Shown here: positions 1 through 48,952 of the stretch, one piece after another
Numbering within the stretch: the first letter of the stretch is position 1
Layout of the letters: each line of letters opens with the position of its first letter
Assembly: GCF_026586675.1 (NCBI RefSeq)
Contig: NZ_JAODIX010000006.1
Span: 1-48,952 of the forward strand
DNA from: Halorubrum yunnanense
GTDB taxonomy: Archaea; Halobacteriota; Halobacteria; Halobacteriales; Haloferacaceae
DNA length: 48,952 bases
Direction: 5' to 3'
The notes under the pieces: model-generated
Told to the model about the DNA's origin: nothing
What the model saw: only the letters and a program-made list of their open reading frames with translations
Databases searched by the model: none
Position numbers and translations under genes: made by a program

Positions 1-356
1 CGGGTTAATCTGGCGGAATATTACAGTAAGAGCGTCCGAGACCGTCGTCACTAGGCGGTAAAACAAGGCAACCGACGTTCAATTCGGTCGAACCGATCAA
101 CGTCGACACCCCCGCAGAGTTCGGATACGGCGAGGGCCGTGACGACGCTGCCACCGAGACAACCGTCGAAAACGAGGGCGGCCCTGCCCATGATGCGCTC
201 GGTCAGTTCTCCCGGCGCGTCTTCACTGAAGGTGGCGACGACATTGAAGAGGTCGAACAGACGACTGAGAATCTCCCAGACAATCGTCTCACCACATTAA
301 ACGGGACCATCGACACACTCGGCATCGAAGCCGATTCAGAAATCGCTCCTGTCGAG

Positions 357-1310
357 GTGGAAAGCAAAAATGCCACCAAAGCGGCGAATACCCTCCGGAA
401 CGCTGAACGAGGGATGGCTGCCGACCGGCACGTCATCTTCGTGTATAACCAATCTGACGTTGAGCGTGGGTACAATCACCTCGATGAGCCGTACAAAAAA
501 CGGCTCGAAGACAGAGTATCCCTCTACAACGGGACCGATCGCGCAACAGCCATCGATGGCCGGCCCCTCGTCCGCCGTGGCGACGGCGCCACTACCTACC
601 ATCTCAAATCGCAGACGCTCATCGCAAGCGATGATCAGGGTGAACTTACGCGGGGGCCAGCCCCCGACGACGTTGGAACCTTCGACTGGCCGATCATCGG
701 CGAGAGCGACTCGATGGCGACCGAGGACGCACCGTCGAACCGGTGTGGCTACTACCGGAAGACCGACGACGGTGACCATCGTGTCGAAACAGCCGACGGC
801 GACGCGATCGCAACGTACAGCGAAAAACAGGCATTTCTCGCCGACTGGACGTGGATTCGTGAACCGCACGTCCCGGTGGCACCGAGTTACCTGAACCACG
901 TGACCATCACGTACCGCGACGAGGAGACGAATCAGCTCCACGTGTACGATCCATCCCCAGAGTGGGAGACGCACGATCGGACGGACTCGCAGGAGGCTGG
1001 TGTCCTCGCTTTCCATGACCGCCTCATCGTCGAGCGGAATGGCCCAGAGTTGACCTACGAGGAACTTGACGACACGTTTAGCTCGTGGTTTGAGGGCCAG
1101 TCGCAGTTTGACGCCCCGGTGCGGTCGGTGCTTGGCGGGTATCTCCCCGATCCGTTCAAAGACGCGAAAACGGGCGGGACAGGCAACGACTATCGCTACT
1201 TCGATGGGTACGACTGGCTGTTTGCCCCTGGGATCGACTCGCCCCATCAAGCAGGACCGCCCGCTGATTACGATCCGGACGATACGGAAGCACAATCCGA
1301 GACTGAGTAA
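357..1310 (+). CDS. 5'-broken accessory protein with a possible PD-(D/E)XK-like motif
   Basis: This is an acidic protein of about 317 residues from a GTG at 357. I do not recognise the family. The frame is open without any ATG, GTG or TTG back to a stop at 27-29. The translation upstream of 357 looks like ordinary haloarchaeal protein, so the original N-terminus is probably missing. A second frame open from base 1 to a stop at 52-54 also reads like coding sequence (ends SVRDRRH), so a frameshift near 30-54 may have split one gene. Around residues 1-4 the stretch VEVESKN, followed by a hydrophobic strand HVIFVYNQ, resembles the E-x-K half of a restriction-type nuclease fold; this is only a suggestion. 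It is followed 134 bases later by another large unknown gene on the same strand, as in haloarchaeal plasmid or integrative-element clusters. Confidence 0.6.
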   Translation: MESKNATKAANTLRNAERGMAADRHVIFVYNQSDVERGYNHLDEPYKKRLEDRVSLYNGTDRATAIDGRPLVRRGDGATTYHLKSQTLIASDDQGELTRGPAPDDVGTFDWPIIGESDSMATEDAPSNRCGYYRKTDDGDHRVETADGDAIATYSEKQAFLADWTWIREPHVPVAPSYLNHVTITYRDEETNQLHVYDPSPEWETHDRTDSQEAGVLAFHDRLIVERNGPELTYEELDDTFSSWFEGQSQFDAPVRSVLGGYLPDPFKDAKTGGTGNDYRYFDGYDWLFAPGIDSPHQAGPPADYDPDDTEAQSETE

Positions 1311-1444
1311 CAGAGCTTCGCCGCGTGAAGCACGACCACCGTTGCGGAGTCGACTTTCGACCCACGGAGGAACCGACATCCCATTTTTCGACCGCACTGT
1401 GAATTCCACACCAACCGAGACCAATAACATCATTAACGCCCATT

Positions 1445-3472
1445 ATGTACAATACAGACCACACGTGGCAAGCGCTCGAGATTGTCCGCGATCCGCGAGC
1501 GTCGCGGCCCCGCCACGCCACAGCACTCCAGACAACGCTCGCCACGATCGTCCATAACGCGATTTGGACGTACGATTGTGGACCAGTCACCTACCTCTCG
1601 CTCCCCGGCGTTACTCGCCAGCGGACGCTGCTGCGGGCCGGCACACCCCCCGACCGGTCACCACCGCCACTCGCGGAGGTCGACACGAGCGACATCGCAC
1701 CCGGGACACAGACCCTTGCGGCGCTTGCCGATCAGCATACCGCTGGTGACATCGGGCTTGCAATTGCCGATGTCGAAACGGCCCCAATTGGCCAAACGAG
1801 CGCGTACACCCAACGGCTACTCGCAGCAGACGCGAGCGCACCCGACTCATTCTCGACAACCCCAGCAGCGCTGGCGCCAGTCCTCGACAGCGTCAGCAGC
1901 CAGCCGCATGCGTTCAGTGTCGTCGCCGAGCGTGGCTCAGACGATCAGATCGAACTAGCGATTCGACTCGGTGAGTTTCCACCAGCTCGCCAGATTTACT
2001 CTCGAAAACGGCTGGCCCAGACAGAGCCCGGATCGCTCAGCAACGTGATTGACGCCCCCGGTCTCCTCACTAATTGGGACCTCCCAGCCCGAGCCGGGTG
2101 GACGCAACGGCACGAAGATCGACTCGCAACTGACCGCCCACTACTGCGACAGCGCCGTCACTCTCGGTTCACTGACACCCCGACGAAGCAAGCACTTGCC
2201 CAGACTGCGTCATTCCACGAGTACGCCCAACTGTGGCCCCGGGTACCCGCAGATCCCCTCGAACAAGTGTACACCAAGTGTGGGGTTACCGGGCGATTGA
2301 CAGCGACAACGAGCCAGCTTCCAGCCGTCTATCCCGTTGTAGGCCGGCTTTACCCGACATCCGTCTGGGAGCAGGTGGATGGGCGCGCTCCCATCCGGAT
2401 AACCCCCGTCACAACGATTGCGGTCCCACACGGGATGCGCATCGCAGAGACCGATCCGACCGCCCATGCAACGCGATCAACACCAGTGTCAGAGACAACA
2501 TCGACGTTCGAACAGGCGGTGCGACGGTGGTGTCTCGAACATGGTGAAACGATCGCGTCGGTAGAAACGGCCCCGCCAGGCGGCGCGTTTCTCCGAACTG
2601 CAGCCGATGGCACCCGGACGCTCGCGTATCTTGCGACGACGGAGTCGCTTGCTCCGGGACGACTCCTTGCCGCCGTGTGGTGGGCATACCACGAATCAAC
2701 TGTCGCAGGCGTGAGCGTCTTTGCCCCGTCACAGGCCCGCGCGACGGCAGCGGCGAGGATCATCGGCCGGCCATTCAAACCGGCCAGTCCGGACGCGTTG
2801 ACCGAGCTATATCGCCAGCCAACGGCGCTCTCAAGGGGGGAAACGGTTGCAGTCCGTCCACTCGAACTCCCACCAGAACGATGGCACCTGACCCCGGACA
2901 ACGACCTTCGCTGTGTGATCGATGGGACGGTTGTTGCACGGGGATCGCTGACGGCGCCGCTTGAGACGTTTCTCAAGCAGGTGACCCGCGTGACTCCAAC
3001 CGACAAACACATCACCCTCACGTACCCTGACGGCTCAACACGGACCTATGAGAGCCGCGACGCGGTCCAGGACGTTGCGGCCCCACTCCGCGCTCCGGCC
3101 CGGCCCGTCCACCTCGCTATGGGGCGTGAATCAGCCAGTGTCTTCGCACAGGACGGACCGAATTTTACCGGGGTGCGATATCCGCCGACCGCCCGTGCGC
3201 TCTCGAACCGTGATCGGCAGGCCATCGCTACCGCGTTTTGGGAGACGTACACTGTTCCAGACACAACCAGCACCCTACAGCGGCAGACGATACGACCAGA
3301 GATTGTCTCGTACGCTCGTCACCAAACTGACCGGCCGGCTCGGCCGCCGGGATGGGTTCAGCTTCGTGATCAATATGGTGACACGTCCTCGGTGCCTCCG
3401 TCCAACTTATCGATCAGCATCGAAGGCCGAAGGCTCCGATATACACCACCTGCTCGCGACGATTGCGAGTAG
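1445..3472 (+). CDS. Large hypothetical protein of a haloarchaeal accessory element
   Basis: The frame encodes 675 residues from an ATG at 1445. No catalytic motif, signal peptide or membrane segment is recognisable. The composition is rich in Thr, Ala, Pro and Arg and less acidic than the core genes further right. The protein starts MYNTDHTWQALEIVRDPRAS and ends with basic and acidic residues (TPPARDDCE). It lies downstream of the broken gene at 357-1310 in the same direction and is followed by an AT-rich gene-free stretch, so it is probably the last gene of that transcription unit. It could be a structural or DNA-processing component of a plasmid or integrative element. This is inferred from context only. 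Confidence 0.7.
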   Translation: MYNTDHTWQALEIVRDPRASRPRHATALQTTLATIVHNAIWTYDCGPVTYLSLPGVTRQRTLLRAGTPPDRSPPPLAEVDTSDIAPGTQTLAALADQHTAGDIGLAIADVETAPIGQTSAYTQRLLAADASAPDSFSTTPAALAPVLDSVSSQPHAFSVVAERGSDDQIELAIRLGEFPPARQIYSRKRLAQTEPGSLSNVIDAPGLLTNWDLPARAGWTQRHEDRLATDRPLLRQRRHSRFTDTPTKQALAQTASFHEYAQLWPRVPADPLEQVYTKCGVTGRLTATTSQLPAVYPVVGRLYPTSVWEQVDGRAPIRITPVTTIAVPHGMRIAETDPTAHATRSTPVSETTSTFEQAVRRWCLEHGETIASVETAPPGGAFLRTAADGTRTLAYLATTESLAPGRLLAAVWWAYHESTVAGVSVFAPSQARATAAARIIGRPFKPASPDALTELYRQPTALSRGETVAVRPLELPPERWHLTPDNDLRCVIDGTVVARGSLTAPLETFLKQVTRVTPTDKHITLTYPDGSTRTYESRDAVQDVAAPLRAPARPVHLAMGRESASVFAQDGPNFTGVRYPPTARALSNRDRQAIATAFWETYTVPDTTSTLQRQTIRPEIVSYARHQTDRPARPPGWVQLRDQYGDTSSVPPSNLSISIEGRRLRYTPPARDDCE

Positions 3473-4072
3473 ATGTATCAGTTTTAGAATGTTCTTTCGT
3501 GTTGGCGGGACTGCCGTTGATACCGATCCTTCTAGAGGGCTGGCCGACAAAATAAAGGCACATATCGGTTCCGGTCTAATATATTAGTATCTTGGTGGAT
3601 AGAGGTTAGTAAGTAAGAGATTGGTAGGCTGTTGCAGCGGTGGCGACGCAAATAAGAAGCATGATTGTCGGTTGTCTACGAGTGAGAGGGGGTACAATAT
3701 GGGTGAGATGGACGGAGGGGGTATCAACGGGAGATCGACATCCCGTCAGCCAATTAGTGGGGTCAATTTCCGACTGATAAGAAGAATAAGCCCCTCCAAC
3801 GGAATCATACTGAGACCTAACCAGTTGCGGCACGCCAGGGCGGAGCCACGAACATGACTTCCTCAGAGAGATCCCCAACAGAAGGTGGATACTTATTATT
3901 GGGTACGTGATGATTCTCCGTATTATTTGGTGTTTTCTCAGTCTCCGATCGGAGGCCCTCCGATCTGAATCGCTTGGTCCGTCCAGCGAGAGCGATCATA
4001 TCTATCTGATTTTCTATGTATGATGAGTTGCCTGGTCATCGGTGTCGATCGATCTGTAACCGGTGTCTGAGA
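3473..4072. other. Gene-poor AT-rich stretch with one perfect hairpin
   Basis: No convincing coding sequence is visible. The open frames on both strands are short and lack haloarchaeal composition. A perfect inverted repeat occurs at 3947-3965, with arms GATCGGAGG and CCTCCGATC separated by one base. It could be a protein-binding palindrome or a hairpin; no neighbouring gene shows which. Confidence 0.5.
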
Positions 4073-4204
4073 GGTACCGAAGCGCATTCGTCTTTAGTTA
4101 AGAGCAAAATCGCGGTACAGCGACGGGATTAGTTAGCAGAGAGCAGTCTTCTATTCGCCTAAGGCGGTGCCGATATTAACACAGTCAATTTGCGATTTCG
4201 GATA

Positions 4205-4237
4205 ACGCTCTAAGAAGTTCGTGCACCGAGTGCACGG
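4205..4237. repeat. 33-bp direct repeat with GTGCAC palindrome, copy 1 (downstream of RHH gene)
   Basis: It matches 4456-4488 at 28 of 33 positions by hand count. Its core is a perfect palindrome at 4220-4236: CGTGCAC, three bases, GTGCACG. It sits seven bases beyond the stop codon of the RHH gene. This is a likely protein-binding site, with the RHH protein itself the obvious candidate ligand. Confidence 0.65.
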
Positions 4238-4243
4238 ACTTCT

Positions 4244-4447
4244 CTACGAGTCAGATCGTTTCCGATTGCGGATAACCAGCTCTCGGGTCTTTTCTATTCT
4301 CTCTTCGTCATTCTGCAAATATGCTGTGAGGATCGCTTCAACGACCTCGGAGCGGCTTGCTCCGAGATCTGAGCATTCATCCACGAGTGTATCGAGCTCT
4401 TCGACGAGTTCAGTTCGTACGGAGACACCCATTTTGGTTCGAGCCAT
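4244..4447 (-). CDS. Ribbon-helix-helix (CopG/VapB-like) DNA-binding protein
   Basis: The protein is 67 residues from the ATG at 4447 (MARTKMGVSVRTELVEELD). The pattern is a short N-terminal beta-strand (KMGVSVRTEL), helix A (VEELDTLVDECSD), a turn, then helix B (SRSEVVEAILTAYLQ) and a basic tail. This is a classic RHH_1/CopG fold that dimerises to bind palindromic operators. A longer start at 4486 would begin inside the upstream palindrome and add an atypical N-terminus, so I prefer 4447. The gene is bracketed by near-identical 33-bp repeats, the upstream one lying 9-41 bases before the start codon. This suggests autoregulation or a role in copy control or transposition. No partner toxin gene is adjacent. 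Confidence 0.78.
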   Translation of the reverse strand: MARTKMGVSVRTELVEELDTLVDECSDLGASRSEVVEAILTAYLQNDEERIEKTRELVIRNRKRSDS

Positions 4448-4455
4448 AATATTAG

Positions 4456-4488
4456 ACGCTCTTAGAAACACGTGCACCAAGTGCACGG
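4456..4488. repeat. 33-bp direct repeat with GTGCAC palindrome, copy 2 (operator-like, upstream of RHH gene)
   Basis: The palindrome at 4471-4487 has arms CGTGCAC and GTGCACG with a three-base spacer. On the minus strand it covers the region about 24-40 bases before the RHH start codon, where box A and BRE elements normally lie. Binding here should affect transcription of the RHH gene. Confidence 0.65.
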
Positions 4489-4618
4489 TAAGCTTATCGG
4501 CTTATCGCAATTCAGATCAAAATATTATCATAATAAATCTCAGCCGCTACTTGCACAGCAAAGTAATCGTGCTGCTGTCTTACGATTCCTTAACTAAAGA
4601 CGAATGGTACCGAAGCGC

Positions 4619-5207
4619 GCCGTGTCGGATAGCGACTTCTTTCTGATCGAACGGGTGGTCGTCGGTCTCGCCTCCGCGCTGGACAGTGTCCCTGTACTCA
4701 CACAGTCGGGGCTTTTTTGATCTGATCTTGTTCTTCTTATCAGCCGTATCTATACCCCTCTAACCGGCCCCCGTACGCGGGTTTGTCGTGATATCCCCTA
4801 TCTCTTGATGGACTTCATCTAACTGGGGATCTAACTCTCTGACTAGTCGATTATCTTTCGAGAGTAGATCGGAAAGTGGTCAATAAGCCCGCTACACTGC
4901 TGTGAGCATGGGTAGTAGCCAACCTCATGTGTCTCCTTCAGAGAGATTTCTGCTTGTTCTCCCCGTAAACCTCTGGGTTGATGGCTTCGTCACAACCCGG
5001 TCCGGTGAGTGGGATTGTTATCTCGTATTCAATCGGCCACAGATAGTGTGAAGCACCCCATCATTGAGATTTAGCCTACTATCTGCATATCCGTGGATAT
5101 CCCGTATTTTGAGATCGGTCCAGCCGATCTGTTTGTATCCCTCGCTAGGAGTGAGAGGGCGAAAGAGAGGGGAAGCAAAGCCTCCCGTTCGTCCGCTCAG
5201 TGCAATT
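4619..5207. other. Gene-poor AT-rich stretch
   Basis: No supported gene is visible on either strand. A run of six T at 4713-4718 could act as a T-rich archaeal terminator for plus-strand transcription. Short open frames here lack the acidic composition and strong third-position GC bias of the neighbouring genes. Confidence 0.45.
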
Positions 5208-5375
5208 ATGAGTTGGAACACCCAGCAAGTCACGCCTCAAATCGACAGCGAGCCCTCTGTATCGTTTCGCTTGTCGATTCCGGGCGTGCCATGGACACCT
5301 GAATCGACATCAACCAACGCGACCGGTACCGTGTGGAGCTCAGATCTGAACGGCTCACTATCTCGATCACGATGA
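5208..5375 (+). CDS. Possible 55-residue leader or remnant protein overlapping the HNH gene
   Basis: The frame starts MSWNTQQVTPQIDSE at the ATG 5208 and stops at 5373-5375. Its TGA overlaps the HNH start in an ATGA arrangement, which is typical of translational coupling. The sequence is rich in Ser and Thr with no domain I recognise. It may be a real small gene, a truncated remnant of a longer gene, or chance. Confidence 0.35.
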   Translation: MSWNTQQVTPQIDSEPSVSFRLSIPGVPWTPESTSTNATGTVWSSDLNGSLSRSR

Positions 5376-6043
5376 CAGACGAATTCCGACAAGCAGTGTA
5401 TGATGCATGGGGTCGTGAGTGCTTGATCTGCGGGCGGTCGCCGGAAGGTTGGCTCCAAGCGGCTGTCGGCGGTGGGCACCAGGACAAACTCTCGTTACAC
5501 CACCTCAACGGCGACGATACAGACGATCGAGTCGCGAACGCCATCCCGCTGTGTCAGAGTTGTCATGTCCACATCCACCGGGTAGACGAGCCGCCGTACC
5601 GGCAGTGGCACCGCCAGCTCCCAATCGCGGATCGGCATGCGTGGAACGCCCACCGGGAAGAATACGCCGAGACACCACAGCTAACGGCAAAAGAAGCTTC
5701 GTGGCGGTACGGAGACGACGACGGCACCCCGCGGAGTACGTCGTATCTCCGGTACGAACGAGACGTCACTGACTCCGATGACGGGTTCAATACGGAGGCA
5801 ATCTGGAGTGACGGCGGCCACCGTGAACAGCCAGCAGATATCCAGGAAGCCACCATCGAGTACACACTCGAAGACTCCGGACGCTACCGAATACGGTTCG
5901 TTGAACGTCACGACGGCCCCGGGTGGTGGCGTGTCGTCGATAAATGGACCGACAGTGTCTGGCACCCCGTCGACCGTAAACCGATCGCTGATGTCGACGT
6001 CATCCTCGAGTACGGCGCTAACGATGGCAAGCGATCGAACTGA
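5372..6043 (+). CDS. HNH endonuclease domain protein
   Basis: The protein has 223 residues from ATG 5372. A start at 5333 is possible but would add 13 residues before MTDEFRQAVYD. The N-terminal half carries a zinc-finger-type HNH core: CLIC near residues 18-21, then LSLHHLNGDD about 25 residues later, then NAIPLCQSCHVHIH. The paired cysteines bind Zn and the His/Asn residues form the beta-beta-alpha-metal active site that nicks or cuts DNA. The C-terminal half is a beta-rich region without a known motif. The gene is isolated, with an AbrB-like gene converging from the right. HNH proteins of this kind occur in haloviruses, plasmids and defence islands; the target here is unknown. Confidence 0.85.
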   Translation: MTDEFRQAVYDAWGRECLICGRSPEGWLQAAVGGGHQDKLSLHHLNGDDTDDRVANAIPLCQSCHVHIHRVDEPPYRQWHRQLPIADRHAWNAHREEYAETPQLTAKEASWRYGDDDGTPRSTSYLRYERDVTDSDDGFNTEAIWSDGGHREQPADIQEATIEYTLEDSGRYRIRFVERHDGPGWWRVVDKWTDSVWHPVDRKPIADVDVILEYGANDGKRSN

Positions 6044-6058
6044 ACAGTAGGATAGTCA

Positions 6059-6328
6059 TCAGTTGGTCTCCGAGAAGACGGGATCGTCCTCGTGACCTGC
6101 GAGGTCATGGGTTTCAGACCCACCGCCCTCCATCGAGACTGGATCGAAGTCGTCGAACGCGCCGTACCGCTGCTTGACGATTTCCACAGAGAGGTTCCCT
6201 TTTTCATCAGCGTTCCACCGGAGTTTGTCGCCCGGCTCGATGTCGAGCCGTCGACGGAGGTCCGCTGGGATCGTGACCATCCCTCGATCGCTGACCTTGG
6301 TTTCTGTGGGAGTTTCTTCAGTTGCCAT
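6059..6328 (-). CDS. AbrB/SpoVT-type transition-state regulator
   Basis: The protein has 89 residues from the ATG at 6328. The longer frame upstream has atypical composition and overlaps the decayed nucleotidyltransferase, so it is not used. Residues 10-45 contain the swapped-hairpin AbrB signature: TKVSDRGMVTIPADLRRRL followed by IEPGDKLRW. The C-terminal half is acidic and low in complexity. Such proteins bind DNA as dimers and act either as stand-alone regulators or as antitoxins. No PIN or other toxin gene follows in the same direction, so a regulator role is more likely. A TATA-like sequence lies about 30 bases before the start codon on the minus strand. Confidence 0.85.
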   Translation of the reverse strand: MATEETPTETKVSDRGMVTIPADLRRRLDIEPGDKLRWNADEKGNLSVEIVKQRYGAFDDFDPVSMEGGGSETHDLAGHEDDPVFSETN

Positions 6329-6405
6329 ACTCAGCGGTATACGTTCACGCACAATACATATTGCGCCGCATGTGGATGTTTGGAGAACGGTCAGACCTCG
6401 CTCCC

Positions 6406-6578
6406 ATGCAAGCAGTCGTCCTCGCCGCGAGCAAGAGTACGCGCCTCCAGCCCTCACGGAAGACAAGCCGAGGGTGCTCGTCGAAGGTATCGGAACGTCC
6501 CTGATAGAGGATATCTTCGAGAGCCTGATCGACTCGGAAGCCACCGAACTCATCGTCGTCGGCTACGAGGTCGAGTAG
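6406..6578 (+). pseudogene. Decayed N-terminal fragment of a sugar-1-phosphate nucleotidyltransferase
   Basis: From the ATG at 6406 one frame reads MQAVVLAASKSTRLQP, the degenerate nucleotide-binding loop of RfbA/GlmU-type enzymes (normally MQAVVLAAGxGTRLRP). After a frame change around 6450 the next frame continues ALTEDKPRVLVE, then GTSLIEDIFESLI and ATELIVVGYEVE before a stop at 6576. That order matches the usual LTxxxPKxLVxVxGKPLLEHxL...LxxxGxxEIxVVxGY of this family. The GxGTR loop has lost glycines and everything after about 57 residues is gone. It is therefore a frameshifted, truncated remnant and not a working gene. Confidence 0.75.
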
Positions 6579-6592
6579 AGTATGGAACTTAC

Positions 6593-6632
6593 AAGGCTAA
6601 AACCCCGCCTTCAGGGCGGAGAGGATGCCAAT
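6593..6632 (+). mobile_element. Minimal TTAC-anchored hairpin element (IS200/IS605 end relic)
   Basis: A target-like TTAC at 6589-6592 is followed by about 40 bases: AAGGCTAAAA, a hairpin CCCCGCC-TTCA-GGGCGG, then AGAGGATGCCAAT. The hairpin followed by GGATGYCAA is the same right-end signature seen in the larger element at 47579-48072. No transposase is present. It is most likely a solo end or an internally deleted derivative. Confidence 0.6.
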
Positions 6633-6884
6633 TCGTCTGTTTCCGTGTTAGTAACCGAGAGTCGGAGCATGTCGGGCAGACACCCCTCATTTCGTCTGTT
6701 CTCGCAGTAGAGCGATGGGCGCTCCATGGGTAGCTATCGACCACACCCCTCATTTCGTCTGTTCTGTATCACATAGTTCGGGTACTGATCCTCCCGCCGG
6801 CTGCAACGAGAAAACAGACGAAACATAGTAAACAGACGAACGTTACTTTTAAGTTAGTAAGTAGTGTTACTCAAAATATCAACG
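6632..6884. other. Replication-origin region upstream of orc1: two full ORBs, three half boxes and an AT-rich tract
   Basis: Two identical 22-bp boxes, CACCCCTCATTTCGTCTGTTCT, lie at 6681-6702 and 6744-6765. Shorter cores are present at 6632-6642 (TTCGTCTGTTT) and inverted at 6813-6822 and 6831-6840 (AACAGACGAA). Between the boxes and the orc1 start lies the most AT-rich part (6840-6884), a suitable unwinding site. The same 22-bp box recurs inverted beyond the gene. Archaeal Orc1/Cdc6 proteins bind such origin recognition boxes, which in haloarchaea include a G-rich stretch (here GAGGGGTG on the minus strand). A TTTTAAG box A at about 6845-6851 probably drives orc1. Confidence 0.8.
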
Positions 6885-8081
6885 ATGTCTAAAGATCTCT
6901 TTGCGGAGATGACTGAGACGCTCTTTGAGGACAAAGCCATTCTCTCGGAGGAGTATCGTCCGGACGTTATCGTCGAACGAGACGACGAAATCGATGCGTA
7001 TCGATCGGCGCTCAAAGACGTACTTTTCGGCCGGAATCCCGCGAACGTGTTTATTTATGGAAAAACTGGTGTCGGAAAGACGGCCGTCACGGAGTACATG
7101 ATGAACGCTCTCCAGACGGAAGTACAACGACGGGACGAAGCCGAAGAACTCCACGTTCATTTCCGGAACTGTAACGACGACAGCGTCTACAGAACGGTTC
7201 GATCGCTCATAAATAGCATCCGTGAGGACGACGGAGAGACGTTTCCGGAAACCGGCCTCTCGACATCGCATGCCCTCGAAACGTTATACGAAGAAATGGA
7301 GACACGTGGCGGTACATTTCTGTTCATTCTTGACGAAATCGACCACCTTTCTGACCCTGATACACTACTGTACGAGCTCCCGCGCGCCCGAGCAAACGGT
7401 CATCTTGACGCTTCCCGAGTCGGCGTGATCGGGATCAGCAACAACTACACGTTCCGTTCGTCACTGAGCCCGAAAGTCAAAGACACGCTGATGGAGAAGG
7501 AACTGGCCTTTTCGCCGTACGACGCAGATGAACTCCAGTCGATTCTCACCGCTAGAGCTGAGAAGGCACTTGTTGATGGAGCATGTGAAGACTCCGCTAT
7601 TAAGCTCGCAGCCGCGAAGGCCGCGAAAGATACCGGAAGCGCACGGCAGGCGATTGACCTCCTCCGCGAGGGCGGCGATGTCGCCGAAGAACAGGGAGCG
7701 ACGGCGATCACCGACGACCATATCGAGGTAGCTGCCGCACGCGTTCAGCGAGGTCGTGTCCAAGACAAGCTGCGCGACCAGACCATGCACGGGCAGCTCA
7801 TCTTAGAGTCGCTCGCACGGATCGAAGTGAATGGGGATGTTCCTGCACGGTCAAAAGAAATTCAGGCGGCGTACGAACGCGTCGCACGAAACTGGGGTCA
7901 CGATCCACTAACCACGTTAAAAAGTATCCAGAACCATCTCGCGGATCTCACGATGCTCGGGTTTCTCGAACGGACCGAACAGAACGAGGGACGCGCAGGT
8001 GGTGTTCACTACCGATACGAACTCGCGTTGGATCCCGACATTATCTTGGAGACGCGCGAGTCGATCGAGAATCAGCCGTAG
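6885..8081 (+). CDS. orc1: Orc1/Cdc6 family replication initiator
   Basis: The protein has 398 residues from ATG 6885 (MSKDLFAEMTETLFEDKAIL). It is an AAA+ ATPase: Walker A GKTGVGKTAVTE near residues 60-71, Walker B FLFILDEIDHL, sensor-1 region GVIGISNN, an arginine-containing helical lid (TGSARQAIDLL), and a C-terminal winged-helix domain of about 100 residues (SLARIEVNGDVPARSKEIQ onward). It would bind the flanking ORB repeats and load the MCM helicase. Length and architecture fit intact haloarchaeal Orc proteins. Its setting in accessory DNA, with its own set of inverted boxes on both sides, suggests the origin of a plasmid or integrated element and not the main chromosomal oriC. Confidence 0.95.
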   Translation: MSKDLFAEMTETLFEDKAILSEEYRPDVIVERDDEIDAYRSALKDVLFGRNPANVFIYGKTGVGKTAVTEYMMNALQTEVQRRDEAEELHVHFRNCNDDSVYRTVRSLINSIREDDGETFPETGLSTSHALETLYEEMETRGGTFLFILDEIDHLSDPDTLLYELPRARANGHLDASRVGVIGISNNYTFRSSLSPKVKDTLMEKELAFSPYDADELQSILTARAEKALVDGACEDSAIKLAAAKAAKDTGSARQAIDLLREGGDVAEEQGATAITDDHIEVAAARVQRGRVQDKLRDQTMHGQLILESLARIEVNGDVPARSKEIQAAYERVARNWGHDPLTTLKSIQNHLADLTMLGFLERTEQNEGRAGGVHYRYELALDPDIILETRESIENQP

Positions 8082-8095
8082 CCGTTTAAAACTGA

Positions 8096-8441
8096 AGAAC
8101 AGACGAAACGAGGGGTGTGGTTCGAGTGAGACGGAGCCACCACTCACTGTAGAGACCAGAACAGACGAAATGAGGGGTGTCCGAGACCTCGAGACCGCTG
8201 TCGATCGGCGGTGGAGTGTCGTATTCTTTGAAAATAAAGTACTCTCTCACTCTTGGGTGACACGTTGTCCAAAGCCGAGAAACACTCCACCTTTGCAAGT
8301 GAAGTCAATTCTTCGGGCCCACTCGTCCCAGTTTCACCTGCGAAACTGGTGTGTGTCTAGCTTGTTCTTCCCATGCTGACCGAATTCGATCGAAGCATAT
8401 CACACGAGTTCTATACGGGAGAACAGACGAAATGAGGGGTG
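8096..8441. other. Right-hand ORB cluster downstream of orc1 (three inverted boxes)
   Basis: Copies of the same 22-bp box in inverted orientation lie at 8096-8117 (one mismatch, AAACG for AAATG), 8158-8179 and 8420-8441. Together with the two upstream copies they form an inverted array around orc1. The stretch 8180-8419 between the last two boxes holds no gene that I can support and contains an AT-rich segment (TTTGAAAATAAAGTA at about 8227). Confidence 0.8.
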
Positions 8442-8510
8442 TCCGAGAGCTACTAAAAGAATATAAAACTGCACCAAAATACTATTTTCCTCTATTTTGT
8501 ATGTACCTGC

Positions 8511-9101
8511 ATGAACGACCGACGCCCACCAGAGGAGTTTACAGATGTTAATGAGGCGGTCGGAGCGGAATGGGAGTCCGAAACGACGCCCTACGAGCGC
8601 ATTCGACACGTCATTAGACGTAGGTACAGCCCGGTGTCAGCTGATGCGGTCGCTGACGATGCACGGACCGCTCCGAAGACCGCCCGAAAACACCTGAACA
8701 CACTCGCGGACGAGGGATTCGTCGAGACGACACCCGGCGAGCACGGCAGCACGCTCTATCGTCGCTCACCCGAATCACTCGTCGTCCAACAGGCTGCCGA
8801 TATCCTTGCGCATGTCTCGACTGATGAACTGGCCACACGTATCCAGGAGATGCGCGAGCAGCTCACCGAGTATCAGGCTGAGTTCGATGTCGATTCCCCT
8901 GAGGAGTTAGCCGTCAACCAAACGAACCAGGCTCTCGCCGAGTCTGGGTCGCAACCGGACGAGGTTGATCCAGAGCGGATTCGTGAGTGGAAGACGCTCC
9001 GTCGGAATCTCGCATTCGCGAACGCTGCCCTCTCGATCGGCAACGCCGAGCAGTTCGTCGACGGTGACCGTCGTTCGACTGACGAGAACGTCCCGGCCTG
9101 A
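8511..9101 (+). CDS. Winged-helix regulator of a wHTH/TumE-like pair, copy 1
   Basis: The protein has 196 residues from ATG 8511. Residues 25-80 form a winged helix: TPYERIRHVIRRRYSPVSAD, then PKTARKHLNTLADEGFVET and a wing around PGEHGSTLYRRS. The C-terminal half is helical (SVVQQ...RIQEMREQLTEYQ). The gene ends three bases before the next one, which is on the same strand, so the two are almost certainly co-transcribed. The same gene pair recurs at 13343-14319, where the helix reads PKTARKYLRWFADLGIV. In haloarchaea proteins of this type stand next to TumE-like genes. An antitoxin role is plausible but unproven. Confidence 0.78.
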   Translation: MNDRRPPEEFTDVNEAVGAEWESETTPYERIRHVIRRRYSPVSADAVADDARTAPKTARKHLNTLADEGFVETTPGEHGSTLYRRSPESLVVQQAADILAHVSTDELATRIQEMREQLTEYQAEFDVDSPEELAVNQTNQALAESGSQPDEVDPERIREWKTLRRNLAFANAALSIGNAEQFVDGDRRSTDENVPA

Positions 9102-9104
9102 GCG

Positions 9105-9587
9105 ATGGAAGGCCCTCCAGATCAAGCGGAATCCCATACGCTTCGCGGAGCGACGGATCGGCCGGCACTCCTAACGATTCGCGACGTTGTAGAGGAAATG
9201 GAGCCGCTTGCGACAGCCGAACTCGATAACTACCTCCATCCGTCTGTCCTCGAAGTTGTGCTTGACGACGGGCTCTGTGCGGCCGAGGAGGCTCGGATTG
9301 ACATCCAGTGGACGACACGGGCTGACTACAAATTTCACTACACGGACACGGAAGGCGTGAATTTCCGGTGGGGAAAGCATCCACATGCTGGAGACTACAT
9401 CGACGTCAGTGGGCTCGAACACTATCACCCGCCGCCGACTGCGAGCTCAGATCCAGACGAGGTCGAAGAGTCCCGTATCAGACAATCTCTCGAAGCGTTG
9501 GTCACTCGCGCAGTCCTCAAACTCTGGCGGGTCGCCTACCACACGGATTCGTATGCGCCGCTCAATGCTGGCCGCAACCCACCGTGA
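9105..9587 (+). CDS. TumE-like putative toxin, copy 1
   Basis: The protein has 160 residues from ATG 9105, three bases after the winged-helix gene. The conserved part is an aromatic and His-rich core: DIQWTTRADYKFHY, then FRWGKHPHAG, then HYHPPPTAS. The parallel gene at 13885 shares the pattern W-T-x2-D-(Y/F)-K-x2-Y ... RW-x2-HP ... H-x-HPPP-x-AS. This resembles DUF6516/TumE, described as the toxin of a two-gene system with a helix-turn-helix partner. That assignment is from memory and moderate. The mechanism is unknown. The C-terminus (LKLWRVAYHTDSYAP onward) differs from the second copy and may be extended by read-through into unrelated DNA. Confidence 0.65.
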   Translation: MEGPPDQAESHTLRGATDRPALLTIRDVVEEMEPLATAELDNYLHPSVLEVVLDDGLCAAEEARIDIQWTTRADYKFHYTDTEGVNFRWGKHPHAGDYIDVSGLEHYHPPPTASSDPDEVEESRIRQSLEALVTRAVLKLWRVAYHTDSYAPLNAGRNPP

Positions 9588-9706
9588 ACTCTTTTAGGGA
9601 GCATCCGGTCGTCTGGTTCACTCAGCCTCTAGCCCCCGTTCACACCCGAAGTCGTAGTCGCAGTCACGAGCGTCAATATATGCGCTGTTGCCCGTCCGAT
9701 CGGGGA

Positions 9707-9755
9707 CTTGACATCCTCCCCGCGCTGAAGCGCGAGGCTTTCTCCTCGATTCTCG
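9707..9755 (-). mobile_element. Minimal TTAC-anchored hairpin element (IS200/IS605 derivative)
   Basis: On the minus strand a TTAC (9759-9756) is followed by CGAGAATCGAGGAGAAAGCC, a hairpin CGCG-CTTCAG-CGCG, then GGGAGGATGTCAAG. Its first half matches the left end of the element inside the integrase (47580-47598, GAGAATCGAGGAGAAAGCC). Its second half matches that element's right end (GGGGAGGATGTCAA). About 49 bases thus look like left end joined to right end with all internal sequence deleted. The rest of 9588-9799 holds no gene. Confidence 0.6.
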
Positions 9756-9799
9756 GTAACCGGTAGCACTGCCGACCCTGTTCACAGTGTCCTAAAAAA

Positions 9800-9844
9800 G
9801 AAATCGTGAATTCAGAAATCGCAATTTCAAAAATCGTGAGTTCT
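9800..9844 (+). repeat. Three imperfect tandem 15-bp repeats in front of box A
   Basis: Units at 9800-9814 (GAAATCGTGAATTCA), 9815-9829 (GAAATCGCAATTTCA) and 9830-9844 (AAAATCGTGAGTTCT) are directly adjacent. They end exactly where the box A of the ATPase gene begins (CTATTTATG, about 9843-9851, 20-28 bases before the ATG at 9871). Repeats in the BRE-proximal position are likely operators or activator sites. Confidence 0.6.
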
Positions 9845-9870
9845 ATTTATGAGGAGATGGAACCGGGTGT

Positions 9871-11250
9871 ATGGAGCACTTTGTTGATCGAGAGACTGAA
9901 TTCAATCAACTCACGGACTGTTATCAATCTGAGACAGCCGACTTCGTCGTGATCTATGGACGACGCCGTCTAGGAAAGAGCGAACTCGTTCGTCAGTCTA
10001 TTGCCGATCGGGACGACGCCGTCTACTATCAGGCTGTCGAGTCTACAGCAGAAAATCAGCTTGAACAGTTCGTGGAGACAGCGAGTGCACAGTTCCCTTC
10101 GTTGCGGAACGTCCGTCGCGACTGGGAAGCACTTTTCGAAGCACTCGGCGAGCAAGATGCCGTCGTCGTCATTGATGAATTCCCCTTCCTTATCGAAGAA
10201 GACGAGTCGCTTCCGTCCCGGCTACAACGAGCGTGGGATCTGAAATTACAGGAGACCGGGATGACGCTCGTGCTTGTCGGGTCCTCGATTAGCGTCATGG
10301 AAGACAAGGTACTGTCGGGGAGTGCACCACTGTATGGCCGGCGGACAGCAACTATCGATCTCAAACCTCTCTCAGTAGGTGACGCACGGGAGTTCTTCCC
10401 TGACTACGATGCTGAAACTGCAATTACAGCGTGGGCAATCTACGGTGGCACACCGTACTACCTCCAAACAATCGACCCTGGCCAAGAAGTCAGTCAGAAC
10501 GTCCAAGAGTCAATCCTGTCGGAGCGTGGACTCTTGTATTCTGAACCGGAATTTCTCCTCCGAACTGAACTCCGTCAGCCGAACACGTACTACAGTATTC
10601 TCCGGGCACTTGCCCATGGCCGTCGGACGCCGAACGAGATCGCGGGGATGGCTGGCGTCGAGTCAGCCTCACTCAGTACGTATCTCCAGAAACTTCGCCG
10701 CCTACGCCTCGTTGAACGCCACATCCCAGTGACCGAGTCAGCAACCGCGTCGAAGCGCGGCCGCTATCGAATCTCAGCCCCGTTGTTCAGGTTTTGGTTC
10801 CGGTTCGTCTACGGCAACCAAGATCAGCTCCGCATACTCGGCGAGAAAGCCTACGAGGAGCTTGTTGCGTCTGAGCTAGCGGATTACGTAAGCCCGCTAT
10901 TCGAACGACTCTGTCAACGAATGCTCCCCACTCTCGTCGATCGACAGTTCCGTGACGTCGGGCAATGGTGGTTTAAAGAACACGAACTGGATGTGCTCGG
11001 ACTGACAACTGATGGCCTTGTTGCTGGAGAGTGTAAGTTCACGTCAAATCCCGTTGGTGAGGGGGTATTGGCTACTCTTGAGCAGACCGCCACAGAAGTA
11101 CAATGGTCACAGGCCCCCACCGATGGGAAGCGCCTGTACGTGCTGTTCAGCCGAAGCGGATACACAGATGATCTCCGGCAAACTGCGAACACACGAACTG
11201 ATGTTCGCCTCTTCGACCTCGACGATCTTTTGATCGCTCCTCACGCCTGA
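9871..11250 (+). CDS. Archaeal ATPase with C-terminal DUF234 nuclease-like domain
   Basis: The protein has 459 residues from ATG 9871. The N-terminal P-loop ATPase has Walker A in IYGRRRLGKSELV (residues 29-41) and Walker B in VVVIDEFPFL. A following helical lid leads to a winged helix (PNEIAGMAGVESASLSTYLQ) with RLRLVERHIPV. The C-terminal third contains FRFWFRFVYGN and then a PD-(D/E)XK-type core: ELDVLGLTTDGLVAGECKF, where D and E-x-K are the metal-binding residues. This is the archaeal ATPase/DUF234 architecture found in mobile and stress-related loci; its substrate is unknown. It appears to be transcribed alone from a leaderless promoter preceded by tandem repeats. Confidence 0.9.
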   Translation: MEHFVDRETEFNQLTDCYQSETADFVVIYGRRRLGKSELVRQSIADRDDAVYYQAVESTAENQLEQFVETASAQFPSLRNVRRDWEALFEALGEQDAVVVIDEFPFLIEEDESLPSRLQRAWDLKLQETGMTLVLVGSSISVMEDKVLSGSAPLYGRRTATIDLKPLSVGDAREFFPDYDAETAITAWAIYGGTPYYLQTIDPGQEVSQNVQESILSERGLLYSEPEFLLRTELRQPNTYYSILRALAHGRRTPNEIAGMAGVESASLSTYLQKLRRLRLVERHIPVTESATASKRGRYRISAPLFRFWFRFVYGNQDQLRILGEKAYEELVASELADYVSPLFERLCQRMLPTLVDRQFRDVGQWWFKEHELDVLGLTTDGLVAGECKFTSNPVGEGVLATLEQTATEVQWSQAPTDGKRLYVLFSRSGYTDDLRQTANTRTDVRLFDLDDLLIAPHA

Positions 11251-11291
11251 GCGGGATGGCCGAATACCTCAGGGGTCCACCTCAAGGCGGT

Positions 11292-12365
11292 TCACGAGAG
11301 GTGCCGCCAGATTGTCGTCGGATCGGCATCATTCAGTTCTGCGTTCGTCTCCATCTTCCGGAGTTCTGTGACACACCGCTTGGCGACGAGTGGGTAGACA
11401 TTTGCGGGCGTGAACTCGAACTCGAGTCGCATGATCTCTCGCCAGTGTTCGGCCCAGATATCCTCAACAACGCGAGGATACAGGTCTTCCACGAGGTGAA
11501 GCCCGAACTCACGGTTCTCTTCGATGACGAGTGACCGAACCGTCTTGCGAATCCGGGCAGACGTACAGTACATCGCGACGAACTGTTCGGCGCCCATCTC
11601 CGCGTCGTCCGGATCACGACCGAACTGCTCGCGATTCAACTCCTCGAACGCGTCGCGGACCACTTTCACGCGGCGGTCCTGGCTGTCACTACGGATGACG
11701 ACACCCTCCGCACGGAGATCGTCGGCAAGCGACGAACGCGGAATGGCGTAGTTCTCCGGATCCAGCTCAGTCATCTCGTCAAGGATCGTCGCAGGAACGA
11801 ACGCTCGATCAGGCGACACACTCTCGATTCGGATCCGATCGAAGACACGCCAGGCCGCCTCTGTCGAGAGGAATCCCTCGAAGGTTTCAGCGTATGGACT
11901 TCCCGGTGGCGTCATCGAGTCGATGGCTGCGTACGGAAGGACATCGAAGCCGACGAGAGCGGGGAGGTCGCGTTCGGTGTATCCGTAGTCCAGCGTCGAG
12001 TACACCAAGTTCTCTGCGTACACGATGAGCGGCCCATCGTGTTCGTCGTGGACCCGACGGAGTGCGTTCGCGTCGATCCCATCACGGAGACACCGGACGG
12101 CTCGGTGAAGAGCCCCATCGATTTCCTCGAGATCGTCGCGATGACTCCCCATGATGGAGCGCCGCGTCCCGAAGACCAGACTTCCGTCTCCGTCGGCGGC
12201 GTCCACGACGGGATCGGGATACGACGACGCGTGACGCTCGTCATAGAGCGTGAAGCGGAACGAACTCCCGTCGAACTTCTCTAGGACGACCAAATCCTCG
12301 GCGTCGAAAAATGACTCGGGGACGACAGGATGATCGTATCGTGGAATTTTGGGATACACTTTCAT
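11292..12365 (-). CDS. RNA ligase family protein (Rnl2-like nucleotidyltransferase)
   Basis: The protein has 357 residues from ATG 12365. Motif I of covalent nucleotidyltransferases is VVLEKFDGSSFRF with the adenylated Lys at residue 30. Motif III-like VYAENLVYS and motif IV EGVVIRS follow, and motif V is RVKVVRDAF. This is the order expected for ATP-dependent RNA ligases, which seal 5'-phosphate and 3'-OH ends. The C-terminal 120 residues are helical and unassigned. It is the last gene of a three-gene minus-strand operon (12929 to 11292). Relatives in haloviruses and plasmids suggest RNA repair after nuclease damage. That role is inferred from family, not shown here. Confidence 0.85.
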   Translation of the reverse strand: MKVYPKIPRYDHPVVPESFFDAEDLVVLEKFDGSSFRFTLYDERHASSYPDPVVDAADGDGSLVFGTRRSIMGSHRDDLEEIDGALHRAVRCLRDGIDANALRRVHDEHDGPLIVYAENLVYSTLDYGYTERDLPALVGFDVLPYAAIDSMTPPGSPYAETFEGFLSTEAAWRVFDRIRIESVSPDRAFVPATILDEMTELDPENYAIPRSSLADDLRAEGVVIRSDSQDRRVKVVRDAFEELNREQFGRDPDDAEMGAEQFVAMYCTSARIRKTVRSLVIEENREFGLHLVEDLYPRVVEDIWAEHWREIMRLEFEFTPANVYPLVAKRCVTELRKMETNAELNDADPTTIWRHLS

Positions 12366-12392
12366 TGGCTACTGGCAGAGTCCTGTGAGCGG

Positions 12393-12662
12393 TCAGGTGT
12401 CGCCGTTCGGTGTCCACTCAACTCCCTCCCACGTTCGAACGGCGTCGCCGACGACCGTCCGAAACTCATCGAGAGGCAGAGTACGGACATGAGAGGGCAT
12501 CGGGCCATAGTCGTCCCACTCCGTCGCATAGCGGACGACTCTCGATCGGAGACGGCCGTCTGCCGAGTCCGGATCGTACGTTTCGAAGATGTGGTGAACG
12601 CCGAGTACGAGTACGGCTCTACGTTCGTCGTGGCGGTAGATTGTGTTCTCGGTGAGGTGCAT
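12393..12662 (-). CDS. Hypothetical protein in the RNA-ligase operon
   Basis: The protein has 89 residues from ATG 12662, beginning MHLTENTIYRHDERRAVLVL. It has an alternating beta-strand character at the start (RAVLVLGVHHIFETY) and a helical middle (LPLDEFRTVVGDAVRTW). It lies 15 bases after the upstream gene and 27 bases before the RNA ligase, all on the minus strand. No family is recognised. It may be a partner or regulator of the ligase, but only position supports this. Confidence 0.65.
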   Translation of the reverse strand: MHLTENTIYRHDERRAVLVLGVHHIFETYDPDSADGRLRSRVVRYATEWDDYGPMPSHVRTLPLDEFRTVVGDAVRTWEGVEWTPNGDT

Positions 12663-12677
12663 GTGCGTTTGATGTGA

Positions 12678-12929
12678 TCATTCGAGTTCCACATCCGGCC
12701 GATCGATACCATCTTCGAGATCGGCGAGATCGCGTTCAAGTCGATCGATATGCGTTTCGAGGTCGTCGACGCTCATCAGGGCGAGACGAAGGAACGCCTC
12801 GTCTCGGTCTGGCATCAACGGGAGGCGACTCTCCGATGATGGCAGGTCGCCCGATTGTCGTGTACGCTTACGGACGAGTTCTTCGCGAGCGCTTCGCAGT
12901 TCTCGACGGAGGAGTTCGTCGTCGTTCAT
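12678..12929 (-). CDS. Small helical coiled-coil-like protein, first gene of the RNA-ligase operon
   Basis: The protein has 83 residues from ATG 12929 (MNDDELLRRELRSAREELV). The longer frame to 12995 adds an arginine-rich stretch unlike the rest and is not used. It is almost entirely charged helices, with heptad-like leucines in LALMSVDDLETHIDRLERD, so a coiled coil or helical hairpin is likely. It opens the three-gene operon with the 89-residue gene and the RNA ligase. Function is unknown. Confidence 0.62.
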   Translation of the reverse strand: MNDDELLRRELRSAREELVRKRTRQSGDLPSSESRLPLMPDRDEAFLRLALMSVDDLETHIDRLERDLADLEDGIDRPDVELE

Positions 12930-13342
12930 GGGTAGACACACACCGGAGTACAGCCCGCTACGGCCCCGGAAGGGCGGTCGCACGGACCGTCTCACCGAGT
13001 GTGTGGCTTTCCGACCAGCGCTCGGAAGTTCATGTTAGCTAGCACCGAGAGCCACGGTAAATGCTTTCTGTGGTTCACACCGCATGTGTCATCCAATTCG
13101 ATTCCCAATCAGCCATCCAACATGTCACAGTAAGAGTATAACTTCCAGACATGTCGAATGGCTCGGACTCCCGCAATAGGGTGGAATCCACCGTCAACGA
13201 CAGCTATGGAACGACGATCGCGGTAGAGGTTCATCATGCGCTCGATAGCGTGCTTGAGCCGAGAGATACAGTTCGATGGGTCACTAATCGGGAAACTATT
13301 CTGTGAAGAAAGAATTATATCTGTCGTCTTGCAAGAACACGT
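12930..13342. other. Intergenic region with the promoter of the second wHTH/TumE-like pair
   Basis: No intact gene is visible. On the minus strand 13127-13290 gives a smooth reading (LKHAIERMMNLYRDRRSI, then HPIAGVRAIRHVW) that may be a coding remnant, but no family is recognised. A box A AATTATAT lies at 13313-13320, 23-30 bases before the ATG at 13343, which fits a leaderless promoter for the pair. Confidence 0.5.
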
Positions 13343-13876
13343 ATGTCCGACATAGCGTCCACGGACGGTCCCCCCGCTTTCGATGATCCGTTTAGCGGGG
13401 ACGACGTCGAACAGCGTATCTACGGAACTATCCTCCAGATCCGGGACCCAACAACGGCAAGCGCTATCGCCGAGCAGGTAGAGTGTGACCCCAAAACTGC
13501 CCGAAAATACCTCCGCTGGTTCGCGGATCTCGGCATCGTCACACGCCATAACGGTCATCCGACCACCTATGAACGCAACGACGCGTACTTCCAGTGGCGA
13601 CGCATCAACCAGCTCGCCGCAGACCACTCCGTCGAAGAACTACAGGCGCACGTCCGCGAGTTGACGACACGAATTTCGGACTACGAGGACGCGTACGACG
13701 CCGCAACACCGGCTGCGGTTGACGCCGTGGCCATGGCTGAGGCGAGTGACGAACGGACGATCGACGCCGTGTACAGTGACTTCGCCGACTGGGCAACCGC
13801 ACGGGAAGCACGTGGGCGCTACGAACGTGCTCGCCAACAACGTGCCAGTGCCGACGGCGAACAAGCCTCCGGGTAG
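13343..13876 (+). CDS. Winged-helix regulator of a wHTH/TumE-like pair, copy 2
   Basis: The protein has 177 residues from ATG 13343. The winged helix covers about residues 22-75: DVEQRIYGTILQIRDPTTAS, then PKTARKYLRWFADLGIVTR and a wing HNGHPTTYERND. The rest is helical (EELQAHVRELTTRISDYEDAY). It shares the PKTARK-(H/Y)-L ... AD-x-G-(F/I)-V signature with the gene at 8511 but is clearly diverged elsewhere. It is followed eight bases later by the TumE-like partner. It is expected to bind its own promoter and, if this is a toxin-antitoxin pair, to counter the partner. Confidence 0.78.
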   Translation: MSDIASTDGPPAFDDPFSGDDVEQRIYGTILQIRDPTTASAIAEQVECDPKTARKYLRWFADLGIVTRHNGHPTTYERNDAYFQWRRINQLAADHSVEELQAHVRELTTRISDYEDAYDAATPAAVDAVAMAEASDERTIDAVYSDFADWATAREARGRYERARQQRASADGEQASG

Positions 13877-13884
13877 CTCGCTCG

Positions 13885-14319
13885 ATGGTACCGCCAACAG
13901 GCGATGGGGGGAGCCCTGCCCCCATCGATCGCCCGATCCTTGAGTTCCTCCAGACGCGTCTCCGGGCGACAGAACAAGTCGAACAGGCGACTATCACGAA
14001 CGGCAGTGGCCACCTCGAACTGCAGGTCTCACTCGCACTGCGATACTATCCAGCGACCGTCAGCGAGGCGATTTTGACTGTTCGCTGGTACACGAATGAC
14101 GACTTCAAAATTCAGTATCGTGAAATACATCCTGAGAACGCCTGGGAGTGCCGGTGGGACCGTCACCCGAATTCCCACAACACACGAACTCACTTCCATC
14201 CCCCGCCCGATGCTTCGACGCCCGGAAACGATGCCTCCTGGCCGACCGACTATCGCGACGTGATCTCGCTTGTCCTCGATGAGATTGAAGAACGGATCGC
14301 GGCTCTCTGGAATAAATGA
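13885..14319 (+). CDS. TumE-like putative toxin, copy 2
   Basis: The protein has 144 residues. The ATG at 13885 is eight bases after the winged-helix gene. The core reads TVRWYTNDDFKIQYRE, then WECRWDRHPNSHNTR, then HFHPPPDAST, and the protein ends with a helix EIEERIAALWNK. This is closer to what I remember of haloarchaeal DUF6516/TumE proteins than copy 1 is, and appears full length. Residues conserved between both copies (R-W, H-P and H-x-HPPP) are candidates for an active or metal-binding site. An IS5-type element has inserted six bases beyond the stop codon without damaging the gene. Confidence 0.7.
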   Translation: MVPPTGDGGSPAPIDRPILEFLQTRLRATEQVEQATITNGSGHLELQVSLALRYYPATVSEAILTVRWYTNDDFKIQYREIHPENAWECRWDRHPNSHNTRTHFHPPPDASTPGNDASWPTDYRDVISLVLDEIEERIAALWNK

Positions 14320-14332
14320 TTACTGTCGAGAC

Positions 14333-15267
14333 TGCTCTGTTGAATCCGCAGAAGGCGACGGGATAGCGTCGCTCTGAAGGTGAAAGCGAAGCGGAAGAGC
14401 CGAATGTGACTAACCTACTCTTCCGCTTCGTTAAGCAAGCCGCGTCGCTGGCTCAAAAGCGCTGTGCCGCCAGTCCAACGGCGGTAAGTGATCCGACTGG
14501 CCACGGATTTCCCGGCTGGAAGCATGTGACGCTGCACTTTTTGCGGGTTCACATGGATGCGACGTACCGCGAAATCGTGGACTGGGCGAGTGAAATGGAT
14601 CGAGTTCGTGGTCTGTTACAGCTGTCGCGGACGGCATTTCCCGCACCCTCAACGCTGTACCGGTCGTTTGAGAGGGTGCCCATGTCCATATGGCGTGGCT
14701 TCCTTCGTGAGTCCGCGAACATCTGCGATCCGGGCTCGCACGGTGCCATCGATGCCACATTCTTCGACCGCGAAACGGCATCGAGACACTACCAACACCG
14801 CTCGGATCGCCACATACGCACGCTCAAAACGACGGCACTCGTCGATACGGACTCGTGTGCCATTCTCGATCTTCACTGCTCGGCACACTGGCCTCACGAC
14901 ACGCAAACCGGCCGTCGAGTCGCACTTCGTAACACCGAGAAAATCGAGAGTCTCGCCGGTGACAAAGGCTATGACGACCAATCTCTCCGGGACGACCTCC
15001 GATCAGAGGACGTCCGGCCCCTGCTGCGTCATCGGTTGTTCGCTGCGTACGATCACGCGCACAACGCACGGTTGGACAGCGGGCTATACGGCCAGCGCTG
15101 GATGGCCGAGACCGCCTTTTCGGCCATCAAGCGTCGATTCGGCCCCGCTGTCCAACCTCGCGCATGGTACCGCGAGTTCCGCGAACTCGTGTTGACCGCC
15201 GCAGTCTACAACCTCGAACAAGCACTCAAACAGTGACCCCGACGCCGTCATCGGATTCAACAAAGCA
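14333..15267 (+). mobile_element. Intact IS5-family insertion sequence with 8-bp target duplication
   Basis: The element is 935 bp. The ends are TGCTCTGTTGAATCCG (14333-14348) and CGGATTCAACAAAGCA (15252-15267), a 16-bp inverted repeat with one mismatch. The 8-bp sequence GTCGAGAC flanks it directly on both sides (14325-14332 and 15268-15275). It contains one full-length DDE transposase. The perfect duplication and intact gene point to a fairly recent insertion. Confidence 0.92.
14406..15236 (+). CDS. IS5-family DDE transposase
   Basis: The protein has 276 residues from GTG 14406. An N-terminal helix-turn-helix-like region (MDATYREIVDWASEMD) precedes an RNase-H-like catalytic domain: first Asp in HGAIDATFFDRE, second Asp in LAGDKGYDDQSL, and Glu in MAETAFSAIKRRFGP followed by the Y/R/E pattern of IS5 transposases. 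It catalyses cut-and-paste movement of the surrounding element. All catalytic residues are present and there is no frameshift, so it may be active. Confidence 0.93.
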   Translation: MTNLLFRFVKQAASLAQKRCAASPTAVSDPTGHGFPGWKHVTLHFLRVHMDATYREIVDWASEMDRVRGLLQLSRTAFPAPSTLYRSFERVPMSIWRGFLRESANICDPGSHGAIDATFFDRETASRHYQHRSDRHIRTLKTTALVDTDSCAILDLHCSAHWPHDTQTGRRVALRNTEKIESLAGDKGYDDQSLRDDLRSEDVRPLLRHRLFAAYDHAHNARLDSGLYGQRWMAETAFSAIKRRFGPAVQPRAWYREFRELVLTAAVYNLEQALKQ

Positions 15268-15406
15268 GTCGAGACTAACGCCAGTGTAGTGCAGAGAAAA
15301 CAGCCAGTCGCCGAAGAGGACGTAACAAAGACGACACTGACCGTGGTGGCTGCTGCCGATCCAAGCGCAGATTTTTCGGAGTACCGACGAAAGGCTTCGT
15401 CCATCC

Positions 15407-16231
15407 ATGGACGTGACAGAGGACGGGGTCCAAGACATCTGCACGAACGCGGTCTTCGAGCGCGGCGAGAGCTACCTCTCCGAGAACCGTATCCGCGAGA
15501 TCCACCGCGTCGACAGCATCGTAAGCGCTGTCGTGAGCGGCAGTCGCCAGTACGACGTTCACGTCGACCTCGCGGCCGACGGGTTCGACCCGTGGTGCGA
15601 TTGTCCGTACGACGGACCGGGAGCGTGCAAGCACGTCGTCGCCGTGCTGCTTCAGTGTCTCGACGAGGTCCCGGCGGACGAAGGCGACCGGCTCGACGCC
15701 GCACTCAACGCCGCCGACGCGGACGATCTACGAGCGTTCCTGCGCGACACGCTGGCGACCGACGCCGCCCTCCGCGAGCAGTTTTTCGCCCGGTTCGGCG
15801 AATCCTCGACGCGCTCTGTCGACGAGCTACGCGCCGCCATCGACCGGCGGTTCGAGGAGACGAACCCGGAGTACTACGTCGTCTTCGAGCCGATCGACTT
15901 TTCGGAGTGGTTCGACCTCGCGACCGAGTACCGCGAGCAGGGTCGGAACGCGTCGGCCGCCGCGGTCTACCGGGCACTCGCCGAGTCGCTCGACGACAAC
16001 ATGGAGCGCGTCGACGGCGCGTACGACAACTTCTCACAGGCGTTCACGCGAGCGCTCGACGGATACGTTGACTGCGCCGCGGCCGCAGACCATCAGGCCG
16101 ACGGAGCCACAGACGCTGTCGACTTCCTTGAAGAACGGGTGGAGTCGGGAACGCCGTATCTCGCCGGCCAGTTCGAGCGGGCAGCGTCCGAACTGCAAGA
16201 GGAACTGACAACAGGATCGGATGGTGAGTGA
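15407..16231 (+). CDS. SWIM zinc-finger domain protein
   Basis: The protein has 274 residues from ATG 15407. Residues about 60-75 contain the SWIM signature C-x-C-x(7)-C-x-H (CDCPYDGPGACKHVV), a zinc-binding module linked to DNA or protein contacts. The C-terminal part is acidic and helical, with tetratricopeptide-like character (WFDLATEYREQGRNASAAA). It starts about 130 bases after the insertion sequence and is followed by the VapB-like gene. SWIM proteins of this length are common in haloarchaea. No enzymatic domain is visible, so the role is unknown. Confidence 0.85.
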   Translation: MDVTEDGVQDICTNAVFERGESYLSENRIREIHRVDSIVSAVVSGSRQYDVHVDLAADGFDPWCDCPYDGPGACKHVVAVLLQCLDEVPADEGDRLDAALNAADADDLRAFLRDTLATDAALREQFFARFGESSTRSVDELRAAIDRRFEETNPEYYVVFEPIDFSEWFDLATEYREQGRNASAAAVYRALAESLDDNMERVDGAYDNFSQAFTRALDGYVDCAAAADHQADGATDAVDFLEERVESGTPYLAGQFERAASELQEELTTGSDGE

Positions 16232-16300
16232 ATACGTTTGACGAGGTCAACGCTCGGATCAGTGGAAAAGTTAACTACGTTAGAGGAGAAACCATCGTGT

Positions 16301-16576
16301 ATGTCGACGGCCGTGAAAATGGACGAGGAGGCGAAATCGAAACTAGAAGAGCTTCAGGCAGAAATTCGGCTGAAGACCGGGAAGAAAGTCACACAACAGG
16401 CGATTCTCACGCAGCTGATCGAATCGGCCGTCGATTCCCGGACAGAATTCGTCGACTCGTTTCGCGACGGGAAGACGAGTTTGAGCGAGACAGAGATTCA
16501 GCAGTTCAATGAGGGGACGATCGCGTCCGGCGTGGAGACGGACGAAGAGGACATCGACGACGTGCTGTACGGATGA
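16301..16576 (+). CDS. VapB-like antitoxin
   Basis: The protein has 91 residues from ATG 16301 (MSTAVKMDEEAKSKLEELQ), with a purine-rich GAGGAGAAA about 20 bases upstream. The N-terminal half resembles ribbon-helix-helix antitoxins (a short strand, then KLEELQAEIRLKTG and VTQQAILTQLIESAV). The C-terminal half is acidic and probably disordered until it binds the toxin. Its TGA overlaps the ATG of the PIN gene (ATGA), so the two are translationally coupled. The pair probably autoregulates its promoter. Confidence 0.8.
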   Translation: MSTAVKMDEEAKSKLEELQAEIRLKTGKKVTQQAILTQLIESAVDSRTEFVDSFRDGKTSLSETEIQQFNEGTIASGVETDEEDIDDVLYG

Positions 16577-17016
16577 GCATCTTCGTCGATACCGGAGTGT
16601 TTTACGCGCACCATGACACCGATGCCAGCCGACACGGGACCGCGACGGCAGCACTGAACACCGTTCTCAAATCGCCCGAGTACGGCCACGTAATGACGAG
16701 CGATTATATCTACGACGAGACGGTAACGCTGACCCAGCGACGAACGGGTGACGTTGACGCCAGGCTCGAGATCGGCCGGCGAATCCGAGGTGAGGGATAC
16801 CCGTCGGCTATCGAGCTCCTCCACTCGTCCGCGTCACTTTTTGACCGTGCGGTGACGATACAGGAGGAATATGCCGAACACCGGCTGAGCTTCACCGACG
16901 CGATGAGTGTGGCCCACGTCGAACACCACGAGATCGACTCCGTGTTGAGTTTCGACGACGATTTCGACGGCATCGTCACCCGACTCGTGCCGAACACGCC
17001 CTCTTCCGGGAAGTAA
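16573..17016 (+). CDS. PIN-domain ribonuclease toxin (VapC-like)
   Basis: The protein has 147 residues from ATG 16573. PIN acidic residues are visible: Asp6 in MSIFVDTGVFYA, Glu in SDYIYDETV, Asp in LSFTDAMSVAH and Asp in LSFDDDFDG. These bind Mg and cut RNA. Length and spacing fit VapC-type toxins. The gene overlaps the antitoxin by four bases. The module sits at the right margin of the accessory region, 83 bases before the epimerase gene, a typical place for maintenance genes. Confidence 0.88.
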   Translation: MSIFVDTGVFYAHHDTDASRHGTATAALNTVLKSPEYGHVMTSDYIYDETVTLTQRRTGDVDARLEIGRRIRGEGYPSAIELLHSSASLFDRAVTIQEEYAEHRLSFTDAMSVAHVEHHEIDSVLSFDDDFDGIVTRLVPNTPSSGK

Positions 17017-17098
17017 CAGCTGATGACCTTCAGTCGAGAGGATCTATCGGCGACGGCGAACCGAAGCCATAATCCTCCCGCCCTGACGACACATCCCC

Positions 17099-18010
17099 AT
17101 GCAGAACAAACGCGTCCTCGTCACGGGCGGCGCGGGCTTCATCGGCTCAAACCTCGCGAACCGCCTCGCGGCCGACAACGACGTGATCGCCGTCGACGAC
17201 ACCTACCTCGGCACGCCCGAGAACCTCGACGACGACGTCGAGTTCGTCGAGGCGTCCGTCCTCGACGACGACTTCCCCGCCGACGTCGACGTGCTCTTTC
17301 ACCTCGCCGCGCTCTCCTCGCGGAACATGCACGAGACCGACCCCCAGCGCGGCTGCCGCGTCAACGTCGAGGGGTTCGTCAACGCCGTCGAGCGCGCCCG
17401 CCAAGAGGGCTGTGAGACCGTCGTCTACGCCTCTACCTCCTCGATCTACGGCAGCCGCACCGAACCCTCCCCCGTCGACATGGACGTCGAAGCGCACACC
17501 GCCTACGAGGCCTCGAAGCTCGCCCGCGAGCGCTACGCCGAGTACTACGCCAACCACCACGAGATGAACATGGCGGGCCTGCGCTTCTTTTCCGTCTACC
17601 AGGGCTTCGGCGGCAACGAGGAACACAAAGGCGAGTACGCGAACACGGTCGCGCAGTTCGCGGACAAAATTGCCAGCGGCGAGGCGCCCGAGCTGTTCGG
17701 CGACGGCACCCAGACCCGCGACTTCACCCACGTCTCCGACGTCGCCCGCGCCTGCGAGCTCGCCGCCGACCACGAGATCACCGGCGTCTACAACGTCGGC
17801 ACCGAGGAGGCGTACACGTTCAACGAGATGGTCGCGATGATCAACGACGCGCTCGGCACCGACGTCGACCCCGTGTACATCGAGTGTCCCTTCGACGGCT
17901 ACGTCCACGACACGATGGCCGACTACTCGACGTTCCACGAGGCGACCGGCTGGGAGCCAGAGGTTAGCTTCGAGGAGGGCGTCGAACTGGTATGTGAGCC
18001 GTACAAGTAG
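17099..18010 (+). CDS. NAD-dependent epimerase/dehydratase (UDP-sugar epimerase type)
   Basis: The protein has 303 residues from ATG 17099. It is an extended short-chain dehydrogenase: the dinucleotide loop GGAGFIGSN (Gly10/13/16), DVLFHLAA, ASTSSIYG and the catalytic YEASK (Tyr136, Lys140), then the substrate-loop region VYQGFGGNEEHK. It probably interconverts nucleotide sugars for exopolysaccharide or protein glycosylation. Codon use is strongly GC-biased, like the core genes. A 162-nt segment of its 3' end is repeated at about 91 percent identity at 18783-18944, beyond the next toxin-antitoxin pair. The specific substrate cannot be read from the sequence. Confidence 0.9.
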   Translation: MQNKRVLVTGGAGFIGSNLANRLAADNDVIAVDDTYLGTPENLDDDVEFVEASVLDDDFPADVDVLFHLAALSSRNMHETDPQRGCRVNVEGFVNAVERARQEGCETVVYASTSSIYGSRTEPSPVDMDVEAHTAYEASKLARERYAEYYANHHEMNMAGLRFFSVYQGFGGNEEHKGEYANTVAQFADKIASGEAPELFGDGTQTRDFTHVSDVARACELAADHEITGVYNVGTEEAYTFNEMVAMINDALGTDVDPVYIECPFDGYVHDTMADYSTFHEATGWEPEVSFEEGVELVCEPYK

Positions 18011-18011
18011 A

Positions 18012-18338
18012 TCAAATCCACCCGTCCGGGACGACCTCAACGATCTCCGTTCGGTCGGCGTACGCCTCGTCGATCCGGCGGATCGCAGTTAATACGTCAC
18101 CGACAGGCGGCTGATCGAGCTGATGGAAGTACAGACAGCCACATCGATTTGAGAGTTCGAAGAAGTCATCGTCCGCGGTCAACACGACGTACCCGTTTTT
18201 GCGAGCGTACGCCGCGATGTCGGGATCGGTCGCACGCGGATCGAGCGCGTCACGAACGGTAACTGCCTGAATATCGGGCGCTTGAATGCAAGCGTCGATA
18301 TAGCGGCGTGCGACGTTCTGGTCGCAGAGCAGCCGCAT
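18012..18338 (-). CDS. DUF5615 PIN-like toxin
   Basis: The protein has 108 residues from ATG 18338 (a GTG one codon upstream is possible). It begins MRLLCDQNVARRYIDACI and has the PIN-like acidic core: Asp in LLCDQN, Asp/Asp in ALDPRATDPDIAAYA and VVLTADDDFF. DUF5615 proteins are predicted ribonuclease toxins paired with DUF433 antitoxins, and that partner precedes it with a one-base TGATG overlap. The gene converges with the epimerase, their stop codons only two bases apart. Confidence 0.87.
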   Translation of the reverse strand: MRLLCDQNVARRYIDACIQAPDIQAVTVRDALDPRATDPDIAAYARKNGYVVLTADDDFFELSNRCGCLYFHQLDQPPVGDVLTAIRRIDEAYADRTEIVEVVPDGWI

Positions 18339-18613
18339 CACTGCGGCGCGCGACTCACGTCGGCCAGCCGGTCACGAGTCGCTACCGCTTCTTCGGCGAT
18401 CGTTTCCATCTCGTCGGGGTTCGATTCGTAGTATTCGAGAGCGGCGTCAATCTCGTCGGCCGTCAGACCGAACTCCTCGGCCACGGCCGCCGTCGACCAA
18501 CCGTGCTCGCGGACCAGCGATCCCATGTGGTAGACGCCGACGCGTGTCCCCTCCACTCGCGGCTTCCCACCGAGCACGTTCGGCGTCGAAACCACGGGAA
18601 TGGTCACGCTCAT
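18338..18613 (-). CDS. DUF433 antitoxin
   Basis: The protein has 91 residues from ATG 18613 (MSVTIPVVSTPNVLGGKPRV). It shows the DUF433 pattern: GGKPRVEGTRVGVYHMGSLV, then STAAVAEEFGLTADEIDAAL and YYESNPDEM, an atypical winged or three-helix DNA-binding fold. It is the known partner of DUF5615 PIN-like toxins, whose gene follows directly. The pair lies between the full epimerase gene and its duplicated 3' end, so it probably arrived by insertion. Confidence 0.87.
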   Translation of the reverse strand: MSVTIPVVSTPNVLGGKPRVEGTRVGVYHMGSLVREHGWSTAAVAEEFGLTADEIDAALEYYESNPDEMETIAEEAVATRDRLADVSRAPQ

Positions 18614-18773
18614 AGCTGTACTTCTCCGTGAAGCGTCATAACGCTTTGGCGAAGGTCTCGTTCACCCGGGGTGATCTGCTCTGCATATCTATGGTCCTCC
18701 AACTGCGTGACCAAATTCGCTGAAACTCGGTGAATGTTTCTACGATCGGTGGTGGAGTCTCATCAAGTGGGTC

Positions 18774-19064
18774 ATGTCGGTGAACAACGCGCTCGGCACC
18801 GACATCGACCCCGAGTACATCGAGTGCCACTTCGACGGCTACGTCCACGACACGATGGCCGACTACTCGACGTTCCACGGGGCGACCGGCTGGGAGCCCG
18901 AAATCGGCTTCGAGGAGGGCGTTGAGTTGGTGTGTGAGCCGTACTCCGAGGACGCTCCCGAAGAGGCGTGGCTCCCGCCCAGCGGGGAGGAGTGGATCCA
19001 CCGACCGACGGGGGCTCCGCTGGACCCCACCGGTTTACCGCGTCGCCCCCGTAGCGGCACCTGA
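18774..19064 (+). pseudogene. Duplicated 3' fragment of the epimerase gene
   Basis: Codons from 18783 to 18944 repeat the last 54 sense codons before the terminal Lys of the epimerase at 17099 with 15 nucleotide differences in 162 (hand count). The shared protein stretch includes FDGYVHDTMADYSTFH and TGWEPE. The fragment lacks the dinucleotide-binding and catalytic parts. After the homology the frame continues with an unrelated Pro-rich tail and stops at 19062-19064, touching the next gene. It is either the remnant of a second paralogous epimerase or a duplication made when the toxin-antitoxin pair inserted. It is not expected to be functional. Confidence 0.8.
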
Positions 19065-20327
19065 ATGACCGACGCCGACCGGACACACGATATCGTGGTG
19101 TGGGGCGCGACGGGCGTCGCCGGACGCTTCGTGGCGGAGTACCTGACCGAACGGTACGCCCCGGACGAGCTCTCGCTGGCCGCCGGCGGGCGGAGCCCGG
19201 AGCGACTCGACGACGTCGTCAGCGACCTTACCGCCCGCAGCGACGCGTGGGACGACGTACCCGTCGTCGTGGGGGACGCGACCGATCCCGAGAGCCTGCG
19301 CGCTATCGCTCGGGACACCCGGGTCGTCTGCACGACCGTCGGCCCGTACACGACGTACGGGACCCCGCTGGTCGAGGCCTGCGTCGAGGCCGGCACGGAC
19401 TACTGCGATCTCACCGGCGAGGTAAACTGGGTGCGCGAGATCGTCGACCGGTACCACGAGGCGGCGGTCGACGCCGACGCGCGGATCGTCCACAGCTGCG
19501 GGTTTGACTCCGTGCCCGCGGACCTCGGAACGCTCCTCGCCCAGTCGTTCGCGGCGGAGACGTTCGACGCGCCCTGTCAGACGGTCCGGATCTACCTCGA
19601 AGACGGGAGCGGGAGCGTCAGCGGCGGCACCCTCGCGAGCTTCGGCGAGCTGTTCGACGCGGCCGACGCCGACCCGCTGGCCCGGCAGACTCTCCAGAAC
19701 CCCTACTCGCTGGCGCCGCCCGGCGAGCGGAGCGGCGTCGACCCCGGCGAGCAGCGACGCCCGCGGAAGGACTCCCTGCGCTCGGCGTGGACGGCGCCCT
19801 CGCCGATGGCGGCGGTGAACGAACGGGTGGTGCGACGGAGCAACGCGCTCCTCGAGTACCCGTGGGGACGCGAGTTCCGATGCACGGAGGTCGTGCCGAC
19901 CGGAGACGGGCTCACCGGAGCGGTCACCGCCGGCCTCGTTGCCGGCGGGCTCGGCGCGTTCACGGCCGCCATGTCCGTCGGACCGCTGCGCTCGGCGCTC
20001 CGCGAGTACGTCTTCCCGGACCCTGGTGAGGGACCGACGAGAGCGGAGACCGAAGCCGGGCACTTCCTGATTCGCGTGCTCGGGCGGGGGATGGCTGCGG
20101 ACGGCCCGTTTACCGTCGAGGTCGAGTTCGGCGCCGACCGGGACCCCGGGTACGGGGCCACCGCGCGGATGCTCGGCGAGGCGGCGACGTGTCTGGCGAC
20201 CGGCGACGTTGACTCGCCGCTCGACGGCGGCGTGTTGACGCCGGCGTCGGGGATCGGACGCCCGCTCGCGGACCGGCTCCGCGACGTCGGCTTCACCGTG
20301 TCGGTCGGCGAGCCGTCCGACGACTGA
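19065..20327 (+). CDS. Saccharopine dehydrogenase-like / trans-acting enoyl reductase family protein
   Basis: The protein has 420 residues from ATG 19065. The N-terminal Rossmann fold has WGATGVAGRFVAEYL (dinucleotide loop) and CTTVGPYTTYGTPLVEACVE, then DLTGEVNWVREI and HSCGFDSVPADLG, all typical of the family that includes mycobacterial trans-acting enoyl reductases. The C-terminal part has a Gly/Ala-rich segment (VTAGLVAGGLGAFTAAMSVG) that could contact membrane lipid. A role in lipid metabolism as an NAD(P)H-dependent reductase is likely; the substrate is unknown. The stop of the epimerase remnant abuts its start. Confidence 0.88.
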   Translation: MTDADRTHDIVVWGATGVAGRFVAEYLTERYAPDELSLAAGGRSPERLDDVVSDLTARSDAWDDVPVVVGDATDPESLRAIARDTRVVCTTVGPYTTYGTPLVEACVEAGTDYCDLTGEVNWVREIVDRYHEAAVDADARIVHSCGFDSVPADLGTLLAQSFAAETFDAPCQTVRIYLEDGSGSVSGGTLASFGELFDAADADPLARQTLQNPYSLAPPGERSGVDPGEQRRPRKDSLRSAWTAPSPMAAVNERVVRRSNALLEYPWGREFRCTEVVPTGDGLTGAVTAGLVAGGLGAFTAAMSVGPLRSALREYVFPDPGEGPTRAETEAGHFLIRVLGRGMAADGPFTVEVEFGADRDPGYGATARMLGEAATCLATGDVDSPLDGGVLTPASGIGRPLADRLRDVGFTVSVGEPSDD

Positions 20328-20419
20328 CGCGGAGGCTAAAGCCGAGACTGGGGCTAAGACCGGACAGGGAATCGAAACGGACTGCGAAACCGACTCGGAA
20401 GAGAGGTCCGAGGCCCGCC

Positions 20420-21391
20420 TTACATGTAGCCGAGGTCGCGCAGCCGCTCCATCAGGTCCTCCTTGTCCTGGGCGCGGCCGGCGCGCTCGGTCGTGCCCTC
20501 GAGGTCCTGTAACCACGCGGGCTCCTCGGTCGTCTTGTCGGTCGAGACCTCGCTGCCGAGCGAGCGGAACCCGGCGAAGTACTTCGGCGAGATGGGGACG
20601 TCTTCCTGCTCGACGCCCTCGGGCAGGTCGTCGTCGCTCTGCGGGACGTAGCCGTCGTCGGGGAAGGCGTCGACGGTGTCCGGGACGACGTAGTTCCAGA
20701 ACGCTTCCCACACGTCGGCCTCGGCGAACTGCAGGATGGGCTGGATGCGGTCGTGCGGCGGGAACAGGTCGGGGTCGTGGCGCGGCGAGAAGAACGTCTC
20801 GTCGGCGCGCGCCTCCTGCTCGTCCCAACGGACCCCCGAAATGACGCCGTCGATGTCGTGGGCCTCGAGGGCGTTGTTGAGCGCGACCGTCTTCAGCAGG
20901 TGGTTCCCGACGTAGGTGTCGAGCAGGAACGGGAAGGTGTCCTCCTCGAACTCGAGGATGTCGCGGATGTGGTGCTGGTTCTGCTCGCCCAGCTCCGCGA
21001 CCGGGATGTCGTCGCCCGGCTCCAGGCCGTGTTCCTCGACGTACGCGCCGACGTCGTCGTTGCGGGCGTACACGAGGTCGATATCCCACTCGTCGGCCCA
21101 GTGCTCGACGAAGTCAGTGATGTCGTCGAAGTGCTGGAAGTGGTCGATGAAGACGGCGGTCGGCTTCTCGTAGCCGTACTCCTCGGCCACCTGGTTGATG
21201 AAGTACAGCGTCAGCGTGGAGTCTTTGCCGCCCGTCCACATCACCGCGGGGTTGTCGTACTGTTCGAGGCCCTGGCGGGTGACCTCGATCGCCTTCTCGA
21301 GTTTGTGTTGCAGCGACGGGTAGTCCGCCGGATCCTCGCCCTCGCCGTCGGCGTAGTCGACGTCGACGCTCGCTGGGAAGTCGTCGGTCAT
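20420..21391 (-). CDS. Phosphoadenosine phosphosulfate reductase family protein
   Basis: The protein has 323 residues from ATG 21391 (MTDDFPASVDVDYADGEGED). The frame continues far upstream, but that part lies opposite the phosphodiesterase gene and is antisense noise. A PP-loop ATPase core is visible in AVMWTGGKDSTLTLYFINQV (SGGKDS-like), followed by TAVFIDHFQHFDD and GVRWDEQEARADE. This matches the CysH/CysD-like family that handles adenylylated sulfate compounds. The C-terminal region (SDDDLPEGVEQEDVPISPKY) resembles the sulfate adenylyltransferase subunit 2 group. It is divergently transcribed from the phosphodiesterase gene, with 126 bases between starts. The exact reaction is not certain. 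Confidence 0.88.
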   Translation of the reverse strand: MTDDFPASVDVDYADGEGEDPADYPSLQHKLEKAIEVTRQGLEQYDNPAVMWTGGKDSTLTLYFINQVAEEYGYEKPTAVFIDHFQHFDDITDFVEHWADEWDIDLVYARNDDVGAYVEEHGLEPGDDIPVAELGEQNQHHIRDILEFEEDTFPFLLDTYVGNHLLKTVALNNALEAHDIDGVISGVRWDEQEARADETFFSPRHDPDLFPPHDRIQPILQFAEADVWEAFWNYVVPDTVDAFPDDGYVPQSDDDLPEGVEQEDVPISPKYFAGFRSLGSEVSTDKTTEEPAWLQDLEGTTERAGRAQDKEDLMERLRDLGYM

Positions 21392-21517
21392 ACGCCGGAT
21401 ATGTTTCCGCCGATGGGAATAGGCCTTCTGAATCGGTGCGGTTTGCCAGGACCCACGGATAGCGGCGTCACTCGCCAGAACGCAAGGGATATGTCGGCGG
21501 CACCGGACGTTCCGCTT

Positions 21518-22864
21518 ATGGGACTGTTCGACCGGCTGCGCGGCGACGACGACGAGCGCGTCGTCTTCCTCGGCATCGACGGCGTACCGTACGACCTCGT
21601 CCAAGACCACCCCGAGGTCTTCGAGACCCTCACCGACATCGCCGAGACCGGGTCGGCCGGACGCTTGGAGAGCATCGTGCCGCCCGAGTCGAGCGCGTGC
21701 TGGCCGAGCCTCACCACCGGCGTCAACCCCGGCGAGACGGGGGTCTACGGCTTCCAAGACCGCGAGGTCGACTCCTACGAGACGTACGTCCCGATGGGGA
21801 AACACGTGAAGGCGACGCGGCTGTGGGACCGCGTCACCGACGCGGGGCGAGACGCGACCGTCCTCAACGTCCCCGTCACCTTCCCGCCGTCGACGCGGAT
21901 CCAGCGACAGGTCTCCGGCTTCCTCTCGCCCGGCCTCGACGCGGCCGCGAGCGACGACGCGGTCGAAGGCGTGCTCCGCGACCGCGACTACCGCATCGAC
22001 GTGAACGCGAAGCTGGGCCACGACGACGACAAGAGCGACTTCGTCGAGAACGCCCACGCCACCCTCGACGCCCGCTACGACGTGTTCACGCACTACCTCG
22101 CCGAGGACGACTGGGGCCTCTTTTTCGGCGTCTTCATGAGCACCGACCGCGTCAACCACTTCCTGTTCGGCGACTACGCGAACGACGGGGAGTACGCCGA
22201 GGAGTTCCTCGAGTTCTACCGCACGCTCGACGGGTACATCGGCGAGATCCGCGACTCGCTCGACGACGATACGACGCTGATCGTCGCCTCCGACCACGGC
22301 TTCACCGAGCTGGAGTGGGAGGCGAACTGCAATCAGTTCCTCGCCGACGAGGGGTGGCTCTCCTACGAGGCCGACGACCCCGACTCGCTCGAGAACATCG
22401 ACGACGAGACGCGGGCGTACTCGCTCATCCCCGGGCGCTTCTACCTCAACCTGGAGGGCCGCGAGCCCGAGGGAGTCGTCCCCGAGTCGGAGTACGAGGC
22501 GGTCCGCGACGAGCTCAGGAGCGACCTCGAGTCGCTCACCGGCCCCGACGGCCGGCAGGTGTGCAAGCGGATCGTGGACGGCGAGGACGCCTTCGACGGC
22601 GCCCACGACGAGATCGCGCCGGACCTCGTCGTCATCCCGGCCGACGGCTTCGACCTGAAGTCCGGCTTCGGCGGGAAGGAGGCCGTCTTCACCGAGGGCC
22701 CGCGCAACGGGATGCACAAGTTCGAGAACTCGCTTCTGTACACCACCGACCCCGCTATCGACGTCGCGGGCTCGAACCTTTTCGACGTGACCCCGACGAT
22801 CCTCGACCTGCTGGACGTCGACGCCGACGCCCAGTTTGACGGCGAGAGCCTCCTCGCTGAGTAG
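21518..22864 (+). CDS. Type I phosphodiesterase / nucleotide pyrophosphatase family protein
   Basis: The protein has 448 residues from ATG 21518 (MGLFDRLRGDDDERVVFLGI). An in-frame ATG at 21491 would add nine residues. It belongs to the alkaline-phosphatase superfamily: metal ligand Asp in FLGIDGVPYDLV, nucleophile region SSACWPSLTTGVNPG, FMSTDRVNHFLFGD with Asp and His ligands, and IVASDHGFTELEW with Asp-His. These proteins hydrolyse phosphodiesters or pyrophosphates and often act on nucleotides or glycans in haloarchaea. No signal peptide is present, so it is probably cytoplasmic. All metal-site motifs are intact. Confidence 0.92.
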   Translation: MGLFDRLRGDDDERVVFLGIDGVPYDLVQDHPEVFETLTDIAETGSAGRLESIVPPESSACWPSLTTGVNPGETGVYGFQDREVDSYETYVPMGKHVKATRLWDRVTDAGRDATVLNVPVTFPPSTRIQRQVSGFLSPGLDAAASDDAVEGVLRDRDYRIDVNAKLGHDDDKSDFVENAHATLDARYDVFTHYLAEDDWGLFFGVFMSTDRVNHFLFGDYANDGEYAEEFLEFYRTLDGYIGEIRDSLDDDTTLIVASDHGFTELEWEANCNQFLADEGWLSYEADDPDSLENIDDETRAYSLIPGRFYLNLEGREPEGVVPESEYEAVRDELRSDLESLTGPDGRQVCKRIVDGEDAFDGAHDEIAPDLVVIPADGFDLKSGFGGKEAVFTEGPRNGMHKFENSLLYTTDPAIDVAGSNLFDVTPTILDLLDVDADAQFDGESLLAE

Positions 22865-22934
22865 CGCGGTCGGCGTCGTCGGCGGTCGGAATCAGGGGCA
22901 GCCGGAGTCGCCGGCGGTCGGCGTCGACCCCGAA

Positions 22935-23702
22935 TCAGCGGGTTTCGGTCGGCGTCGAACAGCGCATACAGAGGACGTCGGTGCCCGCCCAGTTGACGTC
23001 GTTCGACCCGCAGTTCGGACACCGGTGCGTCTCGTTGCCGTACTCGGTCGTCCCCCGCGGCGCCGCGAGGTGGCCGTCCGCGACCGCCTTCTCGAGGAGC
23101 CCTGCGAACCGCTGTTTCTTAAACCGGGCGCGGTGCGCGAGGAAGTCGCCCGGGCGCGACGGGTCCGACCCGTGGAGGTCCTCCCACTCGATCGCGATCT
23201 CGCCGTTCGCCTGCCCGCGGGCGACCTGCTTGATCGTCGCGGCCGCGGCGCCGAACAGCGGGGTCGTCGCGAGCGCCTGCGGCGAGTCGATCGCGTCGCC
23301 GGCGGCCGCGTACCGCTCCGCGGCGTCGTCGTACGCCGCCTCGGCGCCGTCGAGCCCGCCGGCGACCCGGAAGTCGGCGACGAACTCCGCGAGGCAAGCG
23401 CCCTGTCCGGGCGCGTCGAGGACACGCTGGAAGTCGCGCGTCGCGGCGATTCCCTCGACCGCGCGCTGGGTGGCGCGGGCGTCGATATCGGCGACCCGAT
23501 AGGCGACGGTCGCCGCGAGGAGCTGTTGGAGCCCCTGGCCGATCCAGCCCTTCTCGTCCGCCGCGAAGGGGTCCAAGTCCCGGCGGGGGTCGGCGAGCAC
23601 TCGCCGCCCGCCGCGGGTGTATCGGTTCCCGGCCGTCTCGTACTCGCGAGCCGCGAGCGCGTCGACCGCGGCGTCGTGGTGACCGCCGTCCTGCGTGTTC
23701 AT
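22935..23702 (-). CDS. Haloarchaeal hypothetical protein with C-terminal zinc ribbon
   Basis: The protein has 255 residues from ATG 23702. The first 190 residues are Ala-rich helices without a known motif. The last 30 hold a zinc ribbon, CPNCGSN then LCMRCSTPTE, with the spacing C-x2-C-x14-C-x2-C. It converges with the phosphodiesterase gene and shares the direction of the membrane protein upstream. A nucleic-acid or protein-binding role is possible from the ribbon alone. Confidence 0.8.
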   Translation of the reverse strand: MNTQDGGHHDAAVDALAAREYETAGNRYTRGGRRVLADPRRDLDPFAADEKGWIGQGLQQLLAATVAYRVADIDARATQRAVEGIAATRDFQRVLDAPGQGACLAEFVADFRVAGGLDGAEAAYDDAAERYAAAGDAIDSPQALATTPLFGAAAATIKQVARGQANGEIAIEWEDLHGSDPSRPGDFLAHRARFKKQRFAGLLEKAVADGHLAAPRGTTEYGNETHRCPNCGSNDVNWAGTDVLCMRCSTPTETR

Positions 23703-23748
23703 ACCAATTCGAGGGCCTACGGCGGATTAGGGGTGGCGGTCGCGGCTG

Positions 23749-24594
23749 TTAACCGGGGCCGGCTTCCGGCCGAGTCGACTCGTAGAACGCGACCGAGTAG
23801 GTCGCGTAGAACGCGGCGAACGCGCTCGTTAAGAGGAGGTACGCGACCCCGGCGACGACGAGGACGGGGAGGGTCGGCTCGACCGACGCGAGGTCGGCGA
23901 ACGGCGTCGCGGCCGCCCCCGCCGGCCGGGGGGCCAAGAGTATCGACGCGACCGCGGCCAGCGTCCCGAAGACGACGCTGCCGACCAGGAGGATCAGCGT
24001 GTAGCCGAGGACGCTCAGGAGGTTCGACCGGACGAGGCCGACGCTGCGACGGAACCCGTCGACCAGCTCCGCGTCGTCGAGGACGATGGCGTGGGCGTAG
24101 AACTGGACCAAGAAGGTGACGAGGAGGTACGCGAGGAGCAGCCCGCCCCCCACGACCGCGAGGAGACCGAGCAGCGTCGGATCGATACCGGCCCCGGGCG
24201 CGCCCGTGGGCATGGACGCGGCGCCGCCGACGACGACGACCAGGCCGCCCACGAACGCGACGAACCCGAAGGCGAGGTTGATCGCGAGCAGGACGAAGTA
24301 CGCGAGCAGCAGCGCCAGGTAGTTGTCCGTCCCCTCGGCGACGAGCGTGCCGAGCCGGGTCCGGCCCGCGACCGCCTCGCTCGCCATCCCGAGCAGCCCG
24401 CCCTGGACGAAGGGGAGCGCGAGGACGACGACACCGAACGTGGCGAGCGAGACGATCGCCGACAGGATCGGCTGCGTCGGGGGCACGAAGAAGCTCGGAG
24501 CCTGCGCGAGCCCGTACAGCGCCGTAACGAGCAGGAGGACCGGGTTGCGAGCGATGCCGCCGACTGCCGGACGGAGGGCGTGGAGGGCCGCCAT
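23749..24594 (-). CDS. Multi-pass membrane protein
   Basis: The protein has 281 residues from ATG 24594; a GTG five codons upstream (24609) is the alternative. A TATA-like element at 24616-24624 lies about 26 bases before 24594, which favours that start and leaderless transcription. About six hydrophobic segments are visible, for example LLLVTALYGLAQAPSFF, IVSLATFGVVVLALPF, AYFVLLAINLAFGFVAFV and LLGLLAVVGGGLLLAYLLV. Between them is a cytoplasmic stretch LDDAELVDGFRRSVGLVRS similar to haloarchaeal DUF4013/DUF7847-type membrane proteins. Function is unknown. Confidence 0.82.
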   Translation of the reverse strand: MAALHALRPAVGGIARNPVLLLVTALYGLAQAPSFFVPPTQPILSAIVSLATFGVVVLALPFVQGGLLGMASEAVAGRTRLGTLVAEGTDNYLALLLAYFVLLAINLAFGFVAFVGGLVVVVGGAASMPTGAPGAGIDPTLLGLLAVVGGGLLLAYLLVTFLVQFYAHAIVLDDAELVDGFRRSVGLVRSNLLSVLGYTLILLVGSVVFGTLAAVASILLAPRPAGAAATPFADLASVEPTLPVLVVAGVAYLLLTSAFAAFYATYSVAFYESTRPEAGPG

Positions 24595-24615
24595 GGGCGC
24601 ATATTTCACCCCTGA

Positions 24616-24624
24616 TATATAAAT
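24616..24624 (-). promoter_or_regulatory. Box A (TATA element) for the membrane protein gene
   Basis: On the minus strand the sequence ATTTATATA lies about 26 bases before the ATG at 24594. This is the usual haloarchaeal distance for a leaderless transcript. Confidence 0.6.
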
Positions 24625-24742
24625 TGGACTGTACGTCTCTCGACGCGTCGCCGGCGGCGTGGGCAGGAGTGGCGAAGTGTGCGGGAGCGGCGGCGTGTCC
24701 GAGATCGGCGTACCGGCGATCGGGACGGGGCCGGAGACGGCC

Positions 24743-27484
24743 CTACCAAGTCAGTCCTTCGTACGTCAGCCCGTCGCGCCGCTCGATGATCCGCCGGCCG
24801 TCGATCACGACGGGCTCGGCCATGGCGTCGAACGCGTCGTCGAGCGCCGCGAACTCGTCCCAGTCGGTGACGACGAGCGCGGCGCTCGCCCCGTCGAGCG
24901 CGGCGGCCGCGGACTCGGCGTACGCGACGTCGGCGAAGCGCTCGTGCATGTTGTCGGTCGCGACGGGGTCGTACCCCACGACGTCGGCGCCGCGCGCCTG
25001 CAGCCCCTCGATGATCGGGATGGCCCGGGAGTTCCGGACGTCGTCGGTGCCGGGTTTAAAAGCGAGGCCGAGTACGGCGACGCGCTCGTCCGCGACGTCG
25101 ACGTGGGCGTCGAGGAGCTCCAGCATGCGCTCCGGCTGGCCGTCGTTCACCGCGACCGCGGCGTCGAGGAGGGCGGGCTCGTAGCCGGCCTCGCGGGCCG
25201 CGGCGCGGATGGCGTCGACATCTTTGGGGAAGCAGTTGTGCACCGCGAGCCCATCGGTCGTGACGAACGTGTGGTCATCGGCAACTTCGAGAGAGTAGAC
25301 GGGTACCGACTCGTCCGGATCGAGCGTCTCAATGTCTCGAACGCGAACCGTCGTGTGCGTCCCGCCGTCGGTGTGCCCCGTGGGGGCGACTTGCCTCGCG
25401 TAGCTGTCGAGTCGGCGGTCGATCTTCGCGGTGTCGGCGTCCAAGAACAGCTCTTTGAGCTGGTCGATCTGCTCGCTGGAACTCACTCTGAGGAAGTGCG
25501 CCGGCTTGGTGGATTTCTCGGACGTCGAGGTCTTGTAGCTGGGGATGACACCGATGCTGTGCAACAGCAGCTGCATTCCCGCGATCAGATCTTCGCTCAC
25601 TGAGCCGTAGTCGTACACGACCGCGTTCGAGTGACTCGGATACTCAATATGGCCGTCACCGCGGAACAGTCCAGACAGTACGGCTTTCCGGTGCGACTCC
25701 GGCTCTTGGTAGACGGCGTCGGGGAGCGCTGCGGTGTACGACCCCGTTCCGCAACCCAGAGACTCGAGGAACCGTGCGAAGATTCGGCTCGACACTTCAA
25801 TCTGCATCGCGGTCTCCTGCTGCCGCGTTGTGTGCCGGATCCCCAGTGACTCAAAGTACGACTCCACGTCTGAGACGTATTCCGGTTCGTCCGTCGGGTG
25901 GAAGCTCAAGGCAACGCGTCGCCGCGTCGTCGACCCGTGTCCGGACTCGTCATCGTTGACGTGTCCCTCGCTGAGATAGTAGCCGATGAACCGCCAGAAG
26001 GCTTCATCAGCGGAAACGATCGCCGGGACGTAGGTCTGGCCGCCGCCTCTCGTCGTGTACAACGACACGTCTGTTCGACTGATCTCGAGTTCGTCCTCGA
26101 ATTCGAGGAAGACGTCGAGTGAGAGGTAGTTGTTCCGAGCGAATTCGTGCACGCGGTCGTAGCTATGCCGCCGGTTGTAGCCGTCGAGTACGTTCCGCAG
26201 GTGATCTTTCCGGTCAGAGAGGTCGATGTCGGGTTTAAGATACACCTCGTCAGTCGGAAAGTCCGGATCGTCGACGACGAGATCGATCAGATCGAAGTGC
26301 CCGACCGGATCGACGGTGACCTCAGTTTGTACGGGAAGCCGATCCGTTTCTGTAAGCGATCCCGCTTCTCGAACGGCGAGGTCACCGTCTTCGACGACGA
26401 GCATCGGGTGGTCGTCAGTGACCGTCACCTCCTTGCTCATCTTGGTCTGGATGCGACGCAGTTCGCCGTCGTACTCACGGCGGGTCGCACCGAGCACTGA
26501 TTTGAACGTGCTGTTCCCGTTGTCGTCATAGCTGAGCACGGCGACGTCGTCGACGAGCGCCGCATCCTCGTCCACGTATCGGTCGAAAAACGCCTCGAAC
26601 GTCAGGAACCGCGTCCCCTCATCGTCCTTCGCCAGCACTCGCTGATCTCCGGTGAGACAACTCCCGCCCCAGCCGACCCCCGAGCGCAGGAATTTCGCCC
26701 CGATCCGGTCGTCGAGTCCGACCGCGTCCATCACCTCGTAAGCGTCGATCCCGAACTGCTTGCAGATGTTCCCCAAGTCGTTCGCCAGCGAGATCTTCGA
26801 CGCGAGGAAGGCGTTGTTGGCGTACTTGATCATCACGGCGGTTTCGGGGTCGGTGCGGATGACCGAGACGTCGCCGTCGGTCGCGGCGACGAGCGGCTCG
26901 TAGAGGATCTCCAGCCGCTCCGTCGCCCACTCGGAGTCGGTTCCGAACACGAGCTTGTCCGGGCGTTGGAAGTCGTCGACGGCCGAGCCCTCGCGGAGGA
27001 ACTCCGGGTTGGTCGCGAGCTCGACGCGATCCGCCGCGTCGCCGGCGCCCGCGCGGAGCGCCTCCCCGATCTCGCCGACGCCCGGCGGCGTGATCGTGCT
27101 CTTGACGACGACGGGGTGGCGGTCGTCGGGGGTCGCTCCCGAACCGCTCCCCCCGCCCGCCAGCGCCTCGCCGGTCATCTCGGCGGCGGCCGTGAGCGGC
27201 CCGAGGTCGATGCTCCCGTCCTCGCGGGAGGGAGTGCCGATCGCGAGGAACGTCACGTCGGCGTCGGGGACGCTGTCGTACTCGGTCGTCGCGCGGAGGC
27301 GGTCGTCGACGTGCTCGGCCAAGAGGTCGTCGAGGCCCGGTTCGTGGATCGCCGCGCGGCCGTCGTTCAGCGCGTCGACGACGTCCCGGTCGATGTCGAT
27401 CGCGGTGACGTCGTGGCCCGCGTCCGCGAGGCAGGCCGCGAGGGTCGTTCCGACGTATCCGCTGCCGACGACGGTGACTCGCAT
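24743..27484 (-). CDS. aglM: UDP-glucose 6-dehydrogenase containing an intein
   Basis: The precursor has 913 residues from ATG 27484. The frame is open further upstream, but MRVTVVGSGYVGTTLAACL is the standard family start. Extein N-part (residues 1-275): NAD loop GSGYVG, TFLAIGTPS, VVKSTITPPG and ATNPEFLREGSA. A 475-residue intein follows (276-750). Extein C-part (751-913) begins CFPKDVDA, with the catalytic cysteine as its first residue, then LGLAFKPGTDDVRNSRA. The spliced enzyme would be 438 residues, normal for the family. It oxidises UDP-glucose to UDP-glucuronate for N-glycosylation or polysaccharides. The haloarchaeal homologue in S-layer glycosylation is AglM; orthology here is probable but not proven. 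Confidence 0.93.
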   Translation of the reverse strand: MRVTVVGSGYVGTTLAACLADAGHDVTAIDIDRDVVDALNDGRAAIHEPGLDDLLAEHVDDRLRATTEYDSVPDADVTFLAIGTPSREDGSIDLGPLTAAAEMTGEALAGGGSGSGATPDDRHPVVVKSTITPPGVGEIGEALRAGAGDAADRVELATNPEFLREGSAVDDFQRPDKLVFGTDSEWATERLEILYEPLVAATDGDVSVIRTDPETAVMIKYANNAFLASKISLANDLGNICKQFGIDAYEVMDAVGLDDRIGAKFLRSGVGWGGSCLTGDQRVLAKDDEGTRFLTFEAFFDRYVDEDAALVDDVAVLSYDDNGNSTFKSVLGATRREYDGELRRIQTKMSKEVTVTDDHPMLVVEDGDLAVREAGSLTETDRLPVQTEVTVDPVGHFDLIDLVVDDPDFPTDEVYLKPDIDLSDRKDHLRNVLDGYNRRHSYDRVHEFARNNYLSLDVFLEFEDELEISRTDVSLYTTRGGGQTYVPAIVSADEAFWRFIGYYLSEGHVNDDESGHGSTTRRRVALSFHPTDEPEYVSDVESYFESLGIRHTTRQQETAMQIEVSSRIFARFLESLGCGTGSYTAALPDAVYQEPESHRKAVLSGLFRGDGHIEYPSHSNAVVYDYGSVSEDLIAGMQLLLHSIGVIPSYKTSTSEKSTKPAHFLRVSSSEQIDQLKELFLDADTAKIDRRLDSYARQVAPTGHTDGGTHTTVRVRDIETLDPDESVPVYSLEVADDHTFVTTDGLAVHNCFPKDVDAIRAAAREAGYEPALLDAAVAVNDGQPERMLELLDAHVDVADERVAVLGLAFKPGTDDVRNSRAIPIIEGLQARGADVVGYDPVATDNMHERFADVAYAESAAAALDGASAALVVTDWDEFAALDDAFDAMAEPVVIDGRRIIERRDGLTYEGLTW
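25235..26659 (-). other. Intein with LAGLIDADG homing endonuclease, inserted before the catalytic Cys
   Basis: Splicing block A is CLTGDQRVLA with Cys1 at 26659-26657. Block B is VTVTDDHPMLV (T-x2-H). LAGLIDADG motifs are FIGYYLSEGHVND and LSGLFRGDGHIEY. Block F is VPVYSLEVADDHTFV and block G is AVHN followed by extein Cys. The terminal Asn, penultimate His and +1 Cys are all present, so self-splicing should work. Both LAGLIDADG acidic residues (Glu and Asp) are kept, so the endonuclease may be active. The intein interrupts GGS/CFPKD, the most conserved point of the host enzyme. GC content is slightly lower than in the exteins, consistent with horizontal spread. Confidence 0.93.
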
Positions 27485-27605
27485 ACCGAGGCAAGCGCCC
27501 CCCGACACAAAGAGCGTTGCGCGTCCAGCCGCCGCCGAGTGCGTCGCGGGGACACGGCGGGCCCGTCCCGGGCGATTCTTACCGCCGCGACCCGGAGAGG
27601 TCGAT

Positions 27606-28262
27606 ATGTCGACGGGGCCATCGCGGGAGTCCGACGCGGGGCGATCCGACGTCAACGCGGGGCGATCCGACGTCAACGCGGGGCGATCCGACGCCAACGC
27701 GGGGCGATCCGACGCCAACGCGGGGCGATCCGACGCTGACGCGACCATGAGCACGCGCGGTTCGGTCGGGCGGTTCGGGTGGCTCCTGGCCCTCGGGCTC
27801 CTCGCAGTCCCGATGGCCGTCATTCCCGCCGACGGCGACGTCACGATCGTGAGTCTGTGGGGGTTCCTGAGCACGTCTGGGCCCGGTCTCGGCGCCGGCG
27901 GATACCCGGTTTGGGACTACTTCCTCGACCAGTCGCGGCCGTTCTCGGCGCTCCCGGCGTCGATCCGGGCGTGGCCGCTCGCAGTCGGCTTCCACCTCCT
28001 TGCGGCGACCAGCGCCGTCGCGGGCGCGGCGCTTGGCCGCGAGGACCGCCGCGTCACCGGCGGGCTCCTCGTGCTCGCGGCGACCGCGAGCCTGTGGGTC
28101 TCCGTCGGGCTCGCGACGCGGTTCGGGGTCGGAACCACGTCGGGGCTGCTCACCGTGCTCCCGACGGGCGCGGTCGCGACCCTCGCCGTCGCCGTCGCCG
28201 CCTACGGCCGCGACCTCCGGGCGGTGTTCGAGCGCGGCCCGGGACGTCGCCGACGCGAGTGA
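27606..28262 (+). CDS. Small multi-pass membrane protein with N-terminal heptapeptide repeats
   Basis: The protein has 218 residues from ATG 27606. A TTCTTACC box about 30 bases upstream supports this start; ATG 27747 (MSTRGSVGRFGWLLALG) is the alternative that would skip the repeats. Residues 11-45 are five copies of AGRSD(V/A)(N/D). About five hydrophobic segments follow (GWLLALGLLAVPMAVI, AVGFHLLAATSAVAGAAL, GLLVLAATASLWVSVGLAT and TGAVATLAVAVAAYG). The pattern, including VTIVSLWGFLS and PVWDYFLDQSRP, resembles the haloarchaeal TIGR04206 family of unknown function (from memory). It is divergent from the UDP-glucose dehydrogenase gene. Confidence 0.75.
   Translation: MSTGPSRESDAGRSDVNAGRSDVNAGRSDANAGRSDANAGRSDADATMSTRGSVGRFGWLLALGLLAVPMAVIPADGDVTIVSLWGFLSTSGPGLGAGGYPVWDYFLDQSRPFSALPASIRAWPLAVGFHLLAATSAVAGAALGREDRRVTGGLLVLAATASLWVSVGLATRFGVGTTSGLLTVLPTGAVATLAVAVAAYGRDLRAVFERGPGRRRRE
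27636..27740 (+). repeat. Five tandem 21-bp repeats, in frame
   Basis: Units start at 27636, 27657, 27678, 27699 and 27720, each GCGGGGCGATCCGACG followed by TCAAC, CCAAC or CTGAC. Each encodes AGRSD(V/A)(N/D). Substitutions occur only in the last codons, so the array is a young in-frame minisatellite. Copy number could vary between strains. Confidence 0.9.
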
Positions 28263-28309
28263 CGCCGTCGGCGGGCGCATTTATGTATCGGTGGGGGAAA
28301 CCGCGTTCC

Positions 28310-29218
28310 ATGACGACGCTCTCGACCGTCGTGACCGTCAGCGGCGTGACGGGGCTCGCGACGGGTCTCGGGGCGCTCCCGGTGTTGCTCCGCGGTCGCG
28401 TCACGCACCGCGTCTACGACGCCGCGCTGGGGCTCGCGGCCGGGCTGATGGTCGCGGCCAGCGTCTTCGGCCTGATCATCCCCGGCATGGAAGAGGGGAC
28501 GCTCACGGCGGTGATGGCCGGGCTCCTCCTCGGCGGTCTCGGCCTGCTCGCCGGCAACTACGCCGTCCCCCACCTCCACGCGCAGTACCGCGAGTGGCTC
28601 CCCGAGGGCGGCGCGACCGGCGGCGACGCCGCGGCGATACCGGTCGCCGACGGGAGCGAGGGACGGGACCGGGAGCTCTCGGAGTTCGCCGACCCGGTCG
28701 GGGGCGCCGGCACCGCAGAGTCCGCGGACTCCACCGAGTCCGCCGACGCGGCCGCGGAGCGAGCGGTGACGCTCCGAAAAGCGCTGCTCATCGGCACCGC
28801 GATCACCCTCCACAACGCCCCAGAGGGGCTGGCGATCGGTGTCGCCTTCGCCTCGGGGTTAGAGGAGATCGCGCTGGTTCTCGCGGTCGTGATCGGCCTC
28901 CAGAACGTGCCGGACGGGTTCGCGTTCGCGGTGCCGATGGTGGACACCGGGATGTCGAACCTACGGGTGATTTGGTACACCACGCTTTCGGGGGTCGTCC
29001 CGCAGGTCGCCGCGTCCGTCTTCGGCTTCCTGCTCGTCTCGGTCGCGGCCGGGCTGTTCCCCGTCGCCTCCGGGTTCGCCGCGGGCGCGATGCTCGCGGT
29101 CGTCTTCCGGGAGCTGATCCCCTCCTCGCACGGCCACGGGCACGCCGACGCCGCGACCGCGGCGTTCCTCCTCGGGTTCGTCCTCCTGGTCGTCGTCGAC
29201 GCCGTCGTCGTGGCGTGA
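28310..29218 (+). CDS. ZIP-family divalent metal transporter
   Basis: The protein has 302 residues from ATG 28310; an in-frame ATG at 28283 would add nine residues. Eight or so hydrophobic segments are visible, with an acidic, Ser-rich cytoplasmic loop between TM3 and TM4. The metal-binding signatures of ZIP proteins are present: HNAPEGLAIGVAFASG in TM4 and GLQNVPDGFAFAVPM in TM5. It probably imports zinc or iron. A His-rich stretch (SSHGHGHADAA) near the end fits metal handling. It follows the small membrane protein by 47 bases in the same direction. Confidence 0.9.
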   Translation: MTTLSTVVTVSGVTGLATGLGALPVLLRGRVTHRVYDAALGLAAGLMVAASVFGLIIPGMEEGTLTAVMAGLLLGGLGLLAGNYAVPHLHAQYREWLPEGGATGGDAAAIPVADGSEGRDRELSEFADPVGGAGTAESADSTESADAAAERAVTLRKALLIGTAITLHNAPEGLAIGVAFASGLEEIALVLAVVIGLQNVPDGFAFAVPMVDTGMSNLRVIWYTTLSGVVPQVAASVFGFLLVSVAAGLFPVASGFAAGAMLAVVFRELIPSSHGHGHADAATAAFLLGFVLLVVVDAVVVA

Positions 29219-29269
29219 GTCGCGCGGACCCGCGACAGCTTTTCGAGCCGCGACCCGCGTGATCCGACC

Positions 29270-29479
29270 ATGTCCACGACCGTTTCCACGCCGGACGCCG
29301 ACGAGACGTGCGCGTACTGCGGCTCGCGGATCTTCGATCACGACCCGGTCTGCGTGCGCGACTGCGACGACGGCTGCGGCTCGCCCGTCTACTTCTGCAA
29401 CTACGCGTGCCTCTCCGCCCACGTCGACGAGAACGACCTCACCGCGGGGAACGCCTGCGAGTGGTCGCCGGGGGAGTAA
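29270..29479 (+). CDS. Small zinc-binding protein
   Basis: The protein has 69 residues from ATG 29270. It has many paired cysteines: CAYCGSRIF, VCVRDCDDGCG and FCNYACLSAH, enough for two zinc sites (rubredoxin-like or treble-clef). Haloarchaeal genomes hold many such small zinc proteins whose roles are mostly unknown. It lies between the ZIP transporter and a toxin-antitoxin pair on the same strand. Coupling to metal homeostasis is possible but unsupported. Confidence 0.8.
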   Translation: MSTTVSTPDADETCAYCGSRIFDHDPVCVRDCDDGCGSPVYFCNYACLSAHVDENDLTAGNACEWSPGE

Positions 29480-29556
29480 GTCGGCGATCCGCTAGGGATA
29501 GCGTGCTTCCCCCGTGCGGACATGCATTTAAGAACGTTGCCAAGCAACTCATCACC

Positions 29557-29808
29557 ATGGCCGCAGAGATATCGGATCGAGTCCGAGAGATCGCGGAGGA
29601 GAACGATCTTCCGGAGTCCGAAGTGTTCGAACGCGCGCTTGAACGCGGTCTCGAAACCCTGTGGGAGGATGTCGTCCTGAAGCGATACCTCGATGGGGGG
29701 ATCGATCGCGAGGAAGCGATCGAGCAGGTCGGGCGAGCGAAAGTCGAACGCGCGGAACGGGAGCAGCAGATCGTAGAGGAAGACACCGACTGGGGATTGA
29801 ACGCGTGA
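29557..29808 (+). CDS. UPF0175-like antitoxin
   Basis: The protein has 83 residues from ATG 29557 (MAAEISDRVREIAEENDLPE). It is helical: SEVFERALERGLETLWEDVV, then YLDGGIDREEAIEQVG, then a charged tail ending DTDWGLNA. This matches small RHH-type antitoxins that precede DUF3368-like PIN toxins. Its stop overlaps the GTG start of the next gene (GTGA). It is probably autoregulatory. Confidence 0.8.
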   Translation: MAAEISDRVREIAEENDLPESEVFERALERGLETLWEDVVLKRYLDGGIDREEAIEQVGRAKVERAEREQQIVEEDTDWGLNA

Positions 29809-30278
29809 CACTCGCGGCCGTTTCGGATTCCGGCCCACTCATTCACCTCGCCGAGATCGACTCACTCGAACTCCTCTCCGCGTTCGACACCCTCCTCGTT
29901 CCGGAAACGGTGTACGCCGAGATCGAGGCGGGCGGCGTTCCGAGCGGGCTGGCCGATGTCTCGTACGAACTCGTCGACGTCGACGGCGAAGCGAGCGCGA
30001 AGGAGGAATTAGACGCCGGTGAGAGCGCGGCGATAGCAGTCGCGGCAGAGCGTGATATCGTCCTGTTAACCGATGATCTCGCGGCTCGCAGGTTCGCGTC
30101 GGACGGCGGCATCGAGGTTCACGGATCGATCGGCGTCATCGCGCTCGCTCACGGACGTGGACGCCTGGACGCCGACGAGGCGGCTGCCCGCATGCGAGCG
30201 CTTCAACGGGAGACGAGTCTGTTCGTCACGGAGGCGGTGATCGAGCGGGGTATCGAGCTGCTGAACGAGGAACGATAG
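29805..30278 (+). CDS. PIN-domain toxin (DUF3368-like)
   Basis: The protein has 157 residues from GTG 29805. It begins TLAAVSDSGPLIHLAEI with the first PIN Asp (residue 8), then VPETVYAEIEAG (Glu), DAGESAAIAVAAE (Asp/Glu) and IVLLTDDLAARRFA (Asp/Asp), then the helix IGVIALAHGRGRLD. This set is characteristic of DUF3368-type nucleases. Overlap with the upstream antitoxin indicates one transcript and coupled translation. It converges with chorismate synthase. Confidence 0.87.
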   Translation: MTLAAVSDSGPLIHLAEIDSLELLSAFDTLLVPETVYAEIEAGGVPSGLADVSYELVDVDGEASAKEELDAGESAAIAVAAERDIVLLTDDLAARRFASDGGIEVHGSIGVIALAHGRGRLDADEAAARMRALQRETSLFVTEAVIERGIELLNEER

Positions 30279-30342
30279 CGCGACGAGGGAGCGGTCAAAT
30301 CCGCGCGGCGTCGCTCGCCGCTCCGCTGTGAGCAGCAGTCCC

Positions 30343-31530
30343 CTACTCGTTATCCGGACTGCTCGGGTGGTAGTCGGTGTCGTACTGTCCGGGGTTGCCG
30401 TCGACGCGGTCGGGGTTGATCCGGCCGGCGAGCAGCATGAAGTCGAGGACGGTGCAGTACAGCATCGCCTCGACGACGGGGACGGCCCGCGGCGGGAGGA
30501 CGGGGTCGTGGCGGCCGACGACCTGCACGTCCTTCTCCTCGTCCGTCTCCCAGTCGGCGGAGCGCTGCTTCTTCGGGATCGACGTGGGGGCGTGCCACGT
30601 CGCCTCGCCGTAGATCGGCTCGCCGGTGGTGATCCCACCCTGAAGCCCGCCGTGGTCGTTGCCGACGGGGACCGGGTCGCCCTCCTCGCTCTCGACGTGG
30701 TCGAACGACTCCCCGTCGTCGAACGTCCAGTCCTCGTTGCGCTCGCTGCCGGCGACGTCCGTCGTGTCCTTACCGAGTCCGTACTCGACGCCGGTCGTCG
30801 CCGGGATGGAGAACATCGCCTGGCCGAGCCGCGCCGGGAAGCTGTCGAAGCGGGGCGCGCCGAGCCCGCGGGGGACGCCGCGGCACTCGAAGTAGATGGA
30901 GCCGCCGATGGAGTCACCTCGCTCTTGGTACTCCTCGATCAGCTCCTGCATCTCGGCGGCGGCCTCGGGGTCGGCACAGCGCACGTCGTTCTCCTCGCTG
31001 TGTTCGAGGAGCTGGTCGAAGCTCACCTCGTCGGCCTCGACGTCGCCGATGCGGTTGACGTGCGCTTTGATCTCCACGTCGTGGTCGGAGGCGTCGAGCA
31101 CCTGCTCGGCGACGGCGCCGGCCGCGACCCAGTTCACCGTCTCGCGCGCGGAGGAGCGCCCGCCGCCGCCCCAGTTGCGCGTGCCGAACTTCGCGGAGTA
31201 GGTGTAGTCGCCGTGGGAGGGGCGCGGCGCGGTGACGAACGGCTCGTACTTCCCCGAGCGCGCGTCCTTGTTCTGGATCACCATGCCGATCGGCGTCCCG
31301 GTGGTGTAGCCGTCCTGGACCCCGGAGTTGACGACGACCTCGTCCGGCTCGCCCCGCGAGGTGGTGATCATCGACTGCCCCGGCTTGCGCCGGTCGAGCT
31401 GCGCCTGGATCGCTTCCTCGTCGAGCTCGACGCCGGCGGGCACGCCCGAGACCGTCACGCCCATCGCGTCGCCGTGGCTCTCGCCGTACGTCGTCAGCTG
31501 GAAGAGTCGACCGAACCGGTTCCCGTTCAT
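30343..31530 (-). CDS. aroC: Chorismate synthase
   Basis: The protein has 395 residues from ATG 31530 (MNGNRFGRLFQLTTYGESHG). Family signatures are clear: GESHGDAMGVTVSGVPAG, RRKPGQSMITTSRGEPD, SHGDYTYSAKFGTRNWGGGG (RxSARET follows), FSIPATTGVEYG, and NDHGGLQGGITTGEPIY. It converts EPSP to chorismate with reduced FMN, the last shared step of aromatic amino acid synthesis. Length is standard. A box A (CATATATG region at about 31548-31555) lies upstream, in the 152-bp spacer shared with the divergent small membrane protein. Confidence 0.97.
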   Translation of the reverse strand: MNGNRFGRLFQLTTYGESHGDAMGVTVSGVPAGVELDEEAIQAQLDRRKPGQSMITTSRGEPDEVVVNSGVQDGYTTGTPIGMVIQNKDARSGKYEPFVTAPRPSHGDYTYSAKFGTRNWGGGGRSSARETVNWVAAGAVAEQVLDASDHDVEIKAHVNRIGDVEADEVSFDQLLEHSEENDVRCADPEAAAEMQELIEEYQERGDSIGGSIYFECRGVPRGLGAPRFDSFPARLGQAMFSIPATTGVEYGLGKDTTDVAGSERNEDWTFDDGESFDHVESEEGDPVPVGNDHGGLQGGITTGEPIYGEATWHAPTSIPKKQRSADWETDEEKDVQVVGRHDPVLPPRAVPVVEAMLYCTVLDFMLLAGRINPDRVDGNPGQYDTDYHPSSPDNE

Positions 31531-31682
31531 ACTCTCACCTATGGCCGGGGGCATATATGGGTTGCAATCCGCGCAACCGGGCGTCGGGGCGGTCGGTCGC
31601 GTCCCCGCGATCGAACTCGGGGCGATTCCGCCCCCTCGCCGGGATCGATGGGCGTTAATAAACGGATCCCGTTGATGGGGGC

Positions 31683-31904
31683 GTGCGCGAACGTCTCACC
31701 GCCGACCTGGGCGTCTACGCCCTCTCGGGCCTGTTCTCGCTGGTCGTGTTCGCCGTGGCGCTCGGGATCCTCTCGCGGACGCTGCCGGACGGGCTCGGCT
31801 CCCGCCAGCTCGTCGGGCTCGTGGTCGGCTACCTGCTGTTCCTCGGCGCGTACACCACCGCGTGGTTCATCTACAGCGAGATCGACAGCCGCGAACAGAT
31901 CTGA
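31683..31904 (+). CDS. Small two-helix membrane protein
   Basis: The protein has 73 residues from GTG 31683, with a box A GTTAATAAAC about 25 bases upstream that favours this leaderless start. Two hydrophobic segments (YALSGLFSLVVFAVALGIL and LVGLVVGYLLFLGAYTTAWF) are separated by a short loop containing SRQ. The C-terminus is charged (YSEIDSREQI). Function is unknown. It is common to see such proteins upstream of metabolic genes in haloarchaea. Confidence 0.7.
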   Translation: MRERLTADLGVYALSGLFSLVVFAVALGILSRTLPDGLGSRQLVGLVVGYLLFLGAYTTAWFIYSEIDSREQI

Positions 31905-31963
31905 CGCCGTCACGCGGCTTCCGCCTGCCGAACGACTTTCACCCCGGCCGCCGAGGGGCCGGT

Positions 31964-32743
31964 ATGACCTGGGACACCATCACGCTCGATGTCGATACGG
32001 AGAGCGGCGTCGCGACGCTCACAATCGACCGCCCCGACCGGCTCAACGCGCTCACCGTCGACACGCTCGAAGCGATCGAGGCGGCGTTAGCGGAGGCCGA
32101 GGCGGACGGCGCCCGCGCGCTCGTGCTGGCCGGCGCGGGCGACGAGGCGTTCGTCGCGGGCGCTGACATCTCCTACATGGTCGAGCTGTCGACGCCGGCG
32201 GCGCAGGCGTACGCCGAGCTCGGCCACCGCGTCGCCGACGCGATCGAGTCGTTCCCGGCGCCGACGGTCGCGGCCATCGACGGCTACGCCTTCGGCGGGG
32301 GGTGCGAGCTGGCGCTGGCGTGCGACCTCCGGGTAGCCGGCGAGAGCGCCGTCGTCGGCCAGACCGAGATCGACCTCGGGATCGTTCCGGGGTGGGGCGG
32401 CACCCAGCGCCTCTCGCGGCTCGTCGGCGACGAGACGGCCAAGCGGCTCGTCTTCCTCGGCGAGCGGATCGACGCGACCGAGGCCGCCGAGGTCGGCGTC
32501 GTCGGCGAGGTGGTTGCAGACGACGACTTCGACGACCGGATCGACGAGCTGGCCGGGGAGCTGGCCGCGAAGCCGGCGTTCGCGATGCGCGCCGCCAAGG
32601 AGGCGCTCAACGCGGTCCACGACGGGACCCAGCGCGGCGGGCTCGCCTTAGAGCGCCGGGCGTGGTCCGGGCTGTTCGGCACGCACGACCAGCAGGAGGG
32701 GATGCGGGCGTTCTTAGAGAAGCGCGACCCCGAGTTCGAGTAG
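31964..32743 (+). CDS. Enoyl-CoA hydratase/isomerase family protein
   Basis: The protein has 259 residues from ATG 31964. Crotonase motifs: TIDRPDRLNALTVDTLEA, the oxyanion-hole AFVAGADISYM, the GYAFGGGCELALACD loop and QTEIDLGIVPGWGGTQRL. The first catalytic Glu (in QTEIDLG) is present. The position of the second Glu of true hydratases (in the helix VGDETAKRLVFLG) appears to be replaced. Activity could therefore differ from simple enoyl-CoA hydration. It probably takes part in fatty- or amino-acid degradation. It is followed by a long palindromic repeat. Confidence 0.92.
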   Translation: MTWDTITLDVDTESGVATLTIDRPDRLNALTVDTLEAIEAALAEAEADGARALVLAGAGDEAFVAGADISYMVELSTPAAQAYAELGHRVADAIESFPAPTVAAIDGYAFGGGCELALACDLRVAGESAVVGQTEIDLGIVPGWGGTQRLSRLVGDETAKRLVFLGERIDATEAAEVGVVGEVVADDDFDDRIDELAGELAAKPAFAMRAAKEALNAVHDGTQRGGLALERRAWSGLFGTHDQQEGMRAFLEKRDPEFE

Positions 32744-32773
32744 GGGCGAGCGCGGGATGGATTGGCATTGTAA

Positions 32774-33180
32774 GTGCGGTGGCGCGTGCCTCTGAGCGCC
32801 CATCGGGCGCGAGGAGCACGCGCGAGGTCGTCGGGCGAAGCCCGACTGCCAGAGGGACCTCCGGTCCCTCGCTGGAGTCGGTGGTCCGGAGCGACGCGGA
32901 GGACCACCGACAGGGCGAGAGCGAAGCTCTCGCTTGCAACCGGCGCGTAGCGCCGGTGACGAGGCTGGGGAGGCGTGAGGTGCGGGTGCTGTTGTGGTCG
33001 GGTGGGACTCAAAGGGGCAGTCGCCGGCGGCTTTGCCGCCGGCTGCCAGAGGCGCGAAGCGCCTCGCTGCCGCGAGGACGACGCACGGCGACGTAAGTGC
33101 CACAGGGAGCGAACGGAGTGAGCGACCGAGGAACGCAACGAGCCGCGCGAGTCGTCGCGGCTGGGGCTTTGGAACTGTTC
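32774..33180 (+). repeat. Palindrome-rich intergenic repeat, copy A
   Basis: About 407 bp without coding sense and full of short hairpins. It starts GTGCGGTGGCGCGTGCC and ends near GGCTGGGGCTTTGGAACTGTTC. It shares its order of blocks with copy B in reverse orientation at 34056-34380: ACGAGGCTGGGGAGG, GTGAGGTGCGG, CAAAGGGGCAG and GGCTGGGGCTTT. The regions between the blocks differ. It resembles non-coding repeat families dispersed in Halorubrum-type genomes. Confidence 0.75.
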
Positions 33181-33391
33181 GTCGTCGATCCATCAGCAAC
33201 CATTTCTAACCGAGCGGCCGGGACTTTGGAGGGGTTCCCTGCCGATCCGCAATCATCTATTTATAAATGAGCGGCAAGCGTTTCGGCGGGAGCCGCACCC
33301 GATCGGGTGTCGGTTCGAAACGAGTCGCGACGGTACACGCAGCCGACCGCTGCGTGGTATCGGTCCGCATCGGCCGACGCAACCGCCACGC

Positions 33392-33399
33392 TTTATTAA
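33392..33399 (+). promoter_or_regulatory. Box A for the HGPRTase-like gene
   Basis: TTTATTAA lies about 25 bases before the ATG at 33420, as expected for a leaderless haloarchaeal transcript. It lies outside repeat copy A, so the repeat does not provide the promoter. Confidence 0.65.
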
Positions 33400-33419
33400 T
33401 CCGCCCGAGTACCGGCGAC

Positions 33420-33989
33420 ATGGACCAGTTGCGGCAGTCGCTCCTCGACGCGCCGATTATCGAGAAGGGCGAGTACGAGTACTTCGTCCACCCGATCAGC
33501 GACGGCGTCCCGATGCTCGAACCAGAGCTGCTCCGGGAGATCGTCATCCGACTGATCCGGAAGGCGGACCTGGAGAACGTCGACAAGATCGTCACCCCCG
33601 CCGCGATGGGGATCCACATCTCCACCGCGCTCTCCCTGATGACCGACATCCCGCTGGTCGTCATCCGCAAGCGTCAGTACGGCCTCGACGGCGAGGTCCC
33701 GCTGTTCCAGGAGACCGGCTACTCCGAGTCGGAGATGTACATCAACGACGTGGAGGCGGGCGACCGCGTGCTCGTGCTCGACGACGTGCTCTCGACGGGC
33801 GGCACCATGAAGGCGATCTTAGACGCGCTGACGAATGAGGTCGGCGCGGAGGTCGTCGACGTCGTCGCCGTGATCAAGAAGGCCGGAGACAACGAGCTCG
33901 ACGACACCGACTACAACGTGAAGACGCTGATCAACGTCACCGTCGAGGACGGCGAGGTCGTGATCGTCGACGCGCAGGGCGACGAATAA
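33420..33989 (+). CDS. hpt: HGPRTase-like phosphoribosyltransferase
   Basis: The protein has 189 residues from ATG 33420, supported by the box A 25 bases upstream; the longer frame to 33267 lies before the promoter. The PRPP-binding motif is [19 protein letters not shown]. Upstream are [19 protein letters not shown] and [13 protein letters not shown], giving an adenine/hypoxanthine-type PRTase fold. Haloarchaeal proteins of this kind are annotated as hypoxanthine/guanine phosphoribosyltransferase-like and salvage purines. The gene stands alone, flanked on both sides by inverted copies of the same non-coding repeat. Confidence 0.9.
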
Positions 33990-34055
33990 TACGTTCGCGC
34001 TTTTTCTGGGAAGGTAGCTGGACGCTCACGATTCGCTGCCGGCGGTGACACCGGT

Positions 34056-34380
34056 GAACACTTCTAAAGCCCCAGCCACGAGGCGGGCGCACGCTCGCTG
34101 CGCGCTTCAGTCGCTCACTACGTTCGCTCCTTGCAGTGCTTGCATCGCCTGCGCCCGCCTCGTGGCTGCCCCTTTGAATCCCGCCCGATCGCACCGCAAC
34201 CGCACCTCACACCTCCCCAGCCTCGTCGCCGGCGCTACGCGCCGGCTGCCAGAGGCGCTTCGCGCCTCGCTGCCGCTCGCTCGGGGCTCCCTTCGGTCAC
34301 CCACGTCGCTCGCGGCGTCCCTCGCGCGTGCTGGCTCACGGCCGCCAGAGGCGGCCGCTCGCAGGCACGCGCCACCGCAC
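34056..34380 (-). repeat. Palindrome-rich intergenic repeat, copy B (inverted relative to copy A)
   Basis: About 325 bp. Read on the minus strand it begins GTGCGGTGGCGCGTGCC and ends GGCTGGGGCTTTAGAAGTGTTC, with the same internal landmarks as copy A. Hairpin cores such as GCCGGCGCGTAGCGCCGGC and GAGGCGCGAAGCGCCTC are present. No gene is visible in 33990-34472. Confidence 0.75.
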
Positions 34381-34472
34381 GTCCGTGAGCCATTTATAAA
34401 CCCCGCGCCCGCCTAGCGTCGCTGCCGGGCGCGGACGCCTTTTATGTCGGGGTCATGAAGCGAGGGGTACAC

Positions 34473-35150
34473 ATGAGTAGCGCGCTATTCGTCGTGAGCG
34501 AGGAAGGGTACTGGGCCGAGGAGTGCATCGAACCGCTGACGACCCTGGAGTCGGAGGGCGTCGACGTGACGATCGCGACGCCGTCGGGGTCGCCGCCGGT
34601 CGTCGACGAGCGCTCGCTCGACCCCGAGGCCGCGGGCGGCGAGGAGCGCGTCGCGGAGCTCCGCGAGGTCGACGAGGAGCATCCGGGGCTCAACGATCCG
34701 GAGCCGATCGCGACCGTCGAGGCCGAGGGGTACGACGCGGTCGTCTTCCCCGGCGGCCACGGCACCGTCTGGGACGTGAACCAGGACCGACACGCCCGGC
34801 AGCTGCTGCTCGACGCGGTCGCGGGCGACGAGGCCGTCGCGCTCGTCGTCTGTCACGCGGCCGGGATCCTGGCGTTCACCCGCGAGGCCGACGGAACCCC
34901 TCTCGTGGAGGGCCGCTCCGTCACCGGCTTCCCGAACGACTGGGAGGACGGGATCGTCGACGACCACGACCGGATGCCGGACGGCCGGAAGCTCCCGTAC
35001 TGGGTGGAAGACGAGGTCGTCCTCGCCGGCGCCGACTGGGACGCCGAACTCGACGCCGACACCAGCGTCACGGTCGACGGCGACCTGATCACCGCGCGCG
35101 GTCCGGGCTCGTCCGCGGCCGCGGCGGCGACGCTGCTTGACGAGCTGTAG
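34473..35150 (+). CDS. DJ-1/PfpI family protein
   Basis: The protein has 225 residues from ATG 34473 (MSSALFVVSEEGYWAEECIE). The ATG at 34455 is less likely because the box A TTTTATG near 34439-34445 fits the later start. The glutaminase-like fold has the nucleophile elbow VALVVCHAAGILAF with Cys, preceded by YDAVVFPGGHGTVWDV with the conserved Glu/Gly/His neighbourhood. Relatives include glyoxalase III, deglycase-like and chaperone proteins. The family often protects against reactive carbonyls or oxidants. Exact activity is unknown. Confidence 0.9.
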   Translation: MSSALFVVSEEGYWAEECIEPLTTLESEGVDVTIATPSGSPPVVDERSLDPEAAGGEERVAELREVDEEHPGLNDPEPIATVEAEGYDAVVFPGGHGTVWDVNQDRHARQLLLDAVAGDEAVALVVCHAAGILAFTREADGTPLVEGRSVTGFPNDWEDGIVDDHDRMPDGRKLPYWVEDEVVLAGADWDAELDADTSVTVDGDLITARGPGSSAAAAATLLDEL

Positions 35151-35177
35151 AGCGTAGTTAGATAGAGCCGACGGTAC

Positions 35178-35462
35178 TCACCGAATCACGAACGCCGGCT
35201 CGTCGATCCGCTCACTCTTACATTTCGGACACCGCGACGGCTCGTTGACCGGGTCGTCGAAGCGGTCGAAGCCGCAGTCGCGGCACTCCGGCGGCGCGAC
35301 CAGGAACTCCTCGTCGGCGCCGTCGTCGGCGATCGACCGTGAGACGTGTTCTACGTGTTCGTACACGGCCGGCGTCGGAAGCGACAGGGACTCGCCGAGG
35401 TCGGTCGCGGTCGCCGGGCCCTCGCGGAGGGTCTCGGCGATCCGCTCGCGCGTCGTCTCCAT
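35178..35462 (-). CDS. HTH regulator with C-terminal zinc ribbon (COG3357 type)
   Basis: The protein has 94 residues from ATG 35462. The frame stays open far upstream but lies opposite other genes there. The N-terminal half is a winged helix (RERIAETLREGPATATDLGE, then LPTPAVYEHVEHVSRS). The C-terminal half is a zinc ribbon with CRDCGF and CPKCKSE. This order matches predicted archaeal regulators with an HTH fused to a Zn ribbon. Targets are unknown. A TATA-like stretch (TTTATATAC on the minus strand, about 35481-35489) lies upstream. Confidence 0.87.
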   Translation of the reverse strand: METTRERIAETLREGPATATDLGESLSLPTPAVYEHVEHVSRSIADDGADEEFLVAPPECRDCGFDRFDDPVNEPSRCPKCKSERIDEPAFVIR

Positions 35463-35518
35463 GGCGGGCGTTCGACGGCGGTATATAAAACGGCAGCGGG
35501 GGATTCCCGCGGCCCTCC

Positions 35519-36067
35519 TCACTCCGCGGGCCGCGGCGACAACACCACCAGCGCGACGCTGTCCTCCCGCGCGGTCGGTTCGACCGCCGACTCGCCCTCG
35601 AACCGGAGGATCTCCCCGCCCTCGACGCGGTGCGGGTCGCCGTCGAGCGCGACGTCGACCGCGCCCTCCAACACGTGGAACAGGCCGGTTCGGTCCGGAT
35701 GGTCGTGTTCGGGCACGCGCTCGCCCGCCTCCAGCGAGAGCCGGATCGCCTTCGGCTCCCGCCCGGGGAACGCGTCCGCGTGCGGTTCGCCGTCGAGGTC
35801 GGCGATACGGGCCAGCTCGGCCGCGGGAGAGCCGTCGCCGTCGGCCTTCGGGAACTCGGCGACGAACCGGGAGGGGCCTTCCCGCTCCATCGCGTAACTC
35901 GCTTCGTCGAACGCGGGCGTCTCGGCCGCCATCTCGTGGTACAGCGGCTTCGGGTCGTGGTCGTTGACGATCGTCAGCGTCTCGCCCGGCGCGAGCGCTG
36001 CGAACGCGTCGTGAATCCGTCCGTGTCGCTCGCTCGGCGGGAGGTCTCGAACGTCGAGTTCGGTCAT
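35519..36067 (-). CDS. DUF2249 plus cupin domain protein
   Basis: The protein has 182 residues from ATG 36067. Residues 1-70 match the DUF2249 pattern (TELDVRDLPPSERHGRIHDA, then ETLTIVNDHDPKPLYHEM). Residues 100-180 form a cupin barrel (IRLSLEAGERVPEHDHPDRT, then FHVLEGAVDVALDG), with the HxH-type metal site in EHDHPD. DUF2249 proteins occur with nitrogen-oxide and heme metabolism genes. This fused form is frequent in haloarchaea and may sense small molecules. It lies 57 bases before the HTH gene on the same strand. Confidence 0.87.
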   Translation of the reverse strand: MTELDVRDLPPSERHGRIHDAFAALAPGETLTIVNDHDPKPLYHEMAAETPAFDEASYAMEREGPSRFVAEFPKADGDGSPAAELARIADLDGEPHADAFPGREPKAIRLSLEAGERVPEHDHPDRTGLFHVLEGAVDVALDGDPHRVEGGEILRFEGESAVEPTAREDSVALVVLSPRPAE

Positions 36068-36166
36068 GGTTCCGGGTCGTCCGCCGAGCGCCATGTGCGA
36101 TGTCGCGAACACGTTCGGCTCGTGAGCGGGCGATCGCGTCGGCCGGGGCGCTGGCGGGCGAGCCCC

Positions 36167-36532
36167 TCAGGAGAGCCATAGGAGCCGGAGGTTGCTCGCG
36201 GTGAGGTAGCTCCCGACGAGCGTCAGGAGGACGGGCGGGAAGTAGTAGAGGAGCGCGTCGCCGTCGCGGGCGCCCGAGACGCTGATCCACAGCATCACGA
36301 GGTAGACGGCGATCTTCAGGAGGACGAGCCCGGAGAGCCCGAGCGAGTCGAGCGCGAGCGCGACGACCGGGTTCGCCTCGTCGATCGTCGGGACGTACTC
36401 CAGGAAGGCGATAGTGGAGACGACGTCGCCGACCCCGTACGTCGCCGTCGCGGCGATCCACAGCCAGTAGAACTCCTGAGTTCGGCGGCTGTACGCCGGG
36501 CGTCGCCGCCGCCGATCGCGGGACCGGGACAC
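36167..36532 (-). CDS. Small membrane protein
   Basis: The protein has 121 residues from GTG 36532. A basic N-terminus (SRSRDRRRRRPAYSRR) is followed by three to four hydrophobic segments (FYWLWIAATATYGVGDVVS, LSGLVLLKIAVYLVMLWIS and YFPPVLLTLVGSYLTAS). The positive-inside rule puts the N-terminus in the cytoplasm. It resembles haloarchaeal DUF5658-like membrane proteins of unknown role. It is divergent from endonuclease III. Confidence 0.75.
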   Translation of the reverse strand: MSRSRDRRRRRPAYSRRTQEFYWLWIAATATYGVGDVVSTIAFLEYVPTIDEANPVVALALDSLGLSGLVLLKIAVYLVMLWISVSGARDGDALLYYFPPVLLTLVGSYLTASNLRLLWLS

Positions 36533-36666
36533 GTCTCGACGTGTCGGGGTACCGACGTGAATCTGCCGGTTCGGTGCCGCCCTCGTCGCCGCGGGGACCG
36601 ACCGTCTCGGGAGCGCGAGCGCGTCGCTTCCGGATCGTTCAATGTCGGTCGGTCGGAGTTATTCCC

Positions 36667-37350
36667 ATGGGCACGCCACTAGAGCCGCGGGACGAGCAGG
36701 TCGCCGAGGTCCTTGACCGACTGTACGAGGAGTACCCGGACTCGGCGATCTCGCTGAACTACTCGAACCGACTGGAGCTGCTCATCGCCGTGATCCTCTC
36801 CGCGCAGTGCACCGACGAGCGCGTGAACAAGGTGTGTGCCGACCTCTTCGAGGCGTACGAGACGCCCGAGGAGTACGCGGACGCCCCGCAAGAAGAGATG
36901 GCCGAGGCGATCAACTCCATCACCTACTACAACAACAAGGCGGAGTACATCCGCTCGGCCTGCGCGGACATCGCCGAGGAGCACGACGGCGAGGTGCCGG
37001 ACACGATGTCCGAGCTGACCGACCTGATGGGCGTTGGCCGCAAGACCGCCAACGTCGTCCTCCAACACGGCCACGACGTCGTCGAGGGGATCGTCGTCGA
37101 CACCCACGTCCAGCGGATCACCCGCCGGCTGGGCATTACGGAGGAGGAGCGTCCCGAGGCGATCGAGCGGGACCTCCTCGACGTCGTCCCCGAGAGCGAC
37201 TGGCAACAGTTCACGCATCTCATGATCGACCACGGACGCGCCACCTGCACCGCGATCAACCCGGACTGCGACGACTGCGCGCTCGCGGACGTCTGCCCCT
37301 CCGAGAAGGGGGACAGCGACGTGGATCTGGCGAGCGGCGAGGCGTGGTGA
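36667..37350 (+). CDS. nth: Endonuclease III (DNA glycosylase/AP lyase)
   Basis: The protein has 227 residues from ATG 36667. The helix-hairpin-helix LMGVGRKTANVVL contains the catalytic Lys, and the catalytic Asp is in VVDTHVQRITRRLG. A [4Fe-4S] site is formed by C-x6-C-x2-C-x5-C in CTAINPDCDDCALADVCP. It excises oxidised pyrimidines and cleaves the abasic site in base-excision repair. All key residues are present and the length is normal. Confidence 0.96.
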   Translation: MGTPLEPRDEQVAEVLDRLYEEYPDSAISLNYSNRLELLIAVILSAQCTDERVNKVCADLFEAYETPEEYADAPQEEMAEAINSITYYNNKAEYIRSACADIAEEHDGEVPDTMSELTDLMGVGRKTANVVLQHGHDVVEGIVVDTHVQRITRRLGITEEERPEAIERDLLDVVPESDWQQFTHLMIDHGRATCTAINPDCDDCALADVCPSEKGDSDVDLASGEAW

Positions 37351-37433
37351 GCCGGGGGAAAACGCGGCCGTCTCGTCGTGCACCGGCGACGGAGCGGTAC
37401 CGAGGGGAGAGACGGAACCGACGCGACGCGGGG

Positions 37434-38642
37434 TCAGCTGACGCCGAGCAGCGAAGCGAGCCGCTCCGGGAGCGCCGCCCTGCTCGTCCGTTCGGTCGCA
37501 ACCGACGCGTCGCCGGCGCCGAGCTCTTTGAATCCCGTCCCGGTCGGGAGAAGGACGACGGCGTCGTCGTCGTCGACCTCCCCGCGCTCCGACAGGCGAG
37601 CCACGCCCGCGAGCGACGCGGCCGACGCCGGCTCGACGCAGAAGCCGCCGTCGACGGCGAACCGCCGCTGCGCCGCCCGTATCTCGTCGTCGGTGACCGA
37701 GACGACGGCGCCGCCGGTGTCGCGGACCGCCGCGAGCGCGCGACCGCCGCTCGGCGGGTCCGGGTTCCCGATCGAATGAGCGATCGTCTCGCCGGTCTCC
37801 TCGGGTGAGAGCGGCGTCGGGTCGACCGCGCCGGCGTCGAACGCCCGGGTTATCGGGTCGGACGCGGCGGTCTGAACGAGGTAGAGCCGCGGGGGGTCGT
37901 CGAGCAGCCCGGCAGCCTCGAGGTCGCGGATCCCGCGCCAGAGCCCCGAGGCGAACCCCCCGGAGCTCGTCGGCAGCGCGAGCGCGTCCGGCGCGTCCGG
38001 GGCGAACGCCTCACAGATCTCGAAGAGAGCGGTCTTGTACCCGCTGATCCGAGCCGGGTCGTCACTGACGAGGAACCGGACCGGAAGCGCCGCGGACAGC
38101 TCGAGCGCGTCGCCGTAGAGGGCCCCGTAATCGCCGTCGACCCGCACGATCGTGGGCCCGTACTGGTCGATGAGCTCCAGCCGGACCGGCGAGATGTCGT
38201 CGGGCACGAGCACGACGCACTCGCGGCCCAAACTCGCGGCGTGCGCGGCCGTGCTCATCGCCATGTTGCCGTACGAGACGGTGCCGACGGCGCCGTCGCC
38301 CGCCGCGGTCGCGTGCGGGACGGCCGCGGCGCTGCCCCGGTCCTTGTACGCGCCGGTCGGGTGTTCGCCCTCGTCTTTGACGCACACGCGACAGCCCGCG
38401 GCGTCGTCGAGCCCCTCGCTCCTAACCAGCGGGGTGCCGCCCGCGGCCCAAGCGAGGCCGTCGGGCCCGTCGATCGGCAGGAGAGGCTCGTAGCGCCACA
38501 TGCCCTCGTGGCTTCGGCGGTCCGCCCAGGTGAACGCCGCCGCGTCGGTCTCGAACCAGAGCGGCTCCCCGCACCCGCAGCGGACGCGGGTCGCGTCCTC
38601 GTATCGTTCCCCACACCGGTGACACCGCAACGCGGGAGACAT
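37434..38642 (-). CDS. Threonine synthase-like PLP-dependent enzyme
   Basis: The protein has 402 residues from ATG 38642. An N-terminal zinc-ribbon-like stretch (CHRCGERY then [10 protein letters not shown]) precedes a fold-type II PLP domain: [12 protein letters not shown], the PLP lysine in [11 protein letters not shown] (Lys100), [17 protein letters not shown] and the phosphate loop in [13 protein letters not shown]. This is the archaeal ThrC pattern. Haloarchaea often have two or three paralogues, so this may be threonine synthase or a related lyase. It converges with endonuclease III. Confidence 0.87.
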
Positions 38643-38720
38643 GTCGCGTCCTGCGGCGCGCGGTCACCTATACTCTCCGACCGGGCGGGGGACACCGACG
38701 CTCCGTTTCGGGTTTCAATT

Positions 38721-38728
38721 CATATAAG
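38721..38728 (+). promoter_or_regulatory. Box A for glutamate-cysteine ligase gene
   Basis: CATATAAG lies about 29 bases before the ATG at 38754 in an otherwise GC-rich spacer. It fits a short-leader or leaderless transcript. Confidence 0.65.
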
Positions 38729-38753
38729 AACGCGGGGGCGAAACGGAGCGGTA

Positions 38754-39833
38754 ATGGATATCGGTTCGCGGAACGCGTTCACCCGGATGGGAACGCTCGG
38801 CATCGAGGAGGAGTTCTACATCGCCGATGCCGACGGCCGTCCGACGTCCGGAACCGACGACCTCGTCTACGGCCGGGACCCGCCGAGCGAGGTGCCGGAG
38901 GGGTTCGACCACGAGCTGTTCAAGTGCACTATCGAGGCGCAGACGGCGGTGATCGAGGACCCGGCTACCGCCGACGAGGCCCTGTCGACGGTGCGGGAGG
39001 CGCTCGTCGACCACGCCGCGGCCGACGGCTACCGGATCGCCGCCGCGGGGCTCCACCCGGCGGCGAAGTGGCGCGAGCTGGACCACGTCGAGAAGCCGCG
39101 CTACCAGGCGCAGCTGGATCGGATCCAGTACCCGCAACACCGCAACACCACGGCCGGGCTCCACGTCCACGTCGGCGTCGATGACGCGGACAAGGCGGTG
39201 TGGATCGCGAACCGGCTCCGGTGGCACTGCCTGGTCCTCCTCGCCCTGTCGGCGAACTCCCCGTTCTGGAACGGTTTCGACACCGGGCTCGCGTCGGCCC
39301 GGGCGAAGGTGTTCGAGAACCTGCCGAACACCGGGATCCCCTCCGCGTTCGACGACTTCGAGGCCTTCCAGCGCTACGAGCGGCGAATGGTCGAGCGGGG
39401 CTCCATCGCCGACCGCGGCGAGCTCTGGTTCGACGTCCGCCCGCACACCGGCCACGGCACGGTCGAGGTGCGCGCGCCCGACGCCCAGCGCGACCCCGCG
39501 GTCACCCTCGCCTTCGTCGAGTACGTCCACGCGCTCGTGGTCGACTACGCCGAGCGCTACGCGGACGGCGAGTCCGGGCCCGCGCTCCGGCGCGAGCTCC
39601 TCGACGAGAACAAGTGGCGCGCGATCCGTCACGGTCACGACGCCTCGTTCGTCGCCCGGAGCGGCGAGGAGACGGTCTCGCTCGGCGAGGTCGTCGACCG
39701 CGAGTGCGACCGGCTCGGGATCGGGGGGATCCGCGACGTGTACGACGCCGAGAGCGGCGCCGAGCGCCAGCGGCGGCTCCGCGAGGAGTCCGGGCTCGAC
39801 GCGGTGTGCGAGGACCTGATCCTGTCGCCGTAG
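38754..39833 (+). CDS. gshA: Glutamate-cysteine ligase (haloarchaeal type)
   Basis: The protein has 359 residues from ATG 38754. Family signatures: [65 protein letters not shown], and [19 protein letters not shown], the order found in EgtA/YbdK-like carboxylate-amine ligases. In haloarchaea this enzyme makes gamma-glutamylcysteine, the main low-molecular-weight thiol, used in place of glutathione. A likely leaderless promoter precedes it. It is followed by a regulator and CoA-biosynthesis genes on the same strand. Confidence 0.92.
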
Positions 39834-39957
39834 GGCGCGAGAGCGGGGACGGTCGGGCGGCGACGGCGGCGGAGTCGCCCCTGGCTCGGGGCACCGAGTT
39901 CCGTCGGAACGAAAGCGACGAGAAACCCTTTTGAGCGCGCGGGCCCCACGATACGCC

Positions 39958-40569
39958 ATGACGAGCGACGAGTTCGACGCCGACCCCGCCGCCGACCCCG
40001 ACGATGGCCTCGCCCTCGACCCGGGGGAGGGGGACGACGAGTCGGCGACCGAGCGAACCCGCGAGGAGCTCCGCAAGACCAGAGAGCGGCTCGGCGAGGG
40101 CGCCGGCAAGGCGGTCAAGGGGTTCGACGACAACGTCGTCGACCTGTTGGCGTGGCTCCTCGACACCGAGACGCGCGCCCGGATCTACGTCTACCTGCGG
40201 GACGACCCGCGGAGTACGAGCGACGAGGTCGCCGACGGTACCGGGCTCTACCCGAGCACGGTCCGCGAGGCGCTCGCGGAGCTCCACGACGAGGGAACGG
40301 TCGAGCGCGACAAGCGCGAGTCGAGCGGCGCCGGCAACAACCCCTACGAGTACGAGGCGATCGCGCCGAGCGATCTGGTCCGGGGCGTCGTCGGGGACGT
40401 CCAGGAGGAGCTGAACGCCGTCTTCAACCTCGACCGCCGGCTCGGGGGCGAGTCGCCCGACGGCGACGCGGAGCCGGTCCAGATCTCCGTCGGCGGCGGC
40501 GAGGAGAACGGGAAGGGCGGCGAGGAGGGCGACGCGGCCGCGGAGAGCGACGAGGACGGCGATCGGTAG
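39958..40569 (+). CDS. Winged-helix transcriptional regulator
   Basis: The protein has 203 residues from ATG 39958. The N-terminus is very acidic and disordered. The middle has LLDTETRARIYVYLRDDPRS, TSDEVADGTGLYPSTVREAL and AELHDEGTVERDK, a MarR/TrmB-like winged helix, followed by GAGNNPYEYEAI. The C-terminus is again acidic and Gly-rich. This arrangement is common in haloarchaeal single-copy regulators. It lies between gshA and coaD, but regulation of either is only a guess. Confidence 0.87.
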   Translation: MTSDEFDADPAADPDDGLALDPGEGDDESATERTREELRKTRERLGEGAGKAVKGFDDNVVDLLAWLLDTETRARIYVYLRDDPRSTSDEVADGTGLYPSTVREALAELHDEGTVERDKRESSGAGNNPYEYEAIAPSDLVRGVVGDVQEELNAVFNLDRRLGGESPDGDAEPVQISVGGGEENGKGGEEGDAAAESDEDGDR

Positions 40570-40626
40570 CGACCGCGCGCCGAGCGCGGCCGACTCGATT
40601 CCTGCGTCGGTTCCGAGTTCGGGACA

Positions 40627-40633
40627 ATTTAAG
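40627..40633 (+). promoter_or_regulatory. Box A for coaD
   Basis: ATTTAAG lies 24-30 bases before the ATG at 40657, the standard leaderless spacing. Confidence 0.6.
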
Positions 40634-40656
40634 TTCCGCCCGCGCAAGCGACTGGC

Positions 40657-41151
40657 ATGAACGTCGCGCTTGGTGGCACGTTCGATCCCGTTCACGACGG
40701 CCACCGGAAGCTGTTCGAACGGGCGTTCGAGCTGGGGGACGTCACCGTCGGCCTCACGTCCGACGAGCTCGCGCCGGAGACCCGCCACGTCGAGCGGTAC
40801 GTCCGCCCGTACGACCGCCGTAAGCGCGACTTGGAGGCCGAACTGGAGCCGCGGGCCGAGGAGTACGGCCGGGAGTTCGCGGTCCGCGAGCTCACCGAGC
40901 CGACCGGCATCGCCGTCGAGCCCGAGTTCGACGCCCTGATCGTCTCCCCGGAGACGAGGGACGGCGGCGAGCGCATCAACGACATCCGCCGCGAGCGGGG
41001 CCGCGACCCGCTCGAGCTGGTCGTCGTCGACCACGTCCAGGCCGAGGACGGCGAGCGCATCTCCTCGACGCGGATCGTCGCGGGCGAGATCGACGAACAC
41101 GGCGCCCTCACGCCCGAGCGCGAGGGGCGCGGCGCGACCCGCCCGGAATGA
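40657..41151 (+). CDS. coaD: Phosphopantetheine adenylyltransferase (archaeal type)
   Basis: The protein has 164 residues from ATG 40657. The nucleotidyltransferase signature is MNVALGGTFDPVHDGHRKLF with (T/H)xGH, and the second nucleotide motif is ERISSTRIVAGEID. It transfers AMP from ATP to 4'-phosphopantetheine to make dephospho-CoA, the penultimate step of CoA synthesis. Size and motifs fit the archaeal enzyme. Its stop overlaps the start of the next gene (ATGA). Confidence 0.95.
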   Translation: MNVALGGTFDPVHDGHRKLFERAFELGDVTVGLTSDELAPETRHVERYVRPYDRRKRDLEAELEPRAEEYGREFAVRELTEPTGIAVEPEFDALIVSPETRDGGERINDIRRERGRDPLELVVVDHVQAEDGERISSTRIVAGEIDEHGALTPEREGRGATRPE

Positions 41152-41645
41152 CGGCGGACGACGACCCCGGGCGACTCACCCGCGTCGCCGTCGGAGAAAC
41201 GGGGTTCGAGCGCGCGGCCGTCTGGAGCGCGGTCGGCTTCGCGGTCTCGTACGTCGCCTTCGACGCGGTCGCGCTCGTCGGGTCGATTGCGGGTCTCGCT
41301 GCCGACGCCTCCGGCGCGGTCGCCGCGGTCCTCGCGGCGCTGATCGGGGTCGGTGCGGCCGCGTTCGCCGCGGTCGGGGCCGGCGCGCTCCCCGCGGTGC
41401 TGCTCGCGTACGGTCCCCTCGCGGCGGTTCTCCTGCGGTCGGTCGGACCGACGCCCTACGCGGTCGGCCTCGCCGACCCGCTCTCCTTCGCGGTCGCGGT
41501 CGCCGAACCGCTCGGGCTCGCCCTCGCGGCCGCGGTGGCGGTCGGGCTCGCCGGCTACGCGGTCGGACGAGTCGCCGCCGGGACCGGCGGCGAGGAGGGG
41601 GACGGGGCGGCCGCGGCGGACGGAGACGCGAACGCGAGCGACTGA
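41148..41645 (+). CDS. Hydrophobic membrane protein co-transcribed with coaD
   Basis: The protein has 165 residues from ATG 41148, overlapping the coaD stop by four bases. Four to five Ala/Gly/Val-rich hydrophobic segments are visible (SAVGFAVSYVAFDAVALVGS, VAAVLAALIGVGAAAFAAVG, LPAVLLAYGPLAAVLL and LGLALAAAVAVGLAGYAVG), and the tail is acidic. No family is recognised. Coupling to coaD implies the same transcript, not necessarily the same pathway. Confidence 0.75.
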   Translation: MTADDDPGRLTRVAVGETGFERAAVWSAVGFAVSYVAFDAVALVGSIAGLAADASGAVAAVLAALIGVGAAAFAAVGAGALPAVLLAYGPLAAVLLRSVGPTPYAVGLADPLSFAVAVAEPLGLALAAAVAVGLAGYAVGRVAAGTGGEEGDGAAAADGDANASD

Positions 41646-41660
41646 CGACGACGGCGCCCC

Positions 41661-43118
41661 TTACTCCTCTTCCTCGAGCGTCCCGTTGAGCACCTTCGCC
41701 GCGACGAGGATCGGGTCCCACACCGGGCTGAAGGGGGGCGCGTACGCCAGGTCGAGCCGCTCGACCTCCGGGACGGTCATGTCGGCTTCCAGCGCGGTCG
41801 CGAGCGTGTCGATCCGGATCGCGGCGCGGTCGGGACCGGCGATGCTCCCGCCGATCAGGCGCCCGGTGTCGCGGTCGGCGACGAGCGTCACGTCGGTCGG
41901 CGCCGCGCCCGGGTAGTAGCCCGACCGGGAGCCGGCGGTGACGGTCTCACGGACCGGGTCGAAGCCGGCCGCGCGGGCCGCCGCGTCCTCGACGAGGCCG
42001 ACCCGGCCGGCCTCCATCTCGAACGCCTTCACGACCGCGGTGCCCGCGATGTCGCCCACCGGCGAGGGGTCGCCGGCGACGGTGGCGCCGATCGCCCGCC
42101 CGGCGCGGTTCGCGGTGAGGCCGAGCGGCATCCACGCCGGCTCGCCGGTCACGGCGTGGAACGCGGTCGCGCAGTCGCCGGCGGCGTACACGTCCGGGAG
42201 GCTCGTTCGGCCGTGCTCGTCGGTCAGGACCGCGCCGCCCTCGCCGAGCTCGACGCCGGTCCCGTCGAGCAGCTCCGTGTTCGGGCGGATCCCGACGCCG
42301 ACGACCGCGAGGTCAACCGGGAGCGTCTCGGCGTCCTCGCCGTCGGCGTCCCCGTCGGCGAACCGGATCGCCTCGATCCGGTCGTCGGCGACGAGCGCCT
42401 CGACGGGGGTGCCGGTGTGGACCGTCACGCCCTCCCCGGTCAGCGCCTCCTCGACGCGCTCGCCGACCGCCTCGCCGAAGTCCGAGAGGAGGTGCCCGGA
42501 CCGATGGAAGAGGTGGACGTCGAGGCCGCGGCCGGAGAGCGCCTCCGCCATCTCGACGCCGACGTAGCCGCCACCAACGATCGCCGCCGTCTCCGGGGCG
42601 GACATGGCGGCGTTGCGCTCGACGCGTTCGCGGTCGACCGCGCTCACGTCGGCGCGGTCCGGGTCGTAGGCGTCCGGCTCGGCGATGTACGCGTCGATGG
42701 CGGCCGCGGCGTCCATGTCGTGGAGCGTGAAGGCGCCGTCGATCCCGCGCACGTCGAACGGGCCGGTCGACGCGCGGCCGCCGGTCGCCACGAGCAGGTC
42801 GCCGTAGGGCTGCTCGAAGGCGTCGCCGTCGGGGGTCTCGACGGCCACCCGCTTTTCGTCCGGGTCGACGCCGACGACCTCGCGGCCGCGCCGGAGGTCG
42901 ATCCCCCGATCGTCGACCTCGGTCGGGGACAGCGAGAGGAGGTTCGACATGCGCTCGACGCGTCCCTCGATGAAGTAGGGCATCCCGCAGTAGGCGTACG
43001 AGATCCATCGGCCCTTCTCGAAGACGACGACCTCACGGTCGAGCGCCTCGCGGCGGAACTTGCTGGCCGCGCTCAGTCCGGCCGCGTCGGCGCCGACAAC
43101 GACGAAGGGGTCGCTCAT
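41661..43118 (-). CDS. CoA-disulfide reductase / NADH oxidase-like FAD enzyme
   Basis: The protein has 485 residues from ATG 43118. The FAD-binding start is FVVVGADAAGLSAASKFRR. The single redox-active cysteine is Cys44 in ISYAYCGMPYFI, typical of CoA-disulfide reductases and NADH oxidases rather than glutathione reductases with two cysteines. The NAD(P)H fold is AAIVGGGYVGVEMAEAL, and the second FAD motif is LPDVYAAGDCATAF. It may reduce CoA disulfide or related thiol disulfides or oxygen. Its location near coaD and gshA makes thiol homeostasis attractive, but the substrate is not proven. Confidence 0.92.
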   Translation of the reverse strand: MSDPFVVVGADAAGLSAASKFRREALDREVVVFEKGRWISYAYCGMPYFIEGRVERMSNLLSLSPTEVDDRGIDLRRGREVVGVDPDEKRVAVETPDGDAFEQPYGDLLVATGGRASTGPFDVRGIDGAFTLHDMDAAAAIDAYIAEPDAYDPDRADVSAVDRERVERNAAMSAPETAAIVGGGYVGVEMAEALSGRGLDVHLFHRSGHLLSDFGEAVGERVEEALTGEGVTVHTGTPVEALVADDRIEAIRFADGDADGEDAETLPVDLAVVGVGIRPNTELLDGTGVELGEGGAVLTDEHGRTSLPDVYAAGDCATAFHAVTGEPAWMPLGLTANRAGRAIGATVAGDPSPVGDIAGTAVVKAFEMEAGRVGLVEDAAARAAGFDPVRETVTAGSRSGYYPGAAPTDVTLVADRDTGRLIGGSIAGPDRAAIRIDTLATALEADMTVPEVERLDLAYAPPFSPVWDPILVAAKVLNGTLEEEE

Positions 43119-43198
43119 GCTCGGTCCGACGGGGTGACGAGACAAAAAGCCACGCCGGGGGTGCGGCCCGGGCGCGCGGCCCCCGTGCCCGCGTCGGG

Positions 43199-43741
43199 TT
43201 ACGCTTCGTCGGCGGCGGCGTCGTTATCGTCGTCGCTGACGCCGTCGCCTTCGCCGGCGTCATCGTCGGCGGTGTCCTCGCCGTCGTTATCGTTATCGGC
43301 GCCGTCTTTGTCGTCTACCAGCCGCGAGAGCGTCTCGCGGGCGTTCTCGACGGCCGCCTCCTGCTTCGCCGGATACGCCTCCACCTTCGCGCGGACGGTG
43401 ATCCCGGGGCCGAGCCGGACCTCGCCGCGGAACGCGGCCTGCTTGTCGACGCGGAGAAACAGCGCGCAGTTGTCGTCGACGCGCTGGTCGAGTTCGTCTA
43501 GCACGCGGTCGACGTCGTCGAGGTCGGCCAGCGCGTCGAGCACGTGGCGCATCCCGTCGGCGTTCTCGATCCGCGCGGAGAGGACGACGATCCGGTCCCC
43601 GTGGTGGCCGACGTTCTCGACGCGGTCGATCTCGGTATCCTCGGGGAGGAACCTGCGGAGGGCGTCCGCGACCCGCTTCTCGTCCTCGGTGGCGTACGAG
43701 AACGCCCGGAGGTCGACGTAGTGGAAGGGGACTTTGGCCAT
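43199..43741 (-). CDS. RNA-binding protein, predicted exosome-associated subunit
   Basis: The protein has 180 residues from ATG 43741. It starts MAKVPFHYVDLRAFSYATED and continues with RVADALRRFLPEDTEI, then HHGDRIVVLSARIEN, the pattern of the archaeal PF01877/COG1325 RNA-binding family often linked to the exosome. After residue 145 comes a long Asp/Asn/Gly/Ala acidic tail, a haloarchaeal trait. It follows the small gene at 43763 on the same strand, 21 bases away, and likely shares its transcript. Confidence 0.88.
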   Translation of the reverse strand: MAKVPFHYVDLRAFSYATEDEKRVADALRRFLPEDTEIDRVENVGHHGDRIVVLSARIENADGMRHVLDALADLDDVDRVLDELDQRVDDNCALFLRVDKQAAFRGEVRLGPGITVRAKVEAYPAKQEAAVENARETLSRLVDDKDGADNDNDGEDTADDDAGEGDGVSDDDNDAAADEA

Positions 43742-43762
43742 CGGGTCGGAAAAGGAGGGCGG

Positions 43763-43951
43763 TTACTCCTCGCTCTCGACGGCGTCGAGCGCGTCCTCGG
43801 GGACGCCCGTCTCCTGGCCGTCCTCGAAGCTGATCGTGTAGGTCGCGTCGTCGAACATCGTCTCCATCACCTGCGTGATCGTGCCCGTCTCGCCGTCGTA
43901 CTCGCTGTGTTTGTCGTGGAGCACGACCTCGTCTTCCTTCTCGAAGCTCAT
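43763..43951 (-). CDS. Small acidic SH3/KOW-like protein
   Basis: The protein has 62 residues from ATG 43951 (MSFEKEDEVVLHDKHSEYDG). Beta-strand-rich composition with DEVVLHDKHSEYDGETGTIT, then DATYTISFEDGQETGVPED, suggests a small SH3-like barrel. Haloarchaeal genomes have single copies of such proteins with unknown function. It lies directly upstream of the exosome-associated RNA-binding protein, which suggests, but does not prove, an RNA-linked role. Confidence 0.78.
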   Translation of the reverse strand: MSFEKEDEVVLHDKHSEYDGETGTITQVMETMFDDATYTISFEDGQETGVPEDALDAVESEE

Positions 43952-44039
43952 GGCCGTTCGTACCGGTGGGACGCTTAAAAGCGCGCGGATCCGGACCGGC
44001 GGAACGGTCACGCGGCCGAGGCAGCTCAGCGACCGCCGG

Positions 44040-44621
44040 TCACACGGCTCCGAGCAGCACGGCGGCCAGCGACACCGTCAGGACCACGCCGACCGCGACC
44101 GAGACCACGACGCTCTCGACGGTGAGCGCGAAGGCGACGCCGGCGACGACGGCCAGGAGACCGAGGGCGGCCGCCGGCAGTCCCCCGCGCTCCACGACCC
44201 CGACGACCGCGTTCGCGGCGCGCTGCCGGGGCGGGGGGTCCGGCGGCCGTTCCGGCGGTTCCGCGAACGCCTCGTCGACGACGATCTCGTCGGCCTCGGC
44301 GGCCGGCGGCGGGTCGACCCTGACGTCGACGTACCGGGTGTTCGAGCCGTAGCCGGTGACGATCTTCAGCTTCCCCGTGATCGACTCCTCGACGTCGTCG
44401 GCGGTGACGTGGACCCGTCTGGTCGACTCGTCGTCGACGTAGTGGTTCGTCTCGCCGATCGAGCAGACCCGGTCGAGCTCGTCGTCGAAGTGCAGGTGGA
44501 CGTGCGTCGACCGACCGAGGTTCTCGAGAGCGACCGAGAAGGGACCGCTCGCCTCGAACCGGTCCGGCGCCCGGATCGAGTGGACGGCGTCCCCGTTCAG
44601 TTCGACGGAGAGTGTCGGCAC
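44040..44621 (-). CDS. Conserved haloarchaeal protein with C-terminal transmembrane region
   Basis: The protein has 193 residues from GTG 44621 (PTLSVELNGDAVHSIRAPDR). The first 110 residues are a beta-rich soluble domain (FSVALENLGRSTHVHLHFDD, then LKIVTGYGSNTRYVDVRVD). An acidic Pro-rich linker follows, then two hydrophobic segments (LPAAALGLLAVVAGVAFAL and VVVSVAVGVVLTVSLAAVLL). A membrane-anchored protein is likely; the topology of the soluble part is uncertain. No function is known. Confidence 0.82.
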   Translation of the reverse strand: MPTLSVELNGDAVHSIRAPDRFEASGPFSVALENLGRSTHVHLHFDDELDRVCSIGETNHYVDDESTRRVHVTADDVEESITGKLKIVTGYGSNTRYVDVRVDPPPAAEADEIVVDEAFAEPPERPPDPPPRQRAANAVVGVVERGGLPAAALGLLAVVAGVAFALTVESVVVSVAVGVVLTVSLAAVLLGAV

Positions 44622-44690
44622 GTTCGGGACGACGGACGCACACTAAAAAAAGATGCAGTACGATTCGGACCGGGCGCGGGTCGATTCGGG

Positions 44691-44885
44691 CTAAGCGGAC
44701 GCCTCCTCGCGCATGTCCGGCGGGAGGAGGTTCGGGATCCCGTCTTCGATGGGGTACGCCTCCCCGCACTCGGTGCAGGTGAGCGTGCCGGCGAGGATCT
44801 CCTCCTCGTCCCGATCGTCGGCGTCGAGTTCGAGGTCGGCCTTGTCGAGCGGGCAGCAGACGACGTCCATCAGAGACTCCTTCAT
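44691..44885 (-). CDS. Trm112-like methyltransferase activator
   Basis: The protein has 64 residues from ATG 44885. It has the zinc-knuckle pattern of Trm112/UPF0434: MDVVCCPLDKADLEL, then GTLTCTECGEAYPIEDGIPN and LLPPDM. Trm112 proteins bind and stabilise several tRNA, rRNA and release-factor methyltransferases, which matches the RNA-processing genes nearby (exosome-associated protein, RNase P component 4). It is divergent from the RNase P gene. Confidence 0.9.
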   Translation of the reverse strand: MKESLMDVVCCPLDKADLELDADDRDEEEILAGTLTCTECGEAYPIEDGIPNLLPPDMREEASA

Positions 44886-45013
44886 ACCACACACTTCGCG
44901 TGGACCGATAAAAAAGCGTGCGGGTCCGGCGCGTCGGGAGGGCGGGGCCGGACCTGTTGCGTGAGTGCCCCTCAATGGCAACGACTTTGCCGGTCCGTCA
45001 CGCCCGGCGAGAT

Positions 45014-45292
45014 ATGGGGATCCCGTCGGAACGCATCGAGCGCCTGTCGACGCTCGCCCGCGAGGCGGTCGTCGACGGCGAGTACGACCGCTCTCGCGAG
45101 TACGTCGCGCTCGCGCGCCGGATCGCGGAGCGGAACCGCTGCGGGCTCCCGGCCGAGTTCTCCCGGCGGACCTGCGACGACTGCGACGTGTACCTCCGAC
45201 CCGGGAAGACGGGCCGCGTCCGGCTCCGTCCCGGCCGCGTCGTCGTGCGCTGCCGCGAGTGCGGGTCGACGGCGCGCTACCCGTTCGACTGA
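45014..45292 (+). CDS. rnp4: Ribonuclease P protein component 4 (Rpr2/Rpp21)
   Basis: The protein has 92 residues from ATG 45014 (MGIPSERIERLSTLAREAVV). ATG 44975 would add 13 residues and is less typical of the family. Helical N-terminal half SREYVALARRIAERNRCGLP, then the zinc ribbon RRTCDDCDVYLRPGKTGRVR and VVVRCRECGSTARYPFD with four cysteines. It helps archaeal RNase P RNA remove tRNA 5' leaders, usually in complex with Rpp29. Confidence 0.93.
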   Translation: MGIPSERIERLSTLAREAVVDGEYDRSREYVALARRIAERNRCGLPAEFSRRTCDDCDVYLRPGKTGRVRLRPGRVVVRCRECGSTARYPFD

Positions 45293-45309
45293 TTTCGAGG
45301 TCGCCACGG

Positions 45310-45317
45310 TTTATAAA
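45310..45317 (+). promoter_or_regulatory. Box A for the aldo/keto reductase gene
   Basis: TTTATAAA lies 22-29 bases before the ATG at 45339. It is a near-consensus archaeal TATA element with leaderless spacing. Confidence 0.75.
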
Positions 45318-45338
45318 TCGCCGCCGAGAGAGACGGGT

Positions 45339-46364
45339 ATGGACTACCGACGGCTCGGCAACACGGGACTCAGCGTCTCGGAGCTCTGTCTCGGGACGTG
45401 GCGGTTCGGACGGGAGACGAACGACGTGGTCGAGACGGGCCGGGAGGAGGCCCACGAGCTGCTCGACGCCGCGGCGGACCACGGGATCAACTTCATCGAC
45501 ACCGCCAACGTGTACGGGACCCCGAACGGGGAAAGCGAGGAGTACGTCGGCGAGTGGCTCGCGGAGCGCGAGCGCGAGGACTACGTGGTCGCCTCAAAGG
45601 TGTACTTCCCGTTCGACGGGCGCGGCGAGCCCGGCCCCAACGACTCGGGGCTCGGCCGCAAGCACATCCGCGCGCAGGTCGAGGGGACGCTCGACCGGCT
45701 CGACACCGATTACCTCGACATCTACTACATCCACCGCTGGGACGAGGAGACGCCCATCGAGGAGACGATGCGCGTCCTCGACGAACTCGTCTCGGAGGGG
45801 AAGGTGCACTACCTCGGCGCGTCGACGATGGCGGCGTGGCAGCTGACGAAGGCGCTGTGGACGTCCGACGTCAACGACTACGCGAGCTTCGACGTCGTCC
45901 AGCCGCTCCACCACGCCGGCTACTACGAGGACGTGAGCGAGTACCTCGACGTCTGTATCGATCAGGGGATCGCCGTCTGCCCGTACTCCCCGCTCGCGGG
46001 CGGGTTCCTCACCGGGAAGTACGAGCGCGCCGACCCCGACGACCCCGAGCAGGTGATCGCGCCGGACGGCTCGCGCGCCAGCTTCGACGACCGGTTCGAG
46101 CGCTTCTACCTCTCCGAGCGCGGCTGGGAGGTGCTCGACGCGGTGCGCGAGGTCGCCGACGAGCTCGACGCGACGCCCGCACAGACCGCGCTCGCGTGGC
46201 TGGCCGGGTGGGACGAGTTCACCTGCGTCCCCATCGTCGGCGCGCGGACGACCGACCAGTTGGCCGAGAACGTCGCCGCGGCCGACCTTGAGCTGTCCGA
46301 CGCGCAGTGGGACCGGATCATGGACGCGCGGTACGCCCCGGACGGGACCCTCTGGGGACACTGA
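45339..46364 (+). CDS. Aldo/keto reductase
   Basis: The protein has 341 residues from ATG 45339. The catalytic tetrad is present: Asp54 and Tyr59 in FIDTANVYG, Lys87 in VVASKVYF and His132 in YYIHRWDEE. NADP-binding SRTTDQ-like GARTTDQLAENV lies near the C-terminus. It reduces aldehydes or ketones with NAD(P)H; this subgroup resembles potassium-channel beta-subunit/YajO-like reductases. The gene is the last complete core gene before the right-hand integrated element. Confidence 0.93.
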   Translation: MDYRRLGNTGLSVSELCLGTWRFGRETNDVVETGREEAHELLDAAADHGINFIDTANVYGTPNGESEEYVGEWLAEREREDYVVASKVYFPFDGRGEPGPNDSGLGRKHIRAQVEGTLDRLDTDYLDIYYIHRWDEETPIEETMRVLDELVSEGKVHYLGASTMAAWQLTKALWTSDVNDYASFDVVQPLHHAGYYEDVSEYLDVCIDQGIAVCPYSPLAGGFLTGKYERADPDDPEQVIAPDGSRASFDDRFERFYLSERGWEVLDAVREVADELDATPAQTALAWLAGWDEFTCVPIVGARTTDQLAENVAAADLELSDAQWDRIMDARYAPDGTLWGH

Positions 46365-46403
46365 GCGGGCGAGAGGGGAAGCGATCGAAACGAACGCCGG
46401 CCG

Positions 46404-46625
46404 CTACTCCTCGAAGTCGGGGAGGTCGTCGGGCGCGTCGAACTCCGCCTCCCAGTCGATGTACTCCGATTTGAGCGTCTCGCAGACGATCTGCCCGAGC
46501 TCCGTGAGCCCCGCGTTGATCGCGGAGACGGTCCCCCACGAGTCGAGGTCGGGGTGGAGGTCGCGTTCCTTCCAGTCCTCCGGCAGCCCGGGCGCGTGGT
46601 AGCCGACGCGGTCGGCGAAGTCGTC
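46404..46625 (-). pseudogene. 3' end of a conserved haloarchaeal gene cut by the integrated element
   Basis: On the minus strand 74 codons are open from 46625 to the stop at 46404-46406, beginning DDFADRVGYHAPGLPEDWKE and ending EFDAPDDLPDFEE. The codon before them is a stop (46626-46628), and there is no start codon in the expected place. Codon use and acidity are core-like. At 46626 the base composition changes abruptly to AT-richer DNA that leads to an integrase gene. The gene was therefore truncated by integration or by a deletion at the element border; its 5' part is not in this window. Confidence 0.7.
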
Positions 46626-46741
46626 TCAGTTTAACTAGACAACCCGTTCGTTATTCTCTGAATATATAGGTGCTACTCGACGTATGACATGACAAGCACC
46701 CACTAATACGCGAAAAGTGGGTGTGGCGGAGGCTCTAACCT

Positions 46742-47578
46742 ATGACCGACACACCCGAAGAAAAGTACGCATCGATACAGCAAACCGTTTGGGGTGATGA
46801 GGACACCTTTGAGATTGACGGCTACGTTGATACTGGAAAATTAACCCAAGCCGAAGCCGAGCGGATCCAAGATCTGTGTGACGCCTTTGACGGCGAGAAG
46901 TTTGATCGTCAGAACCACACCCAAAAGAAACAGTACTTCGAGCCCGACAAGCGGAAGGACAAGAGCTATTCGACATTGTGGGGATGGATGTATCGCCTTT
47001 CGCGGATGGGGAGAGATCTAAAGAACGCCGATTTCACTATGGATACGTTGATCGAAGCCGATACAACGGACCTCAACGACTTGATGGAACGGGGCTACTA
47101 CAAAGCGGAGGTTCCAAACTGTAACGGCATGAGCAAGGGGACTATCCGGACCTATCAGTTTGCTCTCCGCATTTTCTACCGATATCACTCCGATCTCGGC
47201 GTTGACCCGGAGCAAATAGCCATTTACAGCGAAGATGATGATAGCTCCGTGGACCCCGATGATATGCTCACACGGGACAAAATAGAACGGCTCAAAGACG
47301 CTGCGGACCACCCGCGTGACAAGATGATCCTGACGTTGCTTTTGTACACCGGGATGCGGAGCAACGCGCTCCGTACGCTCCGTGTGAAGGACGTGAAACA
47401 CCTCAACGACGAGAATAAGACGGGCCGCTATCGCTTCAATCCCAGCGTGGACCACGGCCTGAAAGGTGCCGACGACAGGAACGGGTGGCGGCCACTCCTA
47501 TTAGCCGAGGGGGCGGTTCGGCAGTGGGTGAATAACTACCACCCGGCAAGAGGGGATGACGATTTTGAAGAGTGTTAC
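46742..47578 (+). pseudogene. Tyrosine recombinase (integrase), N-terminal part
   Basis: From ATG 46742 there are 279 codons up to the insertion point. The N-terminal 180 residues contain a helical core-binding domain (KLTQAEAERIQDLCDAFDGE, then RTYQFALRIFYRYHSDLG). The catalytic domain starts near TRDKIERLKDAADHPRDKM and includes the first active-site Arg in LYTGMRSNALRTLRV. The frame then runs into the 494-bp element and stops at 47618-47620. Joining codon TAC at 47576-47578 to GGG at 48073 restores the frame (EECY/GKPNYG). It lies just inside the element border at 46626 and so probably was the integrase of that element. Confidence 0.88.
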
Positions 47579-48072
47579 GGAGAATCGAGGAGAAAGCCCC
47601 GTGCTTTAGCGCGCGGATGAATCCGACAATTGATAACGCAATCCACCGCCGATAGCCGTTTGAGTTTGATTCTCAGCATTTATGTGGTGTTCGACCGTAT
47701 TACATGGTGATGGTCTTCCTCACCCACGGGACAACGGCTTCGCCGTCTACTGGTTTTCGACCAGTGACCGAGGTGGGTAACAAAACCAGAACCAGTCCGC
47801 CACGTCCTCCATATGGAGACGCGAATGGCGGTACCCAAGAGGCTGAATACCCTCTCGTGGAGGGAATCGGTATTCCCGTCGAAGCGTCCAGTGCGTCTGG
47901 ATGGGAAGGCCTTGTTGACAGGGCTGTACCCGTTGTAATGCACGTCCTCGGTCACAATTGGACGGCTACCGTTGACGGGGCACGCGAAAGCGTCTTTGAA
48001 CCCCGAGGAAACACGGAACCTCAAACTCCACTTCGTGGAATCCTCGCCCTTTAGGGCGGGGAGGATGTCAAT
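47579..48072 (+). mobile_element. IS200/IS605-type derivative without transposase, inserted in the integrase
   Basis: 494 bp inserted directly after TTAC (47575-47578), a target type known for IS200/IS605 elements, which make no target duplication. The left part has GAGAATCGAGGAGAAAGCC and a hairpin around CCCGTGCTTTAGCGCG. The right end is the hairpin CTCGCCCTTTAGGGCGGG followed by GAGGATGTCAAT, the right-end signature of haloarchaeal TnpB elements. The internal frame 47820-48054 (YPLVEGIGIPVEA onward) resembles the variable C-terminal tail of haloarchaeal TnpB, so it is an internally deleted, PATE-like element. TnpA and the TnpB catalytic part are absent. Confidence 0.83.
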
Positions 48073-48632
48073 GGGAAACCGAACTACGGGAAGTCGAACC
48101 CAAGAAGCCCGGTCGGGAATAACTGTCTTCGGTACGTGTTGAACACGCTCCAAGATGAGACGGGTATTGAGAAGCCGCTCAACCCGCACTCACTTCGTCA
48201 CAACTTCGTGACGATCTGCAAGCGCGATTACGACATGGACAATGATACGATCAAGTGGTTGATCGGACACACCAAAGACAGTCGGGTAATGGAAACAACC
48301 TATAGCCACCTGTCAGATATGGATTTTCGGGAGAAGGCCGAACAAAAGGCCGGATTGATTGACGAAACCAGCCGGAGCACGCTCACACCCAAGCAGTGTA
48401 GTTGTGGCGAGAAAGTCGCACCAACCGCGAAGGCGTGCCCAAACTGTGGGATGCTGTTCAGCCCCGATGCGCGGGCGGTTAAAGAGGAAACGGAACAGCA
48501 GGTCAAGGACACCTACAAAGAAGCAGGAAGGCCGGCGACGTTCAAGCCATTAACGACATTAACGACGTGGATGAACTACTTGAGAACCCCGCCGTAAAGA
48601 AAGCGCTAATCGAAAAGCTCCAAGAAGATTAG
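48073..48632 (+). pseudogene. Tyrosine recombinase (integrase), C-terminal part with zinc ribbon and frameshift
   Basis: The reading resumes GKPNYGKSNPRSPVGNNCLR and contains the remaining catalytic residues: HSLRHNFV (His, Arg), KWLIGHTKDS (His) and the nucleophile Tyr in METTYSHLSD. Next comes a zinc ribbon, CSCGEKVAPTAKACPNCGML, unusual for simple integrases. Near 48535 the frame changes. The current frame stops at 48595-48597, whereas the adjacent frame reads DVQAINDINDVDELLENP, then KKALIEKLQED and stops at 48630-48632, which looks like the true C-terminus. A loss of one G in the GGCCGGCG run explains this. The gene is thus damaged twice. Confidence 0.82.
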
Positions 48633-48636
48633 TCCT

Positions 48637-48864
48637 CTAGGGATACAATTCCTCAAGCCGATCAACGTCGGACAATTCTATTGATACCGACACGCCAGCC
48701 ACTAGGTTATGCTTTTCCGCGAGATACTTTGAAACACCGTCTTCTAGCGCGTCAGAGAGATTATCGAACGCGGGTTGATTCGCTTGATATGGTGGGTAGA
48801 TCATTTCATCATCGACGTTCAAGGCCCATGTTAAGAAGAGGGTGTCATAGAAGACTTCCCACAC
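48637..48864 (-). CDS. Small hypothetical protein of the right-hand element
   Basis: The protein has 75 residues from a GTG at 48864 (WEVFYDTLFLTWALNVDDE). It is acidic with a mixed alpha/beta look (QPAFDNLSDALEDGVSKYLA, then VAGVSVSIELSDVDRLEELY). It converges with the integrase, only four bases from that gene's old stop. No family is recognised. The remaining bases to 48952 hold no gene I can support. Confidence 0.6.
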   Translation of the reverse strand: MWEVFYDTLFLTWALNVDDEMIYPPYQANQPAFDNLSDALEDGVSKYLAEKHNLVAGVSVSIELSDVDRLEELYP

Positions 48865-48952
48865 CCAACACCGATCGCTCAGTCGTAGTGTTCAGATAAG
48901 CTGATTCCATGCGAAAGCGAATGATCTGAGCCACTCGTCAGCAGTTTCTGCT

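Follow-up and report, generated by a model that had tools for sequence, protein, structure and literature searches.

The region around the orc1 gene of Halorubrum yunnanense is probably a chromosomal replication origin specific to the Orc1 protein that it encodes, a reading which rests on sequence and takes in the proposals on titration, promoter control and the initiator-specific motif (ISM) made below. The locus appears to be a well-supported candidate origin of known architecture and a chromosomal origin candidate for the genus. The question at stake is how several Orc1 initiators in one cell distinguish their origins. The DNA analysed (the window) is a draft contig of 48,952 bases.

Origin boxes and the initiator gene

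Five exact copies of the 20-mer AACAGACGAAAYGAGGGGTG surround orc1, two upstream on the − strand and three downstream on the + strand, and in all five the core faces the gene while the G-string points away from it. A de novo repeat search recovered the box units (arm complementarity 96-100%) and confirmed the positions and strands given in a preliminary description, which had placed boxes around orc1 at 6681, 6744, 8096, 8158 and 8420, the last three inverted. The window holds 5 copies of the 20-mer where 0.01 would be expected, and none of 100 dinucleotide-shuffled sequences reached 5. When the search was extended to the whole genome (3.17 Mb), as the same description had proposed, exact copies again numbered 5, every one at the orc1 locus; one further site, at C63:24698, has 3 mismatches to the box, and a reversed control pattern had 0 matches in the 3.17 Mb. 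The elements of the locus are:

6632 to 6641, − strand: what is left of a third upstream box, namely its core, joined at boundary 6631/6632 to the end of a dispersed repeat in place of the G-string half
6681 to 6700, − strand: full box, upstream 2 (de novo unit 6680-6702; 20-mer match)
6744 to 6763, − strand: full box, upstream 1 (de novo unit 6743-6765), 122 bp before the ATG
6813 to 6822, + strand: solo core (mini-box), first of a pair spaced 18 bp (core match)
6831 to 6840, + strand: solo core (mini-box), 6 nt before the TATA-like box
6847 to 6853, + strand: TATA-like box TTTTAAG, putative promoter element of orc1, 38 bp before the ATG and within AT-rich 6820-6879
6885 to 8081, + strand: orc1/cdc6 initiator gene, 398 aa; ISM loop PETGLS at residues 121-126
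8098 to 8117, + strand: full box, downstream 1 (de novo unit starts at 8096; 20-mer match)
8160 to 8179, + strand: full box, downstream 2 (de novo unit starts at 8158; 20-mer match)
8422 to 8441, + strand: full box, downstream 3 (de novo unit starts at 8420; 20-mer match)

The window has 8 exact occurrences of the core AACAGACGAA, five within the boxes and three alone, at 6632 (−), 6813 (+) and 6831 (+). Exact matches thus agree with the earlier count of three lone cores, two of them before orc1 in an AT-rich tract. This tract (AT 0.70-0.75 across 6820-6879) lies between upstream box 1 and orc1 and contains the solo cores, and is not flanked by two close full boxes. Inverted G-string repeats, an orc/cdc6 gene and an AT-rich tract, which together mark haloarchaeal origins of the ORB type, are all found here, and the origin-like architecture first described, with inverted boxes on both sides of an initiator gene, stands.

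The lone cores had been described as half boxes. This holds for 6813 and 6831, but the core at 6632 is a truncated third upstream box rather than an independent half box. Its offset from the ATG (244) is that of the third upstream box in G017 (244), Hrr. lipolyticum L071 (243) and G038 (243), and directly to its left, in window 6585-6631, a dispersed repeat ends with a GC hairpin. The genome carries 8 other partial copies of the repeat, and in 6 of them the shared part stops at GGATGTCAA, beyond which the flanks diverge. From the conserved offset and the adjoining repeat end we infer that the third box lost its G-string half to the repeat, which, by the likeness of its hairpin, may have an IS200/IS605-type end.

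Alignment of orthologs makes ATG 6885 the most likely start of the gene, as against GTG 6864 in the mechanical ORF. The product has the features of an archaeal Orc1/Cdc6 initiator, namely an AAA+ ATPase with conserved Walker A (GKTGVGKT) and Walker B (DE) motifs, a lid and a C-terminal winged helix (TIGR02928, E 7e-127; Cdc6_lid; Cdc6_C). Its AlphaFold model (mean pLDDT 89.6) has the fold of DNA-bound Sulfolobus solfataricus Orc1-1 (2qby, TM 0.83) and Aeropyrum pernix ORC1 (2v1u, TM 0.84), and their ISM, PFTGLS, resembles PETGLS here; identity to these structures is 30%.

Conservation, chromosomal setting and alternative readings

Of 51 other genomes in the genus (Halorubrum in GTDB's sense, from named relatives), 13 carry an ortholog of orc1 (79-96% identity), and in all 13 inverted exact boxes flank both sides, at least 2 upstream and 1-4 downstream. 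Together with its uniqueness in the genome, this upholds the proposal that the box is specific to this initiator. Box offsets and strands are largely conserved, the first upstream box lying 117-190 bp ahead of the ATG in the set with named loci; orientation differs for two of the downstream boxes of Natronocalculus (L070), which are on the − strand, and for an additional upstream box of G038, on the + strand, and at L069 one upstream flank is masked. In Halorubrum sp. JWXQ-INN 858 (L039:962-3402) the downstream boxes begin ~630-700 bp after the gene, compared with the usual ~20-140 bp. No ortholog of at least 79% identity was found in 38 of the 52 same-genus genomes; the 14 with one, its own included, set the locus apart from oriC1, which is present in all haloarchaea.

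There is some chance, though we tend to doubt it, that the origin is a dormant or backup one, intact and plasmid-competent but silent in the wild type as other chromosomal origins fire first. Haloferax mediterranei offers documented cases of dormant origins whose inverted ORBs are intact (PMC4595724), the present genome holds at least 7 further Orc-like loci (identity 26-38%), the locus sits in variable, low-GC DNA, and one upstream box has already been lost to a repeat. However, the upstream side keeps 2-4 exact boxes across species whose Orc1 identity is 79-96%, which suggests selection for use. Across ±200 kb, the GC skew at two chromosomal orthologs pointed in opposite ways, and it was dropped as a sign of origin activity.

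The locus had also been described as accessory DNA whose origin would help to find the limits of a former plasmid. The first part agrees with its low-GC, variable surroundings: GC is 52-62% around orc1 and left of ~19 kb in the window and 67-75% to the right, and sharing upstream beyond ~250 bp is confined to Atlit-26R and Hrr. ezzemoulense (5073-8246). On the other hand, the same orc1 lies on 2.7-Mb chromosomal contigs of relatives (G017 and G038), and in several species a block corresponding to window ~15.3-34 kb is likewise found downstream of orc1. Matches to 16.3-34 kb are piecewise, on the G017 and G038 chromosomes and at the loci of Hrr. halophilum and Hrr. salipaludis, and always on the downstream side of orc1, at distances from ~2 to ~31 kb. 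In Hrr. ezzemoulense, Hrr. salsamenti and Atlit-26R, orc1 is followed by the SWIM-domain gene (15407-16231 in the window); the match of this gene in G038 lies ~1 kb from orc1 on the opposite side. The right flank is syntenic with the 2.7-Mb contigs, and because of this synteny, which alone assigns the replicon of the draft contig, we place the locus on the chromosome, not on an extrachromosomal replicon or at a plasmid boundary. The candidate origin is, on this reading of the sequence, a chromosomal fixture within a variable island, and its use for delimiting a former plasmid finds no support. Origins in variable islands have been described for other haloarchaea (PMC4441112).

If the locus were what is left of an integrated plasmid or another mobile element, the limits of that element could be mapped from it; this would fit the GC step at ~19 kb, the transposase, PIN-domain and MazE-like genes nearby, and the occurrence of related Orcs on plasmids, the best of which in PLSDB is 63.5% identical and has a different box. 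Orthologs on 2.7-Mb contigs that share a downstream chromosomal block in the same orientation make such a remnant improbable, as do viral contigs lacking exact boxes, and chromosomal synteny led us to reject it as the main reading, although the locus may have an ancient plasmid ancestry. A viral source of the box was likewise rejected, as viral contigs gave 0 exact matches and a single Orc relative, at 39% identity. The window also contains two similar gene pairs (8511-9584 and 13343-14319), in each of which a small partner comes after a DUF7342 winged-helix protein; the partner in the first pair is TumE-like (E 4e-4), and the pairs are possibly toxin-antitoxin modules.

The solo cores at 6813 and 6831 stand immediately ahead of the TATA-like box. 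Among 86 Orc loci surveyed across several families, a TATA-like box stood at a suitable distance in 79. It is directly adjoined by a core (no more than 2 mismatches) in 50 of these 79, compared with 29% of shuffles; 46 of the 50 have a gap of 6-8 nt, and 29 of the 79 are without a close core. Several orthologs have promoter cores arranged as 9-bp tandem repeats. The position of the core overlaps the region that TFB is expected to contact, which makes self-repression the simplest reading, and the promoter cores probably autoregulate orc1; alternatively, they may help melting. A conserved promoter-side element of this kind suggests autoregulation akin to that of dnaA.

Saccharolobus islandicus Orc1-2 is a non-initiator regulator, and four winged-helix (wH) arginines are reported to contact ORBs in initiators (PMC9738581). 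In the window Orc1 the A. pernix contact positions R345, R346, R367 and R369 are K, S, E and R (numbering matched to that source by our own alignment with 2v1u), so that one Arg and one basic residue are left of the four, in comparison with an initiator set in which we saw no haloarchaeal Orc. That Orc1 is mainly a transcription regulator of the Orc1-2 kind, with the boxes as operators, nevertheless seems very unlikely despite the three arginines not kept and the cores abutting the promoter, since the boxes extend 340 bp beyond the end of orc1 and, with all exact genome boxes at one locus, no regulon is visible.

Covariation of the ISM loop with one half of the box

A de novo repeat search beside 58 listed relatives showed that Orc1s at 56-63% identity have the same left core, (A/G)ACANACGAAA and close variants, joined to a different right half, GTACTCTCTC or GTACTGTSTC (CTCTC-type); other repeats were picked up instead at L080, L086, L097 and L105, and at L060 in the set with G-strings (G-type). 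More distant Orc1s (43-52%) mostly have G-strings. The change is paralleled in the protein, where the ISM pair at 122-123 reads ET in every G-type row (16 of 16) and [KR][RK] in every CTCTC-type row (35 of 35). The two residues come immediately before the invariant ISM glycine and beside the GL pair; mutation of the GL pair in Orc1-2 abolished its specific binding (PMC9738581); S. solfataricus Orc1-1 and A. pernix ORC1 have FTG at this position.

Columns that separate the 16 G-type from the 35 CTCTC-type rows number 28, and 8 of them fall within the 37 ISM columns (hypergeometric P 0.002, ancestry ignored). This share is inflated by the greater variability of the ISM compared with the remainder of the protein, and 4 of the 7 columns without any shared residue lie outside it. 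A tree built without the ISM columns recovers three clades: that of the window Orc1, with 16 rows (support 96/94), a large one of CTCTC type (98/94) and a further CTCTC-type one from Halocatena (100/100). The branching order among the three is weak; with the G-type and Halocatena clades as sisters (92/72), nesting of the G-type clade inside a CTCTC family was rejected, and the swap may have gone by loss and regain of the G-string or by two independent losses.

For a wider test, 195 Orc loci were reduced to 102 by 95% deduplication and to 86 with at least 3 box copies and an orientable core. The G fraction in the 12 nt right of the core has a median of 0.52 in loci with Thr before the glycine (39 loci) and 0.11 in those with Lys/Arg (46), L101 and L132 being mis-oriented in these values. 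With the class cut at a G fraction of 0.3, chosen after the values were known, with L101 and L132 assigned by hand and with L008 and L010 left out, residue and box agree in 83 of the 84 loci counted for both traits, across Orc families: Thr goes with G-rich boxes and Lys/Arg with CTCTC. The single misfit is L122 (NRG, AACGGTGT). A basic residue with an intermediate GGTGT box is seen at L122 and L183 (NRG) and at L181 (GKG), the last removed by deduplication. Each trait changes three times on the tree, and a pairs test with 2-3 pairs is below the reach of significance; with so few changes, the agreement is a strong correlation drawn from few independent events.

These data suggest that one short protein loop decides which box half is read. 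The fuller proposal, a two-part code in which the winged helix would read the left core and the ISM pair (x-T-G or K/R-R/K-G) would pick the G-string or GTACTCTCTC, seems to us evenly balanced between true and false.

Several loci depart from the common pattern. The CTCTC-type loci L044 (3014), L045 (2778) and L108 (~144 bp downstream of orc1) each carry a single hybrid box, GACAGACGAAAYGAGGTGTGTCTC, with a G-rich right half. Halocatena marina L072 and L019 have about ten boxes at exact 56-bp spacing, up to ~1 kb upstream of orc1, like plasmid iterons. In Halorubrum aquaticum (L096:8833-11176, the same locus as L043) a G-type orc1 is reduced to C-terminal residues 216-395 (77% identical) and retains its two downstream boxes, with an intact CTCTC-type orc1 starting ~0.5 kb off in the opposite direction; here one origin was apparently replaced by another. 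Intact genes of both types stand 7 kb apart on one chromosome in G017 (L028 and L055, C2:1077250-1086702) and on separate contigs in G019.

Proposed mechanism and comparison with known systems

In the origin reading that we favour, the winged helix of Orc1 would lie on the AACAGACGAAA core and the ISM on GAGGGGTG at each box, and the residue before the invariant ISM glycine (Thr123 here) would be matched to the right half, as its covariation suggests, Thr with the G-string and Lys/Arg with CTCTC. The origin proper would consist of the upstream boxes and the AT-rich promoter tract, the tandem cores next to the TATA box would let Orc1 repress its own promoter and/or aid melting, and the downstream boxes probably titrate Orc1 and so damp firing, by analogy with oriC2D of Haloarcula hispanica. 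Action at its own origin and damping by downstream ORBs are carried over from H. hispanica by architecture: cognate ORBs lie downstream of the initiator gene, 3 exact ones here and between 1 and 4 in each of the 13 orthologs. In haloarchaea every Cdc6 serves the origin next to it, and mutation of the G-string, which is read by the AAA+ domain, abolishes the activity of H. hispanica oriC1 (PMC3936714); in A. pernix the ISM contacts the G-track (PMC9738581).

Published surveys of haloarchaeal origins selected ORBs only when the repeat carries a G-string (PMC4595724), and ORB-like elements with a G-string were reported beside 102 of 154 orc genes (PMC3528665). With such a requirement CTCTC origins would be missed, and if CTCTC boxes are real ORBs, haloarchaeal origin counts are too low because of it; haloarchaea would then have a large origin class without any G-string. 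In the text of the haloarchaeal Orc/ORB papers compared, we found no description of the window orc1 family, and a literature search with the box and variant DNA strings gave, by title, no match on archaea.

The families of Wu et al. (2012; PMC3528665) likewise tie family-specific G-string ORBs to specific Orcs and include two-sided cases, three of them in Halorubrum lacusprofundi, a species absent among the 78 best loci related to the window Orc1; these families were compared by their text, the ORB sequences standing in figures and supplements. In layout, a close parallel is H. hispanica oriC2-cdc6E with oriC2D, where ORBs also lie on both sides of a chromosomal orc/cdc6 gene (PMC3936714). There, 11 downstream ORBs, against 3 at the window orc1, were shown by experiment to lower firing, probably by titration, a negative control that we only infer for the present locus. 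The CTCTC-type loci (Halobacterium salinarum L107, Natrinema hispanicum L099 and Halocatena marina L072 among them) share the left core and the promoter cores, have two-sided boxes in most cases, and differ in the right half and in the ISM, which reads [KR][RK]G instead of ETG. One changed box half and a two-residue change in a loop would amount to a natural half-site swap that can be tested directly by exchange.

Follow-up and report, generated by a model that had tools for sequence, protein, structure and literature searches.

Background

Inteins in UDP-glucose 6-dehydrogenase (UGDH) genes of haloarchaea have been catalogued as the allele 'udp' (Soucy et al. 2014; PMC4071816), which that survey records from seven Halobacteria and, beyond them, from two Bacteria and six Euryarchaeota, one of which is Methanocaldococcus jannaschii. 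The MCM-a and MCM-d inteins of Haloferax mediterranei, LAGLIDADG inteins in the same class as the one described here, have been shown to home in vivo (PMC10643990); resistance of empty mcm alleles is discussed in that work, as an amino acid change (Pro at +1) that blocks splicing and not as silent recoding. The closest solved structure, the full-size, endonuclease-containing intein PI-PkoII (PDB 2cw7; E 8e-12), is only remotely similar and occupies a host protein other than UGDH. Far nearer is the UGDH intein of Halorubrum saccharovorum DSM 1137 (L006), at the same site and 89% identical over all 475 residues, which was the only relative matched in a search of reference contigs; the nearest relatives of its extein are different intein-free species from those nearest the allele reported here.

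We analysed a 48,952-nucleotide stretch of Halorubrum yunnanense (contig NZ_JAODIX010000006.1; hereafter the window) in which a UGDH gene is interrupted by an intein. This intein is a further member of the known haloarchaeal 'udp' allele, with which it shares its host gene; we infer identity of the insertion site, since the exact residue is not printed in the accessible text of the survey. A new or unique insertion site is therefore ruled out, and the look-up of inteins at this position that had been proposed for the locus leads to an element already catalogued. The species of the window may be absent from the set of Soucy et al., whose accessible text contains no discussion of codon usage beside intein sites.

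Host gene and intein anatomy

The following features are recognized in the window, where a slash in the text below marks a splice junction or insertion point.

24743..27484, minus strand: intein-bearing UDP-glucose 6-dehydrogenase (AglM-type) gene, ATG start at 27482-27484
26660..27484, minus strand: N-extein, 275 aa, C-terminal end ...GVGWGGS
25235..26659, minus strand: intein, 475 aa, C1 to N475
26621..26659, minus strand: Block A (N1), CLTGDQRVLAKDD
26396..26434, minus strand: Block B, KEVTVTDDHPMLV (T81-x-x-H84)
25961..25990, minus strand: first LAGLIDADG motif, FIGYYLSEGH, acid E231
25649..25678, minus strand: second LAGLIDADG motif, LSGLFRGDGH, acid D335
25235..25303, minus strand: Blocks F and G, PVYSLEVADDHTFVTTDGLAVHN
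25232..25234, minus strand: +1 Cys codon (TGC), the dehydrogenase catalytic Cys
24743..25234, minus strand: C-extein, 163 aa plus stop, start CFPKDVDAIRAAAREAGYE

NCBIfam identifies the host gene as the AglM UDP-glucose 6-dehydrogenase (2e-208), with 692 bits against a curated cut-off of 670 for model NF041297. The joined extein comprises 438 aa, the 475 intein residues being inserted after residue 275 at the junctions VGWGGS/CLTGDQRV (N side) and TDGLAVHN/CFPKDVDA (C side). In the UDP-glucose dehydrogenase family, the Cys of GGSCFPKD is established as the catalytic nucleophile. This motif, including the Cys, is kept in the solved dehydrogenases 4a7p and 3gg2, which can be aligned with the joined extein over its whole length.

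The preliminary description had placed a 475-residue intein immediately before the active-site Cys, with all splicing blocks and two LAGLIDADG motifs, and these elements hold: its coordinates are right to the base on the minus strand, the junctions and extein alignment fix the insertion point, and profile matches cover both functional parts. In Pfam, Intein_splicing scores above cut-off (2e-11) and LAGLIDADG_3 matches in two stretches (9e-14); NCBIfam assigns intein_Nterm to residues 1-88 and intein_Cterm to 453-475. Cys1, the Block B TxxH and a C-terminal His-Asn followed by Cys characterize a class-1 intein, while the two LAGLIDADG motifs with both catalytic acids (E231, D335) characterize the endonuclease; C1, T81, H84, E231, D335, H474 and N475 are invariant among 17 aligned same-site inteins. 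From two sequences, AlphaFold gave an intein model with a mean pLDDT of 31, too low for use.

We consider it very probable (about 0.92) that the 'udp' site is occupied here by a class-1 LAGLIDADG intein that splices constitutively and homes as a parasite, with no need of a regulatory role. Its intact blocks predict excision by the standard route (Cys1, Asn cyclization, Cys+1), which would restore the catalytic Cys of UGDH. The endonuclease probably cuts intein-free alleles at the conserved GGS/CFPKD site, the predicted target being GGS/TGCTTCCCCAAAGAC, and repair of the cut empty allele would then copy the intein in. Insertion at a catalytic codon would suit such a parasite, because the site is fixed at the protein level and imprecise loss would kill the enzyme.

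Elsewhere in the window, a 21-bp tandem repeat (27634-27743; 5.2 copies, 96% match) lies in the interval that separates UGDH from a divergent ZIP-transporter frame and lengthens open frames of both strands. Three frames in positions 1-16000 were named by reading: 5333-6043 as HNH-type, 6864-8081 as a Cdc6/Orc1-like ATPase and 14406-15236 as transposase-like. This stretch, with a lower G+C content of 0.53-0.61 against about 0.70, is probably an integrated element.

Distribution and horizontal movement

Full-length inteins at the identical UGDH site occur in 20 haloarchaeal genomes. Carriers account for 19 of 391 genomes in the class, in seven of 86 genera, and for 11 of 52 genomes in the genus, so that the survey for empty alleles suggested earlier found many of them (41 of 52 genomes). 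The junctions GGS/C...HN/CFPKD are identical in all haloarchaeal carriers in which both were read, a set that leaves aside the one contig (G040) from which the N-junction is missing. All carrier inteins are 469-475 aa long, with neither mini-inteins nor stops among them. Five UGDH homologues (L106, L110, L161, L180, L183) lack the motif G[WYF]GG[STA]C[FLMW][PA]KD in an open frame.

The intein tree separates the Halorubrum carriers into two clades, of 475 aa and 471 aa, and both groups, which were named for the AU test only after the intein tree had been seen, are rejected as clades by the extein tree (p 1e-72 and 5e-4). On that extein tree the carriers are scattered among empty alleles, with seven changes of state. 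Within clades, intein distances are mostly less than half of extein distances (for example 0.31 versus 0.70 between G000 and G001). In most of the pairs compared, dN/dS is lowest in the LAGLIDADG region, at about 0.05, against 0.14-0.35 for most exteins. These patterns fit an endonuclease under selection together with recurrent homing, and at the level of sequence comparison the tree conflict shows horizontal movement of the intein, although exteins of glycosylation genes may themselves move horizontally and contribute part of the conflict. The ongoing homing proposed for the locus thus gains comparative backing from the same-site carriers, the discordant trees and the position of carriers among empties.

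One further pair of carriers (L068 and L069, in G249 and G315) combines near-identical UGDH exteins (distance 0.11) with very different same-site inteins (0.59), a pattern of independent invasion or replacement of the intein. A viral or plasmid vehicle was considered and rejected: IMG/VR gave only remote relatives (21-27% identity), the phages searched gave a single 25% match, and the plasmids searched gave none.

Dependence on splicing

The genome of the window (assembly 99.4% complete) contains one UDPG_MGDP_dh gene and no other full match, so the enzyme should depend on splicing. The earlier proposal that UGDH activity depends wholly on splicing therefore stands for this genome and fails as a statement about every carrier, since G011 possesses, besides its carrier copy (L012), an intein-free paralogue (L181). 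That paralogue bears the recoded patch described below, and in L012 A/T-rich codons appear only further downstream (AAT GCT ATA ATT).

The preliminary description had added that, should splicing respond to salt or redox conditions, it would switch sugar-acid synthesis and protein glycosylation. In a fuller version of this idea, condition-dependent splicing would let the intein control UDP-glucuronate production and S-layer glycosylation after translation. In its favor, the precursor must be inactive in a genome with one UGDH; inteins tend to insert near active sites (PMC3359363); and other haloarchaeal inteins splice in vitro only at high salt (Ciragan 2016 and Reitter 2016, as cited in PMC8512742). 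Against it, 41 of the 52 genomes of the genus manage without the intein, its spread fits a parasite, and the N-extein ends in GGS, with none of the nearby Cys residues of known redox traps. The haloarchaeal cytosol is, moreover, constantly salty, so that a requirement for high salt is not in itself a switch. A patchy element absent from most sister species is poorly placed as a regulator. We found no sign of such a switch in these data, for which constitutive splicing suffices, and regard it as highly improbable.

Recoding of intein-free UGDH alleles

The +1 Cys codon is TGC in 20 of 20 carriers; among the 38 intein-free alleles of the genus, 31 have TGT. Around this codon, carrier-type DNA reads GGGAGT/TGCTTCCCCAAAGACGTCGAC, and intein-free alleles are often recoded with mostly synonymous, A/T-ending codons (AGT/TGT TTT CCN AAA GAY ... 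GCA ATT). In a gene with G or C at about 0.9 of third positions overall (GC3), this produces in such alleles a sharp local collapse at the insertion site, reaching to about +36 nt. A fixed definition of the patch required that no more than five of ten codons in the site window be G/C-ending and that this window rank within the gene's three lowest positions. So defined, the patch occurs among intein-free alleles in 18 of 38 from the genus, in five of 25 from other carrier genera, in three of 64 from genera in which no carrier was found, and in none of 18 carriers. The resulting comparison, 23 of 63 empties in carrier genera against 3 of 64 elsewhere, gives a Fisher p of 6e-6, and of 0.037 when the genus of the window is removed, relatedness being ignored in both.

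On the tree, patch state changes 11 times within the genus; contrasts between UGDH carriers and empties under the fixed definition all point in one direction or show no difference, and are too few. Against equally conserved positions the UGDH dip has p 0.09, with only 10 such positions available. Codon identity is 0.77 in the patch and 0.79 elsewhere, which gives no sign of extra constraint and does not back conservation of the patch itself. The allele of the window sits inside a patch-bearing clade, and its nearest relatives all have the patch; co-conversion is thus possible for this allele. As the sole cause of the carrier/empty difference, co-conversion was rejected, for it leaves the A/T-richness of the empties unexplained.

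In four intein-free alleles without a strong patch (L047, L048, L053, L058), the TGG (Trp) codon that lies four codons ahead of the insertion point is replaced by TAT, TAC or TTT (Tyr or Phe); all carriers read there keep Trp.

Intein sites in MCM, PolB and RIR1

The same analysis was applied within the genus to three other intein-bearing genes known from the literature, with 52 genomes for MCM, 46 usable alleles for PolB and 33 for RIR1. Often-occupied sites were GDPGTGK/S, GSSAAGL/T and DELDKMD/S in MCM, VIMN/SLYG and YGD/TDS in PolB, and TNP/CGEQ in RIR1. At seven of seven such sites, UGDH included, the 12-codon GC3 minimum of intein-free alleles is deeper than anywhere else along the gene (p 0.001-0.003 for each site, the lowest value obtainable), and no dip is seen at PolB 537, RIR1 236 or RIR1 275, which have one to three carriers each (p 0.18-0.55); the division into often- and rarely-occupied sites was drawn after occupancy had been seen. 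The dips in MCM, PolB and RIR1 hold against equally conserved positions, which, with the dipless rarely-occupied sites, rules out a general property of conserved motifs. GC3 depression at invaded intein sites in the genus is accordingly well supported, and our search of the open-access literature found no earlier report of it.

Its candidate causes are escape, a repair footprint and conversion by foreign tracts. On the first reading, intein-free alleles survive through silent changes that make the target unfit for the endonuclease and leave GGSCFPKD intact. The confinement of dips to often-occupied sites in four genes (seven of seven, against none of three rarely occupied) and the distribution of the UGDH patch agree with this, as do switches between Ser or Arg codon boxes (AGT, AGR), which near the sites greatly exceed background in empties and are largely missing from carriers: at MCM GDPGTGK/S, AGT makes up 50% of Ser codons in empties, compared with 2.4% over the remainder of the gene, and carriers have no AGT there. 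Several observations weigh against it. Carriers match empties in A/T-richness at MCM 367, PolB 624 and RIR1 468; phylogenetically independent carrier/empty contrasts, when pooled, divide 16 to 8 (p 0.15); the patch, at about +36 nt, exceeds a typical endonuclease footprint on that side; and the window's own intein-bearing allele falls within a patch-bearing clade. The MCM endonucleases of Hfx. mediterranei, furthermore, cut Hfx. volcanii sites despite several synonymous changes (PMC10643990). We hold this reading tentatively, at somewhat under even odds.

The depression may instead be a footprint of repeated cutting and repair, either error-prone or by short-tract conversion from A/T-richer DNA, in which selection for resistance plays no part. 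The restriction of dips to often-occupied sites speaks for such a process, as do the dips that carriers show at several sites, and an identical patch, with its Ala to Ser (TCT) change, recurs in distant families as if a short tract had been transferred. The patch is, however, wholly absent from UGDH carriers, and mutation bias alone does not predict changes of TCN to AGT or CGN to AGR. We judge a repair footprint a possible explanation, at slightly lower odds than escape.

Significance

The intein of the window adds one more copy to a mobile element already on record, and is useful as a clean example of an insertion that targets a catalytic codon. The recoded empty sites are the new part, and outweigh the intein itself in importance. 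It is conceivable, though we would not yet favor it over its negation, that Halorubrum genes under homing pressure keep intein-free alleles by synonymous recoding of the target, visible as a local GC3 collapse and Ser/Arg codon-box switches at every often-invaded site tested. If they are escape alleles, the recoded sites would be a natural counterpart of gene-drive resistance alleles, and would provide a natural, multi-gene record of resistance to homing drives where the protein sequence is fixed; if they are footprints of repair, the recoded patches would mark sites that have been repeatedly cut.
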